Below, piece by piece: positions 1 through 64,000 of a stretch of DNA of 64,000 nt; the stretch's first letter is position 1, and each line of letters opens with the position of its first letter. The stretch is from Leucothrix arctica. Lineage in GTDB: Bacteria; Pseudomonadota; Gammaproteobacteria; Thiotrichales; Thiotrichaceae. The position numbers and the translations under genes are program-made. A model generated the notes under the pieces. The model did not search any database and was not told the origin of the DNA. It saw only the letters and a list, made by a program, of their open reading frames with translations. The DNA lies in the NCBI RefSeq assembly GCF_003172895.1, contig NZ_QGKL01000042.1, positions 62,001 through 126,000 of the forward strand, written 5' to 3'.

Positions 1-19
1 TGTATGAAGGATTTATAAC

Positions 20-460
20 ATGGAAATAAGAGCGGTAACTTACAATGAAGTTAAAGCCGTTTTATCACTGATTGATGAGCTTAAAAACGCCAGTTTTTCT
101 AGGCCAAATGACCATCAAATAGCGTCAATATATTTATCGCTGATTGAAAGTGGCGGTTGTGTCGTTGGTGCTTTTATTAACGGTGAGCTTGTTGGTACTT
201 GTACTGTAAATATGTGTTCAAACTTTAGTTGGTCAGGTCGCCCGTTTGCTATTATTGAAAACGTTATTGTGTCAAAAAAGCATCGTAACTGCGGTGTTGG
301 TAAAGCGGTTCTAGGTTTCGCCAGAGACTTCGCTGAGAAAGCTGGGTGTTATAAAGTCGCTTTGATGACTGGTTCTAAAAAGGAGTCAACTCACAAGTTC
401 TATGAGTCAGCAGGTTTCGTGGGTAATAAAACAGGGTTTCAAATTAGGTTTGATGCATAA
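20..460 (+). CDS. GNAT family N-acetyltransferase
   Basis: A 146-residue protein covering one complete GNAT fold, which transfers an acetyl group from acetyl-CoA to an unknown amine. The acetyl-CoA loop is visible as I-I-E-N-V-I-V-S followed by R-N-C-G-V-G-K (about residues 80-95), matching the R/Q-x-x-G-x-G/A motif. A C-terminal H-K-F-Y-E-S-A-G-F segment is typical of GNAT motif B. The ATG at 20 has a GAAGGA-like ribosome site just upstream. The stop overlaps the next gene, also a GNAT, so the two are probably co-transcribed. The substrate cannot be predicted. Confidence 0.88.
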   Translation: MEIRAVTYNEVKAVLSLIDELKNASFSRPNDHQIASIYLSLIESGGCVVGAFINGELVGTCTVNMCSNFSWSGRPFAIIENVIVSKKHRNCGVGKAVLGFARDFAEKAGCYKVALMTGSKKESTHKFYESAGFVGNKTGFQIRFDA

Positions 461-953
461 CATGAAGCTAGAAAAAGCTAACAGTGAACAGGACTGGGAA
501 AAGGCGTCTAGTTTATTGTCACAAGTCGTTGACCGGCTGAATGGTTTAGACCGTACATTATGGGCAAAAGATCAGGTGTCTGTTGCTAGCGTTCAACAGT
601 CTTATCGATTAGACGAACTTAATTTTTTAATCGAGACTACTTTTGTAGGGGTGGTATTTCTACAGAAGAGTGACCCGTTATTTTGGCCTGAGATGACAGA
701 GCACGATAGCCTGTATATTCACAAACTCGCAATAGACCCAGTTCGTGCTGGTGAGCAGCTCGGCCAGAAAGCACTGACGGCTATTATTGATCAAGCGAAA
801 ATTAGAGGCTTTAGTTGGGTGCGTTTGGACTGCGACGACAGGCCTGAACTTCATCGTTTTTACCAAAATTATGGCTTTGAAATGTTAGATATAAAAGACG
901 TAGGTGAGTTCCGAGTGGCTCGCTACCAATTACTTACAAACACAATCAAATAA
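453..953 (+). CDS. GNAT family N-acetyltransferase
   Basis: A second GNAT-type acetyltransferase. The core L-Y-I-H-K-L-A-I-D-P followed by R-A-G-E-Q-L-G-Q-K-A-L is the acetyl-CoA site, and H-R-F-Y-Q-N-Y-G-F near the end is motif B. I chose the ATG at 453, which overlaps the end of the previous gene (ATGCATAA) and has AGG about five bases upstream. An ATG at 462 is the alternative. An in-frame ATG at 402 lies deep inside the previous gene and would add residues unlike a GNAT N-terminus. The substrate is unknown. Confidence 0.82.
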   Translation: MHNMKLEKANSEQDWEKASSLLSQVVDRLNGLDRTLWAKDQVSVASVQQSYRLDELNFLIETTFVGVVFLQKSDPLFWPEMTEHDSLYIHKLAIDPVRAGEQLGQKALTAIIDQAKIRGFSWVRLDCDDRPELHRFYQNYGFEMLDIKDVGEFRVARYQLLTNTIK

Positions 954-964
954 GAAGCTACCTC

Positions 965-1666
965 ATGAAAATACAAAAACTAGACTTCGTAGAAGGCGCT
1001 AAACAAGCAGAAGGTATCACTGTTATTATCGATGTCTTCAGAGCTTTTTCTGTTGCCTGCTATTGCTTCGATAAAGGCGTTACCAAGGTTATTCCTGTTG
1101 GTGAGTTTACGGATGCGCTCTCGTATAAAGATGAAAGCAACACAGTTGTCCGTATTGGCGAAAGAGGCGGTAAGAAGTTGTCGGGTTTTGACTTTGGTAA
1201 TTCTCCGACAGAAATCCAGCTAGAAGATCTAAAAAATAAAGTGGTCGTCCAAACTACTCATGCTGGGACTCAAGGCTTGGTCAATACCCGTAATGCCTCG
1301 GAGGTGTTAACAGGCGCATTAGTGAATGCAAAGGCGACGGCAGACTATATCAAGCAGCAGAAACCTGAATGCGTCAGTCTGGTTAGGATGGGGCTTGGCG
1401 CGGCTGAGTCCACGGATGAAGATGATCTTTGTGCAGACTACTTGGAAAGCCTCTTGTTGGATAAAGCATTTGATGAAACTGAGATTAGAAACCGTTTAAT
1501 AGCATCGCCATGTGCTGAACGATTCTTAGATGCTGAAAAGCCTTGGAGCCCGATGTCTGACTTTGAATACTGTACTGATGTAAACAAGTTTGATTTTGTG
1601 CTTAGATTGGTTAGGTCGGATAAGGAAATGCCATACTTGGAGCGAGTCAGCCAAGCGCTGATATAA
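965..1666 (+). CDS. ComB-like 2-phosphosulfolactate phosphatase family protein
   Basis: A 233-residue protein that looks like the ComB family, Mg-dependent acid phosphatases that in methanogens dephosphorylate 2-phosphosulfolactate on the way to coenzyme M. The family's N-terminal signature is seen as T-V-I-I-D-V-F-R-A-F-S (about 19-29). G-E-R-G-G and F-D-F-G-N-S-P follow (about 68-82), then T-T-H-A-G-T-Q-G (about 97-104). Bacteria without coenzyme M often carry ComB relatives of unknown substrate, and no ComA or ComC partner is nearby. The preceding gene ends 11 bases upstream and coq7 starts 19 bases downstream, so it may share a transcript with both. The family is firm and the reaction is not. 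Confidence 0.78.
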   Translation: MKIQKLDFVEGAKQAEGITVIIDVFRAFSVACYCFDKGVTKVIPVGEFTDALSYKDESNTVVRIGERGGKKLSGFDFGNSPTEIQLEDLKNKVVVQTTHAGTQGLVNTRNASEVLTGALVNAKATADYIKQQKPECVSLVRMGLGAAESTDEDDLCADYLESLLLDKAFDETEIRNRLIASPCAERFLDAEKPWSPMSDFEYCTDVNKFDFVLRLVRSDKEMPYLERVSQALI

Positions 1667-1685
1667 CTCGAAAAGTGCATAGACT

Positions 1686-2225
1686 ATGAAATATCGTGAG
1701 AGCAACACCGGCTTACCCACTTCCACCAAGATCCTTAAAGTGAATCATGCGGGAGAGTTTGGTGCGGTCAATATCTATCGTTCGCAGCTTTTTTTAGCTA
1801 ACATTTTCATGAAAGATCTGGTACCTGTTCTCGAAGATTTTCTTGCCGATGAAAAACGTCATTTGGATGTGTTCTGGCAGGAAATACAGCGGCGAAATGG
1901 CGTGAAGTGTAAGAGCTATTATTTGTGTGGCCTTGGTGGTTACGCGATGGGGTTTACTTCAGCACTAGTGGGTAGAAGAGGGATTATGGCATGCACTTGG
2001 GCAGTGGAGAGTGTTGTGATAAATCACCTACATAATCAGATTGAGTACCTTCAAAGCAAGCAAGATGTAGAAGCACTAAAAGCGGTGCAGGATATTTTAG
2101 AAGATGAGCAAAACCATCGAGATACTGGCTTTCAATCGGGCGGTGCTAATAATATGTTTTATCAGCCGTTACGTTGTGTCATTAGTGTGCTTACTGAAGG
2201 TGTCATTCGGCTTGGAATGCGTTAG
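1686..2225 (+). CDS. coq7: Demethoxyubiquinone hydroxylase (Coq7 family)
   Basis: A di-iron, ferritin-like hydroxylase that adds the last ring hydroxyl in aerobic ubiquinone synthesis. All six expected iron ligands are present in 179 residues: E24 in H-A-G-E-F-G-A, E56 and H59 in D-E-K-R-H, E108 in A-V-E-S, and E141 and H144 in E-D-E-Q-N-H. The ending T-E-G-V-I-R-L-G-M-R is typical. The ATG at 1686 starts right at the conserved N-terminus. It lies close behind the ComB-like gene with no other ubiquinone gene around. Many gammaproteobacteria use UbiF for this step instead, so Coq7 carries some taxonomic information. Confidence 0.9.
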   Translation: MKYRESNTGLPTSTKILKVNHAGEFGAVNIYRSQLFLANIFMKDLVPVLEDFLADEKRHLDVFWQEIQRRNGVKCKSYYLCGLGGYAMGFTSALVGRRGIMACTWAVESVVINHLHNQIEYLQSKQDVEALKAVQDILEDEQNHRDTGFQSGGANNMFYQPLRCVISVLTEGVIRLGMR

Positions 2226-2240
2226 GGCGCAAAAATTATT

Positions 2241-3128
2241 ATGACGTTAATCTTAGACCAAACAAATAAGCAGACCACAACGGCTAGCACGCCCATGTTT
2301 TGGCGAGACACCCGCATGCCTCATGTAGAGTTGCGAAGGGTTCAGGACGGCCGAAAGCTCCACTACGCGCCACATAGTCATACGCAATGGTCTCTCGGTG
2401 CTATCACCAAGGGCCAGAGCACGTTTATTTACAGGGATGACCAGTATCAGGTGAGTGAAGGCACTTTGGTTATTATGAATCCAAACTGGGTACATGCTTG
2501 TAATCCTATTGATAACCAGCATTGGAGCTACCTGATGTTGTATATCGATGCTGATTGGTTAAGCAACCTTAGATATGAGCTAGGCCTTGTTAAAGTGGCT
2601 AGTTGGCAAGATATACCTGTCGCAACGCTGTCAACTACCAAGTGGTATTCGGGCTATTGTCAGATGGTGGAATGCCTACTCGATACAGATCGAGCGTTAC
2701 TAGATAAACAGGCCGCTGTAACGGAGTACTTGAGTGAATTGATGGTGGAGCTATCTGGGCAAGTATCACCGACCTCGAACATACCGACAGCTATGCTGGT
2801 ACTTGCGGATTATTTAAAGGAAAATGCTTCTGAAGATGTGCCTTTGGAAACAATGTGTGAGCTTTCTGGATATAGCTCTGGGCACCTGATTCGATCTTTT
2901 AAACAGTATTTTGGCCTCACGCCACATGCTTATCTAGTCAACCACCGTATTCAATGTGGACAACAAGATTTGAAAAATGGGAATCCTATTGCTGAGGCAG
3001 CGGTAGATAATGGCTTTGCGGATCAGCCACATTTTCAACGTACCTTCAAAAAGCTACTAGCAGTGACGCCAAAACAGTATCGGCAGTCATTACTCAATAA
3101 TCAGAAAGACACAGCTAGCGAGCAGTAA
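2241..3128 (+). CDS. AraC family transcriptional regulator
   Basis: A 295-residue regulator with an N-terminal AraC-type cupin sensor (about 25-130, with H-S-H-T-Q-W and H-A-C-N-P) and a C-terminal double helix-turn-helix (about 185-280, including S-G-Y-S-S-G-H-L-I-R-S-F-K and the closing G-F-A-D-Q-P-H-F-Q-R-T-F-K-K). It begins 15 bases after coq7 without a strong ribosome site, so ATG 2295 is a possible alternative start. It converges on a LysE-type exporter, and the two coding regions overlap by 39 bases at their 3' ends. AraC regulators of this type commonly sit beside LysE/RhtB exporters and are thought to control them. Confidence 0.88.
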   Translation: MTLILDQTNKQTTTASTPMFWRDTRMPHVELRRVQDGRKLHYAPHSHTQWSLGAITKGQSTFIYRDDQYQVSEGTLVIMNPNWVHACNPIDNQHWSYLMLYIDADWLSNLRYELGLVKVASWQDIPVATLSTTKWYSGYCQMVECLLDTDRALLDKQAAVTEYLSELMVELSGQVSPTSNIPTAMLVLADYLKENASEDVPLETMCELSGYSSGHLIRSFKQYFGLTPHAYLVNHRIQCGQQDLKNGNPIAEAAVDNGFADQPHFQRTFKKLLAVTPKQYRQSLLNNQKDTASEQ

Positions 3129-3683
3129 AAGTGCAAGCGTTCGGTTGAGAGTAACGAGTACTTTTGGTTGGGTGATAAAGCGTCGTAGAAAAGCGCCTGC
3201 GTAAACCCAGCAACTCAATGATAGCCAGCAAATTGGTAGATACAATGCTGCAAAAATCGTGACATCACCAAAGTTTTGCCCATTGGTATAAGCACCAATC
3301 CCTGATGCGGAAGCTATCCATGCTTTAGGGTTGACCCATTGCATGATCGCACCTGTCATAAACCCTGGCGCATTATCGTATTCGCTCGCATCTATTCGCC
3401 CGTTATCACGAAACAGCTGAAGACTAAGGTAAAGTAAAAATGAGATGCCTGCCCAGCGCAAGATGACGTTGAGATTGGGGATGACTGACAGCACTGAATA
3501 AAGCCCTAGACCGATAGCAACGAAAAGACAGATAAAGCCCAGCGTCGCACCCGTTACGAAGATCAAACCTTTGGATAGTGGATAACGCGAGCCACTGCTG
3601 AGGCATATGAGATTAACTGGCCCCGGCGAAATGGATGCCGCTAGCGCAAACGCGGCCATAGGTAGCATCATTGAAATAGTCAT
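3090..3683 (-). CDS. LysE/RhtB family amino-acid exporter
   Basis: A 197-residue inner-membrane protein of the LysE/RhtB family, which exports amino acids or related metabolites. The family signature S-I-S-P-G-P-V-N-L is near the N-terminus (about 17-25), followed by roughly six hydrophobic segments including F-V-T-G-A-T-L-G-F-I-C-L-F and F-L-L-Y-L-S-L-Q-L-F. The ATG at 3683 has AGTAAAGA upstream. Its 3' end overlaps the convergent AraC gene, the likely regulator. The 184 bases between this gene and the divergent Ada-type gene must hold both promoters. The exported substrate cannot be inferred. Confidence 0.88.
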   Translation of the reverse strand: MTISMMLPMAAFALAASISPGPVNLICLSSGSRYPLSKGLIFVTGATLGFICLFVAIGLGLYSVLSVIPNLNVILRWAGISFLLYLSLQLFRDNGRIDASEYDNAPGFMTGAIMQWVNPKAWIASASGIGAYTNGQNFGDVTIFAALYLPICWLSLSCWVYAGAFLRRFITQPKVLVTLNRTLALLLLASCVFLIIE

Positions 3684-3867
3684 TCTTTACTCTCTGCTCT
3701 GTAACAAGGCCAGAAGTGTGCGCCAGTGGTTGTGCAAAGTATTGAACAAAATTGCGGTGGTTCTGTTCATGCGATAACGTCAAAACCTCTAGTGCCGAAA
3801 ATGGCTAGTTTCACCGCCCAGAGGCGTTACACTATTCGTTCATATCAATGACAGGGCAGAAGCCGTT

Positions 3868-5301
3868 ATGCTAGAGGCGGATACAACACATCACTCCACA
3901 CATTTGTCTGGCTTGACGCTTGAGCAATGCCAAAGCGCCAGACTCGCTCGTGATAACCGTTTTGATGGTCGCTTCTTTGTTGCCGTCAAAACCACCGGTA
4001 TTTTCTGTCGGCCAATCTGTCCTGCCAATTTGCCGAAAGAAGCCAATGTGGAATACTTCGCGAAACAAGTTCAGGCCTTACAGTCAGGCTATCGGCCTTG
4101 CCTGCGTTGCCGTCCAGACAGTGCGCCGGGTTCGTGGGCTTGGAAAGGAGTAGAGACAACCTTTCAGCGAGCGGTGAATCTGATTGATCAAGGTGAATTG
4201 CAAAGTAGTAATCTCCCAGAGTTGAGTAGTCGCCTCGGTATTAGTGACCGCTACCTACGACAACTGTTTCAACAATACCTTGGTATGTCACCCAAACAAT
4301 ACGCGCAGTATCAGCAGCTCATGTTCGCCAAGCAACTGCTTCATACCAGCAATATGAGCATCGGTGATATCGCGATTGCTAGTGGTTTTAACAGTGTGCG
4401 TCGATTTAATGACGCCTTCCAAAAGAAGCTAAAACTCACACCTAGCGACACTCGAAAAACTACACGAGCTGATACTAATGCAGCCGATGCCACTGTCGAT
4501 AAGCACCTACGTCTGAGCTACCGCCCCCCATTTAATTGGGATCACTTATTAGCGTTTTATCGCAAACGCGCGATTCAAAGTATCGAAGAGGTAGGTGAAG
4601 ATTATTACGCCCGAACCTTTGTATCCACTCATTCGCAAGGTTGGTTTAAAGCGGAGCTAGGCGCTAAAAACACACTAGAAATCACCTTTGATATTGATGA
4701 CATCACACAGCTTAAACACATGGTGTCGCAGATTCGTCGTTTGTTTGACTTGGATGCGGATATCGCCGTGATAGAGCAACATCTGCAACAAACCGCTATC
4801 GGGCCTTTGATGACTAGTGGACTGCGTATTCCGGGAGTATGGAGCGCTTGGGAGGCAGGTGTTCGAGCGATATTTGGGCAACAGGTGTCTATTACCGCAG
4901 CGATCACGGTACTGAATGGTTTTGTTAGTAGTCTGGATGAAACTGAGGAAAGTGGCGTGGCTTCTAGGCGTTATTTCCCAACACCCACCGAGATTGTCAA
5001 TGCCGACTTTAGCGTGTTGAGAATGCCGCAAACCCGCAAAGATACCTTAAAGCGCTTTGCTGACTACATGGTTGATCACATGGATGCGCCGCCAGAGGAC
5101 TGGTTGGCGTTAAAAGGCATTGGGCCTTGGACGGTGAGCTATGCCAAATTACGCGGCCTGTCACAGCCTGATTGTTTCTTATCAACTGACTTGGTGATTA
5201 AGAAAGCCATTGCCGATGTTGATGACCAAAAACAACTTATCGAATCCCTATCGCCATGGGGTAGCTACGCCACCTTTAACTGTTGGAACTCACAATCATG
5301 A
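3868..5301 (+). CDS. Ada-N / AraC HTH / AlkA fusion: alkylation-damage sensor and DNA-3-methyladenine glycosylase
   Basis: A 477-residue three-part repair protein. Residues about 20-95 form the Ada zinc domain with its four cysteines (C47, C51, C78, C81); in E. coli Ada the first cysteine accepts a methyl group from DNA phosphotriesters and switches on transcription. An AraC-type double helix-turn-helix follows (about 100-200). The rest is AlkA, with the N-terminal AlkA subdomain and a helix-hairpin-helix ending in L-K-G-I-G-P-W-T-V-S-Y-A and the catalytic Asp in L-S-T-D. It therefore combines the inducible sensor with base excision of alkylated purines. The stop overlaps ogt by four bases (ATGA). 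It is probably autoregulated, as Ada proteins are. Confidence 0.93.
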   Translation: MLEADTTHHSTHLSGLTLEQCQSARLARDNRFDGRFFVAVKTTGIFCRPICPANLPKEANVEYFAKQVQALQSGYRPCLRCRPDSAPGSWAWKGVETTFQRAVNLIDQGELQSSNLPELSSRLGISDRYLRQLFQQYLGMSPKQYAQYQQLMFAKQLLHTSNMSIGDIAIASGFNSVRRFNDAFQKKLKLTPSDTRKTTRADTNAADATVDKHLRLSYRPPFNWDHLLAFYRKRAIQSIEEVGEDYYARTFVSTHSQGWFKAELGAKNTLEITFDIDDITQLKHMVSQIRRLFDLDADIAVIEQHLQQTAIGPLMTSGLRIPGVWSAWEAGVRAIFGQQVSITAAITVLNGFVSSLDETEESGVASRRYFPTPTEIVNADFSVLRMPQTRKDTLKRFADYMVDHMDAPPEDWLALKGIGPWTVSYAKLRGLSQPDCFLSTDLVIKKAIADVDDQKQLIESLSPWGSYATFNCWNSQS

Positions 5302-5777
5302 AGTATTTTACTCGCTACCCAAGCCCTTTAGGACAAATGACGTTGCAAGCCCGTGACGCTGGACTGACTGGCGCTTGGTTTGAAGTACAAACCACCGCAC
5401 CTGATGACTTTGGAATGCAGCAAGATGATCATCCGATACTGACGCAAGCAGTGACTGAATTGAGCGAGTACTTTGCTGGAAAACGAACGCAGTTTGATGT
5501 GACTACGGTTGCTGATGGGACTGATTTTCAGAAGCAGGTTTGGGCGATGTTAAAGAAGATTCCTTATGGTGAAACGTGGAGTTATCAGGACTTGGCGATT
5601 GCTATTGATAACCCAAAAGCGGTGAGGGCGGTGGGTATGACTAATGGGAGGAATCCTATTTCGATTATCGTGCCTTGCCATCGGGTGATTGGGAAGAATG
5701 GAAAGTTGACGGGCTATGCGGGTGGGGTTGAGCGGAAGGAGAGGTTGTTGGGGCTGGAGAAAATGAGTAATTTTTAA
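5298..5777 (+). CDS. ogt: Methylated-DNA--[protein]-cysteine S-methyltransferase
   Basis: A suicide repair protein that takes the methyl group from O6-methylguanine onto its own cysteine. The active site P-C-H-R-V-I-G is present, followed by the usual G-K-L-T-G-Y-A-G-G and the C-terminal E-R-K-E-R-L-L. The G-T-D-F-Q-K-Q-V-W and P-Y-G-E-T-W-S-Y helices precede it. The start is the ATG at 5298, which overlaps the TGA of the upstream gene as ATGA. A TTG at 5283 in the same frame adds five residues and is less likely. With its upstream partner it provides the functions of the adaptive response split over two proteins. Confidence 0.93.
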   Translation: MKYFTRYPSPLGQMTLQARDAGLTGAWFEVQTTAPDDFGMQQDDHPILTQAVTELSEYFAGKRTQFDVTTVADGTDFQKQVWAMLKKIPYGETWSYQDLAIAIDNPKAVRAVGMTNGRNPISIIVPCHRVIGKNGKLTGYAGGVERKERLLGLEKMSNF

Positions 5778-5783
5778 AATTAT

Positions 5784-5985
5784 TCATTAAAAAATCCGCG
5801 CCACCGGCTTCCACTGCTTTAGCTGCATCAGATAAGATCACTGCTGTTTCATCCCTCGCAACTTTGTGCTGGAGCGCTTCGATTTAGCAAAGTCCACACT
5901 ATAAAGTACGATTTTGCGGAATGTAAGCCGTCAAGTTCAGGCTTAACGGCTTCGTTTAAAGCTTTGTAGTAAGTGAACTTTGACT
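5784..5985 (-). pseudogene. Remnant of an aspartate/glutamate racemase
   Basis: A decayed minus-strand fragment. Read across frames it gives T-Y-Y-K-A-L-N-E-A-V-K-P-E-L-D-G-L-H-S-A, then I-V-L-Y-S-V-D-F-A-K, then I-E-A-L-Q-H-K and A-A-K-A-V-E-A-G-G-A-D-F-L-M. That is the well-known order in Asp/Glu racemases, as I recall it. Two one-base losses account for the frame changes, one at the A-run before I-V-L-Y and one before I-E-A-L-Q-H. The expected next segment with the catalytic C-T-N-T-M-H is missing, because the fragment runs straight into the end of ogt. It fills the ogt/GNAT interval and cannot make an active enzyme. Confidence 0.7.
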
Positions 5986-6022
5986 AGTAAGTCAGGGCAA
6001 TGTTAGAGGATTAGTGTTTATT

Positions 6023-6475
6023 ATGAAAATTGAATTAGTAGCTGCATTAGAAAGTGATACTGACTTCGCTTTCGAAGCAAAACGCCAAGCGATGGGGCCG
6101 CACATTACAACAAAATGGGGCTGGGATGAGTCCTTCCAAAGAAACCTACATAAGCAACGCTACTCAGAAAAACCTTGGTTTATTATTCATTTGGAAAGTA
6201 AGCCCATAGGTACAGTGTCCATTCACGAACTACCAGAGCATACAAGGTTTGGTGAGTTTTACTTGCTTGATGAATATAGAGATAAAGGTATCGGTACTCA
6301 AATCTTAAAAACATTTCTTGAGGAATGTGATGAAAAATCGCAATGCGTTGTGCTTGAGTTTTTGAAGTGGAATCCAGTCGGAACATTGTATAAGCGTTAC
6401 GGTTTTGAGGTCACTTCAGAAAATGATATTCACTACTTTATGAAGCGCAAGCCGCACACACCAACTAAGGCATAA
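6023..6475 (+). CDS. GNAT family N-acetyltransferase
   Basis: A GNAT protein of about 150 residues. The acetyl-CoA motif is visible as F-Y-L-L-D-E-Y-R-D-K-G-I-G-T-Q-I-L, and a motif-B-like V-G-T-L-Y-K-R-Y-G-F-E-V follows. The ATG at 6023 is 12 bases after an AGAGGA ribosome site. A GTG at 6014 lies only three bases from it, so the ATG is preferred. It stands alone between a racemase remnant and a broken small gene, so the context gives no substrate. Confidence 0.85.
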   Translation: MKIELVAALESDTDFAFEAKRQAMGPHITTKWGWDESFQRNLHKQRYSEKPWFIIHLESKPIGTVSIHELPEHTRFGEFYLLDEYRDKGIGTQILKTFLEECDEKSQCVVLEFLKWNPVGTLYKRYGFEVTSENDIHYFMKRKPHTPTKA

Positions 6476-6511
6476 GAGCCTAAGCATCGTTAGCAAAAAA
6501 TAGGGAATAAC

Positions 6512-6807
6512 ATGTTTGAAAATACATACACGGAAGTCTCCGGAATATTGGTAAGAGTTTGCGCGTTAGATTAGGAAATAGTGATTACCGAGAGAAGGCC
6601 AGCCAAGACCGGCAAGCGGCTATTGCCAAAGATGATGAACCTACTAGCTGGGAGGTGTCTGATTTGCTAAGAACACATCAAGAAATTGGTTTAATCGACC
6701 CATCACGTAAAGATCCTAAAGCATGGCATGTCACACTTTTTCGCTGGAATGAGTCGGGCGCGCCAATAATAAGCTTAGTTGGTGAGCCCACACCGATTGT
6801 TTTATAG
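6512..6807 (+). pseudogene. Small hypothetical gene, probably frameshifted
   Basis: An ATG at 6512 with an AGGGA ribosome site opens a reading frame that stops after 20 codons (TAG at 6572). A second frame is open from before 6559 to 6807 and encodes about 82 residues with protein-like composition, including S-W-E-V-S-D-L-L-R-T-H-Q-E-I-G-L and K-A-W-H-V-T-L-F-R-W. The downstream frame has only a TTG start with no ribosome site. The simplest reading is one small gene of about 98 codons broken by a single-base change near 6560. I do not recognise the family. If the TTG is used, the downstream part could still be a short intact gene. Confidence 0.45.
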
Positions 6808-6840
6808 TCTGTAAAAACCAAGCATTGTGGAGAGTTAATT

Positions 6841-7170
6841 ATGAGCACCGAGCCTTTGAGCCTTATTTCTTTAGCGAATGAGTTGGAAGCCTTGATTCAC
6901 CACTCCGTACCTGATTGCACCAGTCATAGTAAATACGGCGGAACACTGTTTACTGTTAAGCCAGATGAAAAAGAAGGACAGTTCTGTGGTGTGTTTATTT
7001 ACACTGAACATGTCCAAGTGTCTTTTAGTCAGGGAGCAAACTTGAAAGACCCAAGCAAGCTATTAAGTGGCACTGGGAAAAAGAGAAGACACGTAAACTT
7101 CAAAAGCGCTGGTGATATTGATTTTTCATATCTTGAAAGTCTTTTACAGCAGTCAGCAAGGTTGGATTAA
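6841..7170 (+). CDS. DUF1801 domain protein
   Basis: A 109-residue single-domain protein resembling the DUF1801 (YdhG-like) family. The recognisable core is H-V-Q-V-S-F-S-Q-G-A, followed by a lysine/arginine-rich G-T-G-K-K-R-R-H-V-N-F-K segment. The family fold resembles an iron-sulphur assembly/frataxin-like sandwich, but no reaction is established. The ATG at 6841 has GGAGAG upstream. A strong stem-loop follows the stop. It sits alone among decayed genes and its role is unknown. Confidence 0.75.
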   Translation: MSTEPLSLISLANELEALIHHSVPDCTSHSKYGGTLFTVKPDEKEGQFCGVFIYTEHVQVSFSQGANLKDPSKLLSGTGKKRRHVNFKSAGDIDFSYLESLLQQSARLD

Positions 7171-7172
7171 AA

Positions 7173-7201
7173 CCCTAGCTATTGTTTTCAACTAGCTAGG
7201 G
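7173..7201 (+). terminator. Stem-loop after the DUF1801 gene
   Basis: CCCTAGCTA (7173-7181) and TAGCTAGGG (7193-7201) form a perfect nine-base stem with an 11-base loop directly after the stop codon. The sequence GTTAGAAAA follows, so there is no long T-run. It probably ends transcription of the DUF1801 gene, and possibly also of the minus-strand peptidase pseudogene arriving from the other side. Confidence 0.6.
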
Positions 7202-7221
7202 GTTAGAAAAACGGCGTTACG

Positions 7222-8296
7222 CTATTCTGAAATTGCTTCCATAGCGGCCTCTAGCGCAAGATCTCTCCCATCAGCAAAGCCCTCAAGAGAAAAAGTGACT
7301 CGCGATTGCCAAGCCAACTGCGTCATGCCCACCAGAGTTAAGGCGGACATCAATAACAATACCATCCGTGTCTTTTAAGTCTTCAAATGCTTGGCTTAAG
7401 ATGGTGTTAGCTGCTTCAGCTTCTTTATGGCTATCTTCGATATCACCATCAGTAACGACATTGATCATACTGGCTATATTTAGATAACCTAGATTGCCCG
7501 ATAGCGTACCCCAGGATATGGTGTCTTCATCCTCTCCACCAGCATGCTTGAGGTTTGACACGTTACTCAGTGTAATATCATTTATTTGGTCAAGCATGCT
7601 ATAGGCAAATTGAGAGAAGTTGTCTACATCATTTTGCTGAGTGAATGCCTTGTACAAATCTATTTCAAGCTGACTGTCAGGTTCCGGTGAAAAATCTTCA
7701 TCACCGGCAGTAAGTCCAATATGGCCATCTTGTAAAGGCGCTAACATTGCGGATATGAGAGTGAATAGCTGCTCATCCGTTGTGTCACTGGATACGAGCG
7801 GGCGATAGGTTTGGTACTGTGTTTGCCAATCCACCTCACGTATTTCAAAAAATGCATAGTAGTCGTTAAAGGTATGCCAGAGGTGTTCGAATGCTATTTC
7901 AGGGTCTGACGTTTCGAGTAGCTTGTCTTCTTCGCATGTCTCCGGCAAAGCATCACGTAGTTGAAGGTTGACCGGGAAAACACCAGCCTGTGCTGTTGTT
8001 ATTACTGCTGAGCGTCCACCTTGGCTAATTTCAAAACTATCGATGATTGCTTCTTCTGCTTCCTCAATCGTTAGTACATCGCTCAACATACAACTATGGC
8101 TATTATATTCGTAGACCTTGGCATTAACGTCAGTCAGTTGATAGATGTCGCCGTAGCCTTGCTTCTCCCAAATGCCATGCGCTTTTTCATAGTCAGTTTT
8201 TTCGTCGAACTCAGCCTTTAGACTGCTATTGCAAGCAGTTAGCAGCACCGTCAATGTTAGCGTGCTTGTGAGTGAAAGATAGTTTTGAAAGATCAT
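7222..8296 (-). pseudogene. S41 family C-terminal-processing-type peptidase, internally deleted
   Basis: The N-terminal part is a lipoprotein/secreted S41 (tricorn/CTP-like) peptidase. A signal ending L-L-T-A-C-N (lipobox) is followed by P-L-Q-D-G-H-I-G-L and I-V-I-D-V-R-L-N-S-G-G-H-D, which resembles the substrate-binding strand before the catalytic serine. The frame stops at 7283. The next frame continues with L-E-G-F-A-D-G-R-D-L-A-L-E-A-A-M and stops at 7222, which is how such enzymes end. The stretch between, normally about 130 residues with the serine and lysine/glutamate, is gone. An internal deletion has thus fused the two ends out of frame. The product would be inactive. Confidence 0.7.
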
Positions 8297-8381
8297 AGGG
8301 TTACTCTGTGTTTTTGATGTGTGTACAGAGTAATATTGCGAAATTGTAGTGTCTGTTGGTGTAACGTTATTGTTTTGTTAG

Positions 8382-8690
8382 GAGTTAGGTATTGGTTTGG
8401 TGGCTTACAGTCCGCTCGGACGAGGTTTTTTAACAGGTGCAATCCAGATACGAAGTGACTTAGAAGAGGGCGATTGGCGCTTAGTGAGTCCGCGTTTTTT
8501 GGAAGAAAACTCCGATGAAAATCTGAAAATAGTTGAATGCTTACAAACCTTGGCAAGTGACAAACAATGTACGCCTGCGCAGTTATCACTTGCTTGGCTA
8601 ATGCAGCACGAAGCGACTATCATTCCTATTCCTGGTATACGCAGTCAGGCGCAACTCAGTGAGAATATTGCCGCTACCCTGATGCGGTGA
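8382..8690 (+). pseudogene. C-terminal fragment of an aldo/keto reductase
   Basis: The reading frame opens just after a TAG at 8379 with E-L-G-I-G-L-V-A-Y-S-P-L-G-R-G-F-L-T-G, the hallmark of the second half of AKR enzymes. It continues through A-Q-L-S-L-A-W-L-M and I-P-I-P-G-I-R-S (the NADPH-binding segment). The N-terminal half with the catalytic Tyr/Lys/Asp is absent, and the last helix is replaced after S-E-N-I-A-A by an early stop. Only a TTG or GTG start is available, with no ribosome site. This is a remnant, truncated at both ends, lying head-to-head with the S41 pseudogene. Confidence 0.72.
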
Positions 8691-8891
8691 AGCCTTTGCT
8701 CAACGTATAAAACTAGCAAGGGATAAACTCAGTCACATTCGCTTGGCATTGGGTTTGATGGTTGTCGGTGGGTTAATGATCTGGGGCATGGAGAAAGTCT
8801 CAAAATAAATGCTAAGGAAAGAGTATGACTTACAAGATGACTTTGTTAGCTTTGATCCTAATAATGTTAAACAGACTGAAAAGGATGTGTA
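8683..8891 (+). other. Remnant stretch with one membrane segment; no convincing gene
   Basis: From 8683 to 8808 one frame reads without stops through F-A-Q-R-I-K-L-A-R-D-K-L and a single hydrophobic segment, then L-M-I-W-G-M-E-K-V-S-K and a stop. It has no ATG start at its N-terminal side and looks like the tail of a small membrane protein. An ATG at 8825 with an AAGGAAAG ribosome site opens a 24-codon hydrophobic frame that ends inside the next gene (8899). It may be a leader or chance. Neither can be named. Confidence 0.3.
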
Positions 8892-9260
8892 ATGCCTAGT
8901 GTAAATGCGATCAATTTAGTGGTCAGATTTTTTCTCGAAATAGCCGCTTTAATAGCAATGGGAATGTTGGGCTGGAGCTTAGGTGAGGGCTTGCTAGGTT
9001 ATGTCTTAGCTGGTGCAATCCCCATCGCAGCCGCCACATTCTGGGGTGTGTTTGCGGTTCCAAACGACCCTAGTCGATCGGGAAATGCGCCCGTTCCTAT
9101 TTCAGGAGCTTTGCGATTACTGTTAGAGTTTCTGTTTTTCGCAGCAGGTTTTGGTTCGTTTATGTATTTGAATGAATCATCTATTGCTTGGGTTTTCGTG
9201 GTTATTGTTTTAGTGCATTACGCTGTTTCTTATAAACGGGTTCGTTGGTTGTTACAGTAG
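8892..9260 (+). CDS. YrdB family membrane protein (DUF2568)
   Basis: A 122-residue inner-membrane protein of the YrdB/DUF2568 family, with four predicted helices. These are around A-I-N-L-V-V-R-F-F-L-E-I-A-A-L, G-Y-V-L-A-G-A-I-P-I-A-A-A-T-F-W-G, L-R-L-L-L-E-F-L-F-F-A-A-G and W-V-F-V-V-I-V-L. The family-typical A-T-F-W-G-x-F-x-V-P-N-D-P-S-R-S-G motif connects helices two and three. The ATG at 8892 lies about seven bases after AAAAGGATG. The function of the family is unknown. It stands alone among gene remnants. Confidence 0.83.
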   Translation: MPSVNAINLVVRFFLEIAALIAMGMLGWSLGEGLLGYVLAGAIPIAAATFWGVFAVPNDPSRSGNAPVPISGALRLLLEFLFFAAGFGSFMYLNESSIAWVFVVIVLVHYAVSYKRVRWLLQ

Positions 9261-9369
9261 TAACTAGTGTCGTTGGAACAAGCTGCGAAGGGGAAATAGA
9301 AGTTGGCTATGCTAACATCGATTTAGCTGCCTATGGCAGCGCTATGTGTACTTAATAGGAGCGTTTTTC

Positions 9370-9912
9370 ATGCCAAAAGTCAATAATTTCGATACTGCTT
9401 TAATAGAAAGGCTACATTCTTTAGTGTTTAATGACCCTGGTACTAGAGATATTATTGACTCAGGATTCAAGGCTGCCTTAGCTGTTTTTGAAGACCTAGA
9501 ATATTCTCTGCCTTTCGCATCTTACAATATTTCTATTGATCACTTTGCCAATAAAATCCCTGATGAACAGAAAGGAATGGTTGGCTTGTGCCGAGTCTTT
9601 ATTTTACGTGCAGGTTGTAAAATGCCTCGTCCTGAAATACATCGCAATAGTATTCAGCGACTTGTTTCATTCACGGGTGAGGGAGCAATTCACTCCGCTT
9701 CTCCGGGTGGTGTTGATATGTCATTTAAAGAATGCGCAGTCGTAAGTCCTGACAAAAACCTTACTTCATCTTTTGATAAAAGCTGGGATGTTGTGCCTGA
9801 AAATACTTGGCATTACCCTGTAGCAGGGAAAAATGAAGATTGGTTTACCGTAACGTTTCATAGTGCTGGTGAAACCGAAATAATTGATGAGTACTGGGAG
9901 CCGAACAGATAA
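9370..9912 (+). CDS. Hypothetical protein with cupin-like core
   Basis: A protein of about 180 residues with no family I can name. The middle and C-terminal parts look like a double-stranded beta-helix: P-E-I-H-R-N-S-I-Q-R-L-V-S-F-T-G-E-G, then W-D-V-V-P-E-N-T-W-H-Y-P-V and W-F-T-V-T-F-H-S-A, ending E-I-I-D-E-Y-W. The histidines and glutamates could bind a metal, as in cupins, but this is inference. The ATG at 9370 has AATAGGA nine bases upstream. A GTG at 9346 would add eight residues and lacks a ribosome site. No signal peptide is seen, so it is probably cytoplasmic. Confidence 0.65.
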   Translation: MPKVNNFDTALIERLHSLVFNDPGTRDIIDSGFKAALAVFEDLEYSLPFASYNISIDHFANKIPDEQKGMVGLCRVFILRAGCKMPRPEIHRNSIQRLVSFTGEGAIHSASPGGVDMSFKECAVVSPDKNLTSSFDKSWDVVPENTWHYPVAGKNEDWFTVTFHSAGETEIIDEYWEPNR

Positions 9913-9917
9913 TAGGT

Positions 9918-10055
9918 TGTTACGTCTCAGGTTGAATTTTCTGAAAGCGTCATTGATGGTAAGCGTTTAGCTCAGGATTTTCAGCGTGAGATTCATCAAT
10001 TAAATCAAGATGGTTTTTCTGTATCACAAGTCACCACAGGAAATGAAGCAGGGTA
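9918..10055 (+). other. Coding remnant without a start, in the 9913-10222 interval
   Basis: A 45-codon open stretch reads V-E-F-S-E-S-V-I-D-G-K-R-L-A-Q-D-F-Q-R-E-I and then stops at 10055. It has no start codon or ribosome site but a clearly protein-like composition, so it is probably the tail of a lost gene. The rest of this 300-base interval, up to the TetR gene, is AT-rich from about 10130 and probably holds that gene's promoter. Confidence 0.3.
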
Positions 10056-10222
10056 AAGCTATGTCTCCACTTTGCATGGACTTAAATAAGCACTCGCATC
10101 ATTCGCTAAAGAGTAGTCAGGCTACGGAAAATAAAAACGATTCCACTTAATGTGAAATTACTATATATTAAAATTATAAAAATTGATTTTAATGTATGGT
10201 AAATTCTATCTGGTGGTTTCCT

Positions 10223-10969
10223 ATGAAAGTAACTGAACAAGAAAAAGCGAAAACGCGGATAAAAATATTAGAGGCTTCGGTCGATGTAATTATCGAGAAA
10301 GGCTTTAAATCAGCGTCTATGAGGGAGATTGCCAAGCGAGCAGGCGTTGGTGATGCGACTATCTATAACTACTTCCCCTCTAAAGAGAAATTGCTATACG
10401 GCTACTGTGAATACATCCAACAGCAAGTGATGGAGTCGTTGCAAGGTATTGAAGACTTTCACGAGTACACACTGCATGAGCAGTTGCAGCAGCTAGTCGA
10501 GTTACAGCTTGAAGTCTGGCTACCTGCACGTGAGTTTTTAACTGAAGTGTTTAAGCTGACTTACCACTCGCCAACGACAGGGTCTTTACACTTAACCAAA
10601 ACGCGCGAGCTTTATACGTTGATGGTGACGGACATGTTGGAAGCTGCGATCGAAGCCGGTGAAATACCCGATCAGCCTTACACCGAACTGTTACCACGCC
10701 TATTTTGGGACTATCAAACGGGTCTATTGGCTTACTGGTTAAAAGATGACTCTGAAGGTTTTGCCAATACCAGCCAAGTCATTAATAAGAGCATGGATAT
10801 CGTGTCCAGCCTATTACACCAAGGTTTAATCGGTAAATCACTCGACCTTATTTCTTTCTTATTCCGAACACATGTGATGGCAGGTTTGGGTTCTCTTAAT
10901 TTTGGTCAAGAAGGTGAAGAGAACAAGGTTTCCAAGAAACGTCCGTTTATGCAAGCACGTGGGGAGTAA
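10223..10969 (+). CDS. TetR/AcrR family transcriptional regulator
   Basis: A TetR-type repressor of about 248 residues. The N-terminal DNA-binding domain is clear: A-K-T-R-I-K-I-L-E-A-S, then S-M-R-E-I-A-K-R-A-G-V-G-D-A-T-I-Y-N-Y-F-P-S-K-E-K-L-L. The C-terminal ligand domain is divergent. I prefer the ATG at 10223, with GGTGG about eight bases upstream; an ATG at 10196 adds nine residues. It starts an apparent operon, with the ABC1 kinase gene three bases downstream and two small membrane-protein genes after that. It probably regulates this operon. The inducer is unknown. Confidence 0.88.
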   Translation: MKVTEQEKAKTRIKILEASVDVIIEKGFKSASMREIAKRAGVGDATIYNYFPSKEKLLYGYCEYIQQQVMESLQGIEDFHEYTLHEQLQQLVELQLEVWLPAREFLTEVFKLTYHSPTTGSLHLTKTRELYTLMVTDMLEAAIEAGEIPDQPYTELLPRLFWDYQTGLLAYWLKDDSEGFANTSQVINKSMDIVSSLLHQGLIGKSLDLISFLFRTHVMAGLGSLNFGQEGEENKVSKKRPFMQARGE

Positions 10970-10972
10970 CTC

Positions 10973-12247
10973 ATGACGGATTCAATACCAAATGGGAAAC
11001 TAGCGCGAACAGGTGTTGCAGGTTTAGCTGCTGCTAGAGTGGGTGTGGGTGAGTTAAAACATAAGATAAAACGTCCTTTTTTATCTAAAGCAGCGCAAGA
11101 AAAAGACAAAGACCTACTCGATGAAAAAAATGCCAAGGTACTATTTAGTGCGCTGACACAGCTACGAGGCACAGCACTTAAAATTGCTCAAATGTTAGGA
11201 ATGGAGCAGGGCATGTTGCCTGAGTCTTATCAAAAAGAATTATCAAGGTCGTTTCATAAAGTCCCACCATTAAATCGTGTCTTGTTGAGAAAAGCATTTA
11301 TAGCCGAGCTTCAGCGTACGCCTGAGCAAGCCTTTAGTCGGTTCGAGTCGGACGCATTTGCCGCAGCCAGCTTGGGACAAGTGCATAAAGCGACGTTAGA
11401 GGACGGTACAAATGTTGCGGTGAAAGTACAGTATCCGAGTATTGGCACGTCCATAAAAAGTGACATGACCATTATGCGCGGCGTTGCTCGTGGGCTAGCC
11501 AATACGCATTTAATCTTGCAGTCTCTAGATGAGATTGAAGCACGTCTGATGGAAGAGGTTGACTACCGTATTGAGGCCGAAAATACGCGCTGGTTTAAGC
11601 AAAATATAAACCTCGAAGGGATAAATGTTCCAACGGTTTATGACGAACTAAGCACCGAACATATTATTACTTCTGAGTTTGTAGAGGGCTTACACCTTAA
11701 TGACTGGTTAGCAACCAATCCATCTCAAGCACAGCGTAATCAAGCTGCACAGTTGTTGTATGATTTTTTTATGTATTCATTTAAGACCCTAAAGCAAATT
11801 CACTCAGACCCAAACCCAGGAAACTTCCTGTTTCATGAAGACGGCACGATCACTTTGATTGATTTTGGCTGTATTCGAAAATTCTCAGACAGATTCTCCA
11901 ATGAGTTTCCTAAATGTATGCGTGGTTATATTGAAGATGATGCGGAGGCGGTTTTCGACGCTTATCGAGGGATGGGAATGGCCCATGCTGAATCGACTGA
12001 TAAGTTTTATCAGGACGTATTACGTCCATTTGGGCAGTGGGTTGCTTTGCCTTACCTATCAGAGTCTTTTGACTTCGGCCACTCTGACTATACGCAACAG
12101 GGGAAGCCAGCGATTATGAACCTGCAAAAACATATCGATGTTGATCAGTTCGCTGAGGAAATGGTGTTCCACAATCGAACACTACATGGTTTGTACCAAA
12201 TATTTGAAAAAATGGGTGTGGTCGTTACTCTTAAAGGGAGCTTCTAA
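10973..12247 (+). CDS. ABC1/AarF/UbiB family atypical kinase
   Basis: A 424-residue member of the ABC1 (UbiB/ADCK) atypical kinase family, whose characterised members act as ATPases supporting quinone or lipid biology. The alanine-rich nucleotide loop A-A-A-S-L-G-Q-V-H, the lysine in V-A-V-K-V-Q-Y, E-E-V-D-Y-R-I-E-A-E-N, the catalytic-loop H-S-D-P-N-P-G-N-F, and I-D-F-G-C for the metal-binding Asp are all visible. The family's N-terminal K-x-G-Q motif appears as K-I-A-Q, with alanine for glycine. It is not UbiB itself, which is longer with C-terminal membrane helices. It overlaps the next gene by one base and follows a TetR gene by three. Confidence 0.88.
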   Translation: MTDSIPNGKLARTGVAGLAAARVGVGELKHKIKRPFLSKAAQEKDKDLLDEKNAKVLFSALTQLRGTALKIAQMLGMEQGMLPESYQKELSRSFHKVPPLNRVLLRKAFIAELQRTPEQAFSRFESDAFAAASLGQVHKATLEDGTNVAVKVQYPSIGTSIKSDMTIMRGVARGLANTHLILQSLDEIEARLMEEVDYRIEAENTRWFKQNINLEGINVPTVYDELSTEHIITSEFVEGLHLNDWLATNPSQAQRNQAAQLLYDFFMYSFKTLKQIHSDPNPGNFLFHEDGTITLIDFGCIRKFSDRFSNEFPKCMRGYIEDDAEAVFDAYRGMGMAHAESTDKFYQDVLRPFGQWVALPYLSESFDFGHSDYTQQGKPAIMNLQKHIDVDQFAEEMVFHNRTLHGLYQIFEKMGVVVTLKGSF

Positions 12248-12642
12248 TGACGTTTAAACAACTTAGTTTGGTGAGTACGGCGGTCATGTTTACCTTGTGC
12301 TTGACGCTGCTATTCACGCCGATGGTTATCTTCAAGCTGTTTGACGTAGAAGAAACGGCTTCTGCAATCTTCTTCACACATCGAGCGGCGGTGCTATTTT
12401 TAGGGTTATCTATATTCGTATACTCCTTAAAAGATGTGAATAACATGAAAGTACGCCAGTCAGTTTGCTTGAGTATGGCAGTGATGATGCTGTCGCTGGC
12501 AGCGTTGGGTGTATTGGAGTTTATGATGGGTAACTCGGGTGTTGGTATTTTTCTAGCCATTGTTGGTGAGCTTACTTTAGGTTTACTGTATACCTGTAAG
12601 TACCGTGATTATGGGTGGGAAGCGCGTTTCTGGGAGTCTTAA
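12247..12642 (+). CDS. Small four-helix membrane protein, hypothetical
   Basis: A 131-residue hydrophobic protein with about four membrane segments: S-L-V-S-T-A-V-M-F-T-L-C-L-T-L-L-F near the N-terminus, A-A-V-L-F-L-G-L-S-I-F-V-Y, S-M-A-V-M-M-L-S-L-A-A-L-G-V-L, and V-G-I-F-L-A-I-V-G-E-L-T-L-G-L-L. The ATG shares its first base with the stop of the ABC1 kinase gene, so the two are translationally linked. I cannot name a family. Its placement suggests a membrane partner for the kinase or its lipid or quinone target, which is inference. Confidence 0.68.
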   Translation: MTFKQLSLVSTAVMFTLCLTLLFTPMVIFKLFDVEETASAIFFTHRAAVLFLGLSIFVYSLKDVNNMKVRQSVCLSMAVMMLSLAALGVLEFMMGNSGVGIFLAIVGELTLGLLYTCKYRDYGWEARFWES

Positions 12643-12643
12643 T

Positions 12644-13054
12644 ATGAATTATCCTATTGTTATCGTTGGGTGTTTAACTGTGTTGGCACTGCTAGCGCAC
12701 TTATTTGGAGGTATTATTCAATCGCTGAGTGTTGAACCTGCGAAAGTGTCTAGTGACTCGAAAGGTAGCCTTGTCCAGCGAAACTGGGTGCAGATGATGT
12801 GCGCCTTTCAGTTGGTCAGTATCGACTTATTGGTTTTATCTGTGTTGTTATTTACCTTAGCGTTTACCGATGTCATTGCGCAAAAGCAGCTGTTTGGTTT
12901 TGCCTTATCAGGTTTTTACTTCTTATGGGGCTGCGTTTGGTTATTGCAGTTGGTCTTTTTAAAGCAAAAAGCGAAGGAGTATTTCTTTCTAGGGCATTGG
13001 GTATTTTGGTTTGTCTGTTCTGCGCTGATTTATTGGGGTTCGTTGTCGTTATAA
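12644..13054 (+). CDS. Small four-helix membrane protein, hypothetical
   Basis: A 136-residue membrane protein and last gene of the TetR/ABC1 operon, starting one base after the previous stop. Four hydrophobic segments are seen, around I-V-I-V-G-C-L-T-V-L-A-L-L-A-H-L-F-G-G, L-V-L-S-V-L-L-F-T-L-A-F, F-Y-F-L-W-G-C-V-W-L-L-Q-L-V-F and W-V-F-W-F-V-C-S-A-L-I-Y-W. The polar loop between the first two carries the only charged patch. The ATG at 12644 has TGGGAG upstream; an in-frame ATG at 12605 lies inside the previous gene and is unlikely. No family is recognised. Confidence 0.65.
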   Translation: MNYPIVIVGCLTVLALLAHLFGGIIQSLSVEPAKVSSDSKGSLVQRNWVQMMCAFQLVSIDLLVLSVLLFTLAFTDVIAQKQLFGFALSGFYFLWGCVWLLQLVFLKQKAKEYFFLGHWVFWFVCSALIYWGSLSL

Positions 13055-13160
13055 ATAAAATTCCAGCAGCTAGTGTGGGGCTTTTTTGGTAGTTAATGAT
13101 AAAGTATATGTTATTTTTTGTACTAAATTGTACAGTAGAACATTAAGAAAAGACCTCTAG

Positions 13161-13367
13161 CCAGCACTTATATCAGAAATAAAAGAACCTACAGGCTCCG
13201 CGTTATTATGCGGATTTATAGGTATATTTGGTGTGCCGTTATACTTTTTCAGAGCTTTTGGAGCGAAAAAAGGCATAGTAAAAACACTTTACAGCTTGTT
13301 GTTTACAATAGTCTGCGGCGGAATTTATATGCTCTTTTATGAATTAGCGACTGCTTTTGTTGTTTAA
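13161..13367 (+). other. Membrane-protein remnant in the 13055-13707 gap
   Basis: The 650-base gap after the membrane genes holds one stop-free stretch that reads as protein: A-L-I-S-E-I-K-E-P-T-G-S-A-L-L, a hydrophobic segment F-I-G-I-F-G-V-P-L-Y-F-F, a basic turn, then Y-S-L-L-F-T-I-V-C-G-G-I-Y-M-L-F-Y and a stop at 13367. It is preceded by a TAG and has only an internal GTG as start, without a ribosome site. It resembles the tail of a two-helix membrane protein that lost its beginning. The rest, 13368-13707, shows no gene and must carry the promoter for the hydrolase/NatAB operon. Confidence 0.35.
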
Positions 13368-13707
13368 TTTTCTGGTCTAAGCTCTTTTCTACGCGATGCT
13401 CACTGTGCATGAATGCTATATACGCTTTAGCATCCTCTAACTTCATCCCAACAGCCAAAAGAGTTCATCTCGCTTGTAAATGAATCTACCTCGTAGGGTG
13501 CAATGCCTTGAGTTGTTTTTGGTTTTTATGAGTGAATTTTGCTATATTAGTGGGTCACTGTTGACACTGATAATGCTTTATTGAAAACAATGGTTTAGGT
13601 CCTGATAATATTAAAAGACAAAAAAGGAGCTATTAAGACAATCAGATGAAATTCTAAATATCGAATTTCTAGAACAAATATTCAATCAAAAATAACGAGA
13701 AAAATTG

Positions 13708-15228
13708 ATGTATTATCGCTTAGCACCACTATCATTGTTTTCAATTTTCACACTATCACTCATCTTGTCTACAGCACTAAGTTCAACACGGGTGAGCGCT
13801 GAAGAGACTCCCCAAGAAAGCCCAGCACACTCAACGACCGCATTCGCCAGTCTAGCATTTAAACGTTGCTTAATAAGCCAAGGCGCTTATCAAATTGATG
13901 CGCAATGCGCGACCTTAGCGCGGCATGAAAACCCCGATGATGCTAATAGCAAACTGATTGAACTCTCGATTGTAAAGTTACCCTCACATTCATCTAAACC
14001 CGAAGCAGATGCTTTCACCCTTATTCAGGGAGGCCCAGGCTCTTCCTCAATTGACTTGATCATCAGCTACAGCAACGTGCTTAACGGCATTCGTGCAAAC
14101 AGAGACATACTCGTCGTAGACCAGCGAGGCACTGGCCGTTCTAATGTTTTGACGTGTCCTGACATGCAAGAAGCGACAGATGTGATTGATCCTGAAAAAA
14201 TCAAACAACTCAGCCAACAATGTTTAGACGCACTGGATGCCGATCCACGCTTTTATACCACCAGCGTCGCGGTGCAAGATTTAGACGCGGTGCGACAGGC
14301 CGCAGGTTATGAGCAATTGAGTGTTTATGGAGTATCCTACGGCACGCGCGTAGCACAACATTATTTACGTCGTTTTCCAGAGAAAACACGCGCTGTTATT
14401 CTCGATGGTGTGACACCTATTGGTCTTAATCTAGCTGGCGGTGAAATTGCCCGTCGATCACAAGCCGCGTTTGATCAAATGGCCGAACGTTGCAAAACCT
14501 CATCTGTCTGTAATAAACAATTTGGTGATATCTCATTAAAGTTTAAAGAACTGAGGGAGCGTTTATCTCAAGCGCCAGTCACCGTGTCATTACTTCATCC
14601 GGTTAGTGGTGAGTTAATTGACGAAGAGTTATCCGAGCAAGATTTATATGGCGTGCTAAGACTAATGGCTTACTCCACCGAGAGTAATGCCTTATTGCCG
14701 ATGCTGATCTCGCAAGCACATGCCAAAAACTACATTCCCTTAACTGCTCAAACCTTGATGGTTGGGTCTGAATTTTCCAAAGACCTTGCCATCGCCATGA
14801 GCAATGCGATTGTTTGTACCGAAGATGCGCCTTATGTCACCGAGAGTGACGTACAGGGTTTAGACAACACGTACTTCGGTAATGACATGGCAAACAGTAT
14901 CGCAGCAATGTGTGAAGTGTTTCCGCGTGGCCTGAAAGATGAGGACTTCTTTGAGCCATTCGATAGTGATGTGCCAGTACTTATTTTATCCGGTGAAACC
15001 GACCCGATTACGCCACCAGAAAACGGTGAGCAAGCAGCAAAAATGTTGTCGAACTCGAAGCATTTAGTGGTTCCAGCCCATGGGCATGGCGTTTTTGTTC
15101 GAGGATGTGTATTGCAATTAGGCAGTCAGTTTATTAAAGAAGGATCATTTGAACACCTTAAAACTGATTGCATAAAACGAGAAAGGCCAATGCCGTTTTT
15201 CAATAATAATGCGGGGCCTACGTCATGA
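13708..15228 (+). CDS. Secreted S33-type alpha/beta hydrolase (TAP-like C-terminus)
   Basis: A 506-residue exported alpha/beta hydrolase of the proline-iminopeptidase/tripeptidyl-aminopeptidase kind. A signal peptide spans about residues 1-30 (L-F-S-I-F-T-L-S-L-I-L-S then V-S-A). The oxyanion motif is G-G-P-G-S-S, the conserved strand is V-V-D-Q-R-G-T-G-R-S, the nucleophile elbow is Y-G-V-S-Y-G (Ser near 210), and the late Asp and His lie in G-E-T-D-P-I-T-P-P and V-P-A-H-G-H-G-V-F. It probably cleaves short peptides or amides in the periplasm. The ATG at 13708 follows an ACGAGA site. Its stop overlaps the ATPase gene as ATGA, tying it to the ABC exporter downstream. Confidence 0.85.
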   Translation: MYYRLAPLSLFSIFTLSLILSTALSSTRVSAEETPQESPAHSTTAFASLAFKRCLISQGAYQIDAQCATLARHENPDDANSKLIELSIVKLPSHSSKPEADAFTLIQGGPGSSSIDLIISYSNVLNGIRANRDILVVDQRGTGRSNVLTCPDMQEATDVIDPEKIKQLSQQCLDALDADPRFYTTSVAVQDLDAVRQAAGYEQLSVYGVSYGTRVAQHYLRRFPEKTRAVILDGVTPIGLNLAGGEIARRSQAAFDQMAERCKTSSVCNKQFGDISLKFKELRERLSQAPVTVSLLHPVSGELIDEELSEQDLYGVLRLMAYSTESNALLPMLISQAHAKNYIPLTAQTLMVGSEFSKDLAIAMSNAIVCTEDAPYVTESDVQGLDNTYFGNDMANSIAAMCEVFPRGLKDEDFFEPFDSDVPVLILSGETDPITPPENGEQAAKMLSNSKHLVVPAHGHGVFVRGCVLQLGSQFIKEGSFEHLKTDCIKRERPMPFFNNNAGPTS

Positions 15229-15956
15229 TAGAAGTACACAATCTAAAAAAACATTTCAAAGCCGTGAAAGCCGTTGATGATATTTCATTTGTGGCAGAGG
15301 ACGGAAAAATAACAGGCTTGCTTGGCCCTAATGGTGCCGGGAAATCTACCACACTTAAAATGTTATATACCGTGCTTGAACCTGACTCAGGCAAGGCATT
15401 AATCGATGGATTTGATTCCCATAAAGAGTCAATGACCGTGCAATCTTCCATTGGTGTATTAACCCATAACGCAGGTATTTATGAGCGTTTAACGGCGCGT
15501 GAGAATATTTGTTACTTTGGTGAATTGCATGGTCTTACAGGTGAGCACTTAAACAACCGAATTAATGAATTAGTCGACGTGCTAGACATGGAGAAATTCA
15601 TAGATAGACGCTGCAAAGGCTTTTCTCAAGGCCAAAAAACCAAAGTGGCACTGGCAAGAGCCTTAGTACATAAACCTAAAAATGTATTGTTAGACGAACC
15701 CACGAATGGTTTAGACGTGATGGCAACCCGTGGATTAAGAGAGGTCATTTTGCGTTTAAAGGAAGCGGGTCACTGTGTACTGCTTTCCAGTCATATCATG
15801 CAAGAAGTCGCCTTTTTATGTGATGAAATCGTGATAATAGCCAATGGAAAAGTGGTTGCTAACGGCTCTCCTGATGATATCCGCAACCTAAGCAACGAAG
15901 ACAATTTGGAAGATGCTTTTGTGAAAGCCATTGGTTCAGAAGAGGGATTGGGGTGA
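15225..15956 (+). CDS. ABC transporter ATP-binding protein (NatA-like)
   Basis: A 243-residue ABC-2 type ATPase. Walker A is G-L-L-G-P-N-G-A-G-K-S-T, the signature is F-S-Q-G-Q-K-T-K-V-A-L-A-R-A-L, Walker B is N-V-L-L-D-E-P-T-N-G-L-D, and the switch histidine is in L-L-S-S-H-I-M. It resembles NatA of the NatAB sodium exporter family and drives the permease encoded directly after it. Its ATG overlaps the hydrolase stop, and its own TGA overlaps the permease ATG (TGATG). Transport of sodium is only the family precedent; the real substrate is unknown. Confidence 0.9.
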   Translation: MIEVHNLKKHFKAVKAVDDISFVAEDGKITGLLGPNGAGKSTTLKMLYTVLEPDSGKALIDGFDSHKESMTVQSSIGVLTHNAGIYERLTARENICYFGELHGLTGEHLNNRINELVDVLDMEKFIDRRCKGFSQGQKTKVALARALVHKPKNVLLDEPTNGLDVMATRGLREVILRLKEAGHCVLLSSHIMQEVAFLCDEIVIIANGKVVANGSPDDIRNLSNEDNLEDAFVKAIGSEEGLG

Positions 15957-17164
15957 TGAAAAATACTGCCGCTACTAGAAGTAATCAATTAAGAATGATT
16001 TGGATTATTTTTCGTAAAGAAGTCATCGATAATTTTCGTGATAGACGAACCCTAAATACAATTCTCGGCGCAACGATTCTTGTCCCTTTATTATTATTCA
16101 GTTTTCTTTGGTTTGCAGAAAAAACCATAAAAGATGAAACAGATTCAATCAGTGCAGAAGCGATTCAACTGGCTGTCGTGGGGGCAGAACACGCGCCTAA
16201 CTTAATGAACTGGCTCGAACAAAGTAATTTTGCCATCAACGACGCACCAAAGGACTATGAGCAAGCCGTGCGTGATGGTGAAGAACGGATGATCTTAAAA
16301 ATCACCGAAGATTACCCCAAGCGCTTTGCCACGGGAGAAACAGCACCGTTACTCTTGATACATGACAGCTCTATCGTTGGCTTAGAAAAAATTGGATATC
16401 AAAGCTTACAACGAGCCATTTATACCTATGGCAATAGAATAAGCTCCTTACGCCTGCAAGCCCGAGGCGTCAGCCCCAAAGTCATCCACAGCATACAACT
16501 CAACGTCTCTGATGTAGCCCCATCGGAGCTACGAAATACGCAAGTGCTAACAATGATGCCGTACCTCATTATTATTTTTATCATGCTCGGTGGCATGTAC
16601 TTAGCAATTGATACCACCGCAGGTGAGCGTGAAAATGGTTCTTTAGAAACACTACTCATTCAACCCGCAAGTCGTAAATCGATAGTCTTAGCAAAGCTAT
16701 TAGCGACGATGTTGTTTTCAGCATTAACCCTATTTTTCGTGCTCTTAAGCTTGGCTTTTTCATTCAAGTTTTTGCCGATTGAGTCGTTTGAGATCACGCT
16801 AAGCGCAACAAAAATTGCCGTGATTTTGATGATAAATCTGCCTTTTGTTTTCTTAGGCTGTTCGCTCATGGTGTTCTTAGCATCCTTCACCAAAAGCTAC
16901 AAAGAAGCACAGTCGTATCTAAGCCTTATGGCAATTGTCCCGAGTATGCCCTTAATATTATTAAGCTTCCTGTCACCAGAACCCTCGTTATCAAACATGT
17001 GGATACCCAGCTTAAGCCAAGGTTTGATTGTTATTGAAACGCTCAAAGGTGAGCATATCGACTTAGCGCTGATACTTCTATCAATGGTAAGTAGCGCTTT
17101 GGTAGCACTGTTATTCGTGTTTATGACGATTAAGCTTTACGAGCGTGAGCGTATCTTGGGGTGA
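15956..17164 (+). CDS. ABC transporter permease (NatB-like, ABC-2 family)
   Basis: A membrane subunit of about 402 residues. It has the NatB layout: one N-terminal helix (T-I-L-G-A-T-I-L-V-P-L-L-L-F-S-F-L-W-F), a large extracytoplasmic domain of about 130 residues, then around six helices beginning M-M-P-Y-L-I-I-I-F-I-M-L-G-G-M-Y. The conserved E-R-E-N-G-S-L-E-T-L-L cytoplasmic segment is typical of ABC-2 exporters. The ATG at 15956 overlaps the ATPase stop; the GTG three bases earlier is a less likely start. It forms an exporter with the preceding ATPase, in an operon with a secreted peptidase-like hydrolase. Confidence 0.88.
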   Translation: MKNTAATRSNQLRMIWIIFRKEVIDNFRDRRTLNTILGATILVPLLLFSFLWFAEKTIKDETDSISAEAIQLAVVGAEHAPNLMNWLEQSNFAINDAPKDYEQAVRDGEERMILKITEDYPKRFATGETAPLLLIHDSSIVGLEKIGYQSLQRAIYTYGNRISSLRLQARGVSPKVIHSIQLNVSDVAPSELRNTQVLTMMPYLIIIFIMLGGMYLAIDTTAGERENGSLETLLIQPASRKSIVLAKLLATMLFSALTLFFVLLSLAFSFKFLPIESFEITLSATKIAVILMINLPFVFLGCSLMVFLASFTKSYKEAQSYLSLMAIVPSMPLILLSFLSPEPSLSNMWIPSLSQGLIVIETLKGEHIDLALILLSMVSSALVALLFVFMTIKLYERERILG

Positions 17165-17258
17165 AATGGTTAAAAATACAGAAATTGTTGAGTACTTGAA
17201 AATATGGTATTGCTATAGGTAATGATTATTTTAATAAGTAATACTTGAGAGGCTCGCA

Positions 17259-17492
17259 ATGAATGCACTCATATCAACCATGACACAAAAAGGCCAAGTA
17301 ACTATTCCTAAGCATGTGCGGGATAGACTGAACCTTGTGACTGGCGACAAGGTAGAGTTTATTGTAAATGATCGGAATGAAGTCGTGATCAAACCCATTA
17401 CTAGAAAGGCGATGGAAGTTGCTGGCTTGTTAAGTAAATACAAAAAAGCGCAACCTGTGTCTGTTGAAGAAATGAATCAGATTGTTGTTTAG
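17259..17492 (+). CDS. AbrB/MazE/SpoVT-type antitoxin-like DNA-binding protein, without a toxin gene
   Basis: A 77-residue protein with a swapped-hairpin AbrB domain: S-T-M-T-Q-K-G-Q-V-T-I-P-K-H-V-R-D-R-L-N-L, then G-D-K-V-E-F-I-V-N and V-V-I-K-P. The C-terminal tail, S-V-E-E-M-N-Q-I-V-V, ends where related VapB-type antitoxins continue for several more residues. No PIN-domain or other toxin gene follows; the next gene is an unrelated membrane protein 56 bases on. The ATG at 17259 follows GAGAGG. It may be a surviving antitoxin after loss of its toxin, or a free-standing regulator. Confidence 0.8.
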   Translation: MNALISTMTQKGQVTIPKHVRDRLNLVTGDKVEFIVNDRNEVVIKPITRKAMEVAGLLSKYKKAQPVSVEEMNQIVV

Positions 17493-17548
17493 TCGCCTCC
17501 TAAGTAAGATGTTCTTCAGGTAAGTTTTGTTAGAAGAGGTGTGACTAA

Positions 17549-17962
17549 ATGAATCAGAGAGAGTTACCAACCAGTGTGAATGTAACTTCATGGACATTTA
17601 TGATTTTAGGTGGGTTGGCTATTTTGAGTGGGATTTTTCATTCATATGTAGCTCTATATTATGAACAGGTCGATGGCATTTTTGATGTTTACCCAGGAAT
17701 ACTACAGGTCATTATTGCTCTTGGTGTGGCTATACTAGGGTATAAACTTAGGTGTGGCGGTAAACAAACACCAAAACTTGTAATCACTATATGTATCTTA
17801 CTAGCATTGGTTTTCATAGTCTTTGGTGTCGTACAAAGCGTGGAGTGGGGTACTAGCATGCCACTTGTAAGTACGGTACTTTATTTAATACCGTTGGCTT
17901 GTATTGGAAAAGCTTTCATGAGTGAAAAGGTAAATGCTTATTATACCAAAGGAGCTGCTTAG
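17549..17962 (+). CDS. Small membrane protein, hypothetical
   Basis: A 137-residue protein with four hydrophobic segments: W-T-F-M-I-L-G-G-L-A-I-L-S-G-I-F, I-L-Q-V-I-I-A-L-G-V-A-I-L-G, L-V-I-T-I-C-I-L-L-A-L-V-F-I-V-F-G-V-V and L-V-S-T-V-L-Y-L-I-P-L-A-C-I. The loop after the first helix contains H-S-Y-V-A-L-Y-Y-E-Q-V-D. The ATG at 17549 follows GAAGAGGTG. No family is recognised and the neighbours give no hint. Confidence 0.62.
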   Translation: MNQRELPTSVNVTSWTFMILGGLAILSGIFHSYVALYYEQVDGIFDVYPGILQVIIALGVAILGYKLRCGGKQTPKLVITICILLALVFIVFGVVQSVEWGTSMPLVSTVLYLIPLACIGKAFMSEKVNAYYTKGAA

Positions 17963-18153
17963 CTTTCTCTCATGTCACTCCCACAATACCAGCCTCTAGG
18001 ACTATATATATCCTATTCTGATTTATATATAGACTATATCGAAGTTGAGTTTAGATATATTATACATGTTGTATGATATCTTCTCGGCGAGTGATGTTAG
18101 TACGCCCAATCGAACTTATTGAATGTTAATACTAAAAACTAAGTGAATAGCTT

Positions 18154-19467
18154 ATGCCAGAACAATCAAATGCCGAACTGATAAATAAAAGTGTGAAGAA
18201 ATGGAATTCTTGGTTTGAAAATAGGTTCAAACCTGATAGCTATTTTGATTTAAGTAACGCTGAAATTATAAAAAAAGACTTACAGGGAATTATGCTATCT
18301 GGTGTTAGTCTAAAAGGTGCTGATCTGAGCAAGTCTAATATGTCAGGAGTTTATTTAGGGAATACGCTTCTGGAGGGGGCTAATCTAGAAGAATGTGTAC
18401 TATCGTCATCAAACTTTTGTAGTGGCGATCTTGTTAAGGTGAATTTTACATCAACAGTAGCTAATTCAGTAAACTTTTGTGGAGTAACACTCACAGATAT
18501 TAACTTTAGAGAGTCAAATTTAACTGAATCTCAGTTCAATGGAACTGAAATTAAGAAAGGATATTTTCCATCTGCTACGATGGAAAAAGCTGAATTTAAT
18601 GGGGCAACTTTAGTTGAGTGTAATTATTACAAAGCTGACCTTGAGAACTCTGAATTTAATGGAGCATTAGTTAATAGCTGTGATTTTTCAAATGCAAATT
18701 TAGCAAACTCAAAACTTAATGGTTCATTGATTGATAATTGTAATTTTACATCTGCAAATTTAAAGAATTCTTATTTTATTGAAGCAGACTTGAAAAATAT
18801 AAAGCTGATTAACGCAGATATGTCTGGTTGTAATCTTTGTGGAGCTAAGCTTAATCATATTGATCTTAAGGGTGTAAATTTAGAAAATTCAGATTTAACA
18901 AATACAGAGCTGGAGCATGCTGATTTAAGATTTACAAAGAACTATCTTTTGAATTCTACTTATATTCGTAACACAAGGTTTGCGGTAAATGCACGCGACC
19001 CTTGGTCAGTACTAAGAAAGACATATACAGGGCCAGCAATGTTAATAACATTGTTAGCACTCGCTCTAGCAACTCTACCTTATACGATGAAAGCTATTTA
19101 TTGGGCCGCAATTAATGTTTATCAAAATCATATTGGAATTAATTTAACATGTGAATCTTATCAGTGTTACTCGATAATTGAATTACTTTTAGGTTTTGAT
19201 AAGGAGTGGTTTCATCAAATTATCATTTTTGTACTTTTGTTTTATAATACTTTTCGTGGTTTTTTAACTTATATAATTAGCCTTATGCGAGAAGAAGAAG
19301 AGAGGTCTGGTTATTCACCTCAATGGAGTGGAACTTACTTCTGGCAGGGTTACAAGCCTCTATATCATGCCCATAAAATATTAAATATTGTTAAAATTAT
19401 AGCAATATCCGTATTTTTGTATAATTTATACTACTGGGCAACAAAGCTTGTCTTTGTATCTAGTTGA
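18154..19467 (+). CDS. Pentapeptide-repeat protein with C-terminal membrane domain
   Basis: A 437-residue protein. Residues from about 40 to 275 are tandem pentapeptide repeats of the A(D/N)LxX kind (for example G-A-D-L-S, S-N-M-S-G, A-N-L-E-E, A-D-L-E-N), predicted to form a right-handed quadrilateral beta-helix of some 45 coils. The C-terminal third holds three or four membrane segments: A-M-L-I-T-L-L-A-L-A-L-A-T-L-P, Q-I-I-I-F-V-L-L-F-Y, G-F-L-T-Y-I-I-S and I-V-K-I-I-A-I-S-V-F-L-Y. The DNA is markedly more AT-rich than the flanking genes, suggesting transfer. Pentapeptide proteins can mimic DNA or mediate protein contacts; the role here is unknown. Confidence 0.82.
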   Translation: MPEQSNAELINKSVKKWNSWFENRFKPDSYFDLSNAEIIKKDLQGIMLSGVSLKGADLSKSNMSGVYLGNTLLEGANLEECVLSSSNFCSGDLVKVNFTSTVANSVNFCGVTLTDINFRESNLTESQFNGTEIKKGYFPSATMEKAEFNGATLVECNYYKADLENSEFNGALVNSCDFSNANLANSKLNGSLIDNCNFTSANLKNSYFIEADLKNIKLINADMSGCNLCGAKLNHIDLKGVNLENSDLTNTELEHADLRFTKNYLLNSTYIRNTRFAVNARDPWSVLRKTYTGPAMLITLLALALATLPYTMKAIYWAAINVYQNHIGINLTCESYQCYSIIELLLGFDKEWFHQIIIFVLLFYNTFRGFLTYIISLMREEEERSGYSPQWSGTYFWQGYKPLYHAHKILNIVKIIAISVFLYNLYYWATKLVFVSS

Positions 19468-19488
19468 ATATGTTGATACTAGATACAA
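19454..19488 (+). terminator. Stem-loop at the end of the pentapeptide-repeat gene
   Basis: TTGTATCTAG (19454-19463) and CTAGATACAA (19479-19488) make a perfect ten-base stem with a 15-base loop. The gene's TGA stop (19465-19467) lies in the loop. No T-run follows on the plus strand, so it is a plausible but not classic terminator. Confidence 0.45.
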
Positions 19489-19516
19489 CAAAAAAAGGCC
19501 GACAAAAAGCCGGCCT
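19489..19516 (-). terminator. Intrinsic terminator behind the purH remnant
   Basis: On the minus strand AGGCCG pairs with CGGCCT (plus positions 19511-19516 and 19496-19501) around a short loop and is followed by seven T residues. This is a textbook intrinsic terminator. It follows the purH tail by about 26 bases, so it was probably carried along with that fragment. Confidence 0.75.
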
Positions 19517-19542
19517 CCCAATCATTCTAACCAAGCCTAAAC

Positions 19543-19749
19543 TTAGTGTCTAAAGTGACGCATCCCAGCAAACACCATCGCCATGCCAGCCTTATCCGCT
19601 AATTCAATACTGTCAGCAAACGGGAAGAACGCATCAGATGACTTCATAGAGCCGAGTACAACCAAGCCAGCGTGTTCTGCTTTAATACCTGCGATACGCG
19701 CAGAGTTAATGCGGCTCATCTGGCCAGCGCCAACACCGATAGTACACGC
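19543..19749 (-). pseudogene. purH: C-terminal remnant of purH (AICAR transformylase/IMP cyclohydrolase)
   Basis: The minus strand reads [24 protein letters not shown], in pieces matching the very conserved PurH C-terminal active-site region. It continues through [12 protein letters not shown] and ends with [13 protein letters not shown] and a stop, the invariant PurH tail. The segment expected between, containing the Q-P-G-G-S-x-R-D stretch, is missing, so there is an internal in-frame deletion of about 25 residues. A TAA directly precedes the fragment. About 450 N-terminal residues are absent. A functional purH must lie elsewhere if purines are made. Confidence 0.8.
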
Positions 19750-19762
19750 TTAGTGACTACCC

Positions 19763-20002
19763 TTATTTCATATACTTAGGAAACTTAGGCAAATCGGTAT
19801 TATCTTTGCTTTCATGCTGGATAATGAGCTTTCTATTTGTGTTTTTGATCAGGCAGTTTAAGCGGTCTGAAGCCGCTAATCTATCCGCTCGATCAAAGTT
19901 AAATGTAGGCACGCCGTTGTTAGTGTGGTTTTCAGTGAAGTGCTACTGATCACCCGATAGGAATACCTTACCTGTTTCAGGCTCAGCGCTGTAGTGGTTG
20001 TG
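19763..20002 (-). pseudogene. C-terminal remnant of an MBL-fold hydrolase (AHL-lactonase-like)
   Basis: Read on the minus strand: H-Y-S-A-E-P-E-T-G-K-V-F-L-S-G-D-Q, an internal TAG, then H-F-T-E-N-H-T-N-N-G-V-P-T-F-N-F-D-R-A, R-L-A-A-S-D-R-L and K-L-I-I-Q-H-E-S, ending P-K-F-P-K-Y-M-K. This is the C-terminal third of N-acyl-homoserine-lactonase-type metallo-beta-lactamase-fold enzymes, including the late Asp and His that bind zinc. The H-x-H-x-D-H half is gone, and there is at least one stop inside. It abuts the DUF1330 gene without a gap. Confidence 0.7.
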
Positions 20003-20281
20003 TTAGCCAACTAAGAGAAATTGGCTGTCCATCGCTTCATCACGTAAGGGTATGATTGCTTGATATTCAGGCGACTTATACCACTTGGTTGCTGTTTCTT
20101 TGTCTGCAAATTGTATAACGGCAGCCATTGTGTAATCTGAGTCACCGCTCATGTTATTTGACTGACCTTTAGCAATAAATTCTCCACCATAGTTAGCAAT
20201 CGTGACTGCTGCGGCGGCGCCGTATTGTGCTAATTTTTCTTGGTCTAATAAATTGAAATTAGCGATAATTAAACTGCTCAT
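20003..20281 (-). CDS. DUF1330 domain protein
   Basis: A 92-residue protein covering one DUF1330 (dimeric alpha/beta barrel, EthD/ABM-like) domain. Recognisable features are the I-A-N-F start strand, Y-G-G-E-F-I-A-K-G and the closing W-Y-K-S-P-E-Y-Q-A-I-I-P-L-R. No enzyme activity is established for the family. It is divergent from a LysR gene across 158 bases that contain a LysR-type palindrome, so that regulator probably controlled it. Its stop lies directly against an MBL-fold remnant, which may once have been its operon partner. Confidence 0.85.
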   Translation of the reverse strand: MSSLIIANFNLLDQEKLAQYGAAAAVTIANYGGEFIAKGQSNNMSGDSDYTMAAVIQFADKETATKWYKSPEYQAIIPLRDEAMDSQFLLVG

Positions 20282-20369
20282 TGTCTTTCCTTTATTGGGT
20301 GTTTGATTAATGTTGTACGTAGGTTAACAATAATAATATTATTGAACAATATCGATAAAATTAACTTAC

Positions 20370-20387
20370 TGTTCCATTTTATGAACA
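20370..20387. promoter_or_regulatory. Candidate LysR-type operator
   Basis: TGTTC (20370-20374), eight bases, then GAACA (20383-20387) form an interrupted palindrome of the T-N11-A kind used by LysR regulators. It lies in the divergent promoter region between the DUF1330 gene and the LysR gene. A TTGAACAAT about 25 bases to the left may be a partial second site. The AT-rich palindrome AATAATATTATT (20333-20344) is also here. Confidence 0.4.
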
Positions 20388-20439
20388 ATGGAGTGATGGC
20401 AATTAAGACGAGTTAAAACGACAATTGATTAAGGATTAC

Positions 20440-21341
20440 ATGACCAAAATTAAGCTACTTCCCTCGTTAATCACTTTCTCTGAGGTTGCGTTACAAGGCT
20501 CATTTACTAAAGCAGCTAAGTTATTAGGCATGAGTAAATCCGCTGTTAGCCAACAAATAACCCGATTAGAGGCAGAGTTAGGCGTACAGTTGCTTAAGCG
20601 CAATACACGTGGACTATCAGTGACGACAGCAGGTGAGAAGTTACTAAAACGTTGTGAGTTATTAAAAGGTCAGGTTGATATGGCTTTTTTTGAGCTAGCG
20701 AAGAGCAGGCGAAGGGTGTGTTTTCAGTGATTTTTCCACATGCTTTAGAGGAAAAAATAATGATCCCTGCCTTGAGTCAGTTAAGTCGGGAGTATCCGGG
20801 CTTAACATTGAAGGTAACGGTCACACTCGAAAAGCAAGACTTGGTCAAAAACAAGCTCGATGTTGCTGTCTTTGGTGGAGAGCCAAAAGACAGTGATTAC
20901 CGCGCTTTGCCCATTGCTTCAACTTGTGAATATTTTTGTGCCAGTCCAGAATATATTCAAAAAAATAAGCACCCTAAAAATTTAGAAGCATTACAACAAC
21001 GGCCATGGATTGCGAACCAATGGCAATTAAATTCAATCAATATCTCAGAAGATAAGGCTCCAGAAAAGCAGATTAAAGTTAATCTTAATGAGTTTGCGAG
21101 AGTCAATTCTTTACCCAGTGCGGTAGCGATGACGTTACAGCACTTAGGAGTTTCGTTACTGCCCAATATCATTTGTCAGCCGTTAATAGAGCAGGGCAAG
21201 TTGGTTAGGGTGCTGCCGCAATACATAGGGCCACAATGGCCGTTCTATTTTATACACCCTTACAAGGGCGAAAAGCCTTTGCATGTCACGCGGTTCTATC
21301 AGCTAGTTCAACATTATTTTTCTGCTGTGTTAAGTCGCTAA
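20440..21341 (+). pseudogene. LysR family regulator, interrupted by a frameshift
   Basis: The N-terminal part (20440-20730) is a LysR helix-turn-helix: F-S-E-V-A-L-Q-G-S-F-T-K-A-A-K-L-L-G-M-S-K, then R-L-E-A-E-L-G-V-Q-L-L. The effector-binding domain continues in another frame to 21341 (G-V-F-S-V-I-F-P-H-A-L, later V-A-M-T-L-Q-H-L-G-V-S-L-L-P). Reading E-E-Q-A-K-G-V-F across the joint shows that a one-base loss near 20700 explains the break. Each half is otherwise well preserved, so the change is recent or a sequencing error. The ATG at 20440 has AAGGA five bases upstream. Confidence 0.78.
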
Positions 21342-21588
21342 CTCAAATAGCAAATGTAATATGGACGTTAACGCAATGCCTTGGTCAGCGCCTTAACTTC
21401 TAGTCTGTTCATCTTTGCTCCAACAGATAAGCACAGAAAATGCCCGAATAGTATTTACTGCGCATTATATGAAGCAACTTACTTTAACCTATACATTGTG
21501 TCGGATTCATAACGTTTAGCTGTTTTTAGTTGTTCACTCTAAAGCACGCTCGTATACTAAAAATAAATATAATAAAAAATATACAGTT

Positions 21589-23040
21589 ATGCGTACTCTA
21601 CTATTTAGCTTAATACTGGTCGGTTCTTACTCTTTTATTTCACCCGCGATGGCGTGGAAAACAGAAGCAGCGAACTTTACTACCCACAATACCTTTAACG
21701 ATAGCTCATGGCAGAGTATTGGTTTTAGACAGGCTTACACGACGACGCCAATTGTCGTTACCGTGCCGTCAACCAGTGGTGGTGACCCTTCAACCACAAG
21801 GGTTCGAAATGTCAGTACCAGCGGTTTTGAAGTAAGCCCAGTTGAGCCATTCGCTAGAGACGGTGTTCACCTTGCTATGGATAGTGCCTATGTTGCTATT
21901 GAGCCAGGTGTTCACTTGTTTCCTGATGGTACGGTGATCGAAGCTGGGTTTGTTAACACCAGTAAAACGCAACAAGCTAGTAATGTAAGCGGGGTGAACA
22001 GCTGGGAAAATGTAACACTTCAACATAACTTCGGCTCTCCACCAACGATAGTTGCTGCGATTCAAACAATGAACAATGAAACGGGAGAAAATGGCTCTCA
22101 AGCGCCGAGCGTTTCTTCTCTGCCATGGTTAACAATCGCCATCGATAATATTGCTGCCAATAGCTTTAGTGTTGCACTAGAGCGTTCTGAGTCAAGCCAA
22201 GGAAGTGTCACTCAGAATGAACAGATCGGCTACATTGCCATTGCACAAGGAGCGGGTGGTAGTTTTACGGATAGTCAAAATCAGAGCATTCAATTTCTAG
22301 GTGAAACGTCACTTACAAACATACGTGGTTGGAGTAATGGAGACACCACTCACACATTCGGAACACCATTTAGCAGCGCACCTGTCAGCGTGTTCTCAAA
22401 AAACACCCGCAATAATCCAGACGGTGGTTGGTTACGACGTAATGGCAGTACTTCAACTACGTCGATTAATTTACGAGTCGATGAAGAAACCGATAATGAC
22501 AGCGAACGAACTATCACCACCGCTGATGCAGAGGCGGCAGGTATATTGAGCTTCTCAAAAGGCTTTGACGTCAACTTCCCACCCAACTTTACGATGCAGA
22601 AAAGCTCATCTGTTATTTCAGACCCACTTAATGGCACGACAAACCCGAAAGCTATTCCCGGTGCCGTGATCGAATATACCTTGCTTGTCACCAATACTGG
22701 CTATGACTACACAGATAATGATCAGTTTGAAATATCAGATGCGTTGCCACCTGATACAGCACTGATGGTGACCGACATACCCAGTGGAATAGGGCCAATA
22801 GGTTTTGTGGATGGCTCAACCAGCAGTAATACAACTTGGTTGTTTTCTGGCTTATCCAGCTTGACCGATAGCATTGACTTCTCAACGGATGGAAGTGATT
22901 TCAGTTATGCGCCAACAGCAGGTGGAGAGGGTACAGACGCGGCAGTGACTCATATCACGTTAAAACCTAAAGGCTCTTTTGCAGCTGATCCACCGTCTAA
23001 CCCTAGCGCTATTTATACCTATCGGGTGATTATTCAGTAA
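21589..23040 (+). CDS. Secreted protein with H-type-lectin-like repeats and a DUF11-like C-terminus
   Basis: A 483-residue exported protein with a signal peptide ending A-M-A at about residue 22. Three regions resemble H-type lectin (discoidin C-terminal) beta-sandwiches: around W-Q-S-I-G-F-R-Q-A-Y-T-T-T-P-I-V-V, W-E-N-V-T-L-Q-H-N-F-G-S-P-P-T-I-V and S-N-G-D-T-T-H-T-F-G-T-P-F. The last 130 residues contain P-G-A-V-I-E-Y-T-L-L-V-T-N-T-G, typical of DUF11-like surface repeats. It may bind sugars outside the cell or be a surface protein. No sorting motif is seen at the C-terminus. It is monocistronic. Confidence 0.65.
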   Translation: MRTLLFSLILVGSYSFISPAMAWKTEAANFTTHNTFNDSSWQSIGFRQAYTTTPIVVTVPSTSGGDPSTTRVRNVSTSGFEVSPVEPFARDGVHLAMDSAYVAIEPGVHLFPDGTVIEAGFVNTSKTQQASNVSGVNSWENVTLQHNFGSPPTIVAAIQTMNNETGENGSQAPSVSSLPWLTIAIDNIAANSFSVALERSESSQGSVTQNEQIGYIAIAQGAGGSFTDSQNQSIQFLGETSLTNIRGWSNGDTTHTFGTPFSSAPVSVFSKNTRNNPDGGWLRRNGSTSTTSINLRVDEETDNDSERTITTADAEAAGILSFSKGFDVNFPPNFTMQKSSSVISDPLNGTTNPKAIPGAVIEYTLLVTNTGYDYTDNDQFEISDALPPDTALMVTDIPSGIGPIGFVDGSTSSNTTWLFSGLSSLTDSIDFSTDGSDFSYAPTAGGEGTDAAVTHITLKPKGSFAADPPSNPSAIYTYRVIIQ

Positions 23041-23114
23041 TTTTAAACCCAAAAATTTAGCAAATATAGAGTATGATTTGTCACCACTAAAAGGAGCACA
23101 CCGAAAGGATTACC

Positions 23115-23783
23115 GTGATTTCAAAACTGCCTAAATGGGTTGAATATGGTTCGTTTGTCCTTGCGCTAGTAGCGGGGTTTATAAACGCCATTGGTCTATT
23201 GGGTTTTCATCACCAATCCATTTCACATCTCTCAGGAACAGCAACGCTACTCGGCTCAGGCGCTATCAACGCTACCTTCTTTGACTCCCTTCATTTAGCT
23301 TTTATCCTGCTTAGTTTCTTATTAGGCGCTGCGATATCCGGTTACTTTTTAAATGGTGGAACGTTGAAGTTAGGTCGAAACTACAGTCGCCTCCTAACCC
23401 TAGAGTCACTGTTTATTTTCACTTCAATCTACTTCTTAACCGAAGCCTCATTACTAGGTCATTACCTAGCGTCAGCTGCCTGTGGATTACAAAATGCACT
23501 CGTCACCACCTACAGCGGTGCAGTCGTTAGAACGACTCATGTCACCGGTTTATTTACAGATCTCGGCATCATGTTGGGTTCTAAAATGAGAGGTGAGCAT
23601 TTTGATAAAAGAAAGGCACTTTTGTTTGTGATAATAATTGGTGGTTTTATTATTGGCGGAGGGTTTGGCGCGTATTTTTTCAGTTTTTTGAAGTTTAATG
23701 CCTTACTTATACCCGCATTCACGTGTTTACTGTTGTCGTTGATTTATTCGATTTACAGTAAGCTCAACTCCACTGAGCTGTAG
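23115..23783 (+). CDS. YoaK family membrane protein (DUF1275)
   Basis: A 222-residue inner-membrane protein with about six helices. The family traits are F-V-L-A-L-V-A-G-F-I-N-A-I-G-L-L-G-F near the N-terminus, then S-G-T-A-T, C-G-L-Q-N-A-L-V-T-T-Y-S-G-A-V-V-R-T-T-H-V-T-G and T-D-L-G-I-M-L-G. DUF1275/YoaK proteins are of unknown function and are suspected transporters. The start at 23115 is a GTG, preceded by AAAGGAT. It ends only 12 bases from the convergent glycosidase-like gene. Confidence 0.85.
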   Translation: MISKLPKWVEYGSFVLALVAGFINAIGLLGFHHQSISHLSGTATLLGSGAINATFFDSLHLAFILLSFLLGAAISGYFLNGGTLKLGRNYSRLLTLESLFIFTSIYFLTEASLLGHYLASAACGLQNALVTTYSGAVVRTTHVTGLFTDLGIMLGSKMRGEHFDKRKALLFVIIIGGFIIGGGFGAYFFSFLKFNALLIPAFTCLLLSLIYSIYSKLNSTEL

Positions 23784-23795
23784 AGTAAAACATAA

Positions 23796-25508
23796 CTACC
23801 GCAGCACAACATCAACTCCCATCGCACTTTTACGGGCAAATTTGGGCATGAGTTTTGACCGACGCTTTTTCACCAAGCGATACACCAGCGCCAATAAATG
23901 AACCGTAAACAATTGATCAACTAATCGATATCCACGCTTACGTCTCAACAAAATAGCCAGACTCCAATGCAAAAACTGAGGCCGCATTTTAAAGGGTTCA
24001 AAGTTGACCTTTATGACGTATCGGTAGCGTGTGCCTTTGGGGTATTGCTTCTTATAATGCTTCTTAGCCTGTTTTATCTTTTTACACACCTCAGCGTCAT
24101 CTGACTCAAAGTAGTACTCACGAGCCAACGCCAATATACCGAGGGTATCACGCATGAAATCAATATCATCAACGGGTAGTCCCAATAATTCCGCTTGATC
24201 CCGCATATCGTCAATTTTTCCCAGTGCTGCATTGCCTGCACGGACACATGACTCAGGGTCTTTCACAAAATAGCGCAGGACTTTACGTAGCGATTGATTG
24301 ATAAAAATAGTATTCCAATACACACCGGTGAGTGGCGGTATCCGTACACGTCGAAAGAATAACTTCTGGCGCGCAAATTCTTCTTGATAATACAGCTCGT
24401 TAATAACTTCTTCGGATAAACGAAGTAGCTGAGTCAGTGCCGCCAAGTTCATGTCTGGGTAGCTTGCTTGAAGGGCTTGTTCGACCGTACAGTCATCACG
24501 AAATAAACGTAGCGTGACTGCCGCATTGATCTCTGTCCAGATTGAGCCTTTACCAATAAAGGCTAATCTGCGGAAGGGTAGCCAGCCACCTGTTTGGCAC
24601 CAGACACTAATGCCTACCATGTTGTTTGCACCGCGTAACTCACGGGCGTAGTGCTCATAGTCAGCACCAATGAATGATGGAAACTCGCCAGCGCCTTCGT
24701 ACTCTCTACGCGCTTGAAGCTCGACCATTTTTTGGACGTTGGTACGAAAGAAGCTTTTGTTCAGTGGTAAGTGACGGAAAAAGTCAGACTCACCGTATTT
24801 CATGGATAATATAAACGCGTAGCTATCGATGTCTTTGATGGCGCGTGCGAGTGTGTCGCGATGCCAAATTAAGTCACCGACAGAGTAAGCGCCGACCGTC
24901 CAAGTTCGTAATATGACTTTCTTATTATGTTTTTCGAAGACAGGTAAAATCGTTTGTAGGAAACGGTTGAGCATTTTGGGTGTACGAATGTGTAATTCAC
25001 TTCGAAAGTCATCTTTGACATCAAGTCCGTCGGACTCACCAATACGCAAGATGACACCAGCAACTTCAGGGAACGCTGTTAAAAAACGATCTACTAGCTG
25101 CGCTACAAAGTCGTTAATGGCTTTAGGAGAGTTGCCTAGTTTTTCACGGACGCTTGCAGTACTGGAAAACATATCCATGGTCAGGTATACGACCAAACCA
25201 TGCGTCTGGAGTATTTGGAACAGGCTACGATATTCTTCCTGCAACACTTCTATGCGTGTGTTTAACTCGGGTTCGTACCAAGGGTGCGTGACTAGGTGAC
25301 TCACATCATCCAGAGATACAGCGTTGTAACCTTGTTGGCTGACGTGGTGTGCAAACTCGTTCATGTCCTGACGAATGTTGTAGAACTGGTTGTGCCTGCC
25401 TGGGCCATCGGTATCTAAGTGGGCAAATGGAATCTTAGACCAATTTATCTTTTTACGCTCATAGCCACGAAAGAATGGGCCGATACCGTCGATTAAGAAA
25501 ATTTGCAC
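23796..25508 (-). CDS. Glycoside-hydrolase-like TIM-barrel protein, hypothetical
   Basis: A 570-residue protein without a signal peptide. The N-terminal two thirds read like a (beta/alpha)8 barrel: G-Y-N-A-V-S-L-D-D, V-Y-L-T-M-D-M-F, V-A-G-V-I-L-R-I-G-E-S-D-G, K-K-V-I-L-R-T-W-T-V-G and S-F-I-G-A-D-Y-E-H-Y are barrel-strand-like, and the Glu in R-I-G-E-S-D could be catalytic. The layout recalls alpha-glucuronidase-like families (GH67/GH115), but I cannot assign one. The C-terminal 180 residues are helical and very basic. The start is a GTG with AAGG about seven bases upstream. A long two-part inverted repeat lies just in front. Confidence 0.6.
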   Translation of the reverse strand: MQIFLIDGIGPFFRGYERKKINWSKIPFAHLDTDGPGRHNQFYNIRQDMNEFAHHVSQQGYNAVSLDDVSHLVTHPWYEPELNTRIEVLQEEYRSLFQILQTHGLVVYLTMDMFSSTASVREKLGNSPKAINDFVAQLVDRFLTAFPEVAGVILRIGESDGLDVKDDFRSELHIRTPKMLNRFLQTILPVFEKHNKKVILRTWTVGAYSVGDLIWHRDTLARAIKDIDSYAFILSMKYGESDFFRHLPLNKSFFRTNVQKMVELQARREYEGAGEFPSFIGADYEHYARELRGANNMVGISVWCQTGGWLPFRRLAFIGKGSIWTEINAAVTLRLFRDDCTVEQALQASYPDMNLAALTQLLRLSEEVINELYYQEEFARQKLFFRRVRIPPLTGVYWNTIFINQSLRKVLRYFVKDPESCVRAGNAALGKIDDMRDQAELLGLPVDDIDFMRDTLGILALAREYYFESDDAEVCKKIKQAKKHYKKQYPKGTRYRYVIKVNFEPFKMRPQFLHWSLAILLRRKRGYRLVDQLFTVHLLALVYRLVKKRRSKLMPKFARKSAMGVDVVLR

Positions 25509-25520
25509 ATGAAACCTTGT

Positions 25521-25571
25521 AAGCCGCCTATTAGTTCGAGGGGTGAGGGTATCGAACTAATATGACGGCTT
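25521..25571 (-). terminator. Two-part inverted repeat upstream of the glycosidase-like gene
   Basis: AAGCCG (25521-25526) pairs with CGGCTT (25566-25571), and inside them ATTAGTTCGA (25530-25539) pairs with TCGAACTAAT (25552-25561). This gives 16 base pairs around a 12-base G-rich loop, with small internal bulges. No T-run follows. It could end the DUF2061 transcript or act in the leader of the glycosidase-like gene, whose GTG starts 12 bases further on. Confidence 0.5.
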
Positions 25572-25629
25572 GATGACTTTTATACCGGCGGGAACAGCAA
25601 TTATCTCGGTGCGCGTTGGTGTTTCTAGT

Positions 25630-25845
25630 TTATGCATGTCGTCTGCTAGCAGGTAACAAGCTTGTGAAAAACTGCGCTACATCGTACTTAGCCCAAATCT
25701 TTTCGTGGAAGTAGAAAACAACGGTATTAACGGCTGGCTCTATTAAGGCAACTGCGCCTCCAACGACCAAGCTACCAGTGATTAAGTAAGCGACTGTGAA
25801 AGCCGTTGCGAAGTGTACGATAGCGAAAGTAATAGTTTTTAACAT
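25630..25845 (-). CDS. DUF2061 membrane protein
   Basis: A 71-residue inner-membrane protein of the DUF2061 family. It starts M-L-K-T-I-T-F and has two hydrophobic segments around F-A-I-V-H-F-A-T-A-F-T-V-A-Y and V-V-G-G-A-V-A-L-I-E-P. The family-typical E-P-A-V-N-T-V-V-F-Y-F-H-E-K-I-W follows. The ATG at 25845 matches the family start; a TTG four codons earlier is less likely. Its function is unknown. Confidence 0.82.
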   Translation of the reverse strand: MLKTITFAIVHFATAFTVAYLITGSLVVGGAVALIEPAVNTVVFYFHEKIWAKYDVAQFFTSLLPASRRHA

Positions 25846-26049
25846 GACAAAGTCCAAATGAGTGTTTGTGTTGATGATTTAAATAGTAATCATTCTCATT
25901 AATTTTGTTAAGTGGATAAATACAACCAGTGCGATAGATGAAAGCTATGACACAATTTTAGAGGTATTATCTCTATGAATAGGCGTAAGCCTTGTTCATG
26001 CTTTAGAAAACTTTTGTCACTGAACGTGTTACCCGCACAGGAAATAACC

Positions 26050-26592
26050 ATGACCAGCAACATCGTTAAAAACTGGTTCGCAAACGATTTTTCAAAACTA
26101 GCGCCAGAATTACAAGCGTTGCACCAATACGGCGGCAAACTTGTCGGTAAAGTAGACGTGGTATTAGGGACTGGAATCGCTGGTATCTTAGGTAAGCGAC
26201 TTCAAGCAAAACTAAACCTACCACCAGTTGGCACAAACGATCTCTGCGTCACGATCAGTCACAGTGATGTTGGTTTGCATTGGGATAGAAAATTTAACAA
26301 CACCACCGAAATGAAGTCTACCTTCGAGCCAATAAAAACAATCAAAGACGGCTACTGGATAGAAAAAACTGGGCCGCTACAGATGAAGTTAACCGTCGAT
26401 ATCAAAGATCACGGTTGGTACTGGCGTTGTTTGAGTTTTAGCTTATTTGGAGTGCTTTTACCTGTTTGGATGTTCCCAAAGTCAAAGGCGTACAAATACA
26501 TCGAGGAGGGTGGTTACAAGTTCTACGTGGGGTTTGAAGCCCCTGTGATTGGTTTGTTATTGTCTTACAGTGGCACGTTACAGAAACAGTAA
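26050..26592 (+). CDS. DUF4166 domain protein
   Basis: A protein of about 180 residues resembling DUF4166, a domain often found alone or fused to saccharopine-dehydrogenase-like proteins. The N-terminal L-A-P-E-L-Q-A-L-H-Q-Y-G-G-K-L-V-G-K-V-D-V segment and the internal W-D-R-K-F and K-L-T-V-D motifs support this. A short hydrophobic stretch (S-F-S-L-F-G-V-L-L-P-V-W-M-F-P) is typical of the domain and need not cross the membrane. The ATG at 26050 has AGGAAAT upstream; the in-frame ATG at 25975 would add 25 atypical residues. Confidence 0.72.
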   Translation: MTSNIVKNWFANDFSKLAPELQALHQYGGKLVGKVDVVLGTGIAGILGKRLQAKLNLPPVGTNDLCVTISHSDVGLHWDRKFNNTTEMKSTFEPIKTIKDGYWIEKTGPLQMKLTVDIKDHGWYWRCLSFSLFGVLLPVWMFPKSKAYKYIEEGGYKFYVGFEAPVIGLLLSYSGTLQKQ

Positions 26593-26679
26593 ATAAACCG
26601 CTTTGCTGGCAGCAGTAATCGGTGACTCGTGATCAGTCATCAATAACTCACCAACAAAGCGATAGGCAATGTGACTTAA

Positions 26680-27354
26680 TTAAAACTCAACCTTGTTAGT
26701 CACTACACCATCAACTGCACGGTGCATTTCTTTGTGCTCGTCGTAGTAACCACTCACGGTGATTTCAATCTTGATAGGGCCTTCTTCTAAGTTCATAAAG
26801 AACCAACCGTGATAGCCAGGGAATGGTGCAGTAAACGTACCGCTTTGACCGAAGCCTTCGCCTTTGCTGTAAGCCTGTTCAAAGCCGTCAGGGTAGTTCG
26901 GTGCATCAGCGGTTGAAGGGTGGCCATGGAACTCATAAAACACTCCATCGCCTTTGGCGTTTAACACTTTCCATGAGTAGAGCAGTGACGAGTTTTGTTT
27001 CATGATGAATTTGTGTTCCATCTCACCCAAGTCTTCTAAATCAATCACGATTGTTTCAGATTTAAAGACTTTGTCTTCTAACTTAAGCAGACCGCGAATC
27101 GATTGATTAATCTCTTCGGCTTCTAGATCATATTTCTCAATATTGAAATTCATCGTCTGACCGAAATCAGTCCCCGCTTTTGCAGGTGCAGTCGTCTTAG
27201 ATAATGCTTTAACACCGGTTAGTTCACCGACACCCGTTGGGTCAATGCCATATTCTGCAGGTAATACAAAGGCTACAAGGAGTGCCGCAGCACCGATTGA
27301 TGAGACGATTAAGCGTTTAGTAATGGTTGAGTCTGGTTTTACGTCGTTTGTCAT
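26680..27354 (-). CDS. Membrane-anchored periplasmic protein of the HupE/DUF6152 cluster
   Basis: A 224-residue protein with one N-terminal membrane helix (R-L-I-V-S-S-I-G-A-A-A-L-L-V-A-F-V-L) followed by a soluble, presumably periplasmic, domain. That domain holds E-H-K-F-I-M-K, F-Y-E-F-H-G-H-P and G-Y-H-G-W-F-F-M-N-L, and ends with a beta-rich I-K-I-E-I-T-V-S-G-Y-Y-D. Related proteins are usually annotated only as transmembrane anchor proteins. The ATG at 27354 has AGGTGG five bases upstream. It is the last gene of a four-gene run with eight or fewer bases to the HupE gene. The histidine-rich patch might bind a metal, which is inference. Confidence 0.68.
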   Translation of the reverse strand: MTNDVKPDSTITKRLIVSSIGAAALLVAFVLPAEYGIDPTGVGELTGVKALSKTTAPAKAGTDFGQTMNFNIEKYDLEAEEINQSIRGLLKLEDKVFKSETIVIDLEDLGEMEHKFIMKQNSSLLYSWKVLNAKGDGVFYEFHGHPSTADAPNYPDGFEQAYSKGEGFGQSGTFTAPFPGYHGWFFMNLEEGPIKIEITVSGYYDEHKEMHRAVDGVVTNKVEF

Positions 27355-27361
27355 AAGCCAC

Positions 27362-28051
27362 CTAGGTAATAAAGAATCCAACGGTCTGCATTCCGAATAG
27401 CACTAAGCCAGCTCCGAATAACACGACGTTAGAGTCACGTGCAATGTTTGAGAAATTCTTGAGCGAACGGAGCCAAGAAAATAATAGAAAGAGGAAGGTA
27501 AGTGCGATGATTTGTCCAATCTCAACACCGACATTAAAGTAGATCATATTGCTGATTAGGCCATCTTCAGATAGCGAGAGGTCTTGGAGTTTAGACGACA
27601 GTCCAAAGCCATGCACAAGACCAAAACCAAACACCGCGATCTTAGGGTCAAGAAAGCGAATAGTACCGAGGTTTTCCAGTGCTTTGTAGCAGACCGATAA
27701 CCCAATAATGGCATCAATAAAGAATACGTTAACGTGTATGCCTGACAGTACGCCAAACAGCAGTGTGATCGAGTGACCAATCGCAAACAGGCTGACAAAC
27801 TTTATGACGTCCTTTAAGTCTCGTAAAAAGAAGATGACGCAAGCAAGGTAGAGTAAGTGGTCGTAACCCGTGACCATGTGTTTCGCACCCAAGTACATCA
27901 TTGGGAAAGCGTGTACGCCATCAAGTTGCATTAAGTATGACTGGTCTGTACCAGCTACACCGTGAGCAAAGGCTTGCCCAAGTATGCTGCTAGCGATGAT
28001 TACTAGCAGCAGTAATATTTTAGGTGTCGTTATGTCTGTCAGCTTTATCAT
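27362..28051 (-). CDS. HupE/UreJ family membrane protein
   Basis: A 229-residue membrane protein of the HupE/UreJ (UreJ_2) family, some members of which import nickel. Six or seven helices are predicted. Conserved features are G-Y-D-H-L-L-Y-L, F-A-I-G-H-S-I-T-L, F-G-L-V-H-G-F-G-L-S-S and F-N-V-G-V-E-I-G-Q, which place histidines inside the membrane. An N-terminal signal-like helix ends near F-A-H-G. No hydrogenase or urease genes are present, so a nickel role is not supported by context. It lies between two DUF6644-like genes and the anchored periplasmic protein. Confidence 0.82.
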   Translation of the reverse strand: MIKLTDITTPKILLLLVIIASSILGQAFAHGVAGTDQSYLMQLDGVHAFPMMYLGAKHMVTGYDHLLYLACVIFFLRDLKDVIKFVSLFAIGHSITLLFGVLSGIHVNVFFIDAIIGLSVCYKALENLGTIRFLDPKIAVFGFGLVHGFGLSSKLQDLSLSEDGLISNMIYFNVGVEIGQIIALTFLFLLFSWLRSLKNFSNIARDSNVVLFGAGLVLFGMQTVGFFIT

Positions 28052-28057
28052 CGGGAG

Positions 28058-28543
28058 TTACAAGTCTTCAACGTATGGAATGAAGCGACCTAATACGATC
28101 ACGCATGTCCATATAGTCAGTGACACTATCGCTACTACTTTTGCATAACGAGGCAAGTCTTGTGAGTCAGCGCCAGCATGTATTTTTGGTTGTATCGTCA
28201 GTATGTAGATGAGTGCATTAATCGCGGCAATAGCGATAAGCCCCATCTTGATTTTAAAGGCAATATTCACAAAGTAACGCTCAGGATCACCAACGACAAA
28301 CAGTGCGCCTGTTACTAAGTTGAGCAAGAAGCCGATTAGCGTGAGGGTGATAAATACGTCCACCGAGGTGATGGGTAATTTGCGAGCAAAACCTAGTGTA
28401 CGCAAATCTATAATGATCAAAGAACCAAACAGCAAGCACAGACCCAAGAAATGGATCATTTCCATACTCGGCCAAACCCAGCTGTTGTTTGTGATAAAAG
28501 CGTTTAGTGGTGTGGCCGTTAGCCAATCAATTACGTCATTCAT
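28058..28543 (-). CDS. DUF6644-like four-helix membrane protein (second copy)
   Basis: A 161-residue membrane protein with four helices. The first contains V-W-P-S-M-E-M-I-H-F-L-G-L-C-L-L-F-G-S and is followed by I-D-L-R-T-L-G-F-A. This H-x-L-G ... R-x-L-G-F-A pattern is shared with the upstream gene, so the two are distant duplicates and probably assemble together. A single conserved histidine in the first helix is not enough to claim haem binding. Six bases separate it from HupE. I place it with DUF6644 from memory of that family. Confidence 0.65.
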   Translation of the reverse strand: MNDVIDWLTATPLNAFITNNSWVWPSMEMIHFLGLCLLFGSLIIIDLRTLGFARKLPITSVDVFITLTLIGFLLNLVTGALFVVGDPERYFVNIAFKIKMGLIAIAAINALIYILTIQPKIHAGADSQDLPRYAKVVAIVSLTIWTCVIVLGRFIPYVEDL

Positions 28544-28554
28544 TTGTCACACCC

Positions 28555-29016
28555 CTAAAGTACGTAGCCGATTAGACGGCCCGTTATTAATGCACCGACC
28601 CAAGCAATCACTGACCATGCTGCTAAATTTCGATCAGACTTTTTCACGTCGCCATCACCGTTTATGCAGACGTTTACTAAGCGTTGAGTCAAAAAAAGAC
28701 CGACAAATACTAAGACGATTTTGATAAGAAACGGTATGTTGTAAGCAAGCTCTGAAGCGCTCCCCAAAAACAGTCCGACCCCTGAAAGTAGGTTGATGAT
28801 GAATGCTACTTGAGCAATGCGCCAGTAGGATGCGAGTGAGGTCACGGGGATGACTTTAGCAAAGCCCAGTGCTCTAAACGCTAACATGAGCGATACACCG
28901 ACCAATGCGGCCATACCTAGCGCGTGCAGCGACAGTACGATCGGATAGCCCCATATGGAACTTGAAACATACATCCCAAGTGCTGAGTCTTCGAGTGAAA
29001 ATAGGAAATCTTCCAT
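28555..29016 (-). CDS. DUF6644-like four-helix membrane protein (first copy)
   Basis: A 153-residue membrane protein with four helices: W-G-Y-P-I-V-L-S-L-H-A-L-G-M-A-A-L-V-G-V-S-L, then F-R-A-L-G-F-A, I-A-Q-V-A-F-I-I-N-L-L-S-G-V-G-L-F, I-K-I-V-L-V-F-V-G-L-F-L and a final helix ending G-R-L-I-G-Y-V-L. It matches the DUF6644 pattern. It heads the four-gene membrane run, and the DUF6152 gene upstream is separated by 262 bases that contain a terminator. Its function is unknown. Confidence 0.7.
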   Translation of the reverse strand: MEDFLFSLEDSALGMYVSSSIWGYPIVLSLHALGMAALVGVSLMLAFRALGFAKVIPVTSLASYWRIAQVAFIINLLSGVGLFLGSASELAYNIPFLIKIVLVFVGLFLTQRLVNVCINGDGDVKKSDRNLAAWSVIAWVGALITGRLIGYVL

Positions 29017-29218
29017 GGGGTTCTCTAGAGATAAATTGGTTAAAAAATGTGATCAAAGATAGACACGTTAAATGTATTTATTGTTGAGTCTGCTTGATTA
29101 GTTATTAGGTAAGAGCTTAGTTCAAACGTTATGACTAAGACATCACATTTACCCAGATTCACATCATCTTCACATGTTCTACACATTTGCAGTGTTAACA
29201 ATAAATTTTACATAAACA

Positions 29219-29258
29219 CCGCTATCCAAAAATCAGGGGATTAGCATTCGGATAGCGG
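29219..29258 (-). terminator. Stem-loop after the DUF6152 gene
   Basis: CCGCTATCC (29219-29227) and GGATAGCGG (29250-29258) form a perfect nine-base stem with a 22-base loop, 20 bases past the DUF6152 stop on the minus strand. Only a weak T-rich stretch follows. The rest of the 29017-29278 interval shows no gene and presumably holds the promoter of the membrane run. Confidence 0.6.
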
Positions 29259-29278
29259 CTTTTACAACGCTTATGGCG

Positions 29279-30373
29279 TTATGACTTTTCGGTAAAACCT
29301 TCTTCTACCGTTAAGTCGTCACAGGCAAAGCTTTCAAACGCATCTGTGGTTTTAACTGACTTGTTAAGGTGGCTAAATGGCTTAGCAAGATAAACAGGGT
29401 CAGTCATTGTGTATTCACGCACTAACTCACCTTTGTCATCAATATAGAAAGTCTCAGCGACTTCCATTTGGTCACTATGCGGAATAGAGGCTTTTGAACG
29501 CCCGCCAATGACTGCGATGAAACCTTCAGCAAATCCTTTGGTTTTAACCTCAAGTTTACCGTCTTTCCAAGTGCCTACAGAGTAGCCCGCCAGCGTTGGT
29601 TCGATCTTGTCTGGAAACTTGCCATCGAGATGGATTTTACGAACCACGTCCATAAAGCCGTAGGTCAACGTGATTTCCGTTGCAGACTGTTCGAACTTAT
29701 TAATCATCTGGTCAAAGCGATAATCAAGAATGATGTTAGTCGGTTTACAGTTGAAACGAGGGTTGTCAGCTGAAGTCCATTTGTTACCTACATCTTTCGC
29801 AGCTTGTGTTAACTCATAAGCAGGCGGTCGTCCAACACCATAAGCTACCGGTGGGCCATCCGCTACTGGCTCTCCCCAGTTACCCGATAAGTCTGGGACG
29901 TTGAGGGTAGCACCCGCTTTTTTAGCGGCAGCTTCAAGTGCAGCAGCATCTAGTTTTGGGTTAACTATTTTGCCAGATTTATCAAACGAGCCGTAACGTG
30001 ACAGCATGCGACCATCACTAAAAGTAACGGTGTCTGTGTAACACGTCGTTGGTTCTTTGCGGGCAGGTGAGCCAGCGATTTTGATTTCAGTGCCTTTAGA
30101 AAATAACTCTTTCTTCCAGCCTTTGCGTTTTAGCAAACTGCCTGAACGCAACTCACAACGCCAGTTGGCGACTTTACCTGCATCATCTTTAACGTCGAAA
30201 TAGACATACGAATGGGGGTTTACGAAGCGTACTCGGGTGACTGTTCCTGTTTTTTCTAAGGTCTTGGATAGGTCGAATTGACCGTTTACACCGTGATGTC
30301 CAAAACTGACACTGGGAATAATGGCCATACTTGCTAAAACTGATATTGCACCAGTAATAATTTTCTTTTGCAT
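29279..30373 (-). CDS. DUF6152 family exported protein
   Basis: A 364-residue protein with a signal peptide ending near S-F-G. It continues H-H-G-V-N-G-Q-F-D and V-R-F-V-N-P-H-S-Y-V-Y-F-D-V, the start of DUF6152. The first 140 residues look like a small beta-barrel of the OB kind, with W-R-C-E-L-R-S-G-S-L-L and K-I-A-G-S-P-A-R. The remainder, from about 150, is a second domain with C-K-P-T-N-I-I-L-D-Y-R-F-D and repeated beta-strands. Proteins like this are frequent in marine bacteria and uncharacterised. The H-H motif right after the signal is a possible metal ligand. It is upstream of, and on the same strand as, the DUF6644/HupE run. Confidence 0.72.
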   Translation of the reverse strand: MQKKIITGAISVLASMAIIPSVSFGHHGVNGQFDLSKTLEKTGTVTRVRFVNPHSYVYFDVKDDAGKVANWRCELRSGSLLKRKGWKKELFSKGTEIKIAGSPARKEPTTCYTDTVTFSDGRMLSRYGSFDKSGKIVNPKLDAAALEAAAKKAGATLNVPDLSGNWGEPVADGPPVAYGVGRPPAYELTQAAKDVGNKWTSADNPRFNCKPTNIILDYRFDQMINKFEQSATEITLTYGFMDVVRKIHLDGKFPDKIEPTLAGYSVGTWKDGKLEVKTKGFAEGFIAVIGGRSKASIPHSDQMEVAETFYIDDKGELVREYTMTDPVYLAKPFSHLNKSVKTTDAFESFACDDLTVEEGFTEKS

Positions 30374-30652
30374 GAAGCTCTCCTCCTTGTACCCGCTGGA
30401 AAATCCAGTAGGTTAATTTCTGCTCCTTGAGTACTGTTTCAGATACTTTATTGGTGAAACACACTGCAAAAAGAGGCGATAACACATTTATTTAAAACGA
30501 TAATAATAAATTATGCAATATAAAATCGATAATATTAACTTTAAAAGTATTTAATCAATTATTTTTATTATCGTTTTAATACCGGAAAATTCGTAACAAA
30601 GGCGCTACAGCGCGTAAAATAAAGTTTCTTCTAACCAGCTGTTGGTCTACTT
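30374..30652. other. Divergent promoter interval, AT-rich
   Basis: This 279-base interval separates the divergently read DUF6152 and DUF6653 genes. It has no credible reading frame. From about 30480 to 30600 it is strongly AT-rich, with TTATCGTTTTAA repeated in both orientations (near 30495 and 30568), which suits a curved promoter region. No specific operator can be named. Confidence 0.4.
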
Positions 30653-31126
30653 ATGGATATGAAAAAAGGCCTTTCAAAAATTTTTCTGCCAGATGAAGAG
30701 AGTTGGCTGCACCATGCAAACCCTTGGTCAATATGGACTCGGTTTGCAACGCTACCCTTTATTGTTTTAGCCGTATGGTCGAGGGTTTGGTTAGGCTGGT
30801 ACTGCCTTATTCCTATTGTTATTTTGGTGGTTTGGGTAGTGGTGAACCCGCGTTTATTTGCGAAGCCTACTAGCTTTGATAACTGGGGCGCTAAAGCGGT
30901 ATTAGGGGAGAGGGTTTATATCACGGACAAGGACGCTGCTAGTTTAGAAAAACACAAACTACCGATATTGATTTTGAATGGCTTGCAGACGATAGGTGGG
31001 TTGATCTTAATTTATGGTCTCTGGGATTTGAATATTTATCTGACGTTGCATGGGATGAGTTTTGTCTATTTGGCAAAGATGTGGTTTCTGGACCGCATGG
31101 TTTGGTTGTATGAGGATTCTCAGTAG
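30653..31126 (+). CDS. DUF6653 family membrane protein
   Basis: A 157-residue protein with a short soluble N-terminus (E-S-W-L-H-H-A-N-P-W-S-I-W-T-R) followed by two close helices (L-P-F-I-V-L-A-V-W-S and L-I-P-I-V-I-L-V-V-W-V-V-V). A V-N-P-R-L-F motif and F-D-N-W-G-A-K-A-V-L-G-E-R follow, then two more helices. This arrangement matches DUF6653. Its function is unknown. It has its own promoter space and no operon partner. Confidence 0.72.
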   Translation: MDMKKGLSKIFLPDEESWLHHANPWSIWTRFATLPFIVLAVWSRVWLGWYCLIPIVILVVWVVVNPRLFAKPTSFDNWGAKAVLGERVYITDKDAASLEKHKLPILILNGLQTIGGLILIYGLWDLNIYLTLHGMSFVYLAKMWFLDRMVWLYEDSQ

Positions 31127-31193
31127 TCTCTATTTTGCACTATCCACGTTTAAAAAATGATAAACTATCGCCAGAATTTAACGAGGATATTTT

Positions 31194-31817
31194 ATGAGAA
31201 TCGACAAGCTATTTGAACTACAAGGCGACTTTTTTGCACGTTTCCCTGACGGCTTTGATGATCCTGAAATGCTCAAAATTCGTAAGAAACACAACGTCGA
31301 TAAGTTAGCCATTCAAGCGCAAGAGATGTTTGCCGAAACTCAGTTTGGAATGCCAGAAGCCATCATCAAAAATATGATATTGATGATCTCTCGTTCGTCG
31401 ATGATCTCTATGTTCGATAAGCCAAAGTTTAAAGATGCGATAGGTACGCTTTCTCCCGTTGAGCGTGAGCTATTGGCAGATGCTTTGTTTGACATGCTAC
31501 ATGGCGATAAAGAGAAAGGTTTTGATCAGATACTTGAGCAGTTAGTGACCTTGAAACTAGGGCGCTGGTCGCTGATTAGTGCGATTCCTTATTACTTCGA
31601 TATGAAGGAGAATTGGTTTATTAAACCCAATACTACCAAGTCTATTTTGAAGTACTTTGAAATGGATAAGGAGTTGGTTTACAAGCCACGACCATCGTTT
31701 GAGTTTTATCGTGACTATAGTGAGTTTTTGACTAACTTGCGTGATGAGTCTGACCCGAAGTTAAGTCCTAGCAATGCCGCGTTTACAGGCTTTTTGATGA
31801 TGAGTATTCAGGATTAA
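31194..31817 (+). CDS. Conserved hypothetical cytoplasmic protein
   Basis: A 207-residue mostly helical soluble protein with no signal or membrane segment. Segments such as F-P-D-G-F-D-D-P-E-M, K-F-K-D-A-I-G-T-L-S-P-V-E-R-E-L-L-A-D-A-L-F, and a C-terminal K-P-N-T-T-K-S-I-L-K-Y-F-E are characteristic, but I cannot attach a named family. The ATG at 31194 has ACGAGGA upstream. The next gene starts four bases after its stop, so the pair is co-translated. Confidence 0.62.
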   Translation: MRIDKLFELQGDFFARFPDGFDDPEMLKIRKKHNVDKLAIQAQEMFAETQFGMPEAIIKNMILMISRSSMISMFDKPKFKDAIGTLSPVERELLADALFDMLHGDKEKGFDQILEQLVTLKLGRWSLISAIPYYFDMKENWFIKPNTTKSILKYFEMDKELVYKPRPSFEFYRDYSEFLTNLRDESDPKLSPSNAAFTGFLMMSIQD

Positions 31818-31821
31818 TTTT

Positions 31822-32397
31822 ATGAATATCGTAAAACTATCTGACACTTTCTTTCTTGATGACGCCATTTCCCTATATAGAGATTTCTGGGATAAATGCT
31901 GGCTTGGGCATGAATATAAACAAGAGTGTCACTTTGATGGCAGCATCAAGGATCTATACATGCTCGGTTACTGTGAGTATGAGCTAGGTCACCCGGATGA
32001 TAGTTATGAAGCTGCCTCAATCATCTGGGCAAATGTTATTCTCAATAATACCGACTTGCTATGGGGCGAAAAGAAAGCTGAGATTTACCTATTCACTGAT
32101 GATAAGGATTACCCCACTTTTGAAGTTAATGTTCATCGCTATGCAAAAAACATGATTGACTCAGGGATATCACAATTCGATAGTTTTTCTTTCATGACTG
32201 AAAGGCTACTCATTGATATGCTTTTAGCCGGGTATCAAATTGAAGAACTACAGAGGTTAAAATCAATTGTATATGAGTGCACCAATGATAATAACGGATC
32301 TTACTCTGAGCGTTTTATTACTGCAGCGGGTGAGCTATATAAAGCAAACAAAGAAAATCTCACTCATTTACATGACATGCTCAATGGTGGCGAATAA
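31822..32397 (+). CDS. Hypothetical protein, partner of the preceding gene
   Basis: A 191-residue acidic soluble protein with no recognised family. It is rich in aromatic and acidic residues and looks alpha-helical, possibly a TPR-like fold (L-G-Y-C-E-Y-E-L-G-H-P-D-D-S-Y-E-A-A). It starts four bases after its neighbour, suggesting a two-gene unit. Its end lies 22 bases from the convergent DMT exporter. A small acidic partner of a conserved protein could be an immunity or adaptor protein, but nothing in the sequence proves that. Confidence 0.55.
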   Translation: MNIVKLSDTFFLDDAISLYRDFWDKCWLGHEYKQECHFDGSIKDLYMLGYCEYELGHPDDSYEAASIIWANVILNNTDLLWGEKKAEIYLFTDDKDYPTFEVNVHRYAKNMIDSGISQFDSFSFMTERLLIDMLLAGYQIEELQRLKSIVYECTNDNNGSYSERFITAAGELYKANKENLTHLHDMLNGGE

Positions 32398-32419
32398 GAA
32401 AATACCAATGCATACTGGT

Positions 32420-33298
32420 TTAGTGAACCATCACCAAAACCGCCGCTATCCCAACCAGCACTAACGCCAACATATCCTTCTTACGCGTTTGTTCTTTCAA
32501 CCAGTAAGTAGAGATCAGTATCATAAAGAATATTTCAATCTGCCCAAGCGTTTTAACGTAGGGCACTGTCTGTAATGACATCGCACTAAACCAACCTAAC
32601 GACCCCAGAAAGCTCATCAAACTCGTCCACATCACCATCATCTTATGACTGGTGACCATATGCTTGAGTGTTTGTCTGTCACGTATAAATAGATAAACCA
32701 CAAGCATCAAGGTTTGCAACGTGATCACTAAGAACAGCACCCATGCGGCACTGTGTGGAAAAGGAATGTTGAGGCTAAGGCTCGCTTCTCGTACCCAGAG
32801 TGATGTCAGTGCAAATGCACTACTACACGCTAGTCCGATCATAATGGTTTTTAGTGAAATGTCTTTGATCTTGTCAGGTGAGCTTAAAATCATTATAGCT
32901 ATCGCACCAATGGCAACACCGATCCAGCCTAAGTAGGTAAGTGTAGTACTAAAAAACATGACGCCTAAGAGTGCGGCGACAGGTGCTTCGCATTTCGCCA
33001 AACCTGCACCGACGGCAAAGTTCTTTTGCTTAAATAACACTACCATCAATGCAGTAGCGACTATTTGCATAACCGCTGCACTACCAATAAAAAAATAAGA
33101 CTTCGCAGCGAAGTGGGGTATTTCAGCGGGTTGCCATTGGTATAAACCAATTAGGTAGACTAAAGCTAAAGGGCTTGCCCAGAGAAAGCGGGCGAGGGTG
33201 ACACCAAGGACATTGAGCTGCTTGCTGAGTTTGCTTTGTAGTGCGTTGCGCCATGCTTGGCAAAAAGCGGCAAAACAGGTGAATAAAATCCAGCTCAT
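32420..33298 (-). CDS. EamA/DMT superfamily transporter
   Basis: A protein of about 292 residues with ten predicted membrane helices in two repeated EamA halves, as in drug/metabolite exporters. The family traits include F-L-W-A-S-P-L-A-L-V-Y-L, A-K-C-E-A-P-V-A-A-L-L-G-V-M-F-F near the end of the first half and G-Q-I-E-I-F-F-M-I-L-I-S-T-Y-W-L-K-E near the end of the second. I chose the ATG at 33298, which has AGGC upstream and begins M-S-W-I-L-F; the upstream ATG would add 21 atypical residues. The substrate is unknown. Confidence 0.82.
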   Translation of the reverse strand: MSWILFTCFAAFCQAWRNALQSKLSKQLNVLGVTLARFLWASPLALVYLIGLYQWQPAEIPHFAAKSYFFIGSAAVMQIVATALMVVLFKQKNFAVGAGLAKCEAPVAALLGVMFFSTTLTYLGWIGVAIGAIAIMILSSPDKIKDISLKTIMIGLACSSAFALTSLWVREASLSLNIPFPHSAAWVLFLVITLQTLMLVVYLFIRDRQTLKHMVTSHKMMVMWTSLMSFLGSLGWFSAMSLQTVPYVKTLGQIEIFFMILISTYWLKEQTRKKDMLALVLVGIAAVLVMVH

Positions 33299-33399
33299 GG
33301 TTAGCCTATTTTTTGAAGGGGGAGCAGGCAATGATACTTTGTTTATAAAGATGAGCAACACAGAAAAGGGCCAAGATTAAGGTCGACAAATAACGCATA

Positions 33400-33447
33400 T
33401 AAAAATGCCCTAATAAATGGCAAAGCACTTACCACCTACTAGGGCAT
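33400..33447 (-). terminator. Terminator of the agl operon
   Basis: On the minus strand ATGCCCTA (plus 33440-33447) pairs with TAGGGCAT (plus 33405-33412), and five T residues follow. The loop of 27 bases is long. It lies 22 bases past the aglK stop and closes the aglEFGAK operon. Confidence 0.7.
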
Positions 33448-33468
33448 CTTCCCCGTACTCTCACGTAA

Positions 33469-34542
33469 TTACTTACGGAGAGTCAACCCCGCTTCATCAA
33501 ACAGATGAAGTTTGTCTGCTGGCGCTTTAAAGGCTACGTCTGAGCCACGCTCAAGCGACATAATCCCTGCCAATTTAGCAACAAATGGTTCTTTGCTGCC
33601 TTCCACTTCAACATACAAAATGGTCACTTCACCGAGTGATTCGATGAATGAAATATTTCCTTTAACGACCGCCTCAGATGGGTCACACAACTCCAAGTCT
33701 TCCGGACGAATACCAAAGTGAACGGGCTTACTCACTTGGTCACTGCTGAGTGCAAACGGTAGTGTCGGTGTATTGCCTCCGCCTAAAACAATAGTCGTTG
33801 TGTCATCTCTCACTGAAGCTACTTTAGCGCTGATAATATTCATCGCTGGAGAGCCAATAAACTGAGCCACAAACAAATTAGCAGGGCGTGTGTATAGTTC
33901 TAGCGGTGAGCCAACTTGTTCGATTTTACCCGCAGATAACACTACGATACGATCGGCTAATGTCATCGCTTCAACCTGATCATGTGTCACATAAATCATG
34001 GTTGTGCCGGGCATATTTTCTTTTAGCGACGCAATTTCAAGGCGTGTTTTGACTCGAAGCGCTGCGTCAAGGTTAGACAGTGGCTCATCAAATAAAAACA
34101 CCTTAGGGTTTCGTACAATCGCACGGCCAATGGCTACACGCTGGCGTTGCCCACCAGACAATGCTTTAGGTAGTCGTGTTAAGTAATCAGTTAATTGCAG
34201 TGTGTCTGCCGCCTTACGCACGCGTTGATCAATCTCGTCTTTACTGGCCTTAGTGATGCGCAAGCTAAACGCCATATTGTCGTAAACCGTCATGTGTGGG
34301 TAGAGCGCATAACTTTGAAACACCATGGCAATGCCGCGTAATGACGGCGGCGTTTCATTGACTCGCTTACCGTCAGTGATCGACTCTAAGCCTGCAATCA
34401 TTCGTAGCAACGTTGACTTACCACAACCCGATGGGCCAACAAAGACAATGAATTCACCCTTATCTATCTCTAAGTCAACGCCATGGATAACCTCAATAAG
34501 ACCGTAACTTTTCTTTAAGTTGGTTAGTTTTAAACCTTGCAT
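33469..34542 (-). CDS. aglK: Alpha-glucoside ABC transporter, ATP-binding protein
   Basis: A 357-residue CUT1-type sugar ATPase (MalK/UgpC class). Walker A is G-P-S-G-C-G-K-S-T, the signature is A-L-S-G-G-Q-R-Q-R-V-A-I-G-R-A-I, Walker B is F-L-F-D-E-P-L-S-N-L-D, and the C-terminal OB-type regulatory domain (H-F-G-I-R-P-E-D-L) is complete. The ATG at 34542 has AAGGTAAG upstream; an earlier ATG would add 21 unlikely residues. It is the last gene of the operon, four bases after the glucosidase, and energises the AglF/AglG permease. The symbol rests on gene order identical to rhizobial aglEFGAK. Confidence 0.88.
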   Translation of the reverse strand: MQGLKLTNLKKSYGLIEVIHGVDLEIDKGEFIVFVGPSGCGKSTLLRMIAGLESITDGKRVNETPPSLRGIAMVFQSYALYPHMTVYDNMAFSLRITKASKDEIDQRVRKAADTLQLTDYLTRLPKALSGGQRQRVAIGRAIVRNPKVFLFDEPLSNLDAALRVKTRLEIASLKENMPGTTMIYVTHDQVEAMTLADRIVVLSAGKIEQVGSPLELYTRPANLFVAQFIGSPAMNIISAKVASVRDDTTTIVLGGGNTPTLPFALSSDQVSKPVHFGIRPEDLELCDPSEAVVKGNISFIESLGEVTILYVEVEGSKEPFVAKLAGIMSLERGSDVAFKAPADKLHLFDEAGLTLRK

Positions 34543-34546
34543 GAGC

Positions 34547-36223
34547 TTACCTTTTTGATGTGTTTTTAAAGTGAGGAAGCTCAATAATTGAAGCACTCCA
34601 TGCACCTAGTGTCAGGGTGCCTTCTTGTAACTGGCCGCTGACTAAATGTGTGTTAACTATCGCTGCATCCTTTTGAGGAACGTTGACTTCAACAGGGTCA
34701 TTACCAATGTTAAACACGCACAGCAAGGCGTTAGAGTCGTCATGACGAACTAACGATAGTACTTGTCCGTCGCAGTTCAACTCACTCAGCTCTCCTTTTG
34801 CTAAGACAGGGTGTTCTCGTCTAAATGACAAGATTTGTTGGTAAAACGTATAGATAGAATTGCTGTCATTAACTTGTTGATCAACGCTTAGTGCGTAATG
34901 ACTTTCCGCGACAGGAAGCCACGTTTTAGTGTCACTAAAGCCTGCATTGACAGCGTCCTTTTCCCATGGAATAGGGGTTCTACAGCCGTCACGCCCTTTG
35001 AACGTTGGCCAAAACTGGATGCCGTAAGGATCTTGCAAATCATCAAAACTGACGTCTGCTTCAGGGAGACCTAATTCTTCACCTTGGTACAAACACACCG
35101 AGCCACGTAAGGTCAGCAAGAAGGTTGTCATCATGCGTAAGTAATCGTCTTTATCGGTATGGTTATCTGCCCAGCGAGTCGCATGACGCACTACATCGTG
35201 GTTTGAAAATGCCCAGCAAGACCAGCTATTAGGTGCCTCTTTGGAGAAGCGACTCAGCACATTAAAAATGTAGTCAGCAGAGGGTGCTTTGCCCGATAAA
35301 AACTCAAACGAATAACACATGTGCATGCGGCTATTGCCTTGGGTGTAATCGTTAAGGATCTTCATGCCGTACTGTGCGTCGCCCACTTCACCCACTGCTG
35401 CTCGCGCTGGGTACTCGTCCATTAATGCGCGTAAGCGTTCAAGGAATAGGATGTTTTCAGGTTGGTTCTTGTCGTACAAGTGGTTCTGGAAATTGTACGG
35501 GTTAACACTTGGAGCAATCGTGTCATTGCGCTCTTCAATGGGTAAAGCAGGGTTGTCACGTAGCTGCTTGTCGCACATGTAGAAGTTAATGGTATCAAGT
35601 CTAAAGCCATCCACACCACGTTCTAACCAGAAGCGAGCTACGTCTAGTAGTGACTGCTGTACGTCCATGTTATGGAAGTTGAGATCAGGCTGTGACGTGA
35701 GGAAGTTGTGCATGTAGTACTGGCAACGCGTGGTGTCCCATGTCCAAGCAGGGCCACCAAAAATTGATAACCAATTGTTTGGCGCACTGCCGTCAGGCTT
35801 AGCATCCGCCCAGACATACCAATCGTGTTTTGCATTGTCTTTACTGCTACGACTTTCTTTAAACCACTCGTGTGAGTCAGCCGTATGTGACAGTACTAAA
35901 TCGATCATGATTTTTAGGCCCAACGAGTGAGCCTTTTCGATCATGTCGTCAAAGTCTTGCAGGTTGCCAAACATCGGGTCGATGTCGCAGTAGTCCGACA
36001 CGTCATAACCAAAGTCTTTCATAGGAGACTTGAAAAACGGTGAAATCCACACCGCATCCGTACCTAGCGCTGAGATGTAAGGTAGGCGTTGTGTAATGCC
36101 TTTTAAGTCACCAATACCGTCACCATTGGTATCTTGGTATGAGCGTGGGTAAACCTGATAGATGACCGCACCGCGCCACCAATCTTGATCGATGCTCGGC
36201 GTTAACGTTGTTTGATTATTCAT
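34547..36223 (-). CDS. aglA: Alpha-glucosidase (GH13)
   Basis: A 558-residue cytoplasmic GH13 enzyme of the oligo-1,6-/alpha-glucosidase type. It starts W-W-R-G-A-V-I-Y-Q-V-Y-P-R-S-Y-Q-D. The four GH13 regions are visible: D-L-V-L-S-H-T, G-F-R-L-D-T-I-N-F with the nucleophile Asp, A-V-G-E-V-G-D with the acid Glu, and F-S-N-H-D-V-V-R with the stabilising Asp. It hydrolyses imported alpha-glucosides to glucose. The ATG at 36223 has GAGGGAG upstream. It lies between aglG and aglK in the uptake operon. Confidence 0.9.
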   Translation of the reverse strand: MNNQTTLTPSIDQDWWRGAVIYQVYPRSYQDTNGDGIGDLKGITQRLPYISALGTDAVWISPFFKSPMKDFGYDVSDYCDIDPMFGNLQDFDDMIEKAHSLGLKIMIDLVLSHTADSHEWFKESRSSKDNAKHDWYVWADAKPDGSAPNNWLSIFGGPAWTWDTTRCQYYMHNFLTSQPDLNFHNMDVQQSLLDVARFWLERGVDGFRLDTINFYMCDKQLRDNPALPIEERNDTIAPSVNPYNFQNHLYDKNQPENILFLERLRALMDEYPARAAVGEVGDAQYGMKILNDYTQGNSRMHMCYSFEFLSGKAPSADYIFNVLSRFSKEAPNSWSCWAFSNHDVVRHATRWADNHTDKDDYLRMMTTFLLTLRGSVCLYQGEELGLPEADVSFDDLQDPYGIQFWPTFKGRDGCRTPIPWEKDAVNAGFSDTKTWLPVAESHYALSVDQQVNDSNSIYTFYQQILSFRREHPVLAKGELSELNCDGQVLSLVRHDDSNALLCVFNIGNDPVEVNVPQKDAAIVNTHLVSGQLQEGTLTLGAWSASIIELPHFKNTSKR

Positions 36224-36236
36224 GATAGTGGTCTCC

Positions 36237-37382
36237 CTATTTGACCGAGCCAGCCAACAAACCGCGCACCAGATAGCGTTGTAAGCTAAAGAATACGCAG
36301 AGTGGAACAATGATGGTGATGAATGCTGATGCCGTTAAAATTTCCCAGTTACCGCCACGAGAGCCAAGCATTTCGCGTAAGCGTCCTGTCAGTACGATTT
36401 CATCTTCACCGTTACCGAGGAATACCATGGCAATCAACAAGTCATTCCACACCCAAAGGAACTGGAAGATGGCGAAAGAGGCCAGTGCAGGGAACGACAA
36501 CGGTAATATGATTTTAACGAATACCGTGAAGTGGTTAGCCCCATCGACACGGGCAGATTCGATAATTTCTTTAGGCAGTCCAGCGATGTAGTTACGTAGT
36601 AGGTATATGGCGAGCGGCAAACCAAAGCCGGTATGGGCGAGCCATATTCCGAGGTAGCCTTTGGGACTAACGCCAAAGAAACTCCCGATACTGTTGTACA
36701 GTTGTAGTAATGGAATCAATGACATTTGTATAGGCACTACTAACAAGCCCACAACAATTGCGACTAATACAAACCGTCCAGGGAACTCCATCCATGCGAG
36801 TGCGTAAGCTGCAAAGGCCGCCATCAATATTGGAATAACAGTGGATGGGATGGTCACGGTTAATGAGTTGATAAACGACTGGCCAATACCTTCCGAGCTA
36901 AGCACCTCTTTATAATTATCTAAGGTGAAGCGAGGTGGAACGGTGACTTTATAGAATACTCGTTTACCGCGTGACCCTGTCCACTCGGTCGGTGAGGTGA
37001 GTAGGTAGTCGCCATTGGCTTCAACCGCCATGGTCTGGCCTTTGTTCATGTCAGCCGTTGTGCCCGCTTTAAACGCTTCAGGGCTACGTGACTTCCAACC
37101 AAAGACTGAAATATCGTTGGCTTTTTCTGCCCCAAAAATATTGCCTTTGAGTATGTACTTACCGTCAACGAGTGTTTGACTGTCTGGGCCTTCGGTACGG
37201 TGCATTAGGTTTTGTTGTGAGTCTGAAAGCGACGTCCACCAGCCCGATAAGGCTAACTGATCTTTATCTCGAATGGATGAGATAAACAAACCTGCCGTCG
37301 GGATCGTCCACATAATGACTAAGACTAATACGCTGAGATGGACGAGTGTTTGCGCACCCCAGCTTGTTTTACTCATAATCAT
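36237..37382 (-). CDS. aglG: Alpha-glucoside ABC transporter, permease AglG
   Basis: A 381-residue CUT1 permease. It has one N-terminal helix, an extracytoplasmic insertion of about 120 residues (with W-W-T-S-L-S-D and D-G-K-Y-I-L-K-G-N), then five helices with the EAA loop E-S-A-R-V-D-G-A-N-H-F. The large insertion is typical of AglG and distinguishes it from plain MalG. A perfect AAGGAGG site sits eight bases before the ATG at 37382, which directly follows the aglF stop (TAAATG). It pairs with AglF in the membrane. Confidence 0.88.
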   Translation of the reverse strand: MIMSKTSWGAQTLVHLSVLVLVIMWTIPTAGLFISSIRDKDQLALSGWWTSLSDSQQNLMHRTEGPDSQTLVDGKYILKGNIFGAEKANDISVFGWKSRSPEAFKAGTTADMNKGQTMAVEANGDYLLTSPTEWTGSRGKRVFYKVTVPPRFTLDNYKEVLSSEGIGQSFINSLTVTIPSTVIPILMAAFAAYALAWMEFPGRFVLVAIVVGLLVVPIQMSLIPLLQLYNSIGSFFGVSPKGYLGIWLAHTGFGLPLAIYLLRNYIAGLPKEIIESARVDGANHFTVFVKIILPLSFPALASFAIFQFLWVWNDLLIAMVFLGNGEDEIVLTGRLREMLGSRGGNWEILTASAFITIIVPLCVFFSLQRYLVRGLLAGSVK

Positions 37383-38387
37383 TTATCGGCCTCCTTTGCT
37401 TTCTTGGCGAATGTTCCAAATCATAATTGGGATAACTAATACCATTATGATGACCGCAACGGCCGCACCTCTTCCAAAGTCACCGCCACCTCTAAACATC
37501 CAGTCAAACATGAGGTTGGCGAGTACTTGCGTATCCCATTGGCCATTGGTCATGGCGAGTACTATGTCGAACACTTTGAGTACCAATATGGTGATCGTAG
37601 TCCAGACTACGGCAATGGTTGTCCAAATTTGAGGGATCATAATTTGGAAGAAAATACGGATACCACTAGCGCCATCAATGACTGCAGCTTCAACCGTTTC
37701 TTCAGGGATGCCACGTAACGCAGCGGATAGAATGACCATCGCAAAACCGGTTTGTACCCAGATTAGGATGAGCATTAGAAATATATTGTTCCAGCCGGGC
37801 ATGGTTAACCATGCTTCGGGTGTGCCACCAAAAAACTCGACGATGGCATTGAGTAAACCAATTTGCTCTACGCCATCACCACGGTAGTCATAAATGAATT
37901 TCCAGATGATTGAGGCACCAATAAAGGAAATTGCCATGGGCATAAAGATGAGACTTTTAGCAATATTTCCCCACCAAACACGGTCAGTTAGGGCGGCTAT
38001 TACAAGGCCTAAAAAGGTTGATGCTGCGGGTACGATGAGTAGCCACATCATATTATTCATAAATGACTGTAAAAACTCGTCATTGGCAAATAACCACGTG
38101 TAGTTATTGATGCCGATGAATGTGTCACCCGTCTTGTCAAATAGTGAGATATAAAGCGAGGCAAAAACGGGGTAAATAAGATAAACAGTTAATGCTAAGA
38201 ATGCTGGCCCGAGAAATAACCAAGGGCGAATCAATGCTATGCGGCGCAAATTTTTTGCGGCAACTTCAGGGCTTTTTCCATGAATACCATAGACGCGGTC
38301 GAGTACGTAATTGCTACCTACAAAGTAGAATATGCAACCAGCGATACCTAGCACCATGACGACAAGGGCAAAGATTATTTGTTCCAT
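37383..38387 (-). CDS. aglF: Alpha-glucoside ABC transporter, permease AglF
   Basis: A 334-residue CUT1 permease of the MalF/AglF kind. It begins with a helix (I-I-F-A-L-V-V-M-V-L-G-I-A-G-C) ahead of the usual six-helix core (W-L-F-L-G-P-A-F-L-A-L-T-V-Y-L-I-Y-P). The EAA loop is E-A-A-V-I-D-G-A-S-G-I-R-I-F-F. It forms the channel with AglG for sugars delivered by AglE. It follows aglE by 83 bases and abuts aglG. Confidence 0.88.
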   Translation of the reverse strand: MEQIIFALVVMVLGIAGCIFYFVGSNYVLDRVYGIHGKSPEVAAKNLRRIALIRPWLFLGPAFLALTVYLIYPVFASLYISLFDKTGDTFIGINNYTWLFANDEFLQSFMNNMMWLLIVPAASTFLGLVIAALTDRVWWGNIAKSLIFMPMAISFIGASIIWKFIYDYRGDGVEQIGLLNAIVEFFGGTPEAWLTMPGWNNIFLMLILIWVQTGFAMVILSAALRGIPEETVEAAVIDGASGIRIFFQIMIPQIWTTIAVVWTTITILVLKVFDIVLAMTNGQWDTQVLANLMFDWMFRGGGDFGRGAAVAVIIMVLVIPIMIWNIRQESKGGR

Positions 38388-38470
38388 AATGTGTTCACTT
38401 AGAGAGTTAGAACAGAAGCGCTGAGCCTTAAAGACTTAAGGCCCAGCGACCTAGAGAGTATGTGTAGCGA

Positions 38471-39835
38471 TTACTTAACTAGGTCATCCCATGATTTCTG
38501 AATGCCTTCTGCAACATCTTTAGCAGACTTACCGCCTGTGTAGTCGACCATGCCTGTCCAAAATGCACCAGCACCGATCTTACCCGGCATAAGGTCAGAG
38601 CCATCAAAGCGGAAGCTGGTTGCGCCAAGTAGGATCTCACCTTGTTTTCTGAGTGCATCGTTTGCGTAAGCTTTGGTATTAGCACCTTTGAATGGCGTTA
38701 AGAAGCCAGACTGTGCCATCCAAATTTCGTGAGCAATTGGCGACTTCAAGAATTCAATAAATGCCTTAGCACCTTTTGAATCTTTAGTGATTGCAAAGGT
38801 TGTACCTGCACCAAGAACTGGCTTACCTAGGTCTTTGCTTTCATAGGCAGGGAAGTAGAAGAAGTCAGCATCTTCGCCAAGCTTTGTTCCTTCTGGGAAA
38901 AACGAAGGAATAAAAGATGCTTGGTGGTGGAAGTAGCACTGTGGTGGTGAGGTGAATAAGCCTTTAGGGCTGTCACGGAAGTCAGTTGTTGCCACGGTGC
39001 CTGCGCCACCAGCCACATAGTCGTCGTTTTTAGCGAACCAACCAAACTCTTCTAGTGCGGCTATAACTTTAGGGTCGTCAAACTTAAGTTCGTTTGTGAT
39101 CCACTTGTCGTAGTCTGCTGTCGACACGGTACGTAGCATCATGTCTTCAACCCAGTCTGTTGCTGGCCAGCCAGTAGCGCCACCAGAACCAAGACCAATA
39201 CACCATGCTTTTTCGCCATTAGCGGCAATTTGGGTTGTGAGTGCTTTTAGCTCCTCAAGCGTCTCAGGGACTTCGTAGTCGTTTTCTTCAAGATTTTCAG
39301 GGATGTACCAAACAAGCGACTTAACGTCTGTCTTGTATGGGAAACCGTAAAAGTCTTTTTTACCTTCTTTGTTCTTGTACGTACCCAACTCAACCCATGA
39401 CTGACCGGCTGAGTAGTTGTCTGCAAGCCATGTTTTACTGTCATCGCCTAGTGGCGTTAGTAAACCTTTAGCGGCAAGGTCTGCGGCTAAGCCCGGTTGA
39501 GGGAAGATAGCGATATTAGGTGGGCTACCTGCTTGAGTATCAATGACGATTTGCTGCTCAAACGAGTCAGAGCCAGCGTACTTAACATCTGCGCCTGTTG
39601 CTTCTTCAAAGTAAGCGGTAACACTTTCTATGAGCGCTTTATCTGGACCTAACCATGGGCCAAATAGGGTGATTGTCTCACCGGTTAGCTTCATCTCTTT
39701 TAACGCTTCGTAGCTTGCCCAGTTAAACTTACTGTCTTCACCTGGCTTAAATTTCAAGCCTTCATCAGCCGCAAACAAACTGCCGCAAGATAAGCTAGCT
39801 GCAACTGCCGTTGCTAATAGGATCTTCTTCATCAT
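38471..39835 (-). CDS. aglE: Alpha-glucoside ABC transporter, substrate-binding protein
   Basis: A 454-residue periplasmic binding protein of the CUT1/AglE kind, with a signal peptide ending S-L-F-A at about residue 22. The lobe motif I-T-L-F-G-P-W-L-G-P-D-K and G-A-G-T-T-F-A-I-T-K-D-S-K support a carbohydrate binder related to AglE. It captures disaccharides such as trehalose, maltose or sucrose in rhizobial relatives; the substrate range here is inferred. First gene of the operon. Its promoter region holds a LacI-type operator at 39899-39910. Confidence 0.87.
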   Translation of the reverse strand: MMKKILLATAVAASLSCGSLFAADEGLKFKPGEDSKFNWASYEALKEMKLTGETITLFGPWLGPDKALIESVTAYFEEATGADVKYAGSDSFEQQIVIDTQAGSPPNIAIFPQPGLAADLAAKGLLTPLGDDSKTWLADNYSAGQSWVELGTYKNKEGKKDFYGFPYKTDVKSLVWYIPENLEENDYEVPETLEELKALTTQIAANGEKAWCIGLGSGGATGWPATDWVEDMMLRTVSTADYDKWITNELKFDDPKVIAALEEFGWFAKNDDYVAGGAGTVATTDFRDSPKGLFTSPPQCYFHHQASFIPSFFPEGTKLGEDADFFYFPAYESKDLGKPVLGAGTTFAITKDSKGAKAFIEFLKSPIAHEIWMAQSGFLTPFKGANTKAYANDALRKQGEILLGATSFRFDGSDLMPGKIGAGAFWTGMVDYTGGKSAKDVAEGIQKSWDDLVK

Positions 39836-39898
39836 TGTAGATTCCTCCTCGGAACATCATGGGTATGAAAAATAGTTTTCTGATTATCCAAAACTGAT

Positions 39899-39910
39899 CA
39901 AAGCGCTTTG
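39899..39910. promoter_or_regulatory. LacI-type operator, aglE side
   Basis: CAAAGCGCTTTG is a perfect 12-base palindrome with the central CG typical of LacI/GalR-family operators. It lies 64 bases upstream of the aglE start. An identical ten-base core occurs at 40033, 133 bases away, next to the divergent regulator gene. AglR is the obvious ligand, and sugar release would derepress both sides. Confidence 0.78.
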
Positions 39911-40032
39911 GAAAACCACTTAGCCTTAATATCAGACCAATGTTACTAGGTATTGTCAAGGTAATATTGGCTTGTTTTAATTTATTGTTGTCGATTATTT
40001 ATATTTGAGGTATATTTATTCGCTATTATTTT

Positions 40033-40042
40033 AAAGCGCTTT
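40033..40042. promoter_or_regulatory. LacI-type operator, aglR side
   Basis: AAAGCGCTTT, a perfect palindrome identical to the core of the site at 39900-39909. It lies only ten bases before the aglR ATG at 40053 and overlaps the place where its ribosome site would be. Repression there would give autoregulation. Two sites 133 bases apart could also form a DNA loop. Confidence 0.75.
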
Positions 40043-40052
40043 GGATGTGTTT

Positions 40053-41078
40053 ATGAATTTGAAAGAGCTTTCCGATTTCTTAAAGCTTTCACCGACAACT
40101 GTCAGTCGAGCAATCAATGGTTACCCTGAGGTCAGCGAAGCCACTCGAAAGCGAGTAGTGGAGGCGGCTGAAGCTAATAACTATCACCCAAGTCATTTGG
40201 CGAGTGGTTTGGCCAAAGGTAAAGCGATGGCGATTGGTCATGTGATTCCTTTAAGTAAACACATGGTGATGAACCCTCACTTCTCTGACTTCATATCCGG
40301 CGCGGGTGACGTTTACTGTAAAGCGGGCTACGACATGTTGATCCGTGTTGTTGCGGAAGGCGAAGAAGAGTCTGTTTATAAAAAGCTTGCAAAAGATGGT
40401 CGTGTCGATGGTGTGATTGTCCATGGCCCTTCAAATTACGATGCACGAATAGAAGCGCTGCAAGACATCGGCATTCCTTTTGTTGTTCACGGACGTACGA
40501 ATCAGGATGAGTCGACTTACAACTGGGTAGACGTCAATAACGTGCGTGCATTTAAGCGTGCGACTAACTATTTATTAGATCTTGGGCACAGGGATATTGC
40601 TTTTATAAATGGTTTTGAGTTTATGAACTTTGCGATGCGTCGTCGTTCAGGTTATGAAGAAGCGCTGCATGAAGCCAGTATTGAGATTAACCCTGAGATT
40701 ATGTTCACGGGTGAGATGACCGAACCACAAGGTTACGAGTCAATGAAGCAGCTGCTTAAGCGAGCTAAACCACCGACGGCAATATTGTTATCGAGTATTT
40801 TACCGAGTATGGGTGCGATGCGAGCGGTTCAAGAAGCGGGCTTAACAGTTGGTAAGGATGTCTCGATCGTTACCTTTGACGATCAGTTGTCATTTTTACA
40901 AAACAGTGGTGACATCCCCATGTTTACCTCTGTGCGTTCTTCCATCAGAGACGCGGGTGTCCGCGTTGCTGAAATACTATTAGATCAAATTAATCAGCCC
41001 AAAGCAGATCCATACCATGAGTTGTGGGAGGCTGAGCTTGTGCTTGGTAAATCCACTGGTCGTCCTGTTTCTGTCTAA
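40053..41078 (+). CDS. aglR: LacI family transcriptional repressor of the alpha-glucoside locus
   Basis: A 341-residue LacI/GalR regulator. The helix-turn-helix and hinge are M-N-L-K-E-L-S-D-F-L-K-L-S-P-T-T-V-S-R-A, then Y-H-P-S-H-L-A-S-G-L. A periplasmic-binding-protein-like sensor domain fills the rest (I-V-T-F-D-D-Q-L near the end is family-typical). The ATG at 40053 matches the family start; a TTG four codons upstream overlaps the operator. It is divergent from aglEFGAK with two identical operators between them and is followed 41 bases on by a beta-glucosidase gene it probably also controls. Confidence 0.87.
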   Translation: MNLKELSDFLKLSPTTVSRAINGYPEVSEATRKRVVEAAEANNYHPSHLASGLAKGKAMAIGHVIPLSKHMVMNPHFSDFISGAGDVYCKAGYDMLIRVVAEGEEESVYKKLAKDGRVDGVIVHGPSNYDARIEALQDIGIPFVVHGRTNQDESTYNWVDVNNVRAFKRATNYLLDLGHRDIAFINGFEFMNFAMRRRSGYEEALHEASIEINPEIMFTGEMTEPQGYESMKQLLKRAKPPTAILLSSILPSMGAMRAVQEAGLTVGKDVSIVTFDDQLSFLQNSGDIPMFTSVRSSIRDAGVRVAEILLDQINQPKADPYHELWEAELVLGKSTGRPVSV

Positions 41079-41119
41079 ACTAATATTACATAGACCAATA
41101 TTCATGAGGAGTGAATCGA

Positions 41120-42451
41120 ATGAGCATTAACTTTAAGCGCTCGGACTTTCCTGAGGGCTTCGACTTCGGTGTTGCAACCTCTGCTTATCAAATAGAAGGC
41201 AGTGACTTCGGTGGCTGTGGGCGCTCACAGTGGGACGACTTTGCTGCTACTCCGGGTAACGTTGTGCGTGGTGAAGACGGTGGTGTCGCCTGTGATCATT
41301 ATCATCAGTGGGAAGGTGATTTAGATCTGATTAAAGCGGGTGGGTTTGATAGCTATCGTTTTTCAACATCTTGGGCGCGAGTTATGCCAGAAGGGCGTGG
41401 CGCGGTAAATCAAGAAGGATTGGACTATTACGAACGTATTGTTGACGGTTTATTGGAGCGTGGGATTAAGCCCAATGTGTCGCTGTACCATTGGGAACTA
41501 CCAAGTGCTTTGCTTGACCAAGGCGGTTGGAGAAATGGCGATATTGCTAACTGGTTTGCTGATTTTACAGAAGTCGTAATGGGTCGTATTGGTGATCGCG
41601 TTCATGCTGCGGCGACGTTTAACGAACCTTGGTGTGTTACTTGGCTGAGTCACTTCCTCGGACAGCATGCGCCTGGTGTTAAAGACATTCGTGCTGCTGC
41701 TCGTGCGATGCATCATGTATTAGTAGCTCACGGTAAGTCGGTACAAGCCATGCGTGGTCTGGGTATGGATAATGTGGGTGTGGTGCTTAACTTTGAATAC
41801 TCCCAACCAGTGGATGACACACCAGAGGCGATTGAGTCTGCACACCTGTTTGACGGTATTTATAATCGTTGGTTCTTAGGGGGTGTGTTTAATCAGGCCT
41901 ATCCTGAAGATGTGCTGGTTGGACTTGAGCCGCACTTACCAAAAAATTATCAGGATGATTTTCCGACGATTGCGGAGAAGGTTGATTTTTTGGGTGTGAA
42001 CTACTACACGCGCAGCATTATCAGTCCTGATGGTACTGATCAATTCCCAGCACATAAAACGGTTGAAGGGCCGTTGGATAAAACGTCGATGGGTTGGGAG
42101 ATTTACCCTGACGGTTTGCATCACTTTTTAACGTGGGCTGACCGTGAGTATACAAAAGGTCTACCCATCTATATCACTGAGAATGGCATGGCGTCATACG
42201 ATACTGTGGATGAGAATGGTGTGATTGATGATGAGCCTCGTATTAATTTCCTAAATCAACATATGGATGCGGTAAAGCAAGCCATTGCTGAAGGTGTGCC
42301 AGTGAAAGGTTACTACGCGTGGTCGTTGCTCGATAATTATGAGTGGGCAGTGGGCTATGAAAAGCGTTTTGGCTTAGTCCATGTTGACTTTGATTCGCTG
42401 GAGCGTACGCCTAAAAATTCGTATTTACAGTTACAAAAGGCATTGAGTTAA
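41120..42451 (+). CDS. Beta-glucosidase (GH1)
   Basis: A 443-residue GH1 enzyme that cleaves terminal beta-glucosides. The acid/base motif is T-F-N-E-P-W and the nucleophile motif is I-T-E-N-G-M-A. The family's N-terminal F-D-F-G-V-A-T-S-A-Y-Q-I-E-G and the C-terminal G-Y-Y-A-W-S-L-L-D-N-Y-E-W are complete. No signal peptide, so it acts in the cytoplasm. The ATG at 41120 lies nine bases after GAGGA; the GTG at 41111 touches that site. Its place behind aglR suggests the locus also handles beta-linked disaccharides. Confidence 0.93.
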   Translation: MSINFKRSDFPEGFDFGVATSAYQIEGSDFGGCGRSQWDDFAATPGNVVRGEDGGVACDHYHQWEGDLDLIKAGGFDSYRFSTSWARVMPEGRGAVNQEGLDYYERIVDGLLERGIKPNVSLYHWELPSALLDQGGWRNGDIANWFADFTEVVMGRIGDRVHAAATFNEPWCVTWLSHFLGQHAPGVKDIRAAARAMHHVLVAHGKSVQAMRGLGMDNVGVVLNFEYSQPVDDTPEAIESAHLFDGIYNRWFLGGVFNQAYPEDVLVGLEPHLPKNYQDDFPTIAEKVDFLGVNYYTRSIISPDGTDQFPAHKTVEGPLDKTSMGWEIYPDGLHHFLTWADREYTKGLPIYITENGMASYDTVDENGVIDDEPRINFLNQHMDAVKQAIAEGVPVKGYYAWSLLDNYEWAVGYEKRFGLVHVDFDSLERTPKNSYLQLQKALS

Positions 42452-42514
42452 AGCTGCAATAACCGCTAGCTTTGCGATAGAATAAGCAATTGATTTAGTT
42501 TCTGCGAAAAGATT

Positions 42515-43918
42515 ATGGCTTACACCACCCCCGAAGAAAATTCATTTGCTCGTTTTGAGCTAGCACGACCGTTACTTGAGGCAATTAAATTGCAAGGGTA
42601 CGACCGTCCTATGCCAATTCAAGGGCGTTCTATTCCTAAGATTTTAGAGGGACGTGACGTCTTAGCAAGTGCTGAAACCGGGAGTGGAAAGACAGCTGCA
42701 TACGTTTTACCACTATTGCAGTCGCTTATTCTTCAGCGTGAAGAAGAGGGCGCTCAAGGCGCTAGAGGGCATCACATTCGTGCGCTTATCTTAGTACCTA
42801 CGCGTGAGCTTGCATTGCAAGTCTCTGACGTTGTTGCAGCAATGGGTTGTAAGATGAGACCCTCTGTTCGTTGTACTAGTGTTTACGGTGGTGTTGAGAT
42901 AGAAAAGCAACAGGCGATTTTGCAGGACGGTATCGAGGTGTTGGTTGCAACACCCGCTAGACTGCTTAGTTTGATCGAAGCAAAGGCTGTGGTGTTTAAC
43001 AAGCTGCGTACTTTGGTTTTGGATGAAGTTGATCGTCTGATCAGTCAAGATTTTCAAGATGAAGTTGAGACGGTGTTACGTCACCTTCCAAACAAGCGTC
43101 AAAACTTGTTCTTTACAGCGACGTTCCCTGACTCTATTCGTGACTTGGTGCGTAAAGTACTCAATAACCCTGAAGTGATCGATGTGCCGCTGGGCGCGAA
43201 GGTTCTAATTGATCAGCACGTTGCTATCGTTAACCAGCGTGAGAAGATTCAAGCGTTAAACTTCCTGTTGCTAGAAAATGACTGGGAGCAGGTCTTAGTG
43301 TTTGCGACGACCAAGAAGAGTTGTGATCAGCTGACAGCAGCACTTAAGTCGTTAGATGTCGATGTACTAACGCTTCACGGCAGTGTGCCTACAGAGCAGC
43401 GTGAGCATGCCTTGGCGCGTTTTAAGCAAGGTAACTTGCGTGTGTTAGTGGCAACGGATATTGCGGCACGTGGTATTGATATTGGTCAGCTAGATTGTGT
43501 GATTAACTACGAGCTACCTCGTCAAGCAAATGACTACCAGCATCGTATTGGTCGTACGGGTCGTGCAGGTAAGACAGGTCAGGCAATCAACTTAGTTGCT
43601 CACCATGAGCTTGCGCACTACGAAGCGATCGAGAAGTACACGAGAGAGCGTTTGCCGCGTGAGACGATTCCAGGTTTTGAGCCGGATGAGATAGCACCAG
43701 CAGCGCCATCACGTAAGAAGCCAAAGAAAGAAGTCGGTAAGAAGCGTCGTGTAAAGCTGAAAGAAACTCAGAAGAAACGTCGTGAGAAGAAAGGCTTTGG
43801 TAATAATGTTGGCGGTAAGGACACGCAAAATCAAAGTTCGAGTCAGAGTACTGACCGAAGTGAAAATGCTGAGCCGAAGCCGTCTTATTACAAGTCGACT
43901 CCTGACTCAGATTTCTAA
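42515..43918 (+). CDS. DEAD-box RNA helicase
   Basis: A 467-residue helicase. Motif I is A-E-T-G-S-G-K-T, Ia is P-T-R-E-L-A, II is D-E-V-D (Val for Ala), III is T-A-T (Thr for Ser), and VI is H-R-I-G-R-T-G-R. The Q-motif glutamine is in P-M-P-I-Q. The core ends near 385, followed by an 80-residue lysine/arginine-rich tail (K-K-P-K-K-E-V-G-K-K-R-R), probably for RNA binding. RhlE/SrmB-like roles in ribosome assembly or RNA decay are likely. It stands alone, and a palindrome follows the stop. Confidence 0.92.
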   Translation: MAYTTPEENSFARFELARPLLEAIKLQGYDRPMPIQGRSIPKILEGRDVLASAETGSGKTAAYVLPLLQSLILQREEEGAQGARGHHIRALILVPTRELALQVSDVVAAMGCKMRPSVRCTSVYGGVEIEKQQAILQDGIEVLVATPARLLSLIEAKAVVFNKLRTLVLDEVDRLISQDFQDEVETVLRHLPNKRQNLFFTATFPDSIRDLVRKVLNNPEVIDVPLGAKVLIDQHVAIVNQREKIQALNFLLLENDWEQVLVFATTKKSCDQLTAALKSLDVDVLTLHGSVPTEQREHALARFKQGNLRVLVATDIAARGIDIGQLDCVINYELPRQANDYQHRIGRTGRAGKTGQAINLVAHHELAHYEAIEKYTRERLPRETIPGFEPDEIAPAAPSRKKPKKEVGKKRRVKLKETQKKRREKKGFGNNVGGKDTQNQSSSQSTDRSENAEPKPSYYKSTPDSDF

Positions 43919-43934
43919 AAGGTTTAAACCTTTT
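43917..43934. terminator. Palindrome between the helicase and SH3 genes
   Basis: AAAAGGTTTAAACCTTTT is a perfect 18-base palindrome starting within the helicase stop codon. The A and T flanks allow termination on either strand. It lies between convergent genes, 16 bases from the SH3 gene stop. The hairpin itself is short and AT-rich, so its strength is uncertain. Confidence 0.5.
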
Positions 43935-43950
43935 CTATTTTGTTTGGCTG

Positions 43951-44688
43951 CTACTGAATGCGAACCGCTTTGCAGCAGCCATTCAATTGCTCACCATTAA
44001 TCAGTGCATCTACTCGGTAGTGTACTTTCTGATTAGATAAAGTATGCAGACATTGCTTTGTATACTTTATCGTTAGGTTCGTTGTAAAGCGACCGTTAGA
44101 GCTTTTAAGCTCTGTCTTCATCGCTGTATTCCAGCGATTTCTACGTTGCTTTTCATAGGTGATTGGAATCATACCTGCTGCTTGTCCACGCAAGTTAACA
44201 TCCAATGCCTTAGGGTGAACGATGGTGCGCCAGAATGGGCTACGGTCGCCACACTCCAATACCCATTTCCCTTTTGAGCCAGAGACTGCTTTAGTGCGAG
44301 GCACTGCTGCTCTAGGTGCAGCTGCTGGCTGTGGACGCTGAGGCGCTCGTGCGGCGGTATTTGGGGCAGTTGGTCGGGCTTGTGCAGGAGCGGCTTGCAT
44401 AGGGCGAATGAAACGCTCACTTACCCAGCCTGTTTTACCTTGCCAAGTGACTTTTGTCCAAACCGTATTACCAACGGATTGACGTTGTCCTGTTGCACGA
44501 ATGTATTTTCCGTTAGCGGGAATCTTAGTGACGACGGCACTTTTTGAGCCAGGCTGTGAACGCATATTGAGCGTATCCCAACTTTCGACACCATTGATTT
44601 GAAAAACGGCTGCCTGTGCGATTTGTACGCTAAATAAAGTAGCAGCAATAGTGAGCCCAATCCGTGTGAACTTGCTAAAACGAGTCAT
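43951..44688 (-). CDS. Secreted SH3-domain protein
   Basis: A 245-residue exported protein. A signal peptide ends near I-A-Q-A, followed by a bacterial SH3 domain (W-D-T-L-N-M-R-S-Q-P-G-S-K ... K-T-G-W-V-S-E-R-F, about 27-85). An Ala/Pro-rich linker follows, then a C-terminal domain starting W-V-L-E-C-G-D-R-S-P-F-W and ending L-N-G-C-C-K-A-V, which recalls META/COG3650-like envelope proteins with a paired cysteine. The first 85 residues closely match the next gene upstream, so the two are tandem paralogues. The ATG at 44688 has AAGGAT upstream. A hairpin with a T-run sits only 21 bases before the start. Confidence 0.72.
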   Translation of the reverse strand: MTRFSKFTRIGLTIAATLFSVQIAQAAVFQINGVESWDTLNMRSQPGSKSAVVTKIPANGKYIRATGQRQSVGNTVWTKVTWQGKTGWVSERFIRPMQAAPAQARPTAPNTAARAPQRPQPAAAPRAAVPRTKAVSGSKGKWVLECGDRSPFWRTIVHPKALDVNLRGQAAGMIPITYEKQRRNRWNTAMKTELKSSNGRFTTNLTIKYTKQCLHTLSNQKVHYRVDALINGEQLNGCCKAVRIQ

Positions 44689-44708
44689 ATAAATATCCTT
44701 ATTTATAA

Positions 44709-44745
44709 CAAAAAAGCCCCAGAACATATCTATGTTGCTGAGGCT
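44709..44745 (-). terminator. Strong intrinsic terminator in the leader of the SH3 gene
   Basis: On the minus strand AGCCTCAG pairs with CTGGGGCT and the inner AACATA pairs with TATGTT, leaving one bulged C and a tiny loop. TTTTTT follows immediately (plus 44709-44714). It can end the transcript of the histidine-repeat gene. But it lies only 21 bases before the ATG at 44688, where no separate promoter fits well between, so it may also act as an attenuator of the SH3 gene. Confidence 0.72.
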
Positions 44746-44763
44746 ATATAAGGTCGAATTTAC

Positions 44764-44820
44764 GGGGGGTAAATTTTGCAGTCAATAGAAATAACAGCTG
44801 ATGCCAGTTGTTACCCCCTT
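44764..44820 (-). ncRNA. Candidate structured leader RNA upstream of the terminator
   Basis: On the minus strand GGGGGTAA (plus 44811-44818) pairs with TTACCCCC (plus 44765-44772). Inside lies AACAACTG-GCAT-CAGCTGTT, an eight-base hairpin with one mismatch, followed by an unpaired ATTTCTATTGACTGCAAAA-like stretch. The element ends about 18 bases before the intrinsic terminator. Structured element, terminator, ribosome site and gene in that order is the layout of attenuators and riboswitches. It matches no class I can recall. It could simply be the 3' tail of the upstream message. Confidence 0.35.
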
Positions 44821-44875
44821 AAGCCGACCAAATGCACTGTAAGTACGATGATTGAATCATCATTACCTCAGGCTA

Positions 44876-46126
44876 TTAACGTTGACCACTGTAACTGTGG
44901 TTATGAGCAACACGGCCATTTGCATGAGTGTGTGCTGTTGAGCGAGTGAACTGGTTTGCTTGATGACGGTGAAGGTTCGCGTCATTGTTAGAAACCTGCT
45001 GCTGTCGAACTTGATTAGTCTTAGGCAATAAGAAGTCATGCAAATGAACGCCAGCGCCGCCAACATGTGTATGAGTCGTCTTCTTGTTGTAAGCAGTCTG
45101 TGGGTGAATGTGAGTCACAGGCTGGTTAGCTGTTGGCGTCACAGTACGCGCTTGCTGCTGTTGCGTGCGGTTACCTGCATAGTTGTGTGCATGCTGAGGG
45201 TTGTTGCTCGCATGCGTATGTGTCACAGCGTTTGAGAACTGGTTACGAGGGTGCGTATGTGCAGTCCCTGTAGCAGCGGCTCGAACTTGAACGCGTTGCT
45301 GAGTTGGCTGTTGTACTGTGCGTTGCTGACCACCGTAGTTGTGGTTATGGTTAGCATTACCACTTGCATGTGTGTGTGTTACAGCATTTGTAAACTGGTT
45401 GCTCGGGTGAGTGTGTGAGTTTGCATTGCTAGCCGCACGAACTTGTACTTGAGGGCGTGCTTGTTGCGTTGCTTTACCCTGACAACTGTAACGATGCTGA
45501 TGCGTGTTGCCACCACCTGGATGAGAATGCGTTGAAGAACGTGTGCACTCATTTGCAGGGTGAGTATGGCTAACTGAAACTGGAGTTCTTCTTTGCTGTA
45601 CAGGAGCAACTCGCGTTGGCTGTTGCTTACGAGTAATTGCTGGTAAACCGTTACCTGGGCCAACATAAACACTACGAACAGCGCTTGTAGTAGTGCCAGC
45701 GCCTGAATCATAAATACTACCAGTACGGGCAACTGATACAGATACTTGTGGCGTGTAAGCAGGCTGTGGTCTGTACGCAGGTACTGCCGGCGCTGCTGGT
45801 GTAGGTGCGACGAACGAGTAGTCTGTTGCTAGGTAGCGCTTGCTAACCCAACCAGAAACACCATTGAAGCTGACCTTAGTCCATGTAGAGCGACCGCTGC
45901 CTGACTCTTCGCCAGTACTGTTGATGCTGCTACCATTTGCAGGGATTTCACCAATGATGGTGCTACGGTGGTTAGGCTGTGAACGAATATTCAAAGTATC
46001 CCAGCTTTCCACGCCAGAAACGATATAACGCTCTGCGGCAGTAGCTTGAGTGAATGCACCTGCACTGATGCATAAAACAACGGTAGATATAGAAGCGACT
46101 TGCTTAAGGCGGCTTAAAACGTCCAT
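44876..46126 (-). CDS. Secreted SH3 protein with five histidine-rich repeats
   Basis: A 416-residue exported protein. The signal peptide ends near A-T-A-A (31). A bacterial SH3 domain at about 33-98 (W-D-T-L-N-I-R-S-Q-P ... G-V-S-G-W-V-S-K-R-Y) is close to that of the downstream gene. After a Pro/Ala-rich linker come five copies of a 31-residue unit with histidines in the pattern H-x-H-P ... T-H-T-H ... H-x-H-x-Y/F, beginning at H187, H238, H290, H339 and H386. Glutamine-rich linkers separate them. About 30 histidines could bind zinc, nickel or copper in the periplasm; this is inference. No named family covers the repeat part. Confidence 0.72.
   Translation of the reverse strand: MDVLSRLKQVASISTVVLCISAGAFTQATAAERYIVSGVESWDTLNIRSQPNHRSTIIGEIPANGSSINSTGEESGSGRSTWTKVSFNGVSGWVSKRYLATDYSFVAPTPAAPAVPAYRPQPAYTPQVSVSVARTGSIYDSGAGTTTSAVRSVYVGPGNGLPAITRKQQPTRVAPVQQRRTPVSVSHTHPANECTRSSTHSHPGGGNTHQHRYSCQGKATQQARPQVQVRAASNANSHTHPSNQFTNAVTHTHASGNANHNHNYGGQQRTVQQPTQQRVQVRAAATGTAHTHPRNQFSNAVTHTHASNNPQHAHNYAGNRTQQQQARTVTPTANQPVTHIHPQTAYNKKTTHTHVGGAGVHLHDFLLPKTNQVRQQQVSNNDANLHRHQANQFTRSTAHTHANGRVAHNHSYSGQR
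44879..45573 (-). repeat. Five-copy histidine repeat within the SH3 protein gene
   Basis: Five in-frame copies of about 93 bases, spaced 141 to 156 bases from start to start. The units share codons for H-T-H-P, N-Q-F and T-H-T-H but have diverged elsewhere; copies 2 and 3 are closest (S/P-R-N-Q-F-T/S-N-A-V-T-H-T-H-A-S). Copy 1 carries cysteines (N-E-C and Y-S-C) not found in the others, and copy 4 is the most divergent. Confidence 0.8.
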
Positions 46127-46575
46127 AGACTTTCCTTTCCCTGAAATATTATTTAATGATTAGGTTTTTTGTTGTAACAGCTTGTCTTGGCTGATAAATA
46201 TGGTAATTACTACACATTTTATAGGACTAAGTGTGCAATATCAAAGATTTGCAACGACTTTATTATAAACTTGTGGATTATAACGCTGTAGATAGGTAGC
46301 GCTCTGCAAGGTCATTATACAAAATGTATAAAATCAGTCCAGCGATTACTAAACCCCGATCAACGGTCCCAACCACCCAAAAATCCCTTCATACATTGAG
46401 CGCTTACGTTCATTCTAAATACGGGTATTAGTAATATAGGAGTGTGACAAGTGTTGCTAGGTGGAGGTTCAATTATGTACATCAAAGTCTTTAATTTCTG
46501 CCTTAGCTTGATGTTTTAGGGCCTTACTAAACTGTTAATATAGACGGAAGAATTACTCATGATAAGAGAGAAAGT
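46127..46575. other. Intergenic interval between the histidine-repeat gene and cobU
   Basis: The 449 bases between two divergent genes contain no credible gene. A 14-codon frame at 46475-46519 (M-Y-I-K-V-F-N-F-C-L-S-L-M-F) has a good GGTGGAGG site in front, so it could be a leader peptide or chance. I looked for the conserved boxes of a cobalamin riboswitch before cobU and did not find them. Confidence 0.4.
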
Positions 46576-47088
46576 ATGCAGTTGACATTGGTCTTAGGTG
46601 GGGCACGCTCGGGTAAAAGTGCTTACGCTGAAAACTTGGCTAAACAAAGTGGTAACAAGGTGATTTATTTGGCGACGGCTGAAATACGCGATGAGGCGAT
46701 CGCACAGCGTGTAAAGCTTCATCAAAGTGTTAGGCCCAGTGAATGGCAAACGGTCAATACACCTATCGAACTTGCAGCAAGTTTAAAGCAACATGCCGCA
46801 CCGAATGTAACCGTGCTAGTTGATTGTTTGACCATGTGGGTCACCAATCTTCTTTGTGCAGAAGATAAGTCGTTAATGGCGGCAGAAAAAAGTGCCTTGT
46901 TAGCCGTATTAGAGACACTACCCGGAAACATTATCTTTGTGAGTAACGAAGTAGGGATGGGAATCATTCCGATGGGTGAACTTACACGCGACTATGTGGA
47001 TATTGCTGGGAAACTGCATCAAGAGGTTGCGGCAGTTGCGAATAATGCGGTGTTGATCGTCGCTGGATTACCTTTAGTACTAAAATAA
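46576..47088 (+). CDS. cobU: Adenosylcobinamide kinase / adenosylcobinamide-phosphate guanylyltransferase
   Basis: A 170-residue bifunctional enzyme that phosphorylates adenosylcobinamide and then transfers GMP to it in late cobalamin assembly or salvage. The P-loop is G-G-A-R-S-G-K-S, A-T-A-E-I-R-D follows (residue window for the GMP-accepting histidine is near H-Q-S-V-R-P-S-E-W), and the C-terminal S-N-E-V-G-M-G-I-I-P and R-D-Y-V-D-I-A-G are typical. It is slightly shorter than E. coli CobU (181). No other cobalamin gene is near, so it works with genes elsewhere. Confidence 0.92.
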   Translation: MQLTLVLGGARSGKSAYAENLAKQSGNKVIYLATAEIRDEAIAQRVKLHQSVRPSEWQTVNTPIELAASLKQHAAPNVTVLVDCLTMWVTNLLCAEDKSLMAAEKSALLAVLETLPGNIIFVSNEVGMGIIPMGELTRDYVDIAGKLHQEVAAVANNAVLIVAGLPLVLK

Positions 47089-47182
47089 TACAAATCGTGT
47101 TTCTGCTACCATCCGTCTAGTGGTGCTTACGTTAAGCCTGTGTGTGGTTATTATTAACTTAACAATAAAAAGGAACGACGTA

Positions 47183-47710
47183 ATGACCGACTTGTATATC
47201 AGCTATAGCACGAGGGAAAGACACTGGGTTTCTAAACTAGTCAGTGCACTTGAGTCTGACGGTTATAGTGTCTGGTGGGAGCACGTTGCAGTCTTGGGTG
47301 ATGACATCCGTCCAGACAGTCAAACGGCGCTCGAAGCAGCAAAAAATGTTTTGGCTATTTGGTCGCCTTTAGCGGTTGATGACTACTGGGTGTTACAAGA
47401 TGCAAAACAGGCTGAACAGTCAGGTAAGCTTATATCTGTGTTTTATAAAACAGCGGAGTTGCCTTCAGCATTTAATAGGTCAGATATCGCGAGCTTAAAA
47501 GAATGGAATAGTGGCGATAAATCAGATGCTGCGTATCAAGAATTTGTGAGTACTTTGAAGGCGATTGTTAGACCTAGTCAGCCAACAGAGTCTAGGCGTA
47601 AAGAAGCATTACAAGAGCGTAAGTTACGTATTCAAGCAGAGCAAGCGAAGCGTTATGTGTTTACAGAATCGTCTGAAAATAGAATTAGACAATTTAGAGA
47701 GTCTGTATAG
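47183..47710 (+). CDS. TIR-domain protein
   Basis: A 175-residue protein whose first 120 residues form a bacterial TIR domain: L-Y-I-S-Y-S-T-R-E-R-H-W-V-S, G-Y-S-V-W-W-E-H, N-V-L-A-I-W-S-P-L-A and K-L-I-S-V-F-Y. The catalytic glutamate of NAD-cleaving TIRs normally sits in W-V-x-x-E; here it reads Y-W-V-L-Q-D, with Asp73. The tail is a charged helix (R-R-K-E-A-L-Q-E-R-K-L-R-I-Q-A-E-Q-A-K-R). The ATG at 47183 has AAAGGAA upstream; an upstream in-frame start is less likely. No antiphage partner gene is adjacent, so a defence or signalling role is open. Confidence 0.82.
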   Translation: MTDLYISYSTRERHWVSKLVSALESDGYSVWWEHVAVLGDDIRPDSQTALEAAKNVLAIWSPLAVDDYWVLQDAKQAEQSGKLISVFYKTAELPSAFNRSDIASLKEWNSGDKSDAAYQEFVSTLKAIVRPSQPTESRRKEALQERKLRIQAEQAKRYVFTESSENRIRQFRESV

Positions 47711-47711
47711 T

Positions 47712-47732
47712 TATCCACAATCTGTGTGGATA
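47712..47732. terminator. Stem-loop after the TIR gene, made of two DnaA-box-like halves
   Basis: TATCCACA (47712-47719) and TGTGGATA (47725-47732) form a perfect eight-base stem with a five-base loop, starting two bases after the TAG. The left arm with its preceding T reads TTATCCACA, the consensus DnaA box, and the right arm is its near mirror. A terminator is the simplest reading, although no T-run follows. Confidence 0.5.
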
Positions 47733-47816
47733 TAAGTGCTAATAACGGGTTATTTCATTGATTAACCCTTTGTTTGTATGGCTTTCAGCGAATCGATTAA
47801 AAATCAATCAATACTG

Positions 47817-47852
47817 AATTATGCAGCTACTGATTTGTGTAGCTGCATAATT
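47817..47852 (-). terminator. Fourteen-base perfect stem after glgP
   Basis: AATTATGCAGCTAC (47817-47830) and GTAGCTGCATAATT (47839-47852) are perfect inverted copies with an eight-base loop. It starts eight bases past the glgP stop. It probably ends the nine-gene glycogen operon, perhaps also stopping read-through from the TIR gene. The A/T-rich stem base supplies a T-containing 3' side. Confidence 0.7.
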
Positions 47853-47859
47853 GTCAACA

Positions 47860-50349
47860 TCAGGTCGTCACTTTTTCCAGCTTCCAAATTTCTTCGTTAT
47901 AAGACTCCATAGTTCGGTCTGTTGAGAAGAAACCACTGCGTGCACTGTTCAAAATACTTTTTGTTATCCAGCTCTCTTGATCCTTCCACTCCGCTGCAAC
48001 GGCTTCTTGCGCATCGACATAACTACGGAAGTCTGCCAGTGTCATCCAAGGGTCGTTAAAGTTAAGTAAGCTGCTAATGATGTTATCGAAAATACCTGGC
48101 TCATTGGCGTTAAAGTGACCGCACTGTAACAGGCTAATAACGTCTTTCAGGTCTTCATCATGATCAACACATTCATAGGGTCGGTAGTTGCCTCTTAAAT
48201 CTGCAACCTCGTTTTCACGTAGACCAAACAAGAAGAAGTTTTCCTCCCCAACTGCATCCATGATTTCAATGTTTGCACCATCATACGTACCAATGGTTAG
48301 CGCGCCATTCATCATGAACTTCATGTTACCAGTGCCTGATGCTTCTTTACCTGCCGTTGAAATCTGTTCAGACAAGTCAGCGCCCGGTGCAATAATTTCC
48401 ATTGAAGAAACATTGTAGTTTGGAAGGAATGCTAGCTTCAGCTGATCTCCGATATCTTTATCGTTATTGATCACTTCAGCAACGTTATTGATAAGTTTGA
48501 TAATATCTTTCGCAAGCTCATAACCCGGAGCGGCTTTACCACCAATAAGAACGCAACGTGGGCAATGCTTGTCGCCTTTGCCGTTTTTGATTTGGCTATA
48601 TAAGTGAATAACATGCAGCACATTTAATAATTGGCGCTTGTACTCATGGATACGTTTAACCTGTACATCAAACATTGCTTCAGGGTTGAACTCAACACCT
48701 ATACGTTCTTTGATTAGATCTGCAAGGCGTGTTTTGTTGGCCTGTTTAACGGCCTTCCAGTTCTGTCTAAACTCAGTGTTTTTAACGTCAGCAAAAGGTG
48801 CTAGTTGTTCAATCTGTGATAAGTCACGAATCCAACCATCACCAATTTTACTAGTGATTAACTCTGTCATCATTGGGTTTGCATGGGCAATCCAACGACG
48901 CGGCGTGACACCATTTGTTTTGTTGTTAAATTTCTCAGGCCATAACTCATAAAAGTCATGAAACAGACCCTTTTTAAGTAGCTCTGAGTGCAACGCTGCA
49001 ACGCCGTTTGTAGAGAAGCTACCAACAATGGCAAGGTGTGCCATACGCACAAACTTAGTTGGACCTTCTTCAATAATCGACATACGTGCTAAGCGAGCAG
49101 TGTCTGCCGGCCAGCGCTGTGCAACAACTCTTAAGAAGCGACTATTGATTTCATAAATAATATCTAACAGGCGTGGTAGTAGTTTTTCAAATAGACCTAC
49201 CGACCACTTTTCCAGTGCTTCTGGAAGGAGGGTGTGGTTGGTGTAAGCTAATGACTTAGTCACAACAGTCCATGCGGCATCCCATGACATGCATTTTTCA
49301 TCCATCAAAATACGCATCAGTTCTGCGACAGAGATGGTCGGATGTGTGTCATTCATTTGGAACACATTGTCATCGGCAAACGTTGAGTAGTCTGGCTTTC
49401 CGTCAAAACGCATTTCCCACTGACGAATAACATCTTGGATGCTGGCAGACGCTAAGAAGTATTGTTGCTTAAGGCGAAGCTCTTTACCATTCTCAGTGGT
49501 ATCGTTTGGATACAGCACCATCGAGATATTTTCAGCACTATTTTTAGCGCCCACTGAGTCTGTGTAACTTCCCGCGTTGAACTCATCAAGATTGAACTCG
49601 TCTGTCGCTGTTGCTTGCCATAAACGCAGTGTATTAACCGTGGTGTTTTGGTAACCGGTTACTGGCATGTCATAAGGAATAGCCACGACATCTCGTGTAT
49701 CTAACCAATAAGCCTTCATCACACCAGCATCATTTAAGCGATATTCCGTGCGTCCGCCAAATTTGACTCGAACAGAGTCTTCTGCGCGCTCGATTTCCCA
49801 TGGGTTGCCGTCACGTAACCAGTGATCTGGCTCTTCATCTTGATAACCATTGATGATTTCTTGGCGGAACATACCGTACTGGTAACGAATACCATAGCCC
49901 GTCACGGGTAGTTGTAACGTTGCACAACTATCAAGGAAGCAAGCAGCAAGACGACCTAATCCACCGTTACCTAAACCTGCGTCAGGTTCCGCTTCAATGG
50001 CATCTTCAAGGTGTACTGCAAAAGACTCAAGCGCCCCTTTAGCTTCAGGCTTGATGTCCATATTCAATAGGTGGTTGCCTAGTGCTCGACCGATTAAAAA
50101 CTCTAGCGAGACATAATAAGCACGTCGAACCCCGGGGGTCGTTTGTGCAGCATTTGTATTTGACCAATTGGCCATAATGCGATCACGCAAAGTGAGGCTG
50201 ATCGCATTGTAGGCATAGTCAGGCAGTGTTACTGAGTTGTGGCCAAGGTAGTAGGTCAGATAATGGTTAAAGCTAGCTTCTAGCGCATCGCTAGTGACAG
50301 GCAAAGGCTGTAAGCGCGACTTTGACTCATGGTTCTTATTGGTGTTCAT
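47860..50349 (-). CDS. glgP: Glycogen phosphorylase
   Basis: An 829-residue PLP-dependent GT35 enzyme that releases glucose-1-phosphate from glycogen chain ends. Landmarks are the N-terminal L-G-N-G-G-L-G-R-L-A-A-C-F-L-D-S, N-D-T-H-P-T-I-S-V-A-E, and the PLP-binding motif E-A-S-G-T-G-N-M-K-F-M-M-N-G-A (Lys holds the cofactor). The full family length is present. It is the last gene of the operon, 44 bases after glgA. Its product can re-enter storage through GlgC or feed glycolysis after a phosphoglucomutase encoded elsewhere. Confidence 0.95.
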   Translation of the reverse strand: MNTNKNHESKSRLQPLPVTSDALEASFNHYLTYYLGHNSVTLPDYAYNAISLTLRDRIMANWSNTNAAQTTPGVRRAYYVSLEFLIGRALGNHLLNMDIKPEAKGALESFAVHLEDAIEAEPDAGLGNGGLGRLAACFLDSCATLQLPVTGYGIRYQYGMFRQEIINGYQDEEPDHWLRDGNPWEIERAEDSVRVKFGGRTEYRLNDAGVMKAYWLDTRDVVAIPYDMPVTGYQNTTVNTLRLWQATATDEFNLDEFNAGSYTDSVGAKNSAENISMVLYPNDTTENGKELRLKQQYFLASASIQDVIRQWEMRFDGKPDYSTFADDNVFQMNDTHPTISVAELMRILMDEKCMSWDAAWTVVTKSLAYTNHTLLPEALEKWSVGLFEKLLPRLLDIIYEINSRFLRVVAQRWPADTARLARMSIIEEGPTKFVRMAHLAIVGSFSTNGVAALHSELLKKGLFHDFYELWPEKFNNKTNGVTPRRWIAHANPMMTELITSKIGDGWIRDLSQIEQLAPFADVKNTEFRQNWKAVKQANKTRLADLIKERIGVEFNPEAMFDVQVKRIHEYKRQLLNVLHVIHLYSQIKNGKGDKHCPRCVLIGGKAAPGYELAKDIIKLINNVAEVINNDKDIGDQLKLAFLPNYNVSSMEIIAPGADLSEQISTAGKEASGTGNMKFMMNGALTIGTYDGANIEIMDAVGEENFFLFGLRENEVADLRGNYRPYECVDHDEDLKDVISLLQCGHFNANEPGIFDNIISSLLNFNDPWMTLADFRSYVDAQEAVAAEWKDQESWITKSILNSARSGFFSTDRTMESYNEEIWKLEKVTT

Positions 50350-50393
50350 GAATTAATCCTTTAATCAGGGACGCATCGATTAATGATGGTGTA

Positions 50394-51848
50394 CTATTTG
50401 TATAGAGAAAGATAAAGTTGTGCGCTGTGTCGCCAAGCAAAATCTTCCTGCATCGCGGTTGTTTGGAGTGCTTTCCACTGTGTTGGGTCTTGATATAAGT
50501 AGAGTGCGTGCTTAATGGTCGAGATAAATGCTGCGGTGTCTGCAGAATACATGACAAAACCATTAGCCGTTTTATCATTGATGGCTTCTGCTGAGGCATT
50601 AACGACAGTATCGGCGAGACCACCAGTGTTATGAACTAACGGTAAGGTGCCATACCGTAAGCTATACATTTGGTTTAAACCGCATGGCTCAAAGCGTGAA
50701 GGCATTAGGAATATGTCACTGGCGGCTTCAACTAGGTGAGCGATGGGTTCTGAATAGCCGATATAACTAAATACACGGTCAGGGTAGTGCTCACACAACT
50801 CATGGATGACACGTTCATAATAAGGATTACCTGAACCCATCAGTATGAAATTGGCATCGCTTTCACTAATCAATGAAGGGATCGCTTGAGTGATTAAATC
50901 CACACCTTTTTGCTCTACAAGGCGGGTCACCATACCTAATAGTGGCGCAGCTAACATGGCTTCGGTTGGCTCATCCACATACTTTTCAAGCAGCGCACGT
51001 TTATTGTTGAGTTTGCCTTCTTCTATTGTTTCTAGTGAATAGTTATTGGCTATGTAGGGATCTTTTTCAGGATTCCATACTTCATCGTCAATACCATTCA
51101 AAATACCACTCAGCTTGTAACTGCGTGAAGAGAGGATACCTTCTAAGCCATGACCAAACTCAGAGGTGCGAATTTCTTTGGCATAGGTTGGGCTGACGGT
51201 AGTAATGGCATCAGAGTAAATAAGGCCTGCCTTCAACATCGAAAAGCCACCGTAAAACTCAACACCTTCAGATGACCACCATTGTTTAGGTAGTCCAAGG
51301 TCATCAAAAATTTGTCGTGAATAGTTACCGCTGTAGGCAAGGTTGTGAATGGTAAATATACGCTTTGGACGATCAGCGTAGTTGTCCAAAAAAGCAGAGA
51401 CTAAGCCAGTTTGCCAGTCATTGGCATGAACAACATCGGCCTTCCAGTCATCAACCACATGACCCATCGCGACTTCTGACACAGCCCATGAGAACTGCGT
51501 AAAGCGCTCAGCATTATCAAACCAGTCATGGCCTTCGGTATTTGAATATGGATTACCGGGACGGTCAAATAGCGACTGACAATCAATCAACCAAAGCGGT
51601 ATTTTGATGTCGGGATGCTTGGCTTCAAGCAAACGAATCGCTGGCTTCATATAGCCATAAGGTGAGTCCATCCAGCCTAATATTTTGAGATCAGTACAGA
51701 CTTTCAATACGTCACGGTACGCAGGCATGATAATTCTGACGTTCTGTCCTTCATTTTGAAGGGCGTGCGGCAAGCTATAAGAAACGTCGCCTAAACCACC
51801 TGTTTTTATCAGTGGCCAGACTTCGCTACTGGCAAACAATACATTCAT
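50394..51848 (-). CDS. glgA: Glycogen synthase
   Basis: A 484-residue GT5 synthase that elongates alpha-1,4-glucan from ADP-glucose. The ADP-glucose-binding motif K-T-G-G-L-G-D-V is at about 16-23. H-N-L-A-Y-S-G is typical, and the C-terminal R-F-E-P-C-G-L-N-Q-M-Y-S-L-R-Y-G-T motif is complete. The ATG overlaps the glgB stop as ATGA, so the branching enzyme and synthase are translationally coupled. Confidence 0.95.
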   Translation of the reverse strand: MNVLFASSEVWPLIKTGGLGDVSYSLPHALQNEGQNVRIIMPAYRDVLKVCTDLKILGWMDSPYGYMKPAIRLLEAKHPDIKIPLWLIDCQSLFDRPGNPYSNTEGHDWFDNAERFTQFSWAVSEVAMGHVVDDWKADVVHANDWQTGLVSAFLDNYADRPKRIFTIHNLAYSGNYSRQIFDDLGLPKQWWSSEGVEFYGGFSMLKAGLIYSDAITTVSPTYAKEIRTSEFGHGLEGILSSRSYKLSGILNGIDDEVWNPEKDPYIANNYSLETIEEGKLNNKRALLEKYVDEPTEAMLAAPLLGMVTRLVEQKGVDLITQAIPSLISESDANFILMGSGNPYYERVIHELCEHYPDRVFSYIGYSEPIAHLVEAASDIFLMPSRFEPCGLNQMYSLRYGTLPLVHNTGGLADTVVNASAEAINDKTANGFVMYSADTAAFISTIKHALYLYQDPTQWKALQTTAMQEDFAWRHSAQLYLSLYK

Positions 51849-54010
51849 TTTTTTACCTTCAAAAACAGAGCGGCTAGCGGAGGTAGCGTTATACTTATGG
51901 ACTGTTCAAAGCCCATCCATGGTTTCTCTTCGTAACTGATTGTATCGCTATTTCCACAGTCACTGCCGCTATAATAGCTAGAGTCAGTGTTGAGGATTTC
52001 TGTGTAATCGCTCGCAGTAGGTATACCGATACGGTAATCATGCCTTGGAATAGGTGTGAAATTGAACACACACACAATGTGATTACCTTCTTGGTCATAG
52101 CGAAGCAATGACAATACGGACTGGTCAGAGTCGTTACAGTCTATCCAGCGGAAGCCTTTGTCTGAAAAGTCGAGTTCATGCAGTGGCTTACAGTCGCGGT
52201 ATAGTTTGTTTAAGTCGGCAACGAGTAGGTTGACTCCATGACGGTCACCTTCACTAGCAGCATGCCAGTTGAGCTGTGTCATTTCATTCCACTCTTCAGG
52301 TTGAGAGATTTCTCCACCCATAAACATGAGCTTTTTGCCGGGGTGTGCATATTGCCACGCGTAAAATAAACGCTGGTTTGCTAGTTTTTGCCAATGATCA
52401 CCGGGCATTTTATCGTAAAGGCTGTACTTACCATGTACCACTTCGTCATGGGATAGTGGCAATACAAAGTTTTCACTGTAAGCATACATTTGGCTAAAGG
52501 TAAGCTTGTTGTGGTGATACTTACGATGTATTGGATCTTGTTTTATGTAGCTGAGGTTGTCGTTCATCCAACCCATATTCCACTTCATAGTAAAACCTAG
52601 CCCACCAAGCTCTACAGGACGAGAGACCATTGGCCAAGAGGTTGACTCCTCAGCCATGGTGACTGCACCGGGTACACGTTGGTGAACGACTTGATTCATT
52701 TCACGCAAAAACTCTACCGCTTCTAGATTTTCACGACCACCGTATTTATTAGGGATCCATTCACCCGGATCACGGTCATAGTCTAGGTAAAGCATGGAGG
52801 CAACAGCATCGACACGCAGCCCGTCAATATGGAACTCTTCCAGCCAGTACAGGGCGTTAGCTAGTAGGAAGTTTTTAACTTCATTACGGCCATAGTTGAA
52901 GATCAATGTTCCCCATTCTTTATGTTCGCCTTTACGTGGGTCGGCATGTTCGTAGAGCGCGTCGCCATTAAAACGTGCTAGAGCAAAGCTATCTTTTGGA
53001 AAATGAGCCGGTACCCAATCAATAATCACACCAATGTTCTCAAGGTGGCAACGTTCGATAAAAGCACGGAACTGATCAGGCGTCCCTTGTCTAGCGCTTG
53101 GCGCGTAGAAGCCAGTCACTTGATAGCCCCAAGATTGATCTAAAGGGTGCTCAGATACAGGCATTAACTCGATATGGGTGTAAGCCATATTTTTAACGTA
53201 AGGAATAAGGCGATCGCCTAACTCATCCCAGTTGAAAAACTCGTCAGGAGCAGGGCGCTGCCATGAACCTGCATGCACTTCATAAATGCTGATAGGTTTA
53301 TGCTGCCAGTCAAACGACGCTCGACTCTTTTGCCATGCTTTGTCTTTCCACTCATAGGTATCGTCTTCGACAATTCGAGAAGCAGTCTCAGGACGAAGCG
53401 CCATTTGGCGTGCATAAGGGTCAGTTTTAAGCAGCAGTTGGTCTTTCTGAGAGAGTATTTCGTATTTGTAGTGTTCGCCGTGTTTCAGACCTGGAATAAA
53501 CAATTCCCACAGTCCTGAACCACCTGCAGCACGCATCGGGTGACGACGGCCATCCCAGCTATTAAAGTCCCCAACTAGACTGACACGCTTAACGTTTGGT
53601 GCCCAGATAACAAATAAACAGCCTTCAATATCATCTACTGTTTTAAGGTGAGAGCCCATAAAACGATAGGCGTGGTGATGCTTGCCCTCATTAAATAGGT
53701 GAATATCCATTTCACCGACTTGAGGCAAAAAGGAGTAAGGGGAATAAGCCTCAGCCCATTTTCTGGAACCTTTTTCCTGCCACTTCAACTGATAATGGCT
53801 GCCGATCTTAAAACTGATTGGAAGTACAACTTCAAAAAAGTCTGTGCCTTCAACGCGCGTCATTGCATTTTTACCATCAAACAAAACTGTTTCAGCAGAG
53901 GGTAAATAGGCTCTAATTAAATGCTTACCTTTTGTATCTTTTTGGTAGCCCAGTGCTAAAAAAGGGTCGTATAGCTCGCCTTTAGCGAGTGCGGTCATTT
54001 GTGGGTTCAA
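51845..54010 (-). CDS. glgB: 1,4-alpha-glucan branching enzyme
   Basis: A 721-residue GH13_9 enzyme that makes the alpha-1,6 branches of glycogen. Two N-terminal CBM48-like modules (W-A-P-N-V-K-R-V-S-L-V-G-D-F-N-S-W-D) precede the barrel. Catalytic residues lie in L-R-V-D-A-V-A-S-M-L-Y, T-M-A-E-E-S-T-S-W and L-S-H-D-E-V-V-H-G. The start is a TTG at 54010 overlapping the malQ stop (TTGA) with AAAGGAG six bases upstream; the first ATG at 53998 is too far from that site. The preceding and following genes both overlap it. Confidence 0.94.
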   Translation of the reverse strand: MNPQMTALAKGELYDPFLALGYQKDTKGKHLIRAYLPSAETVLFDGKNAMTRVEGTDFFEVVLPISFKIGSHYQLKWQEKGSRKWAEAYSPYSFLPQVGEMDIHLFNEGKHHHAYRFMGSHLKTVDDIEGCLFVIWAPNVKRVSLVGDFNSWDGRRHPMRAAGGSGLWELFIPGLKHGEHYKYEILSQKDQLLLKTDPYARQMALRPETASRIVEDDTYEWKDKAWQKSRASFDWQHKPISIYEVHAGSWQRPAPDEFFNWDELGDRLIPYVKNMAYTHIELMPVSEHPLDQSWGYQVTGFYAPSARQGTPDQFRAFIERCHLENIGVIIDWVPAHFPKDSFALARFNGDALYEHADPRKGEHKEWGTLIFNYGRNEVKNFLLANALYWLEEFHIDGLRVDAVASMLYLDYDRDPGEWIPNKYGGRENLEAVEFLREMNQVVHQRVPGAVTMAEESTSWPMVSRPVELGGLGFTMKWNMGWMNDNLSYIKQDPIHRKYHHNKLTFSQMYAYSENFVLPLSHDEVVHGKYSLYDKMPGDHWQKLANQRLFYAWQYAHPGKKLMFMGGEISQPEEWNEMTQLNWHAASEGDRHGVNLLVADLNKLYRDCKPLHELDFSDKGFRWIDCNDSDQSVLSLLRYDQEGNHIVCVFNFTPIPRHDYRIGIPTASDYTEILNTDSSYYSGSDCGNSDTISYEEKPWMGFEQSISITLPPLAALFLKVKK

Positions 54011-55371
54011 TTTGACTCCTTTAGACGCTGGTGGGTGACTACCGTGTGTTTTATCTCACTCGCTAATGTTTCAGGTATCTGTTGCCAGTCAAAACGCCAT
54101 AGCCAATTATTCTCAACCGTACCCGGCGTATTCATACGAGACTCGGTATCAAGCTGTAAAAAATCTTGCAGCGGAACAACGGCTAAACAAGCCTCAGTTG
54201 CCATCGCTGACTCAATAAGCGCAGGGCAAATAGGGGTGTCATGGGATTTACCGAGTCGCTCGTATACAAAATCTTGTTGGTGCTGTTCGAGTGAGTTATA
54301 CCAACCAAGTGTGGTGTCGTTGTCGTGTGTACCTGTGTAGACAATACGGTTTTGGTGGATGTTTTCAGGTTTGTGCGGGTTATCTTCAAATCCATCGAAT
54401 GAGAATTGTAGTACAGACATACCAGGTAATTCAAATTGATCTCGTAGCTTGGTGACTTCAGGGGTAATCATCCCAAGATCCTCTGCAACCATGCTGACAT
54501 CACCCAGTGACTCCATTAGGGTAGTCAGGAGTTCAGCGCCTGGGACTTCTTGCCAGTAGCCATCGATAGCTGTCTCGCAAGACGCTGGGATCATCCAACT
54601 AGCTTGAAGGCCACGGAAGTGATCAATACGTACAATGTCGTATAAGCGATAATGATGTTTCATGCGCTCAATCCACCACTCAAAACCAGTCGCTTTTATG
54701 TGCTCCCAGTTGTAGTGCGGGTTACCCCAGCGCTGTCCTGTTTCTGAAAAGTAGTCTGGTGGAACACCTGCGACAAGCTCTGGTTGACCGTCTTCGTCTA
54801 ATAAAAAACATTCGCGATTTGCCCAAACATCCGCACTGTCATGAGCTACAAATATGGGCATATCACCAAATATAGCAATATCGCGCTCTGCCGCCTGCTG
54901 TTTTACATACTGCCAGCGTGTGTCGAGTTGATACTGCTCCCAACAAATAGCGACGAAATAAGCATGATTAGTCTCTTTGGCTAGTTTAAGCGCTGCTAAC
55001 TCACGGTGTTTGTGTGGCTCAGGCCAATCAAACCATGCTTTTTCCTGGTTCTCTTGGCGCAGAATGCAATAAAGCACAAAGTCTTCTAACCAATAGGATT
55101 GATCGTCAATCCACTGTAAAAACGACGGATCATCTGCTACTAACTCGGGATAATCATCGAGCAATGCAGGATTCATCGCAAACGCTGAGTTGCAGAGGTA
55201 GGGCGATAAACTTAATTGGGGGAAACCTAGTGGCAACACCTGCCAGACGCTTAAACCTGCGTCTTGCATGAAGTTGAGCCAGTTAATAGCATCGTCATCC
55301 ATTTTTCCCGAAGGAAGTGATGTTGGATGCAATAAGATTCCCGCACGTCGTTGATGCAGTGGATTGTTCAA
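54007..55371 (-). CDS. malQ: 4-alpha-glucanotransferase (GH77)
   Basis: A 454-residue amylomaltase that moves alpha-1,4-glucan segments and frees glucose. The conserved start R-A-G-I-L-L-H-P-T-S-L-P-S and the catalytic D-I-V-R-I-D-H-F-R-G, A-E-D-L-G and T-H-D-N-D-T segments are present. The length is about 40 to 50 residues below the usual, at the C-terminal end or in loops. The start must be TTG at 55371, since a TGA directly precedes it in frame and GGAG lies eight bases upstream. It abuts the GH57 gene without a gap. Confidence 0.92.
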   Translation of the reverse strand: MNNPLHQRRAGILLHPTSLPSGKMDDDAINWLNFMQDAGLSVWQVLPLGFPQLSLSPYLCNSAFAMNPALLDDYPELVADDPSFLQWIDDQSYWLEDFVLYCILRQENQEKAWFDWPEPHKHRELAALKLAKETNHAYFVAICWEQYQLDTRWQYVKQQAAERDIAIFGDMPIFVAHDSADVWANRECFLLDEDGQPELVAGVPPDYFSETGQRWGNPHYNWEHIKATGFEWWIERMKHHYRLYDIVRIDHFRGLQASWMIPASCETAIDGYWQEVPGAELLTTLMESLGDVSMVAEDLGMITPEVTKLRDQFELPGMSVLQFSFDGFEDNPHKPENIHQNRIVYTGTHDNDTTLGWYNSLEQHQQDFVYERLGKSHDTPICPALIESAMATEACLAVVPLQDFLQLDTESRMNTPGTVENNWLWRFDWQQIPETLASEIKHTVVTHQRLKESN

Positions 55372-57090
55372 TCAATTTACTCCGCGTTGCATGGTTCCTG
55401 AGTTCTCGGCATCACCACCACCCACTGAAATGGGTTGATTAAGATAATCGGGTGAGGCTTTACCAAGTAGCGTGTAGAGTCGCTTAAGCTGTGTTCTAAA
55501 TAATAGATCAAAGTCACGCACGCTATCGCTTGAATTGTAATCCCCAAACCACCAAAACCAATCTGATCCTTCACAGATGGCTAACTGTCGCTCGGTTTGT
55601 TTGAGGATGTCCTTACTTAATGTGTTAGTCGCAACTACTTCATCAAAAGCTCTTTTGGCCGCAACAAGGTAGTCCCAAGCGCGATTTTTGTCGTCTTGGC
55701 CAATCCATGTAGAGAACGAGCCGTAAACCCAGCTTCCAGCACATAACTGATTGACACTGATTGGCTTAATCGTTTCATCGCTGCACACATCAGCAAATGT
55801 TGTTGCTTCAATAAGAGGGTGGTTTGCAAGTTTTTCGTATAGCTTACTTAAGAAGTGAGAACCATTATGCGGGTAGTATTCCCATGCATTCTCACCATCA
55901 AGCACTACGCTAATCACATGCTCGTCGACGTTTTCACCTAAGAAACCGTGAATGTTTTCCAAGTGTTTCACAAAGTCATTAGCCGCTTGCTGAGCATCCC
56001 AGTGGCTGTACTCAAAGCCAATGAAGTCAGATAAACCATCGTCACGGAAGAAAACATTAATATCTAAATCATTTAATTTAAAAGGCGAAAATAGTGCCTT
56101 CTTGTTATAAATGATTTCTTTATCCATATCAGATCGGTGACAGGTGTTACCCCAGACGCCTTGTCCTGATGCAGTCCACTTGATGTTGTACTCAGTCAGT
56201 ACATCCAGCGCGTCATCACTGATCCCACCTTCTGATAACCAAACACCCGTGGGTGTTGCATCAAAATAGTGACGGTAAGTGTCTAAGCCTTCACGCATGT
56301 GCCAATGGTTACGTGCATTGCCGTCAGGATAGTGACTTTCTGAAGGACGAGGTGCTTCTGGTTGAGCGCACTGCATGTTCTCAAAATCGTTCAATAAAGG
56401 AACGATAGGATGAGCATAAGGTGTCATTGATAACTCAACTTGCCCAGAGTCAGCTAGCTTTTTATAACGTGGAATGATGCCGTTAATAGCCTCATACATT
56501 AGCGTTATTAGTGCTGTTTGATCACTTGAGTTAAAGTCCGTCTGCTTAGTCATTAACGCTTTAGCAGTAGGGTGACTTTTAAGTGACTCACCTAACCAAG
56601 CAATGTGGTACCAAACCAGTAGATCAACAAAGTATTGCTTATCTAACTGTGCAATCAATTCATCAGTAGGTTTACTTGCGTCTTCGCCTAGTTTGCTGAT
56701 TAAAGCAGCGAAAGCAGGGTAAGGCTCAATCAGTTGTGGTGCATGACAACGTTGACAGTCACTAATAATTTTTCTGCGAGCACCAATGTCATCAGGAATA
56801 GCACTGCTGCCAGCGACTAAATTAATTAGCTCGTCAGCACAGGGTTGTTGTTTATTAATAAGCGCATCAATTTGTTGTGCATAGTCGTCAAGTTGCTCCA
56901 ATAACGTTGGAGCAAAGTTAACAACAGCACGCATAGCAGGCTCATTTTCAAAATGAGCCGCCATGTCGGTGTAATCCTTGAGTGCATGTAAATACACCCA
57001 AGGTAAGTGATACGAACCGTTTTCGCCTTCTCTGTAATGAGGTTGGTGCATATGCCAACCTAGAACAAATTTTAGCTTTTTTCTCGCCAT
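55372..57090 (-). CDS. GH57 glycoside hydrolase (amylopullulanase-like)
   Basis: A 572-residue GH57 enzyme acting on alpha-glucans. The barrel opens with L-G-W-H-M-H-Q-P-H-Y, T-P-Y-A-H-P-I-V-P is conserved, the nucleophile Glu is probably in W-L-S-E-G-G, and the acid/base Asp is in V-L-D-G-E-N-A-W-E. No signal peptide, so it works in the cytoplasm, probably trimming or debranching glycogen; the operon has no glgX, so it may replace that debranching activity. Its first 19 bases overlap the glgC end. Confidence 0.9.
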   Translation of the reverse strand: MARKKLKFVLGWHMHQPHYREGENGSYHLPWVYLHALKDYTDMAAHFENEPAMRAVVNFAPTLLEQLDDYAQQIDALINKQQPCADELINLVAGSSAIPDDIGARRKIISDCQRCHAPQLIEPYPAFAALISKLGEDASKPTDELIAQLDKQYFVDLLVWYHIAWLGESLKSHPTAKALMTKQTDFNSSDQTALITLMYEAINGIIPRYKKLADSGQVELSMTPYAHPIVPLLNDFENMQCAQPEAPRPSESHYPDGNARNHWHMREGLDTYRHYFDATPTGVWLSEGGISDDALDVLTEYNIKWTASGQGVWGNTCHRSDMDKEIIYNKKALFSPFKLNDLDINVFFRDDGLSDFIGFEYSHWDAQQAANDFVKHLENIHGFLGENVDEHVISVVLDGENAWEYYPHNGSHFLSKLYEKLANHPLIEATTFADVCSDETIKPISVNQLCAGSWVYGSFSTWIGQDDKNRAWDYLVAAKRAFDEVVATNTLSKDILKQTERQLAICEGSDWFWWFGDYNSSDSVRDFDLLFRTQLKRLYTLLGKASPDYLNQPISVGGGDAENSGTMQRGVN

Positions 57091-58403
57091 CGTGATAATC
57101 CATCTAAAGGGAATGTATATTGCCCGAGCATTTCAGGTGTTATTAAGACGATCCCCTCCGGCGACACATGAAAACGTGCCTTGTCATCTTCTAGGTTTTC
57201 ACCAATTATGGTGTTATCTGGTATTTCACACTCTTTATCAATGATCGCGCGCGTAATGCGACAGTTCTTACCAATCACCACTTTAGGTAAGATCACGCTA
57301 TCTCTGATAATACTATGACTGTCTATCGTTGTCGCAAAGGATAATACTGATCGTTTGACGCTAGCGCCAGATACGATGCAACCTGCTGAAATTAGCGAAT
57401 CAATTGCCTCACCACGACGACCGTCCTCATCAAATACGAACTTAGCGGGTGGGTTTTGGGTTTGATAGGTCCAAATTGTCCAACTGCGGTCATAAAGGTT
57501 TAGTTCTGGTTCTACCGCACAAAGTTCCATATTGGCTTTCCAATAGGACTCTAGGGTTCCTACATCACGCCAATAAGCTGGAAGACCTGTCTTCTCATCT
57601 TTAAAAGAGTAGGCCATTGCTACGGAGTCTTTAATTCGATCTGGAATGATGTCTTTACCAAAGTCATGTGATGAGTTCGGATCAATTGCATCTTCACTTA
57701 ACGACTCGTATAAGAAACGTTTCGAAAAAACATAAATGCCCATAGAAGCAAGTGCCACACCTGGCTTTCCTGGGATTTCTTTAGGCTGTGCAGGTTTTTC
57801 GTCAAAGCTGGTGATGCGCATGTCATCACTGACGGCTAGTACACCAAAATCAGTTGCTTCTGCCACGGGTACTTCAATAGCGCCTACTGTAAAGTCAGCA
57901 CCTGACTGTACGTGTTGTAGCAGCATTTTTGCATAATCCATCGTATAGATATGATCACCACCTAGTACAATTACGTATTCAGTATTGTGACGTTGCATGA
58001 TGTCCATATTTTGGAATAGGGCATCGGCAGTACCTTTGTACCATGCCTTTTCACTGGTTCGCTGCTGTGCTGGTAATAGCTCAACAAATTCACCAATCTC
58101 AGCGCGCATAAATCCCCATCCGCGCTGTAGGTGTCTTAATAGTGAGTGTGATTTGTACTGTGTTAAAACTCCGATTTTACGGAGTCCAGAGTTGACACAG
58201 TTAGATAGAGCAAAGTCTATAATTCGATATTTTCCACCAAAAGGTACCGCTGGTTTAGCTCTCCATTTGGTCAAATCTTTTAGTCTTGATCCTTCCCCTC
58301 CAGCTAGGATAAGTACTAATGTATTTCTTGTTAACTCAGTAATCATGTTGGGTTCAACATAATACTTCTTCAAATCTCCATCGCCTTTTGTATCTTTTAG
58401 CAT
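57072..58403 (-). CDS. glgC: Glucose-1-phosphate adenylyltransferase
   Basis: A 443-residue ADP-glucose pyrophosphorylase, the committed step of glycogen synthesis. The nucleotide motif L-I-L-A-G-G-E-G-S-R-L, K-P-A-V-P-F-G-G-K-Y-R-I-I-D-F and the catalytic-site G-G-D-H-I-Y-T-M-D-Y are present, followed by a left-handed beta-helix C-terminus (G-C-I-V-S-G-A-S-V, S-V-I-L-P-K-V-V-I-G). A short N-terminal extension of about 25 residues precedes the fold. It follows glk by 18 bases and is probably allosterically regulated like other bacterial GlgC. Confidence 0.94.
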   Translation of the reverse strand: MLKDTKGDGDLKKYYVEPNMITELTRNTLVLILAGGEGSRLKDLTKWRAKPAVPFGGKYRIIDFALSNCVNSGLRKIGVLTQYKSHSLLRHLQRGWGFMRAEIGEFVELLPAQQRTSEKAWYKGTADALFQNMDIMQRHNTEYVIVLGGDHIYTMDYAKMLLQHVQSGADFTVGAIEVPVAEATDFGVLAVSDDMRITSFDEKPAQPKEIPGKPGVALASMGIYVFSKRFLYESLSEDAIDPNSSHDFGKDIIPDRIKDSVAMAYSFKDEKTGLPAYWRDVGTLESYWKANMELCAVEPELNLYDRSWTIWTYQTQNPPAKFVFDEDGRRGEAIDSLISAGCIVSGASVKRSVLSFATTIDSHSIIRDSVILPKVVIGKNCRITRAIIDKECEIPDNTIIGENLEDDKARFHVSPEGIVLITPEMLGQYTFPLDGLSRWREKS

Positions 58404-58421
58404 TGATCCTCCTCGATTGTG

Positions 58422-59378
58422 CTAATGGTAAGTGGCGGTCTCGACTGCTCCTTGTAGATTGATGGCAGAACTCGTGACCAAGTAAATCGGAGTTTGCTGA
58501 ACAATATGACTCATACGGCCCTTTTTAAGACACGCATTTAAAAATTGAGATGACTGAATCCAATGCTGTAACTCTGCTGCAACACGTCCACAAACGTATA
58601 TGCCGCCCATTGGTTGGTAAAGTAGTGCAAGATTTCCTACATAAGCACCATAAGTTGTCGCAAACAACTCAATCGCTTTTTGTGCGGCCTCTTCAGATGA
58701 GGCTCTTTGGATAATCTCTTTAACAGTTAAATGGTTAGTCTGTGACGGATCTTTCTGCTTGCAGAAAGCGTACAACTCTTTGAGACCATCATTAGAAAGA
58801 ATACGCTCGTATGACACGTGGTTGAAGCGTTTCATTAAATACTCTAACAATTCAATCTGCTCTTTGTTTGTTGGAGCAAAGTCAACATGCCCGCCTTCAC
58901 TATCCCGCTTATTAAAAGCATCTTGAGTATGATCCATCCAAGTCATTCCTAACCCATGTCCTGCACCTGTTACCACACGAATCCCTCGTTCACGCGTAAC
59001 TCCTTCATTTAGTGTGATAATGTCACTTTTTTTAGTGGTACTAATGCCTCTTGCCGCAGCATCAAAATCGCTAATTAGTGAAACTTCACTAATATAAAAA
59101 TGTTGTGCGAGTTGGAGTGAATCAATTTTCCACCCTAAATGCTGTAGCGTGCATTTGTTGCCTTCAACTTTTTCTGCAACAGAGATACATAACCTTTCAA
59201 TTAGTGTGGATTTAGCGTCAGCATCATGCAAAAAATGTTCAAAAAGCAACCTAGCAGTAGTGAAATCTTGAGGTGTATAGTTTTTTTGGAACAATATATT
59301 ACGGGTGCCATCAATTGATATTTTCAATAATGACAATGCAGCATGATCGTTACCAATATCGGCAGCAATTATTTTCAT
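58422..59378 (-). CDS. glk: Glucokinase
   Basis: A 318-residue protein of the Glk family (not ROK) that phosphorylates glucose with ATP. The phosphate-binding start is A-A-D-I-G-N-D-H-A-A-L, D-F-D-A-A-A-R-G-I covers the substrate Asp, G-A-G-H-G-L-G is the glycine loop, and S-E-G-G-H-V-D-F-A-P is the family signature. The first motif has N-D-H where E. coli Glk has G-G-T-N, a change worth noting. It supplies glucose-6-phosphate from AglA, GH1 and MalQ products. It lies between pgi and glgC. Confidence 0.88.
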   Translation of the reverse strand: MKIIAADIGNDHAALSLLKISIDGTRNILFQKNYTPQDFTTARLLFEHFLHDADAKSTLIERLCISVAEKVEGNKCTLQHLGWKIDSLQLAQHFYISEVSLISDFDAAARGISTTKKSDIITLNEGVTRERGIRVVTGAGHGLGMTWMDHTQDAFNKRDSEGGHVDFAPTNKEQIELLEYLMKRFNHVSYERILSNDGLKELYAFCKQKDPSQTNHLTVKEIIQRASSEEAAQKAIELFATTYGAYVGNLALLYQPMGGIYVCGRVAAELQHWIQSSQFLNACLKKGRMSHIVQQTPIYLVTSSAINLQGAVETATYH

Positions 59379-59431
59379 TGTATTTACTCGTTATTATTAT
59401 TATTTGAGTATTATTTTTTATTGTGCACTAA

Positions 59432-61090
59432 TTATACAGAGTGTTTGCACTCCGGGTAAACTGTTTTTTTGTAGTGTTTGATTAAAGCGTTAGTGGAAGC
59501 GTCATGTTGACCTGCTGGTATGGTGTCATTTCTTAGGTCGTTCATAATCATACTGCTTATTGAGTTACCAAGCTCAATATCTCGTTGATCACATGAGTTT
59601 AAACCCCAAATTGCGCCCTGAGTAAACGTTTTGTGCTCATATAAAGCAAGAATAATACCGAGAGACTTTGGTGTGAGTCGTTGCATAAGTAGCATATTGC
59701 TTGGGTTGTTTCCGCCATAAACTCGGTGGGGTAACGCGTCAATATCGTTCTGGTCAAAACCGCCGGGTGTGTGCTCTATATGAGTGATTGTTTCTTGTAA
59801 GTTTCGACCACGCATCAGTGCTTCTGCTTGTGCAATTGCATTAGAGAATAGCTGGTTGTGTTGTTCTTGATAAACGCTGTGGGTTCGCATTGAGACAATA
59901 AAATCAGCAGGGATGATTTTCTTACCGCGATGTAGCATTTGGTAAAATGCGTGCTGTGTATGAAGTCCATTACCACCCCAAATGATAGGGCCAGTAGGGT
60001 AGTCTACTGTATTACCCTCACGATCAACCGACTTACCATTACCTTGCATATCAATCTGCTCGATATATTTAGGTAAGTCACTCAGGTGATAGTCGTAGGT
60101 AAGAATGGCCTGTGACTCAGCCTTGAAGAAGTTATTATACCAAACCCCTATAAGTGCCATGATGACGGGCATATTTTCTTCAAGCGGTGCCGTCTTATAA
60201 TGCTCATCCATCTCGTAAGCACCATCAAGGAAGTCGTTGAAGTGTTTAATACCAATGGACAACATAATGGGTAAGCCTGTCGCTGACCAAATCGCAAAGC
60301 GGTCATCCACCCAGTCCCATAATTTGAATGTGTAGTCCTCTGTAATACCGAAAGATCGAGCGGCTTCATGTTGTGTTGTAATAGCAATAAAGTGCTTGGC
60401 AACACTGCTAATATTATTACTTTTAGCGAGTAACCATCGCTTTGCAGTCTGTGCGTTTGTAACCGTTTCAGCGTTTGAAAACCTTTTACTAGAGATAATG
60501 AATAAGGTTGTTTCTGGGTTTAGTTGAGCCAGCGTTTCTTCAATATTAGCCCCATCAACATTAGATACAAAGTGCATGTCTAATGCATTAGGTTGGTGAT
60601 AAGGGCGCAAAGCGCAGCAGACACTTTGAACGCCCAGTTCAGAACCACCAATACCAATATTCACAATATCGGTAATCGCTTTATTAGAGTAACCCTTAAC
60701 TTCGTGGTTATGTACTTGCTCGGTGAAACTACTCATGCGTTTCAGCGTGAGCTCGACTTCGGTGTTTTGTGAGTCAGAGTCACGATTGCGAATGGCGGTA
60801 TGTAGTGAAGAGTGGCCGGTTTCTTTGCCACTCTTAAACATAGCTTGAATAGCGTCATCTAGCTTTGCTTCGCGTGCTAATTCAAATAACAGTTTTAGCG
60901 TTGTATCAGTGATTCTATTTTTCGAATAGTCTAAAAGTAACCAGTCGAACTCGAGCGACATACGTTTATGTCGCTCGGGGTCAATACTAAACAAACGGCG
61001 CATATGGAGTTCACTACAATACTCAAAATGATCTTGTAGCTGCTTATACGCCTTTAGTGAGGTAAAACGGGAAGCGGTGCTTTTAGTCAT
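59432..61090 (-). CDS. pgi: Glucose-6-phosphate isomerase
   Basis: A 552-residue Pgi interconverting glucose-6- and fructose-6-phosphate. The signature N-I-G-I-G-G-S-E-L-G, F-V-S-N-V-D-G, the S-K-R-F-S-N-A-E-T motif, Q-G-N-G-K-S-V-D and the catalytic G-L-H-T-Q-H-A-F-Y-Q are all seen. The ATG at 61090 overlaps the pgl stop as ATGA; the upstream ATG at 61120 would add ten unlikely residues. The typical S-K-T-F-x-T-x-E-T reads S-K-R-F-S-N-A-E-T here. Confidence 0.93.
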   Translation of the reverse strand: MTKSTASRFTSLKAYKQLQDHFEYCSELHMRRLFSIDPERHKRMSLEFDWLLLDYSKNRITDTTLKLLFELAREAKLDDAIQAMFKSGKETGHSSLHTAIRNRDSDSQNTEVELTLKRMSSFTEQVHNHEVKGYSNKAITDIVNIGIGGSELGVQSVCCALRPYHQPNALDMHFVSNVDGANIEETLAQLNPETTLFIISSKRFSNAETVTNAQTAKRWLLAKSNNISSVAKHFIAITTQHEAARSFGITEDYTFKLWDWVDDRFAIWSATGLPIMLSIGIKHFNDFLDGAYEMDEHYKTAPLEENMPVIMALIGVWYNNFFKAESQAILTYDYHLSDLPKYIEQIDMQGNGKSVDREGNTVDYPTGPIIWGGNGLHTQHAFYQMLHRGKKIIPADFIVSMRTHSVYQEQHNQLFSNAIAQAEALMRGRNLQETITHIEHTPGGFDQNDIDALPHRVYGGNNPSNMLLMQRLTPKSLGIILALYEHKTFTQGAIWGLNSCDQRDIELGNSISSMIMNDLRNDTIPAGQHDASTNALIKHYKKTVYPECKHSV

Positions 61091-61803
61091 GAATCTCCGA
61101 CCCAGGCCGCCATATCGCAATATACAGCTGCCGATTTATTAGAGGTTATAGAGGTAATTGGCATGTTAATGCCACTAATCCAATCGATGATTCGATCATG
61201 TTTGGATTGTCCTGTAATTAAGATTAATATTTTAGCATTATTGCTAAGACATTCTGAACTTAGGCTTACTCGGTCAGCAGGAGGTTTAGGAGAATTACTA
61301 ACGGCATGAACAGTGTCGCTTAAATCATGAATATGGCCGGGGAATAAGCTTGCAGTATGACCATCTTCACCCATACCAAGTAGCACCACATCAAAGCTTG
61401 AAACGCCTTCTAGTGTTTTACGGTATGAAGCAGCCGCCGCCTCTGAGCCTAGCTCTGTAGGCATAAAGTGAACGTGTTCTTGTGGGATACTGACGTGATC
61501 AAGTAAACACTCAGTAGCCATGACACTGTTACGTTCAGGATCATTGGCAGGAAGGCAGCGCTCGTCACCTAAATAAATATGCCAGTGCTGCCAATCACTA
61601 CCCGCTTCGGCAAGTAGTTTGTAGATGACCTTAGGTGTTGTTCCGCCTGCTAACACAATATGGAATGCACCTTTGTCTGCAATAGCCATTCTAGCCGCGT
61701 CTAAAATGTCCTGTGTCGCTTGTTCAGCCAGTTGGTTGGCCGTTTGAAATAAATGCCAGCGAGGAGTGATGGTGTTATCTGAAAGGGGTGCTTGAGTGGA
61801 CAT
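61087..61803 (-). CDS. pgl: 6-phosphogluconolactonase
   Basis: A 238-residue DevB-type lactonase of the oxidative pentose-phosphate or Entner-Doudoroff route. V-L-A-G-G-T-T-P-K, W-H-I-Y-L-G-D-E-R, and L-G-M-G-E-D-G-H-T-A-S-L-F-P are the family hallmarks. No zwf, edd or eda gene is adjacent. The ATG at 61803 is preferred to an in-frame TTG at 61830. It heads the nine-gene operon, and a nested inverted repeat lies directly upstream of its start. Confidence 0.92.
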   Translation of the reverse strand: MSTQAPLSDNTITPRWHLFQTANQLAEQATQDILDAARMAIADKGAFHIVLAGGTTPKVIYKLLAEAGSDWQHWHIYLGDERCLPANDPERNSVMATECLLDHVSIPQEHVHFMPTELGSEAAAASYRKTLEGVSSFDVVLLGMGEDGHTASLFPGHIHDLSDTVHAVSNSPKPPADRVSLSSECLSNNAKILILITGQSKHDRIIDWISGINMPITSITSNKSAAVYCDMAAWVGDS

Positions 61804-61805
61804 AG

Positions 61806-61845
61806 GCGAAGTCTCGAATGTTTGTTTCAAAACAAAGATCTTCGC
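61806..61845 (-). promoter_or_regulatory. Nested inverted repeat at the head of the glycogen operon
   Basis: Outer arms GCGAAG (61806-61811) and CTTCGC (61840-61845) enclose TTTGTTT (61821-61827) and AAACAAA (61830-61836). Its edge lies two bases before the pgl ATG. It may be an operator or an RNA hairpin hiding the ribosome site, which is otherwise not visible. It does not match the HexR consensus. Confidence 0.4.
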
Positions 61846-61885
61846 ACTAGTTTGGATGAGATTCTATACCCATTTAGCCTATTAT

Positions 61886-62536
61886 CTAATACTGTCCTCC
61901 GCGAACTAGGCGAACCGAAAGTTGATCACTTCGTTCAGCGTTTGATAGTACCCGCATTTCCTCAGCAATCGTTAGTACATTACCATCATTATTTATTGAC
62001 TGTGTCCAGTATACAAAGCGGTCATAAAAGGGAAAGTAGTCAAGGTTAATTGCTGCTATGTAAGGTTGGGCAATGCTCTGCATCGGAGCAAGACTAGTCA
62101 GCTCCCCCGCAGATGGTAAACGCCAGTCACTATGACCACAGTAGTTCTGTTGGTTGACACGCTCAATATAGGCGTGAGTATTACAATAGCTTGTCGGCTC
62201 ATTATGGTGGTATCCGTCACAAGTGACATTTAGCGGAGAGCTTGCTGGGTAGGCAAGTTGACTACCAGTGTTAGTTTGTTGAGGTTCAAACCATGTGTAA
62301 GATGCGTGGTTATGTAGTGAGGTACTCGGATCGCGCTTTTGCCAAAATAGACCAGTGCTGAAGTCCTCCACGCAAGCCCATTCAATCGCACTCTTAGCGA
62401 GTCTCAAACCATTTGAGTCTAGCTTAAATAGCTGCTGTTTTGATGAGTGTGCTGCATTAGCATAGAAGGTACTTGTGCATGTCAGGAGTAGTGTAACTAA
62501 AAAGCTTGTCGTGCGTTTTTCTGGTGTGGCTGACAT
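61886..62536 (-). CDS. Secreted DUF1566 (Lcl C-terminal domain) protein
   Basis: A 216-residue exported protein with a signal peptide ending near A-N-A-A. The DUF1566 domain is recognised by D-F-S-T-G-L-F-W-Q-K, the central D-W-R-L-P-S-A-G-E-L-T-S-L, Y-W-T-Q-S and the closing V-R-L-V-R-G-G. Four cysteines (for example C-V-E-D, V-T-C-D, Y-C-N, Y-C-G) may form disulphides. The domain is common in surface and fimbrial proteins of gammaproteobacteria, and its role is not established. Confidence 0.78.
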   Translation of the reverse strand: MSATPEKRTTSFLVTLLLTCTSTFYANAAHSSKQQLFKLDSNGLRLAKSAIEWACVEDFSTGLFWQKRDPSTSLHNHASYTWFEPQQTNTGSQLAYPASSPLNVTCDGYHHNEPTSYCNTHAYIERVNQQNYCGHSDWRLPSAGELTSLAPMQSIAQPYIAAINLDYFPFYDRFVYWTQSINNDGNVLTIAEEMRVLSNAERSDQLSVRLVRGGQY

Positions 62537-62647
62537 GAAAAAATCCTTTTATTCGGGGCAGCGCATTAGACGTGGTTATAAAATAACAACTGCCGTCTCA
62601 GTCTTCTTATGAACTAAGTTAAAAGGTCGTTCTATGAAGACTAGCGG

Positions 62648-63496
62648 TCATAAAGATTTACCAAGTGTTGAATTTTTTTGTGCCTTTGCTTGTTTTAATT
62701 GTTGCTTGGGCTGATAGCGATAGTGTCCCGAAATTTTGAAGTCAAACAACATGTCTTCAATGACAGGGCCGTTACCAATATTATGAGCGATTAAATGACG
62801 GTCTGGATCTTCGTCACTCGTCATTTCAAGTACGACACCAATGTGTGGCATTTTTGGGTTTAGCTGCCAGGTTACAAGGTCACCCGGTTTATAGTTTTTT
62901 GGGTTGTTAGTAACTTCGAGAGATCGACCATTACGCTCGAAAAAAGCTTGTAGGTTGTAGACCCGACGATGGTCGATATTAGTATCCGGCTTACGTAAAC
63001 CCCAGCGTTTACGGCTTGGATAGCGACTAAAGTTACGACGCATGTCTTCGTGAACATTTTTCTGCAAGTCGATTCCTAACTCACGATACGCGCGAATAAC
63101 GACATCGGTACAAACACCTATTTCAGGAGGGACATCGCCCATCGGATACGCTATTTTTAAGTAACTGCCATCATAGCGAACACGGTGCATGGTTCTTGAT
63201 AATGCCGCTTGCGCTAATTCTTCTTCAAAGGTTAAGGGTACTTCAACGATTATCGGCGGAGCTTTCTCAATAGGTGAGTAAGGGTCTTCCTTAGTATCTA
63301 ACGGATATATCTGGTGCTTGTTTAAAAGCGCTAAAGAGGGGGATTCTGTAACCGTCGAATCAATCGGGGGTATTGTGAGTACTTCTGAAACATGTGTCTC
63401 AGTTTTATCTGAAGAACCGACACAGCCAGTCAATACAAGGCTTAAAAGGGTGCTTAGTACGGTTAACTTTTGCTGTATTGGGGGACTGATTTTCAT
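62648..63496 (-). CDS. DUF1287 family lipoprotein
   Basis: A 282-residue lipoprotein (signal with L-V-L-T-G-C lipobox at about residue 25). After a proline-rich stretch comes a DUF1287 domain: Y-D-G-S-Y-L, G-V-C-T-D-V-V-I-R-A-Y-R-E-L-G-I-D-L with the probable catalytic Cys, then P-G-D-L-V-T-W and H-I-G-V-V with the His. These are NlpC/P60-like features, so an amidase role on peptidoglycan or another envelope substrate is plausible. The C-terminal tail is Lys/Gln-rich. It is divergent from the MerR gene. Confidence 0.82.
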   Translation of the reverse strand: MKISPPIQQKLTVLSTLLSLVLTGCVGSSDKTETHVSEVLTIPPIDSTVTESPSLALLNKHQIYPLDTKEDPYSPIEKAPPIIVEVPLTFEEELAQAALSRTMHRVRYDGSYLKIAYPMGDVPPEIGVCTDVVIRAYRELGIDLQKNVHEDMRRNFSRYPSRKRWGLRKPDTNIDHRRVYNLQAFFERNGRSLEVTNNPKNYKPGDLVTWQLNPKMPHIGVVLEMTSDEDPDRHLIAHNIGNGPVIEDMLFDFKISGHYRYQPKQQLKQAKAQKNSTLGKSL

Positions 63497-63577
63497 TAGT
63501 ATAATTTAAACAGATTCAGGAGGGAGTCAAGTGTGAGCCATTACTATTAGATTACAATTGACCCAATAGTAAATTGG

Positions 63578-63593
63578 TTGACGTATACGTAAA
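63578..63593. promoter_or_regulatory. Candidate LiuR-type operator
   Basis: TTGACGTATACGTAAA contains the perfect palindrome ACGTATACGT (63581-63590) with matching outer TT and AA. As I recall them, LiuR operators carry ACGT-N-N-ACGT-like cores. It lies 20 bases before the MerR start and overlaps a possible TTGACG -35 box, as expected for autorepression. Confidence 0.55.
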
Positions 63594-63613
63594 CTATGGT
63601 TTACTCTTATTAA

Positions 63614-64000
63614 ATGGAAAAGATAGATGAACAGCTTTATACAATTTCAGAGCTCTCAGTATTGTTTGGTATAAGTACTCGTGCGATTCGTTTTTATGAG
63701 ACTAAACAATTACTTAATCCTCAGCGTGTTGGCGGAAACAGGGTTTACAACAACAGCGATAGAGTTAGGTTGAAACTGATATTACGTGCAAAAAGGCTTG
63801 GCTTTTCCTTAGCAGATATACATGAATATATAGGACTTTATGATGCTGACCCCGATCATAGAGAGCAAATTCAAGTACTGCTATCCAAGTTGTCTGTCCG
63901 TAAAAAAGAGTTGATTCAACAGCAAAAAGACATAGCGACAACGATTAGTGAATTGGAAGCATTAGAGACGATATGCATGGACCAAATGTCCGGCATGGAA
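63614..64000 (+). CDS. MerR family regulator, LiuR-like (partial, runs off the window)
   Basis: The first 129 codons of a MerR-type regulator, cut by the window end. The helix-turn-helix reads Y-T-I-S-E-L-S-V-L-F-G-I-S-T-R-A-I-R-F-Y-E, then N-R-V-Y and D-R-V-R-L-K-L-I-L-R-A-K-R-L-G-F-S-L, followed by a coiled-coil dimerisation helix. This V-R-L-K-L-I-L-R segment is typical of LiuR, the regulator of leucine/isovalerate breakdown. If right, branched-chain amino-acid catabolism genes should follow. No cysteines of the metal-sensing MerR type are seen up to the cut, except one at the end (I-C-M-D). Confidence 0.78.
   Translation, partial: MEKIDEQLYTISELSVLFGISTRAIRFYETKQLLNPQRVGGNRVYNNSDRVRLKLILRAKRLGFSLADIHEYIGLYDADPDHREQIQVLLSKLSVRKKELIQQQKDIATTISELEALETICMDQMSGME

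Follow-up and report, generated by a model that had tools for sequence, protein, structure and literature searches.

Two probable metal-handling gene modules in a five-gene operon of Leucothrix arctica

Background

What do the five minus-strand genes at 26680-30373 of the window do, and do they act together? By the window we mean the whole 64,000-nucleotide stretch of Leucothrix arctica contig NZ_QGKL01000042.1 that was analysed. A sequence-only reading had proposed that the five genes, none of them with a known function, form a single envelope complex, perhaps for metal uptake or redox chemistry. Hydrogenase gene clusters of rhizobia include HupE, a nickel permease. For HupE/UreJ-2 proteins, a role as nickel or copper permeases is known or has been proposed (PMC12537917; PMC5557971, where HupE/UreJ is cited), and fusions of N-terminal-histidine anglerase domains, which bind copper at 74 nM and nickel at 220 nM, to these permeases were published in 2025 (PMC12537917). 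Genes for CopC and for DUF1775 neighbour copD, and copper uptake has been proposed for CopC-CopD type systems (PMC12362106). Our literature search found no paper naming DUF6152 or DUF6644; the description of all five genes as functionally uncharacterised does not extend to the permease, nor fully to DUF6644, which is CopD-like.

Results

Operon layout

All five open reading frames were found on the same strand (Table 1). The packing of 6 to 12 bases described earlier applies to four of the genes, with 11, 6 and about 7 bases between them, and not to DUF6152, which lies 262 bases upstream. A strong hairpin is predicted in this gap, within 29205-29285 (z -5.0), and the corresponding gap of the only other contiguous block (locus L003) also has one (z -3.3). 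The hairpin, which separates the gene for the periplasmic protein from those for the membrane proteins, is possibly an attenuator or an mRNA-processing element. In the region upstream of DUF6152, the count of promoter-like sites was no higher than chance.

Table 1 Features of the operon, in window positions.
Feature	Position	Strand	Evidence
Upstream region, presumed promoter and strong ribosome-binding site (aaggaggagagcttcATG)	30374..30652	-	Sequence
DUF6152 protein, 364 aa	29279..30373	-	Pfam PF19649, 4e-19
Gap, 262 bases, strong hairpin	29017..29278	-	RNA fold, z -5.0
DUF6644a, four-helix CopD-like membrane protein	28555..29016	-	Alignment A1
DUF6644b, second CopD-like membrane protein	28058..28543	-	Pfam PF20349, 4e-7; relatives match CopD PF05425
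HupE/UreJ-2 permease	27362..28051	-	Pfam PF13795, 3e-47; alignment A3
Transmembrane-anchored periplasmic protein, GOLD-like beta-sandwich	26680..27354	-	Alignment A2, AF2 model

DUF6152 and its linkage to DUF6644

The DUF6152 protein matches its family with 68.9 bits (curated cut-off 27). It has a signal peptide (residues 1-25), a predicted mature start at His26-His27-Gly, an N-terminal OB-like DUF6152 domain and a C-terminal exported domain, which other genomes encode as a gene of its own. An invariant His-His pair stands exactly after an AXA-type export site in 59 of the 59 DUF6152 proteins scored (39/39 and 20/20). With a crude signal-peptide scorer this site was top-ranked in 32 of 39 homologues; in the window's protein another cleavage site outscores it and it ranks second. 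Eight profile matches had no His-His pair, all of them internal or truncated pieces. Only H1, H2 and a Pro-His at about residue 29 are fully conserved (61/61). That three histidines and a proline alone are conserved to this degree suggests a copper-type metal-binding family that has gone unrecognised, and the conservation is what a histidine-brace site would need. The structural model of DUF6152, made from two input sequences with a mean pLDDT of 47, is too poor for metal-site geometry; its N-terminal domain looks OB-like at low confidence (Z 9.0 to PriB/SSB, in tied rows). No relatives of DUF6152 were found in the viral contigs searched.

Gene linkage was surveyed in 397 genomes of the phylum. 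All 32 genomes with a PF20349 match also have DUF6152, within 6 kb in 30 of them, and when DUF6644 relatives from profile A1 are included the two genes are adjacent in 45 of 48 DUF6152 genomes. Two genomes (G600 and G632, loci L071 and L073) carry a natural fusion of DUF6152 to DUF6644a. Linkage and fusions together indicate that DUF6152 and DUF6644 belong together. All five genes are rarely together. DUF411 adjoins the pair at one locus (L078); pairs with a single DUF6644 have no consistent metal neighbour.

DUF6644 and its kinship to CopD

DUF6644b passes the PF20349 cut-off of 27 with 30.7 bits; DUF6644a stays below it (21.7 bits, 2e-4), yet is clearly homologous and shares all invariant columns. 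The likeness between the two proteins that had been noticed from the pattern H-x-L-G...R-x-L-G-F-A is borne out by the alignment of 27 homologues (A1), in which H31, G79, K99, W145, G152 and R153 are invariant. One DUF6644 relative passes the CopD family PF05425 (36.1 bits against a cut-off of 32.1; 8.9e-9), and neither DUF6644a nor DUF6644b has a PF05425 match in Pfam. Since the match is found in a relative and not in the window's own pair, DUF6644 is treated as related to CopD and not filed as CopD. In hhalign, DUF6644 aligned to a CopD-family alignment with 86.7% probability (HupE control, 0.08%). Against a small alignment of six true CopD proteins (A7) the probability was only 2.8%, with the register right: H31, G79 and K99 fall on the invariant H157, G210 and K236 of CopD, and so reproduce its arrangement of a histidine in the first domain helix, a glycine in the next and a lysine before the third. 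Because the A7 probability is weak, the kinship rests on the Pfam match of the family member. Judged by these sequence comparisons, DUF6644 is a CopD-like membrane family, and the DUF6152-DUF6644 pair thus appears to resemble CopC-CopD.

The likenesses of DUF6644 extend weakly beyond CopD, to UPF0093 and to DUF2269/DUF4149, which favours another explanation. In this reading His31 and residues near it would bind haem b (or quinone) in the DUF6644 pair, which would exchange electrons with periplasmic DUF6152, in the service of quinoprotein dehydrogenases, siderophore-iron reduction or a similar process, and HupE and its anchored partner would only supply metal. Three genomes with DUF6644, DUF6152 and the HupE-anchor pair amid PQQ dehydrogenases and cytochromes c fit such a membrane redox module, as do PepSY-TM genes, found no more than 6.5 kb from DUF6644 in 4 genomes (0.35 expected) and also next to the L003 block. 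However, each DUF6644 protein has a single invariant membrane histidine where a b-type haem usually needs two, DUF6152 has no haem motif, and beside most DUF6152-DUF6644 pairs there is no redox gene. We regard a redox module as unlikely.

HupE and its anchored partner

HupE matches PF13795 with 160 bits (cut-off 24.5). It has a predicted N-terminal histidine (AFA|HGVAG, H30) and an intact H-x5-D-H motif (H58, D64, H65), and both features occur in 11 of 11 homologues (A3). Fewer than 30 residues precede the motif, and the chain does not carry the folded N-terminal-histidine domain of an anglerase.

No Pfam family matched the anchored protein, whose start, by comparison with L003, is most likely the ATG at 27354 and not the TTG at 27381. 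H152 and H191-G-W193 are invariant (A2). Over residues 103-221, numbered from the TTG, the AF2 model (pLDDT 82-90 over most of this part) has an eight-strand jelly-roll like that of p24 GOLD domains, and its confident part superposes on 5azw_B with a VIA Z of 12.2 and an rmsd of 1.8 over 90 residues. Profile searches of the PDB with alignments A1-A4 found no solved relatives.

Homologues of the anchored protein on plasmids carry the PGAP name 'transmembrane anchor protein', and in 8 of the 9 plasmid or prophage loci read the HupE-anchor pair lies in nickel/cobalt or heavy-metal resistance clusters, with RcnA, an RcnR-type repressor and an MFS exporter, or a CzcA-type RND protein as neighbours. 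The genome's own HupE-anchor paralogue adjoins a copA-copB-copC-copD-DUF411 cluster.

The resistance clusters raise the question of whether the whole operon serves nickel, either in uptake for urease or in sequestration of an excess, with DUF6152 a nickel protein like DUF4198. A HupE/UreJ-like gene is the most nickel-induced gene of Sphingobium (PMC5557971), DUF4198 shows that N-terminal-histidine proteins can prefer nickel (PMC12537917), and a urease is present in the genome. On the other hand, no nickel-linked neighbour of DUF6152-DUF6644 itself was seen in the loci read, and both the CopD-likeness and the constellation of His-His plus a further histidine favour copper. Nickel/cobalt homeostasis as the role of the whole operon is in our estimate improbable, about as much so as the redox module.

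Co-occurrence of the two modules

The contiguous five-gene block occurs in the window and at L003, a distant organism with the same gene order at 57-73% identity. Each of the two pairs is common without the other. Three related alphaproteobacterial-type genomes have looser clusters of all parts, with quinoprotein dehydrogenases, which shows that the two modules co-cluster more often than chance. In four further genomes HupE is no more than 11 kb away from DUF6644 (0.22 expected); these are close relatives and represent fewer independent events. In a genome of the same genus (G029) all that is kept is a remnant of the anchored gene, 62 codons long, from which it follows that the block has been gained and lost. 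That two unrelated modules came to lie side by side by chance and were moved together by horizontal transfer, with no shared function, agrees with the rarity of the block, the independence of its parts and the remnant, but is very unlikely given the order kept in a distant organism, the proximity of HupE to DUF6644 and the metal-type character of both modules.

The five genes make up two modules, both pointing to transition metals, and not one conserved complex; a conserved complex of all five was rejected, the contiguous set being found in only one genome besides the window's, and the single envelope complex is not supported in the form proposed. As remarked earlier, neither a hydrogenase nor a urease is nearby. 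An accessory role to either enzyme was rejected as well, since the genome has no NiFe hydrogenase and its urease is on another contig. Supply of lanthanide or calcium to PQQ dehydrogenases, prompted by loci L017 and L083-L085, was discarded because the majority of loci with HupE-anchor or DUF6152-DUF6644 lack these dehydrogenases.

Discussion

The N-terminal-histidine periplasmic protein, the CopD-like proteins, the HupE permease and the metal-resistance neighbourhoods support the suggested metal uptake or redox chemistry as a direction. We give about an even chance to the operon being one for transition-metal acquisition or handling in two modules, with copper the most likely metal and nickel next. 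Read from the sequences, its best interpretation would be capture of copper (or nickel) in the periplasm and hand-over to the CopD-like and HupE membrane proteins.

DUF6152 would first be exported and trimmed to its predicted His-His start, which the sequence strongly suggests, and the N-terminal amine and imidazole together with the invariant Pro-His histidine would form a histidine-brace-like metal site. The metal-loaded protein would then probably dock on the two DUF6644 proteins, in the way proposed for CopC and DUF1775 with CopD. Finally, HupE, with its predicted N-terminal histidine exposed and its H-x5-D-H motif, might carry the metal across the inner membrane, and the anchored GOLD-like protein would perhaps serve it alone as a partner in the periplasm. 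Owing to the hairpin that follows its gene, soluble DUF6152 may be made in excess over the membrane proteins.

Several observations speak against this scheme. Among them are the rarity of the five genes together, the lack of a Pfam CopD match in the window's DUF6644 pair, and the plasmid HupE-anchor contexts, which favour nickel/cobalt resistance over copper. DUF6644 also matches other CopD-like families weakly, which leaves room for a redox role.

A more far-reaching proposal, whose chances we put somewhat short of even, is that DUF6152 is an unrecognised histidine-brace family (His-His...Pro-His) on an OB-like scaffold, and DUF6152-DUF6644 a third, widespread metal-transfer pair of the CopC/CopD type, combined here with a HupE whose anglerase comes in trans. 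Two Pfam families with no assigned function would thereby gain a joint and easily tested hypothesis, namely that an N-terminal His-His captures metal and a CopD-like membrane protein receives it. A candidate fold and family would be added to the few histidine-brace proteins known, with a tie to HupE/UreJ-2 permeases, which were linked to N-terminal-histidine metal capture only in 2025. The proposal bears on the movement of copper and nickel across the bacterial inner membrane, where import by CopD-type proteins is so far a proposal.

Comparison with known systems

Like CopC-CopD, PcoC-PcoD and the YcnI (DUF1775)-YcnJ (CopC-CopD) system of B. subtilis, the operon has a periplasmic protein with a predicted N-terminal-histidine metal site, encoded beside or fused to a CopD-type membrane protein. 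In contrast to CopC-CopD and YcnI-YcnJ, DUF6152 is another family, predicted to be OB-like and not of the beta-sandwich/cupredoxin fold, and to start with His-His, and DUF6644, a small four-helix protein present once or twice, makes up the membrane part. With the anglerases Ang-1 and Ang-2 it would share an N-terminal-histidine domain serving a PF13795 HupE/UreJ-2 permease; here, however, DUF6152, the domain in question, is a soluble protein of its own, and HupE is of the short form, lacks an Ang domain and has a separate GOLD-like anchored partner. Rhizobial HupE belongs to the same HupE/UreJ superfamily and has the H-x5-D-H motif, whereas the operon's HupE is of the PF13795 branch, with other neighbours and no hydrogenase. 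The 'transmembrane anchor protein' of the plasmid nickel/cobalt clusters is a direct homologue of the anchored protein and, in those loci read that are complete, directly follows HupE, but it sits with RcnR/RcnA/CzcA-type genes and not with DUF6152-DUF6644.

Gene content and layout of the block

The five minus-strand genes described in the sequence-only reading are present in the window; the DUF6152, DUF6644b and HupE_UreJ_2 proteins score above the Pfam cut-offs, DUF6644a scores slightly under, and no Pfam family matched the anchored protein, which NCBI names 'transmembrane anchor protein'. The tight packing reported earlier holds for the four downstream genes, separated by gaps of 11, 6 and about 7 bases (the last value assumes that the anchored-protein gene starts at ATG 27354), and not for DUF6152, which lies 262 bases upstream. 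This gap, downstream of DUF6152, contains a hairpin (z -5.0), and so does the equivalent gap (z -3.3) of L003, a contig labelled uncultured Rhodobacteraceae that carries the whole block in unchanged order at 57-73% identity. The G+C content of the block showed nothing unusual. Deletion seems to have removed the block from G029, a genome in the window's genus, where the anchored gene survives as no more than a 3' remnant. In structure models, the periplasmic domain of the anchored protein is predicted to fold as a beta-sandwich of the GOLD-like type (Z 12.2 against p24 GOLD, with pLDDT 82-90 across the greater part of the domain), and the DUF6152 N-domain has an OB-fold strand order, matching PriB/SSB at Z about 9 in a poor model.

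Features of the window and of related loci, with positions
Sequence	Position	Feature
Window	26680-30373	Five-gene block, minus strand
Window	25975-26592 and 30653-31126	DUF4166 and DUF6653 genes (uncharacterised families) flanking the block, both opposite strand
Window	21589-23040	483-aa ORF, sub-threshold H-type lectin match
L015 (window's genome, C34)	8295-9404	Second DUF6152 protein, 369 aa, 43% identical, solitary, without DUF6644; neighbours YcaO-type and DedA-type genes
L016 (G029)	8114-8320	Anchored-gene remnant, about 62 codons, 77% identical
L017 (G028, same genus)	3424-11705	HupE-anchor in PQQ-alcohol-dehydrogenase/ABC-importer cluster, then TolQ/ExbD-like genes
L078 (G251)	5891-7561	Copper-associated DUF411 immediately upstream of DUF6152-DUF6644
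L090 (IMG/VR)	1-615	Anchor copy upstream of phage-type structural genes
L091 (IMG/VR)	3031-6504	HupE-anchor, metal-sensing repressor and His-rich MFS exporter between phage-type structural genes

Linkage of DUF6152 and DUF6644

Among 397 genomes of the phylum, the neighbourhood survey found PF20349 (DUF6644) in 32 and PF19649 (DUF6152) in 48. DUF6152 is present in 32/32 DUF6644 genomes and lies at most 6 kb away in 30 (hypergeometric 1.5e-35, uncorrected for genome relatedness); the other DUF6152 genes mostly adjoin a DUF6644 relative missed by PF20349 and detected by our DUF6644 profile. The survey, suggested as a check in the sequence-only reading, thereby places the pair adjacent in 45 of the 48 DUF6152 genomes, the others being G300, G481 and G493; both G481 and G493 have a DUF6644 pair at another place in the genome. 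Two layouts occur, a short DUF6152 with a single DUF6644 and DUF6152 with a tandem DUF6644 pair; long DUF6152, DUF6644a and DUF6644b are found in G513, G600 and G632, of the window's class. Since DUF6152 and DUF6644a form a single ORF in G600 and G632, there is strong evidence that the two function jointly.

A small exported histidine-phosphatase gene adjoins the pair in four genomes (L074, L127, L128, L028).

Predicted N-terminal histidines and likeness to CopD

An AXA-type signal-peptide end stands directly before His-His in 39/39 distinct DUF6152 proteins and in 20/20 further ones selected solely by Pfam match. The best cleavage site of a crude scorer precedes His-His in 32 of the 39, with the window's DUF6152 among the other seven. 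Only four positions are 100% conserved in 61 distinct mature sequences (H1, H2 and P-H near residue 29), and all eight profile matches that lack HH are internal or truncated pieces. Cleavage before His-His is probable, and the exposed histidines would form a putative metal site; the copper histidine brace consists of an N-terminal His and a second His (PMC10952591). Tat-like twin-arginine signals in ten DUF6152 proteins (L140, L141, L146-L148, L150, L151, L057, L061, L045) might indicate folded, metal-loaded export. In 11/11 HupE proteins of the window HupE's subfamily, a predicted N-terminal His likewise follows an AXA-type site. A 2025 signal-strapping paper, from which DUF6152 is absent, describes N-terminal-His domains that are fused to HupE/UreJ-2 permeases, bind Cu (74 nM) and Ni (220 nM) and are proposed to capture metal for the permease (PMC12537917).

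Judging from profile comparisons, DUF6644 is CopD-like. A member from L063 (6.6e-22 to DUF6644) exceeds the Pfam CopD cut-off (36.1 vs 32.1, E 8.9e-9), and two more match CopD at 3.5e-6 and 2.2e-4. Profile alignment of DUF6644 to a CopD-family alignment gave 86.7% probability, compared with 0.08% for the HupE control. A separate profile alignment, to six CopD sequences, placed the invariant H31, G79 and K99 onto CopD's invariant His, Gly and Lys, at weak probability.

Neighbourhoods of HupE and the anchored protein

In the complete loci read, HupE is followed by the anchored protein, which is fused to the HupE C-terminus in some relatives (L019, L020). On plasmids and one prophage contig, the pair lies among Ni/Co or heavy-metal genes (RcnA; an RcnR-type repressor with an MFS exporter; CzcA-type RND pumps), and one of these loci has no such metal gene; a nickel-only system is a main rival explanation of the block. 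The second HupE-anchor copy in the window's genome adjoins a copA-copB-copC-copD-DUF411 cluster (family names assigned by reading the sequences; the CopD assignment was confirmed). The set in L091 is metal-resistance cargo of a prophage or gene-transfer-agent region.

Four genomes besides the window's have HupE at most 11 kb from DUF6644, vs 0.22 expected, these being close relatives; that the DUF6152-DUF6644 and HupE-anchor modules are co-located by chance is a further main rival. In G409 (L083; anchor not called), G427 (L084) and G406 (L085), three related genomes that belong to another class, a stretch of about 20 kb contains HupE, the anchor, DUF6152, the DUF6644 pair and several quinoprotein dehydrogenases. 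A haem or quinone redox module is likewise a main rival. In L017, HupE-anchor could possibly supply metal to a quinoprotein.

The clusters of L083, L084 and L085, with HupE-anchor and the DUF6644 pair, also hold cytochromes c, a carboxylesterase and at least three exported proteins similar to the DUF6152 C-domain, and their several quinoprotein dehydrogenases are of the PQQ type.

Proposed function and comparison with known systems

We give even chances to a metal-import reading, in which DUF6152 would capture metal in the periplasm and hand it over to the CopD-like DUF6644a/b, HupE-anchor would provide a second import route within the same operon, and the metal would be copper first and nickel second; the cleavage site, the metal site, the metal, the inward direction and contact between the modules are presumed. 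What is observed is gene content, linkage, the gene fusions, sequence conservation and homology. CopC and DUF1775 are N-terminal-His copper proteins whose genes commonly adjoin CopD and which are proposed feeders of CopD (PMC12362106). DUF6152-DUF6644 would repeat the plan of CopC/DUF1775-CopD, although with different families.
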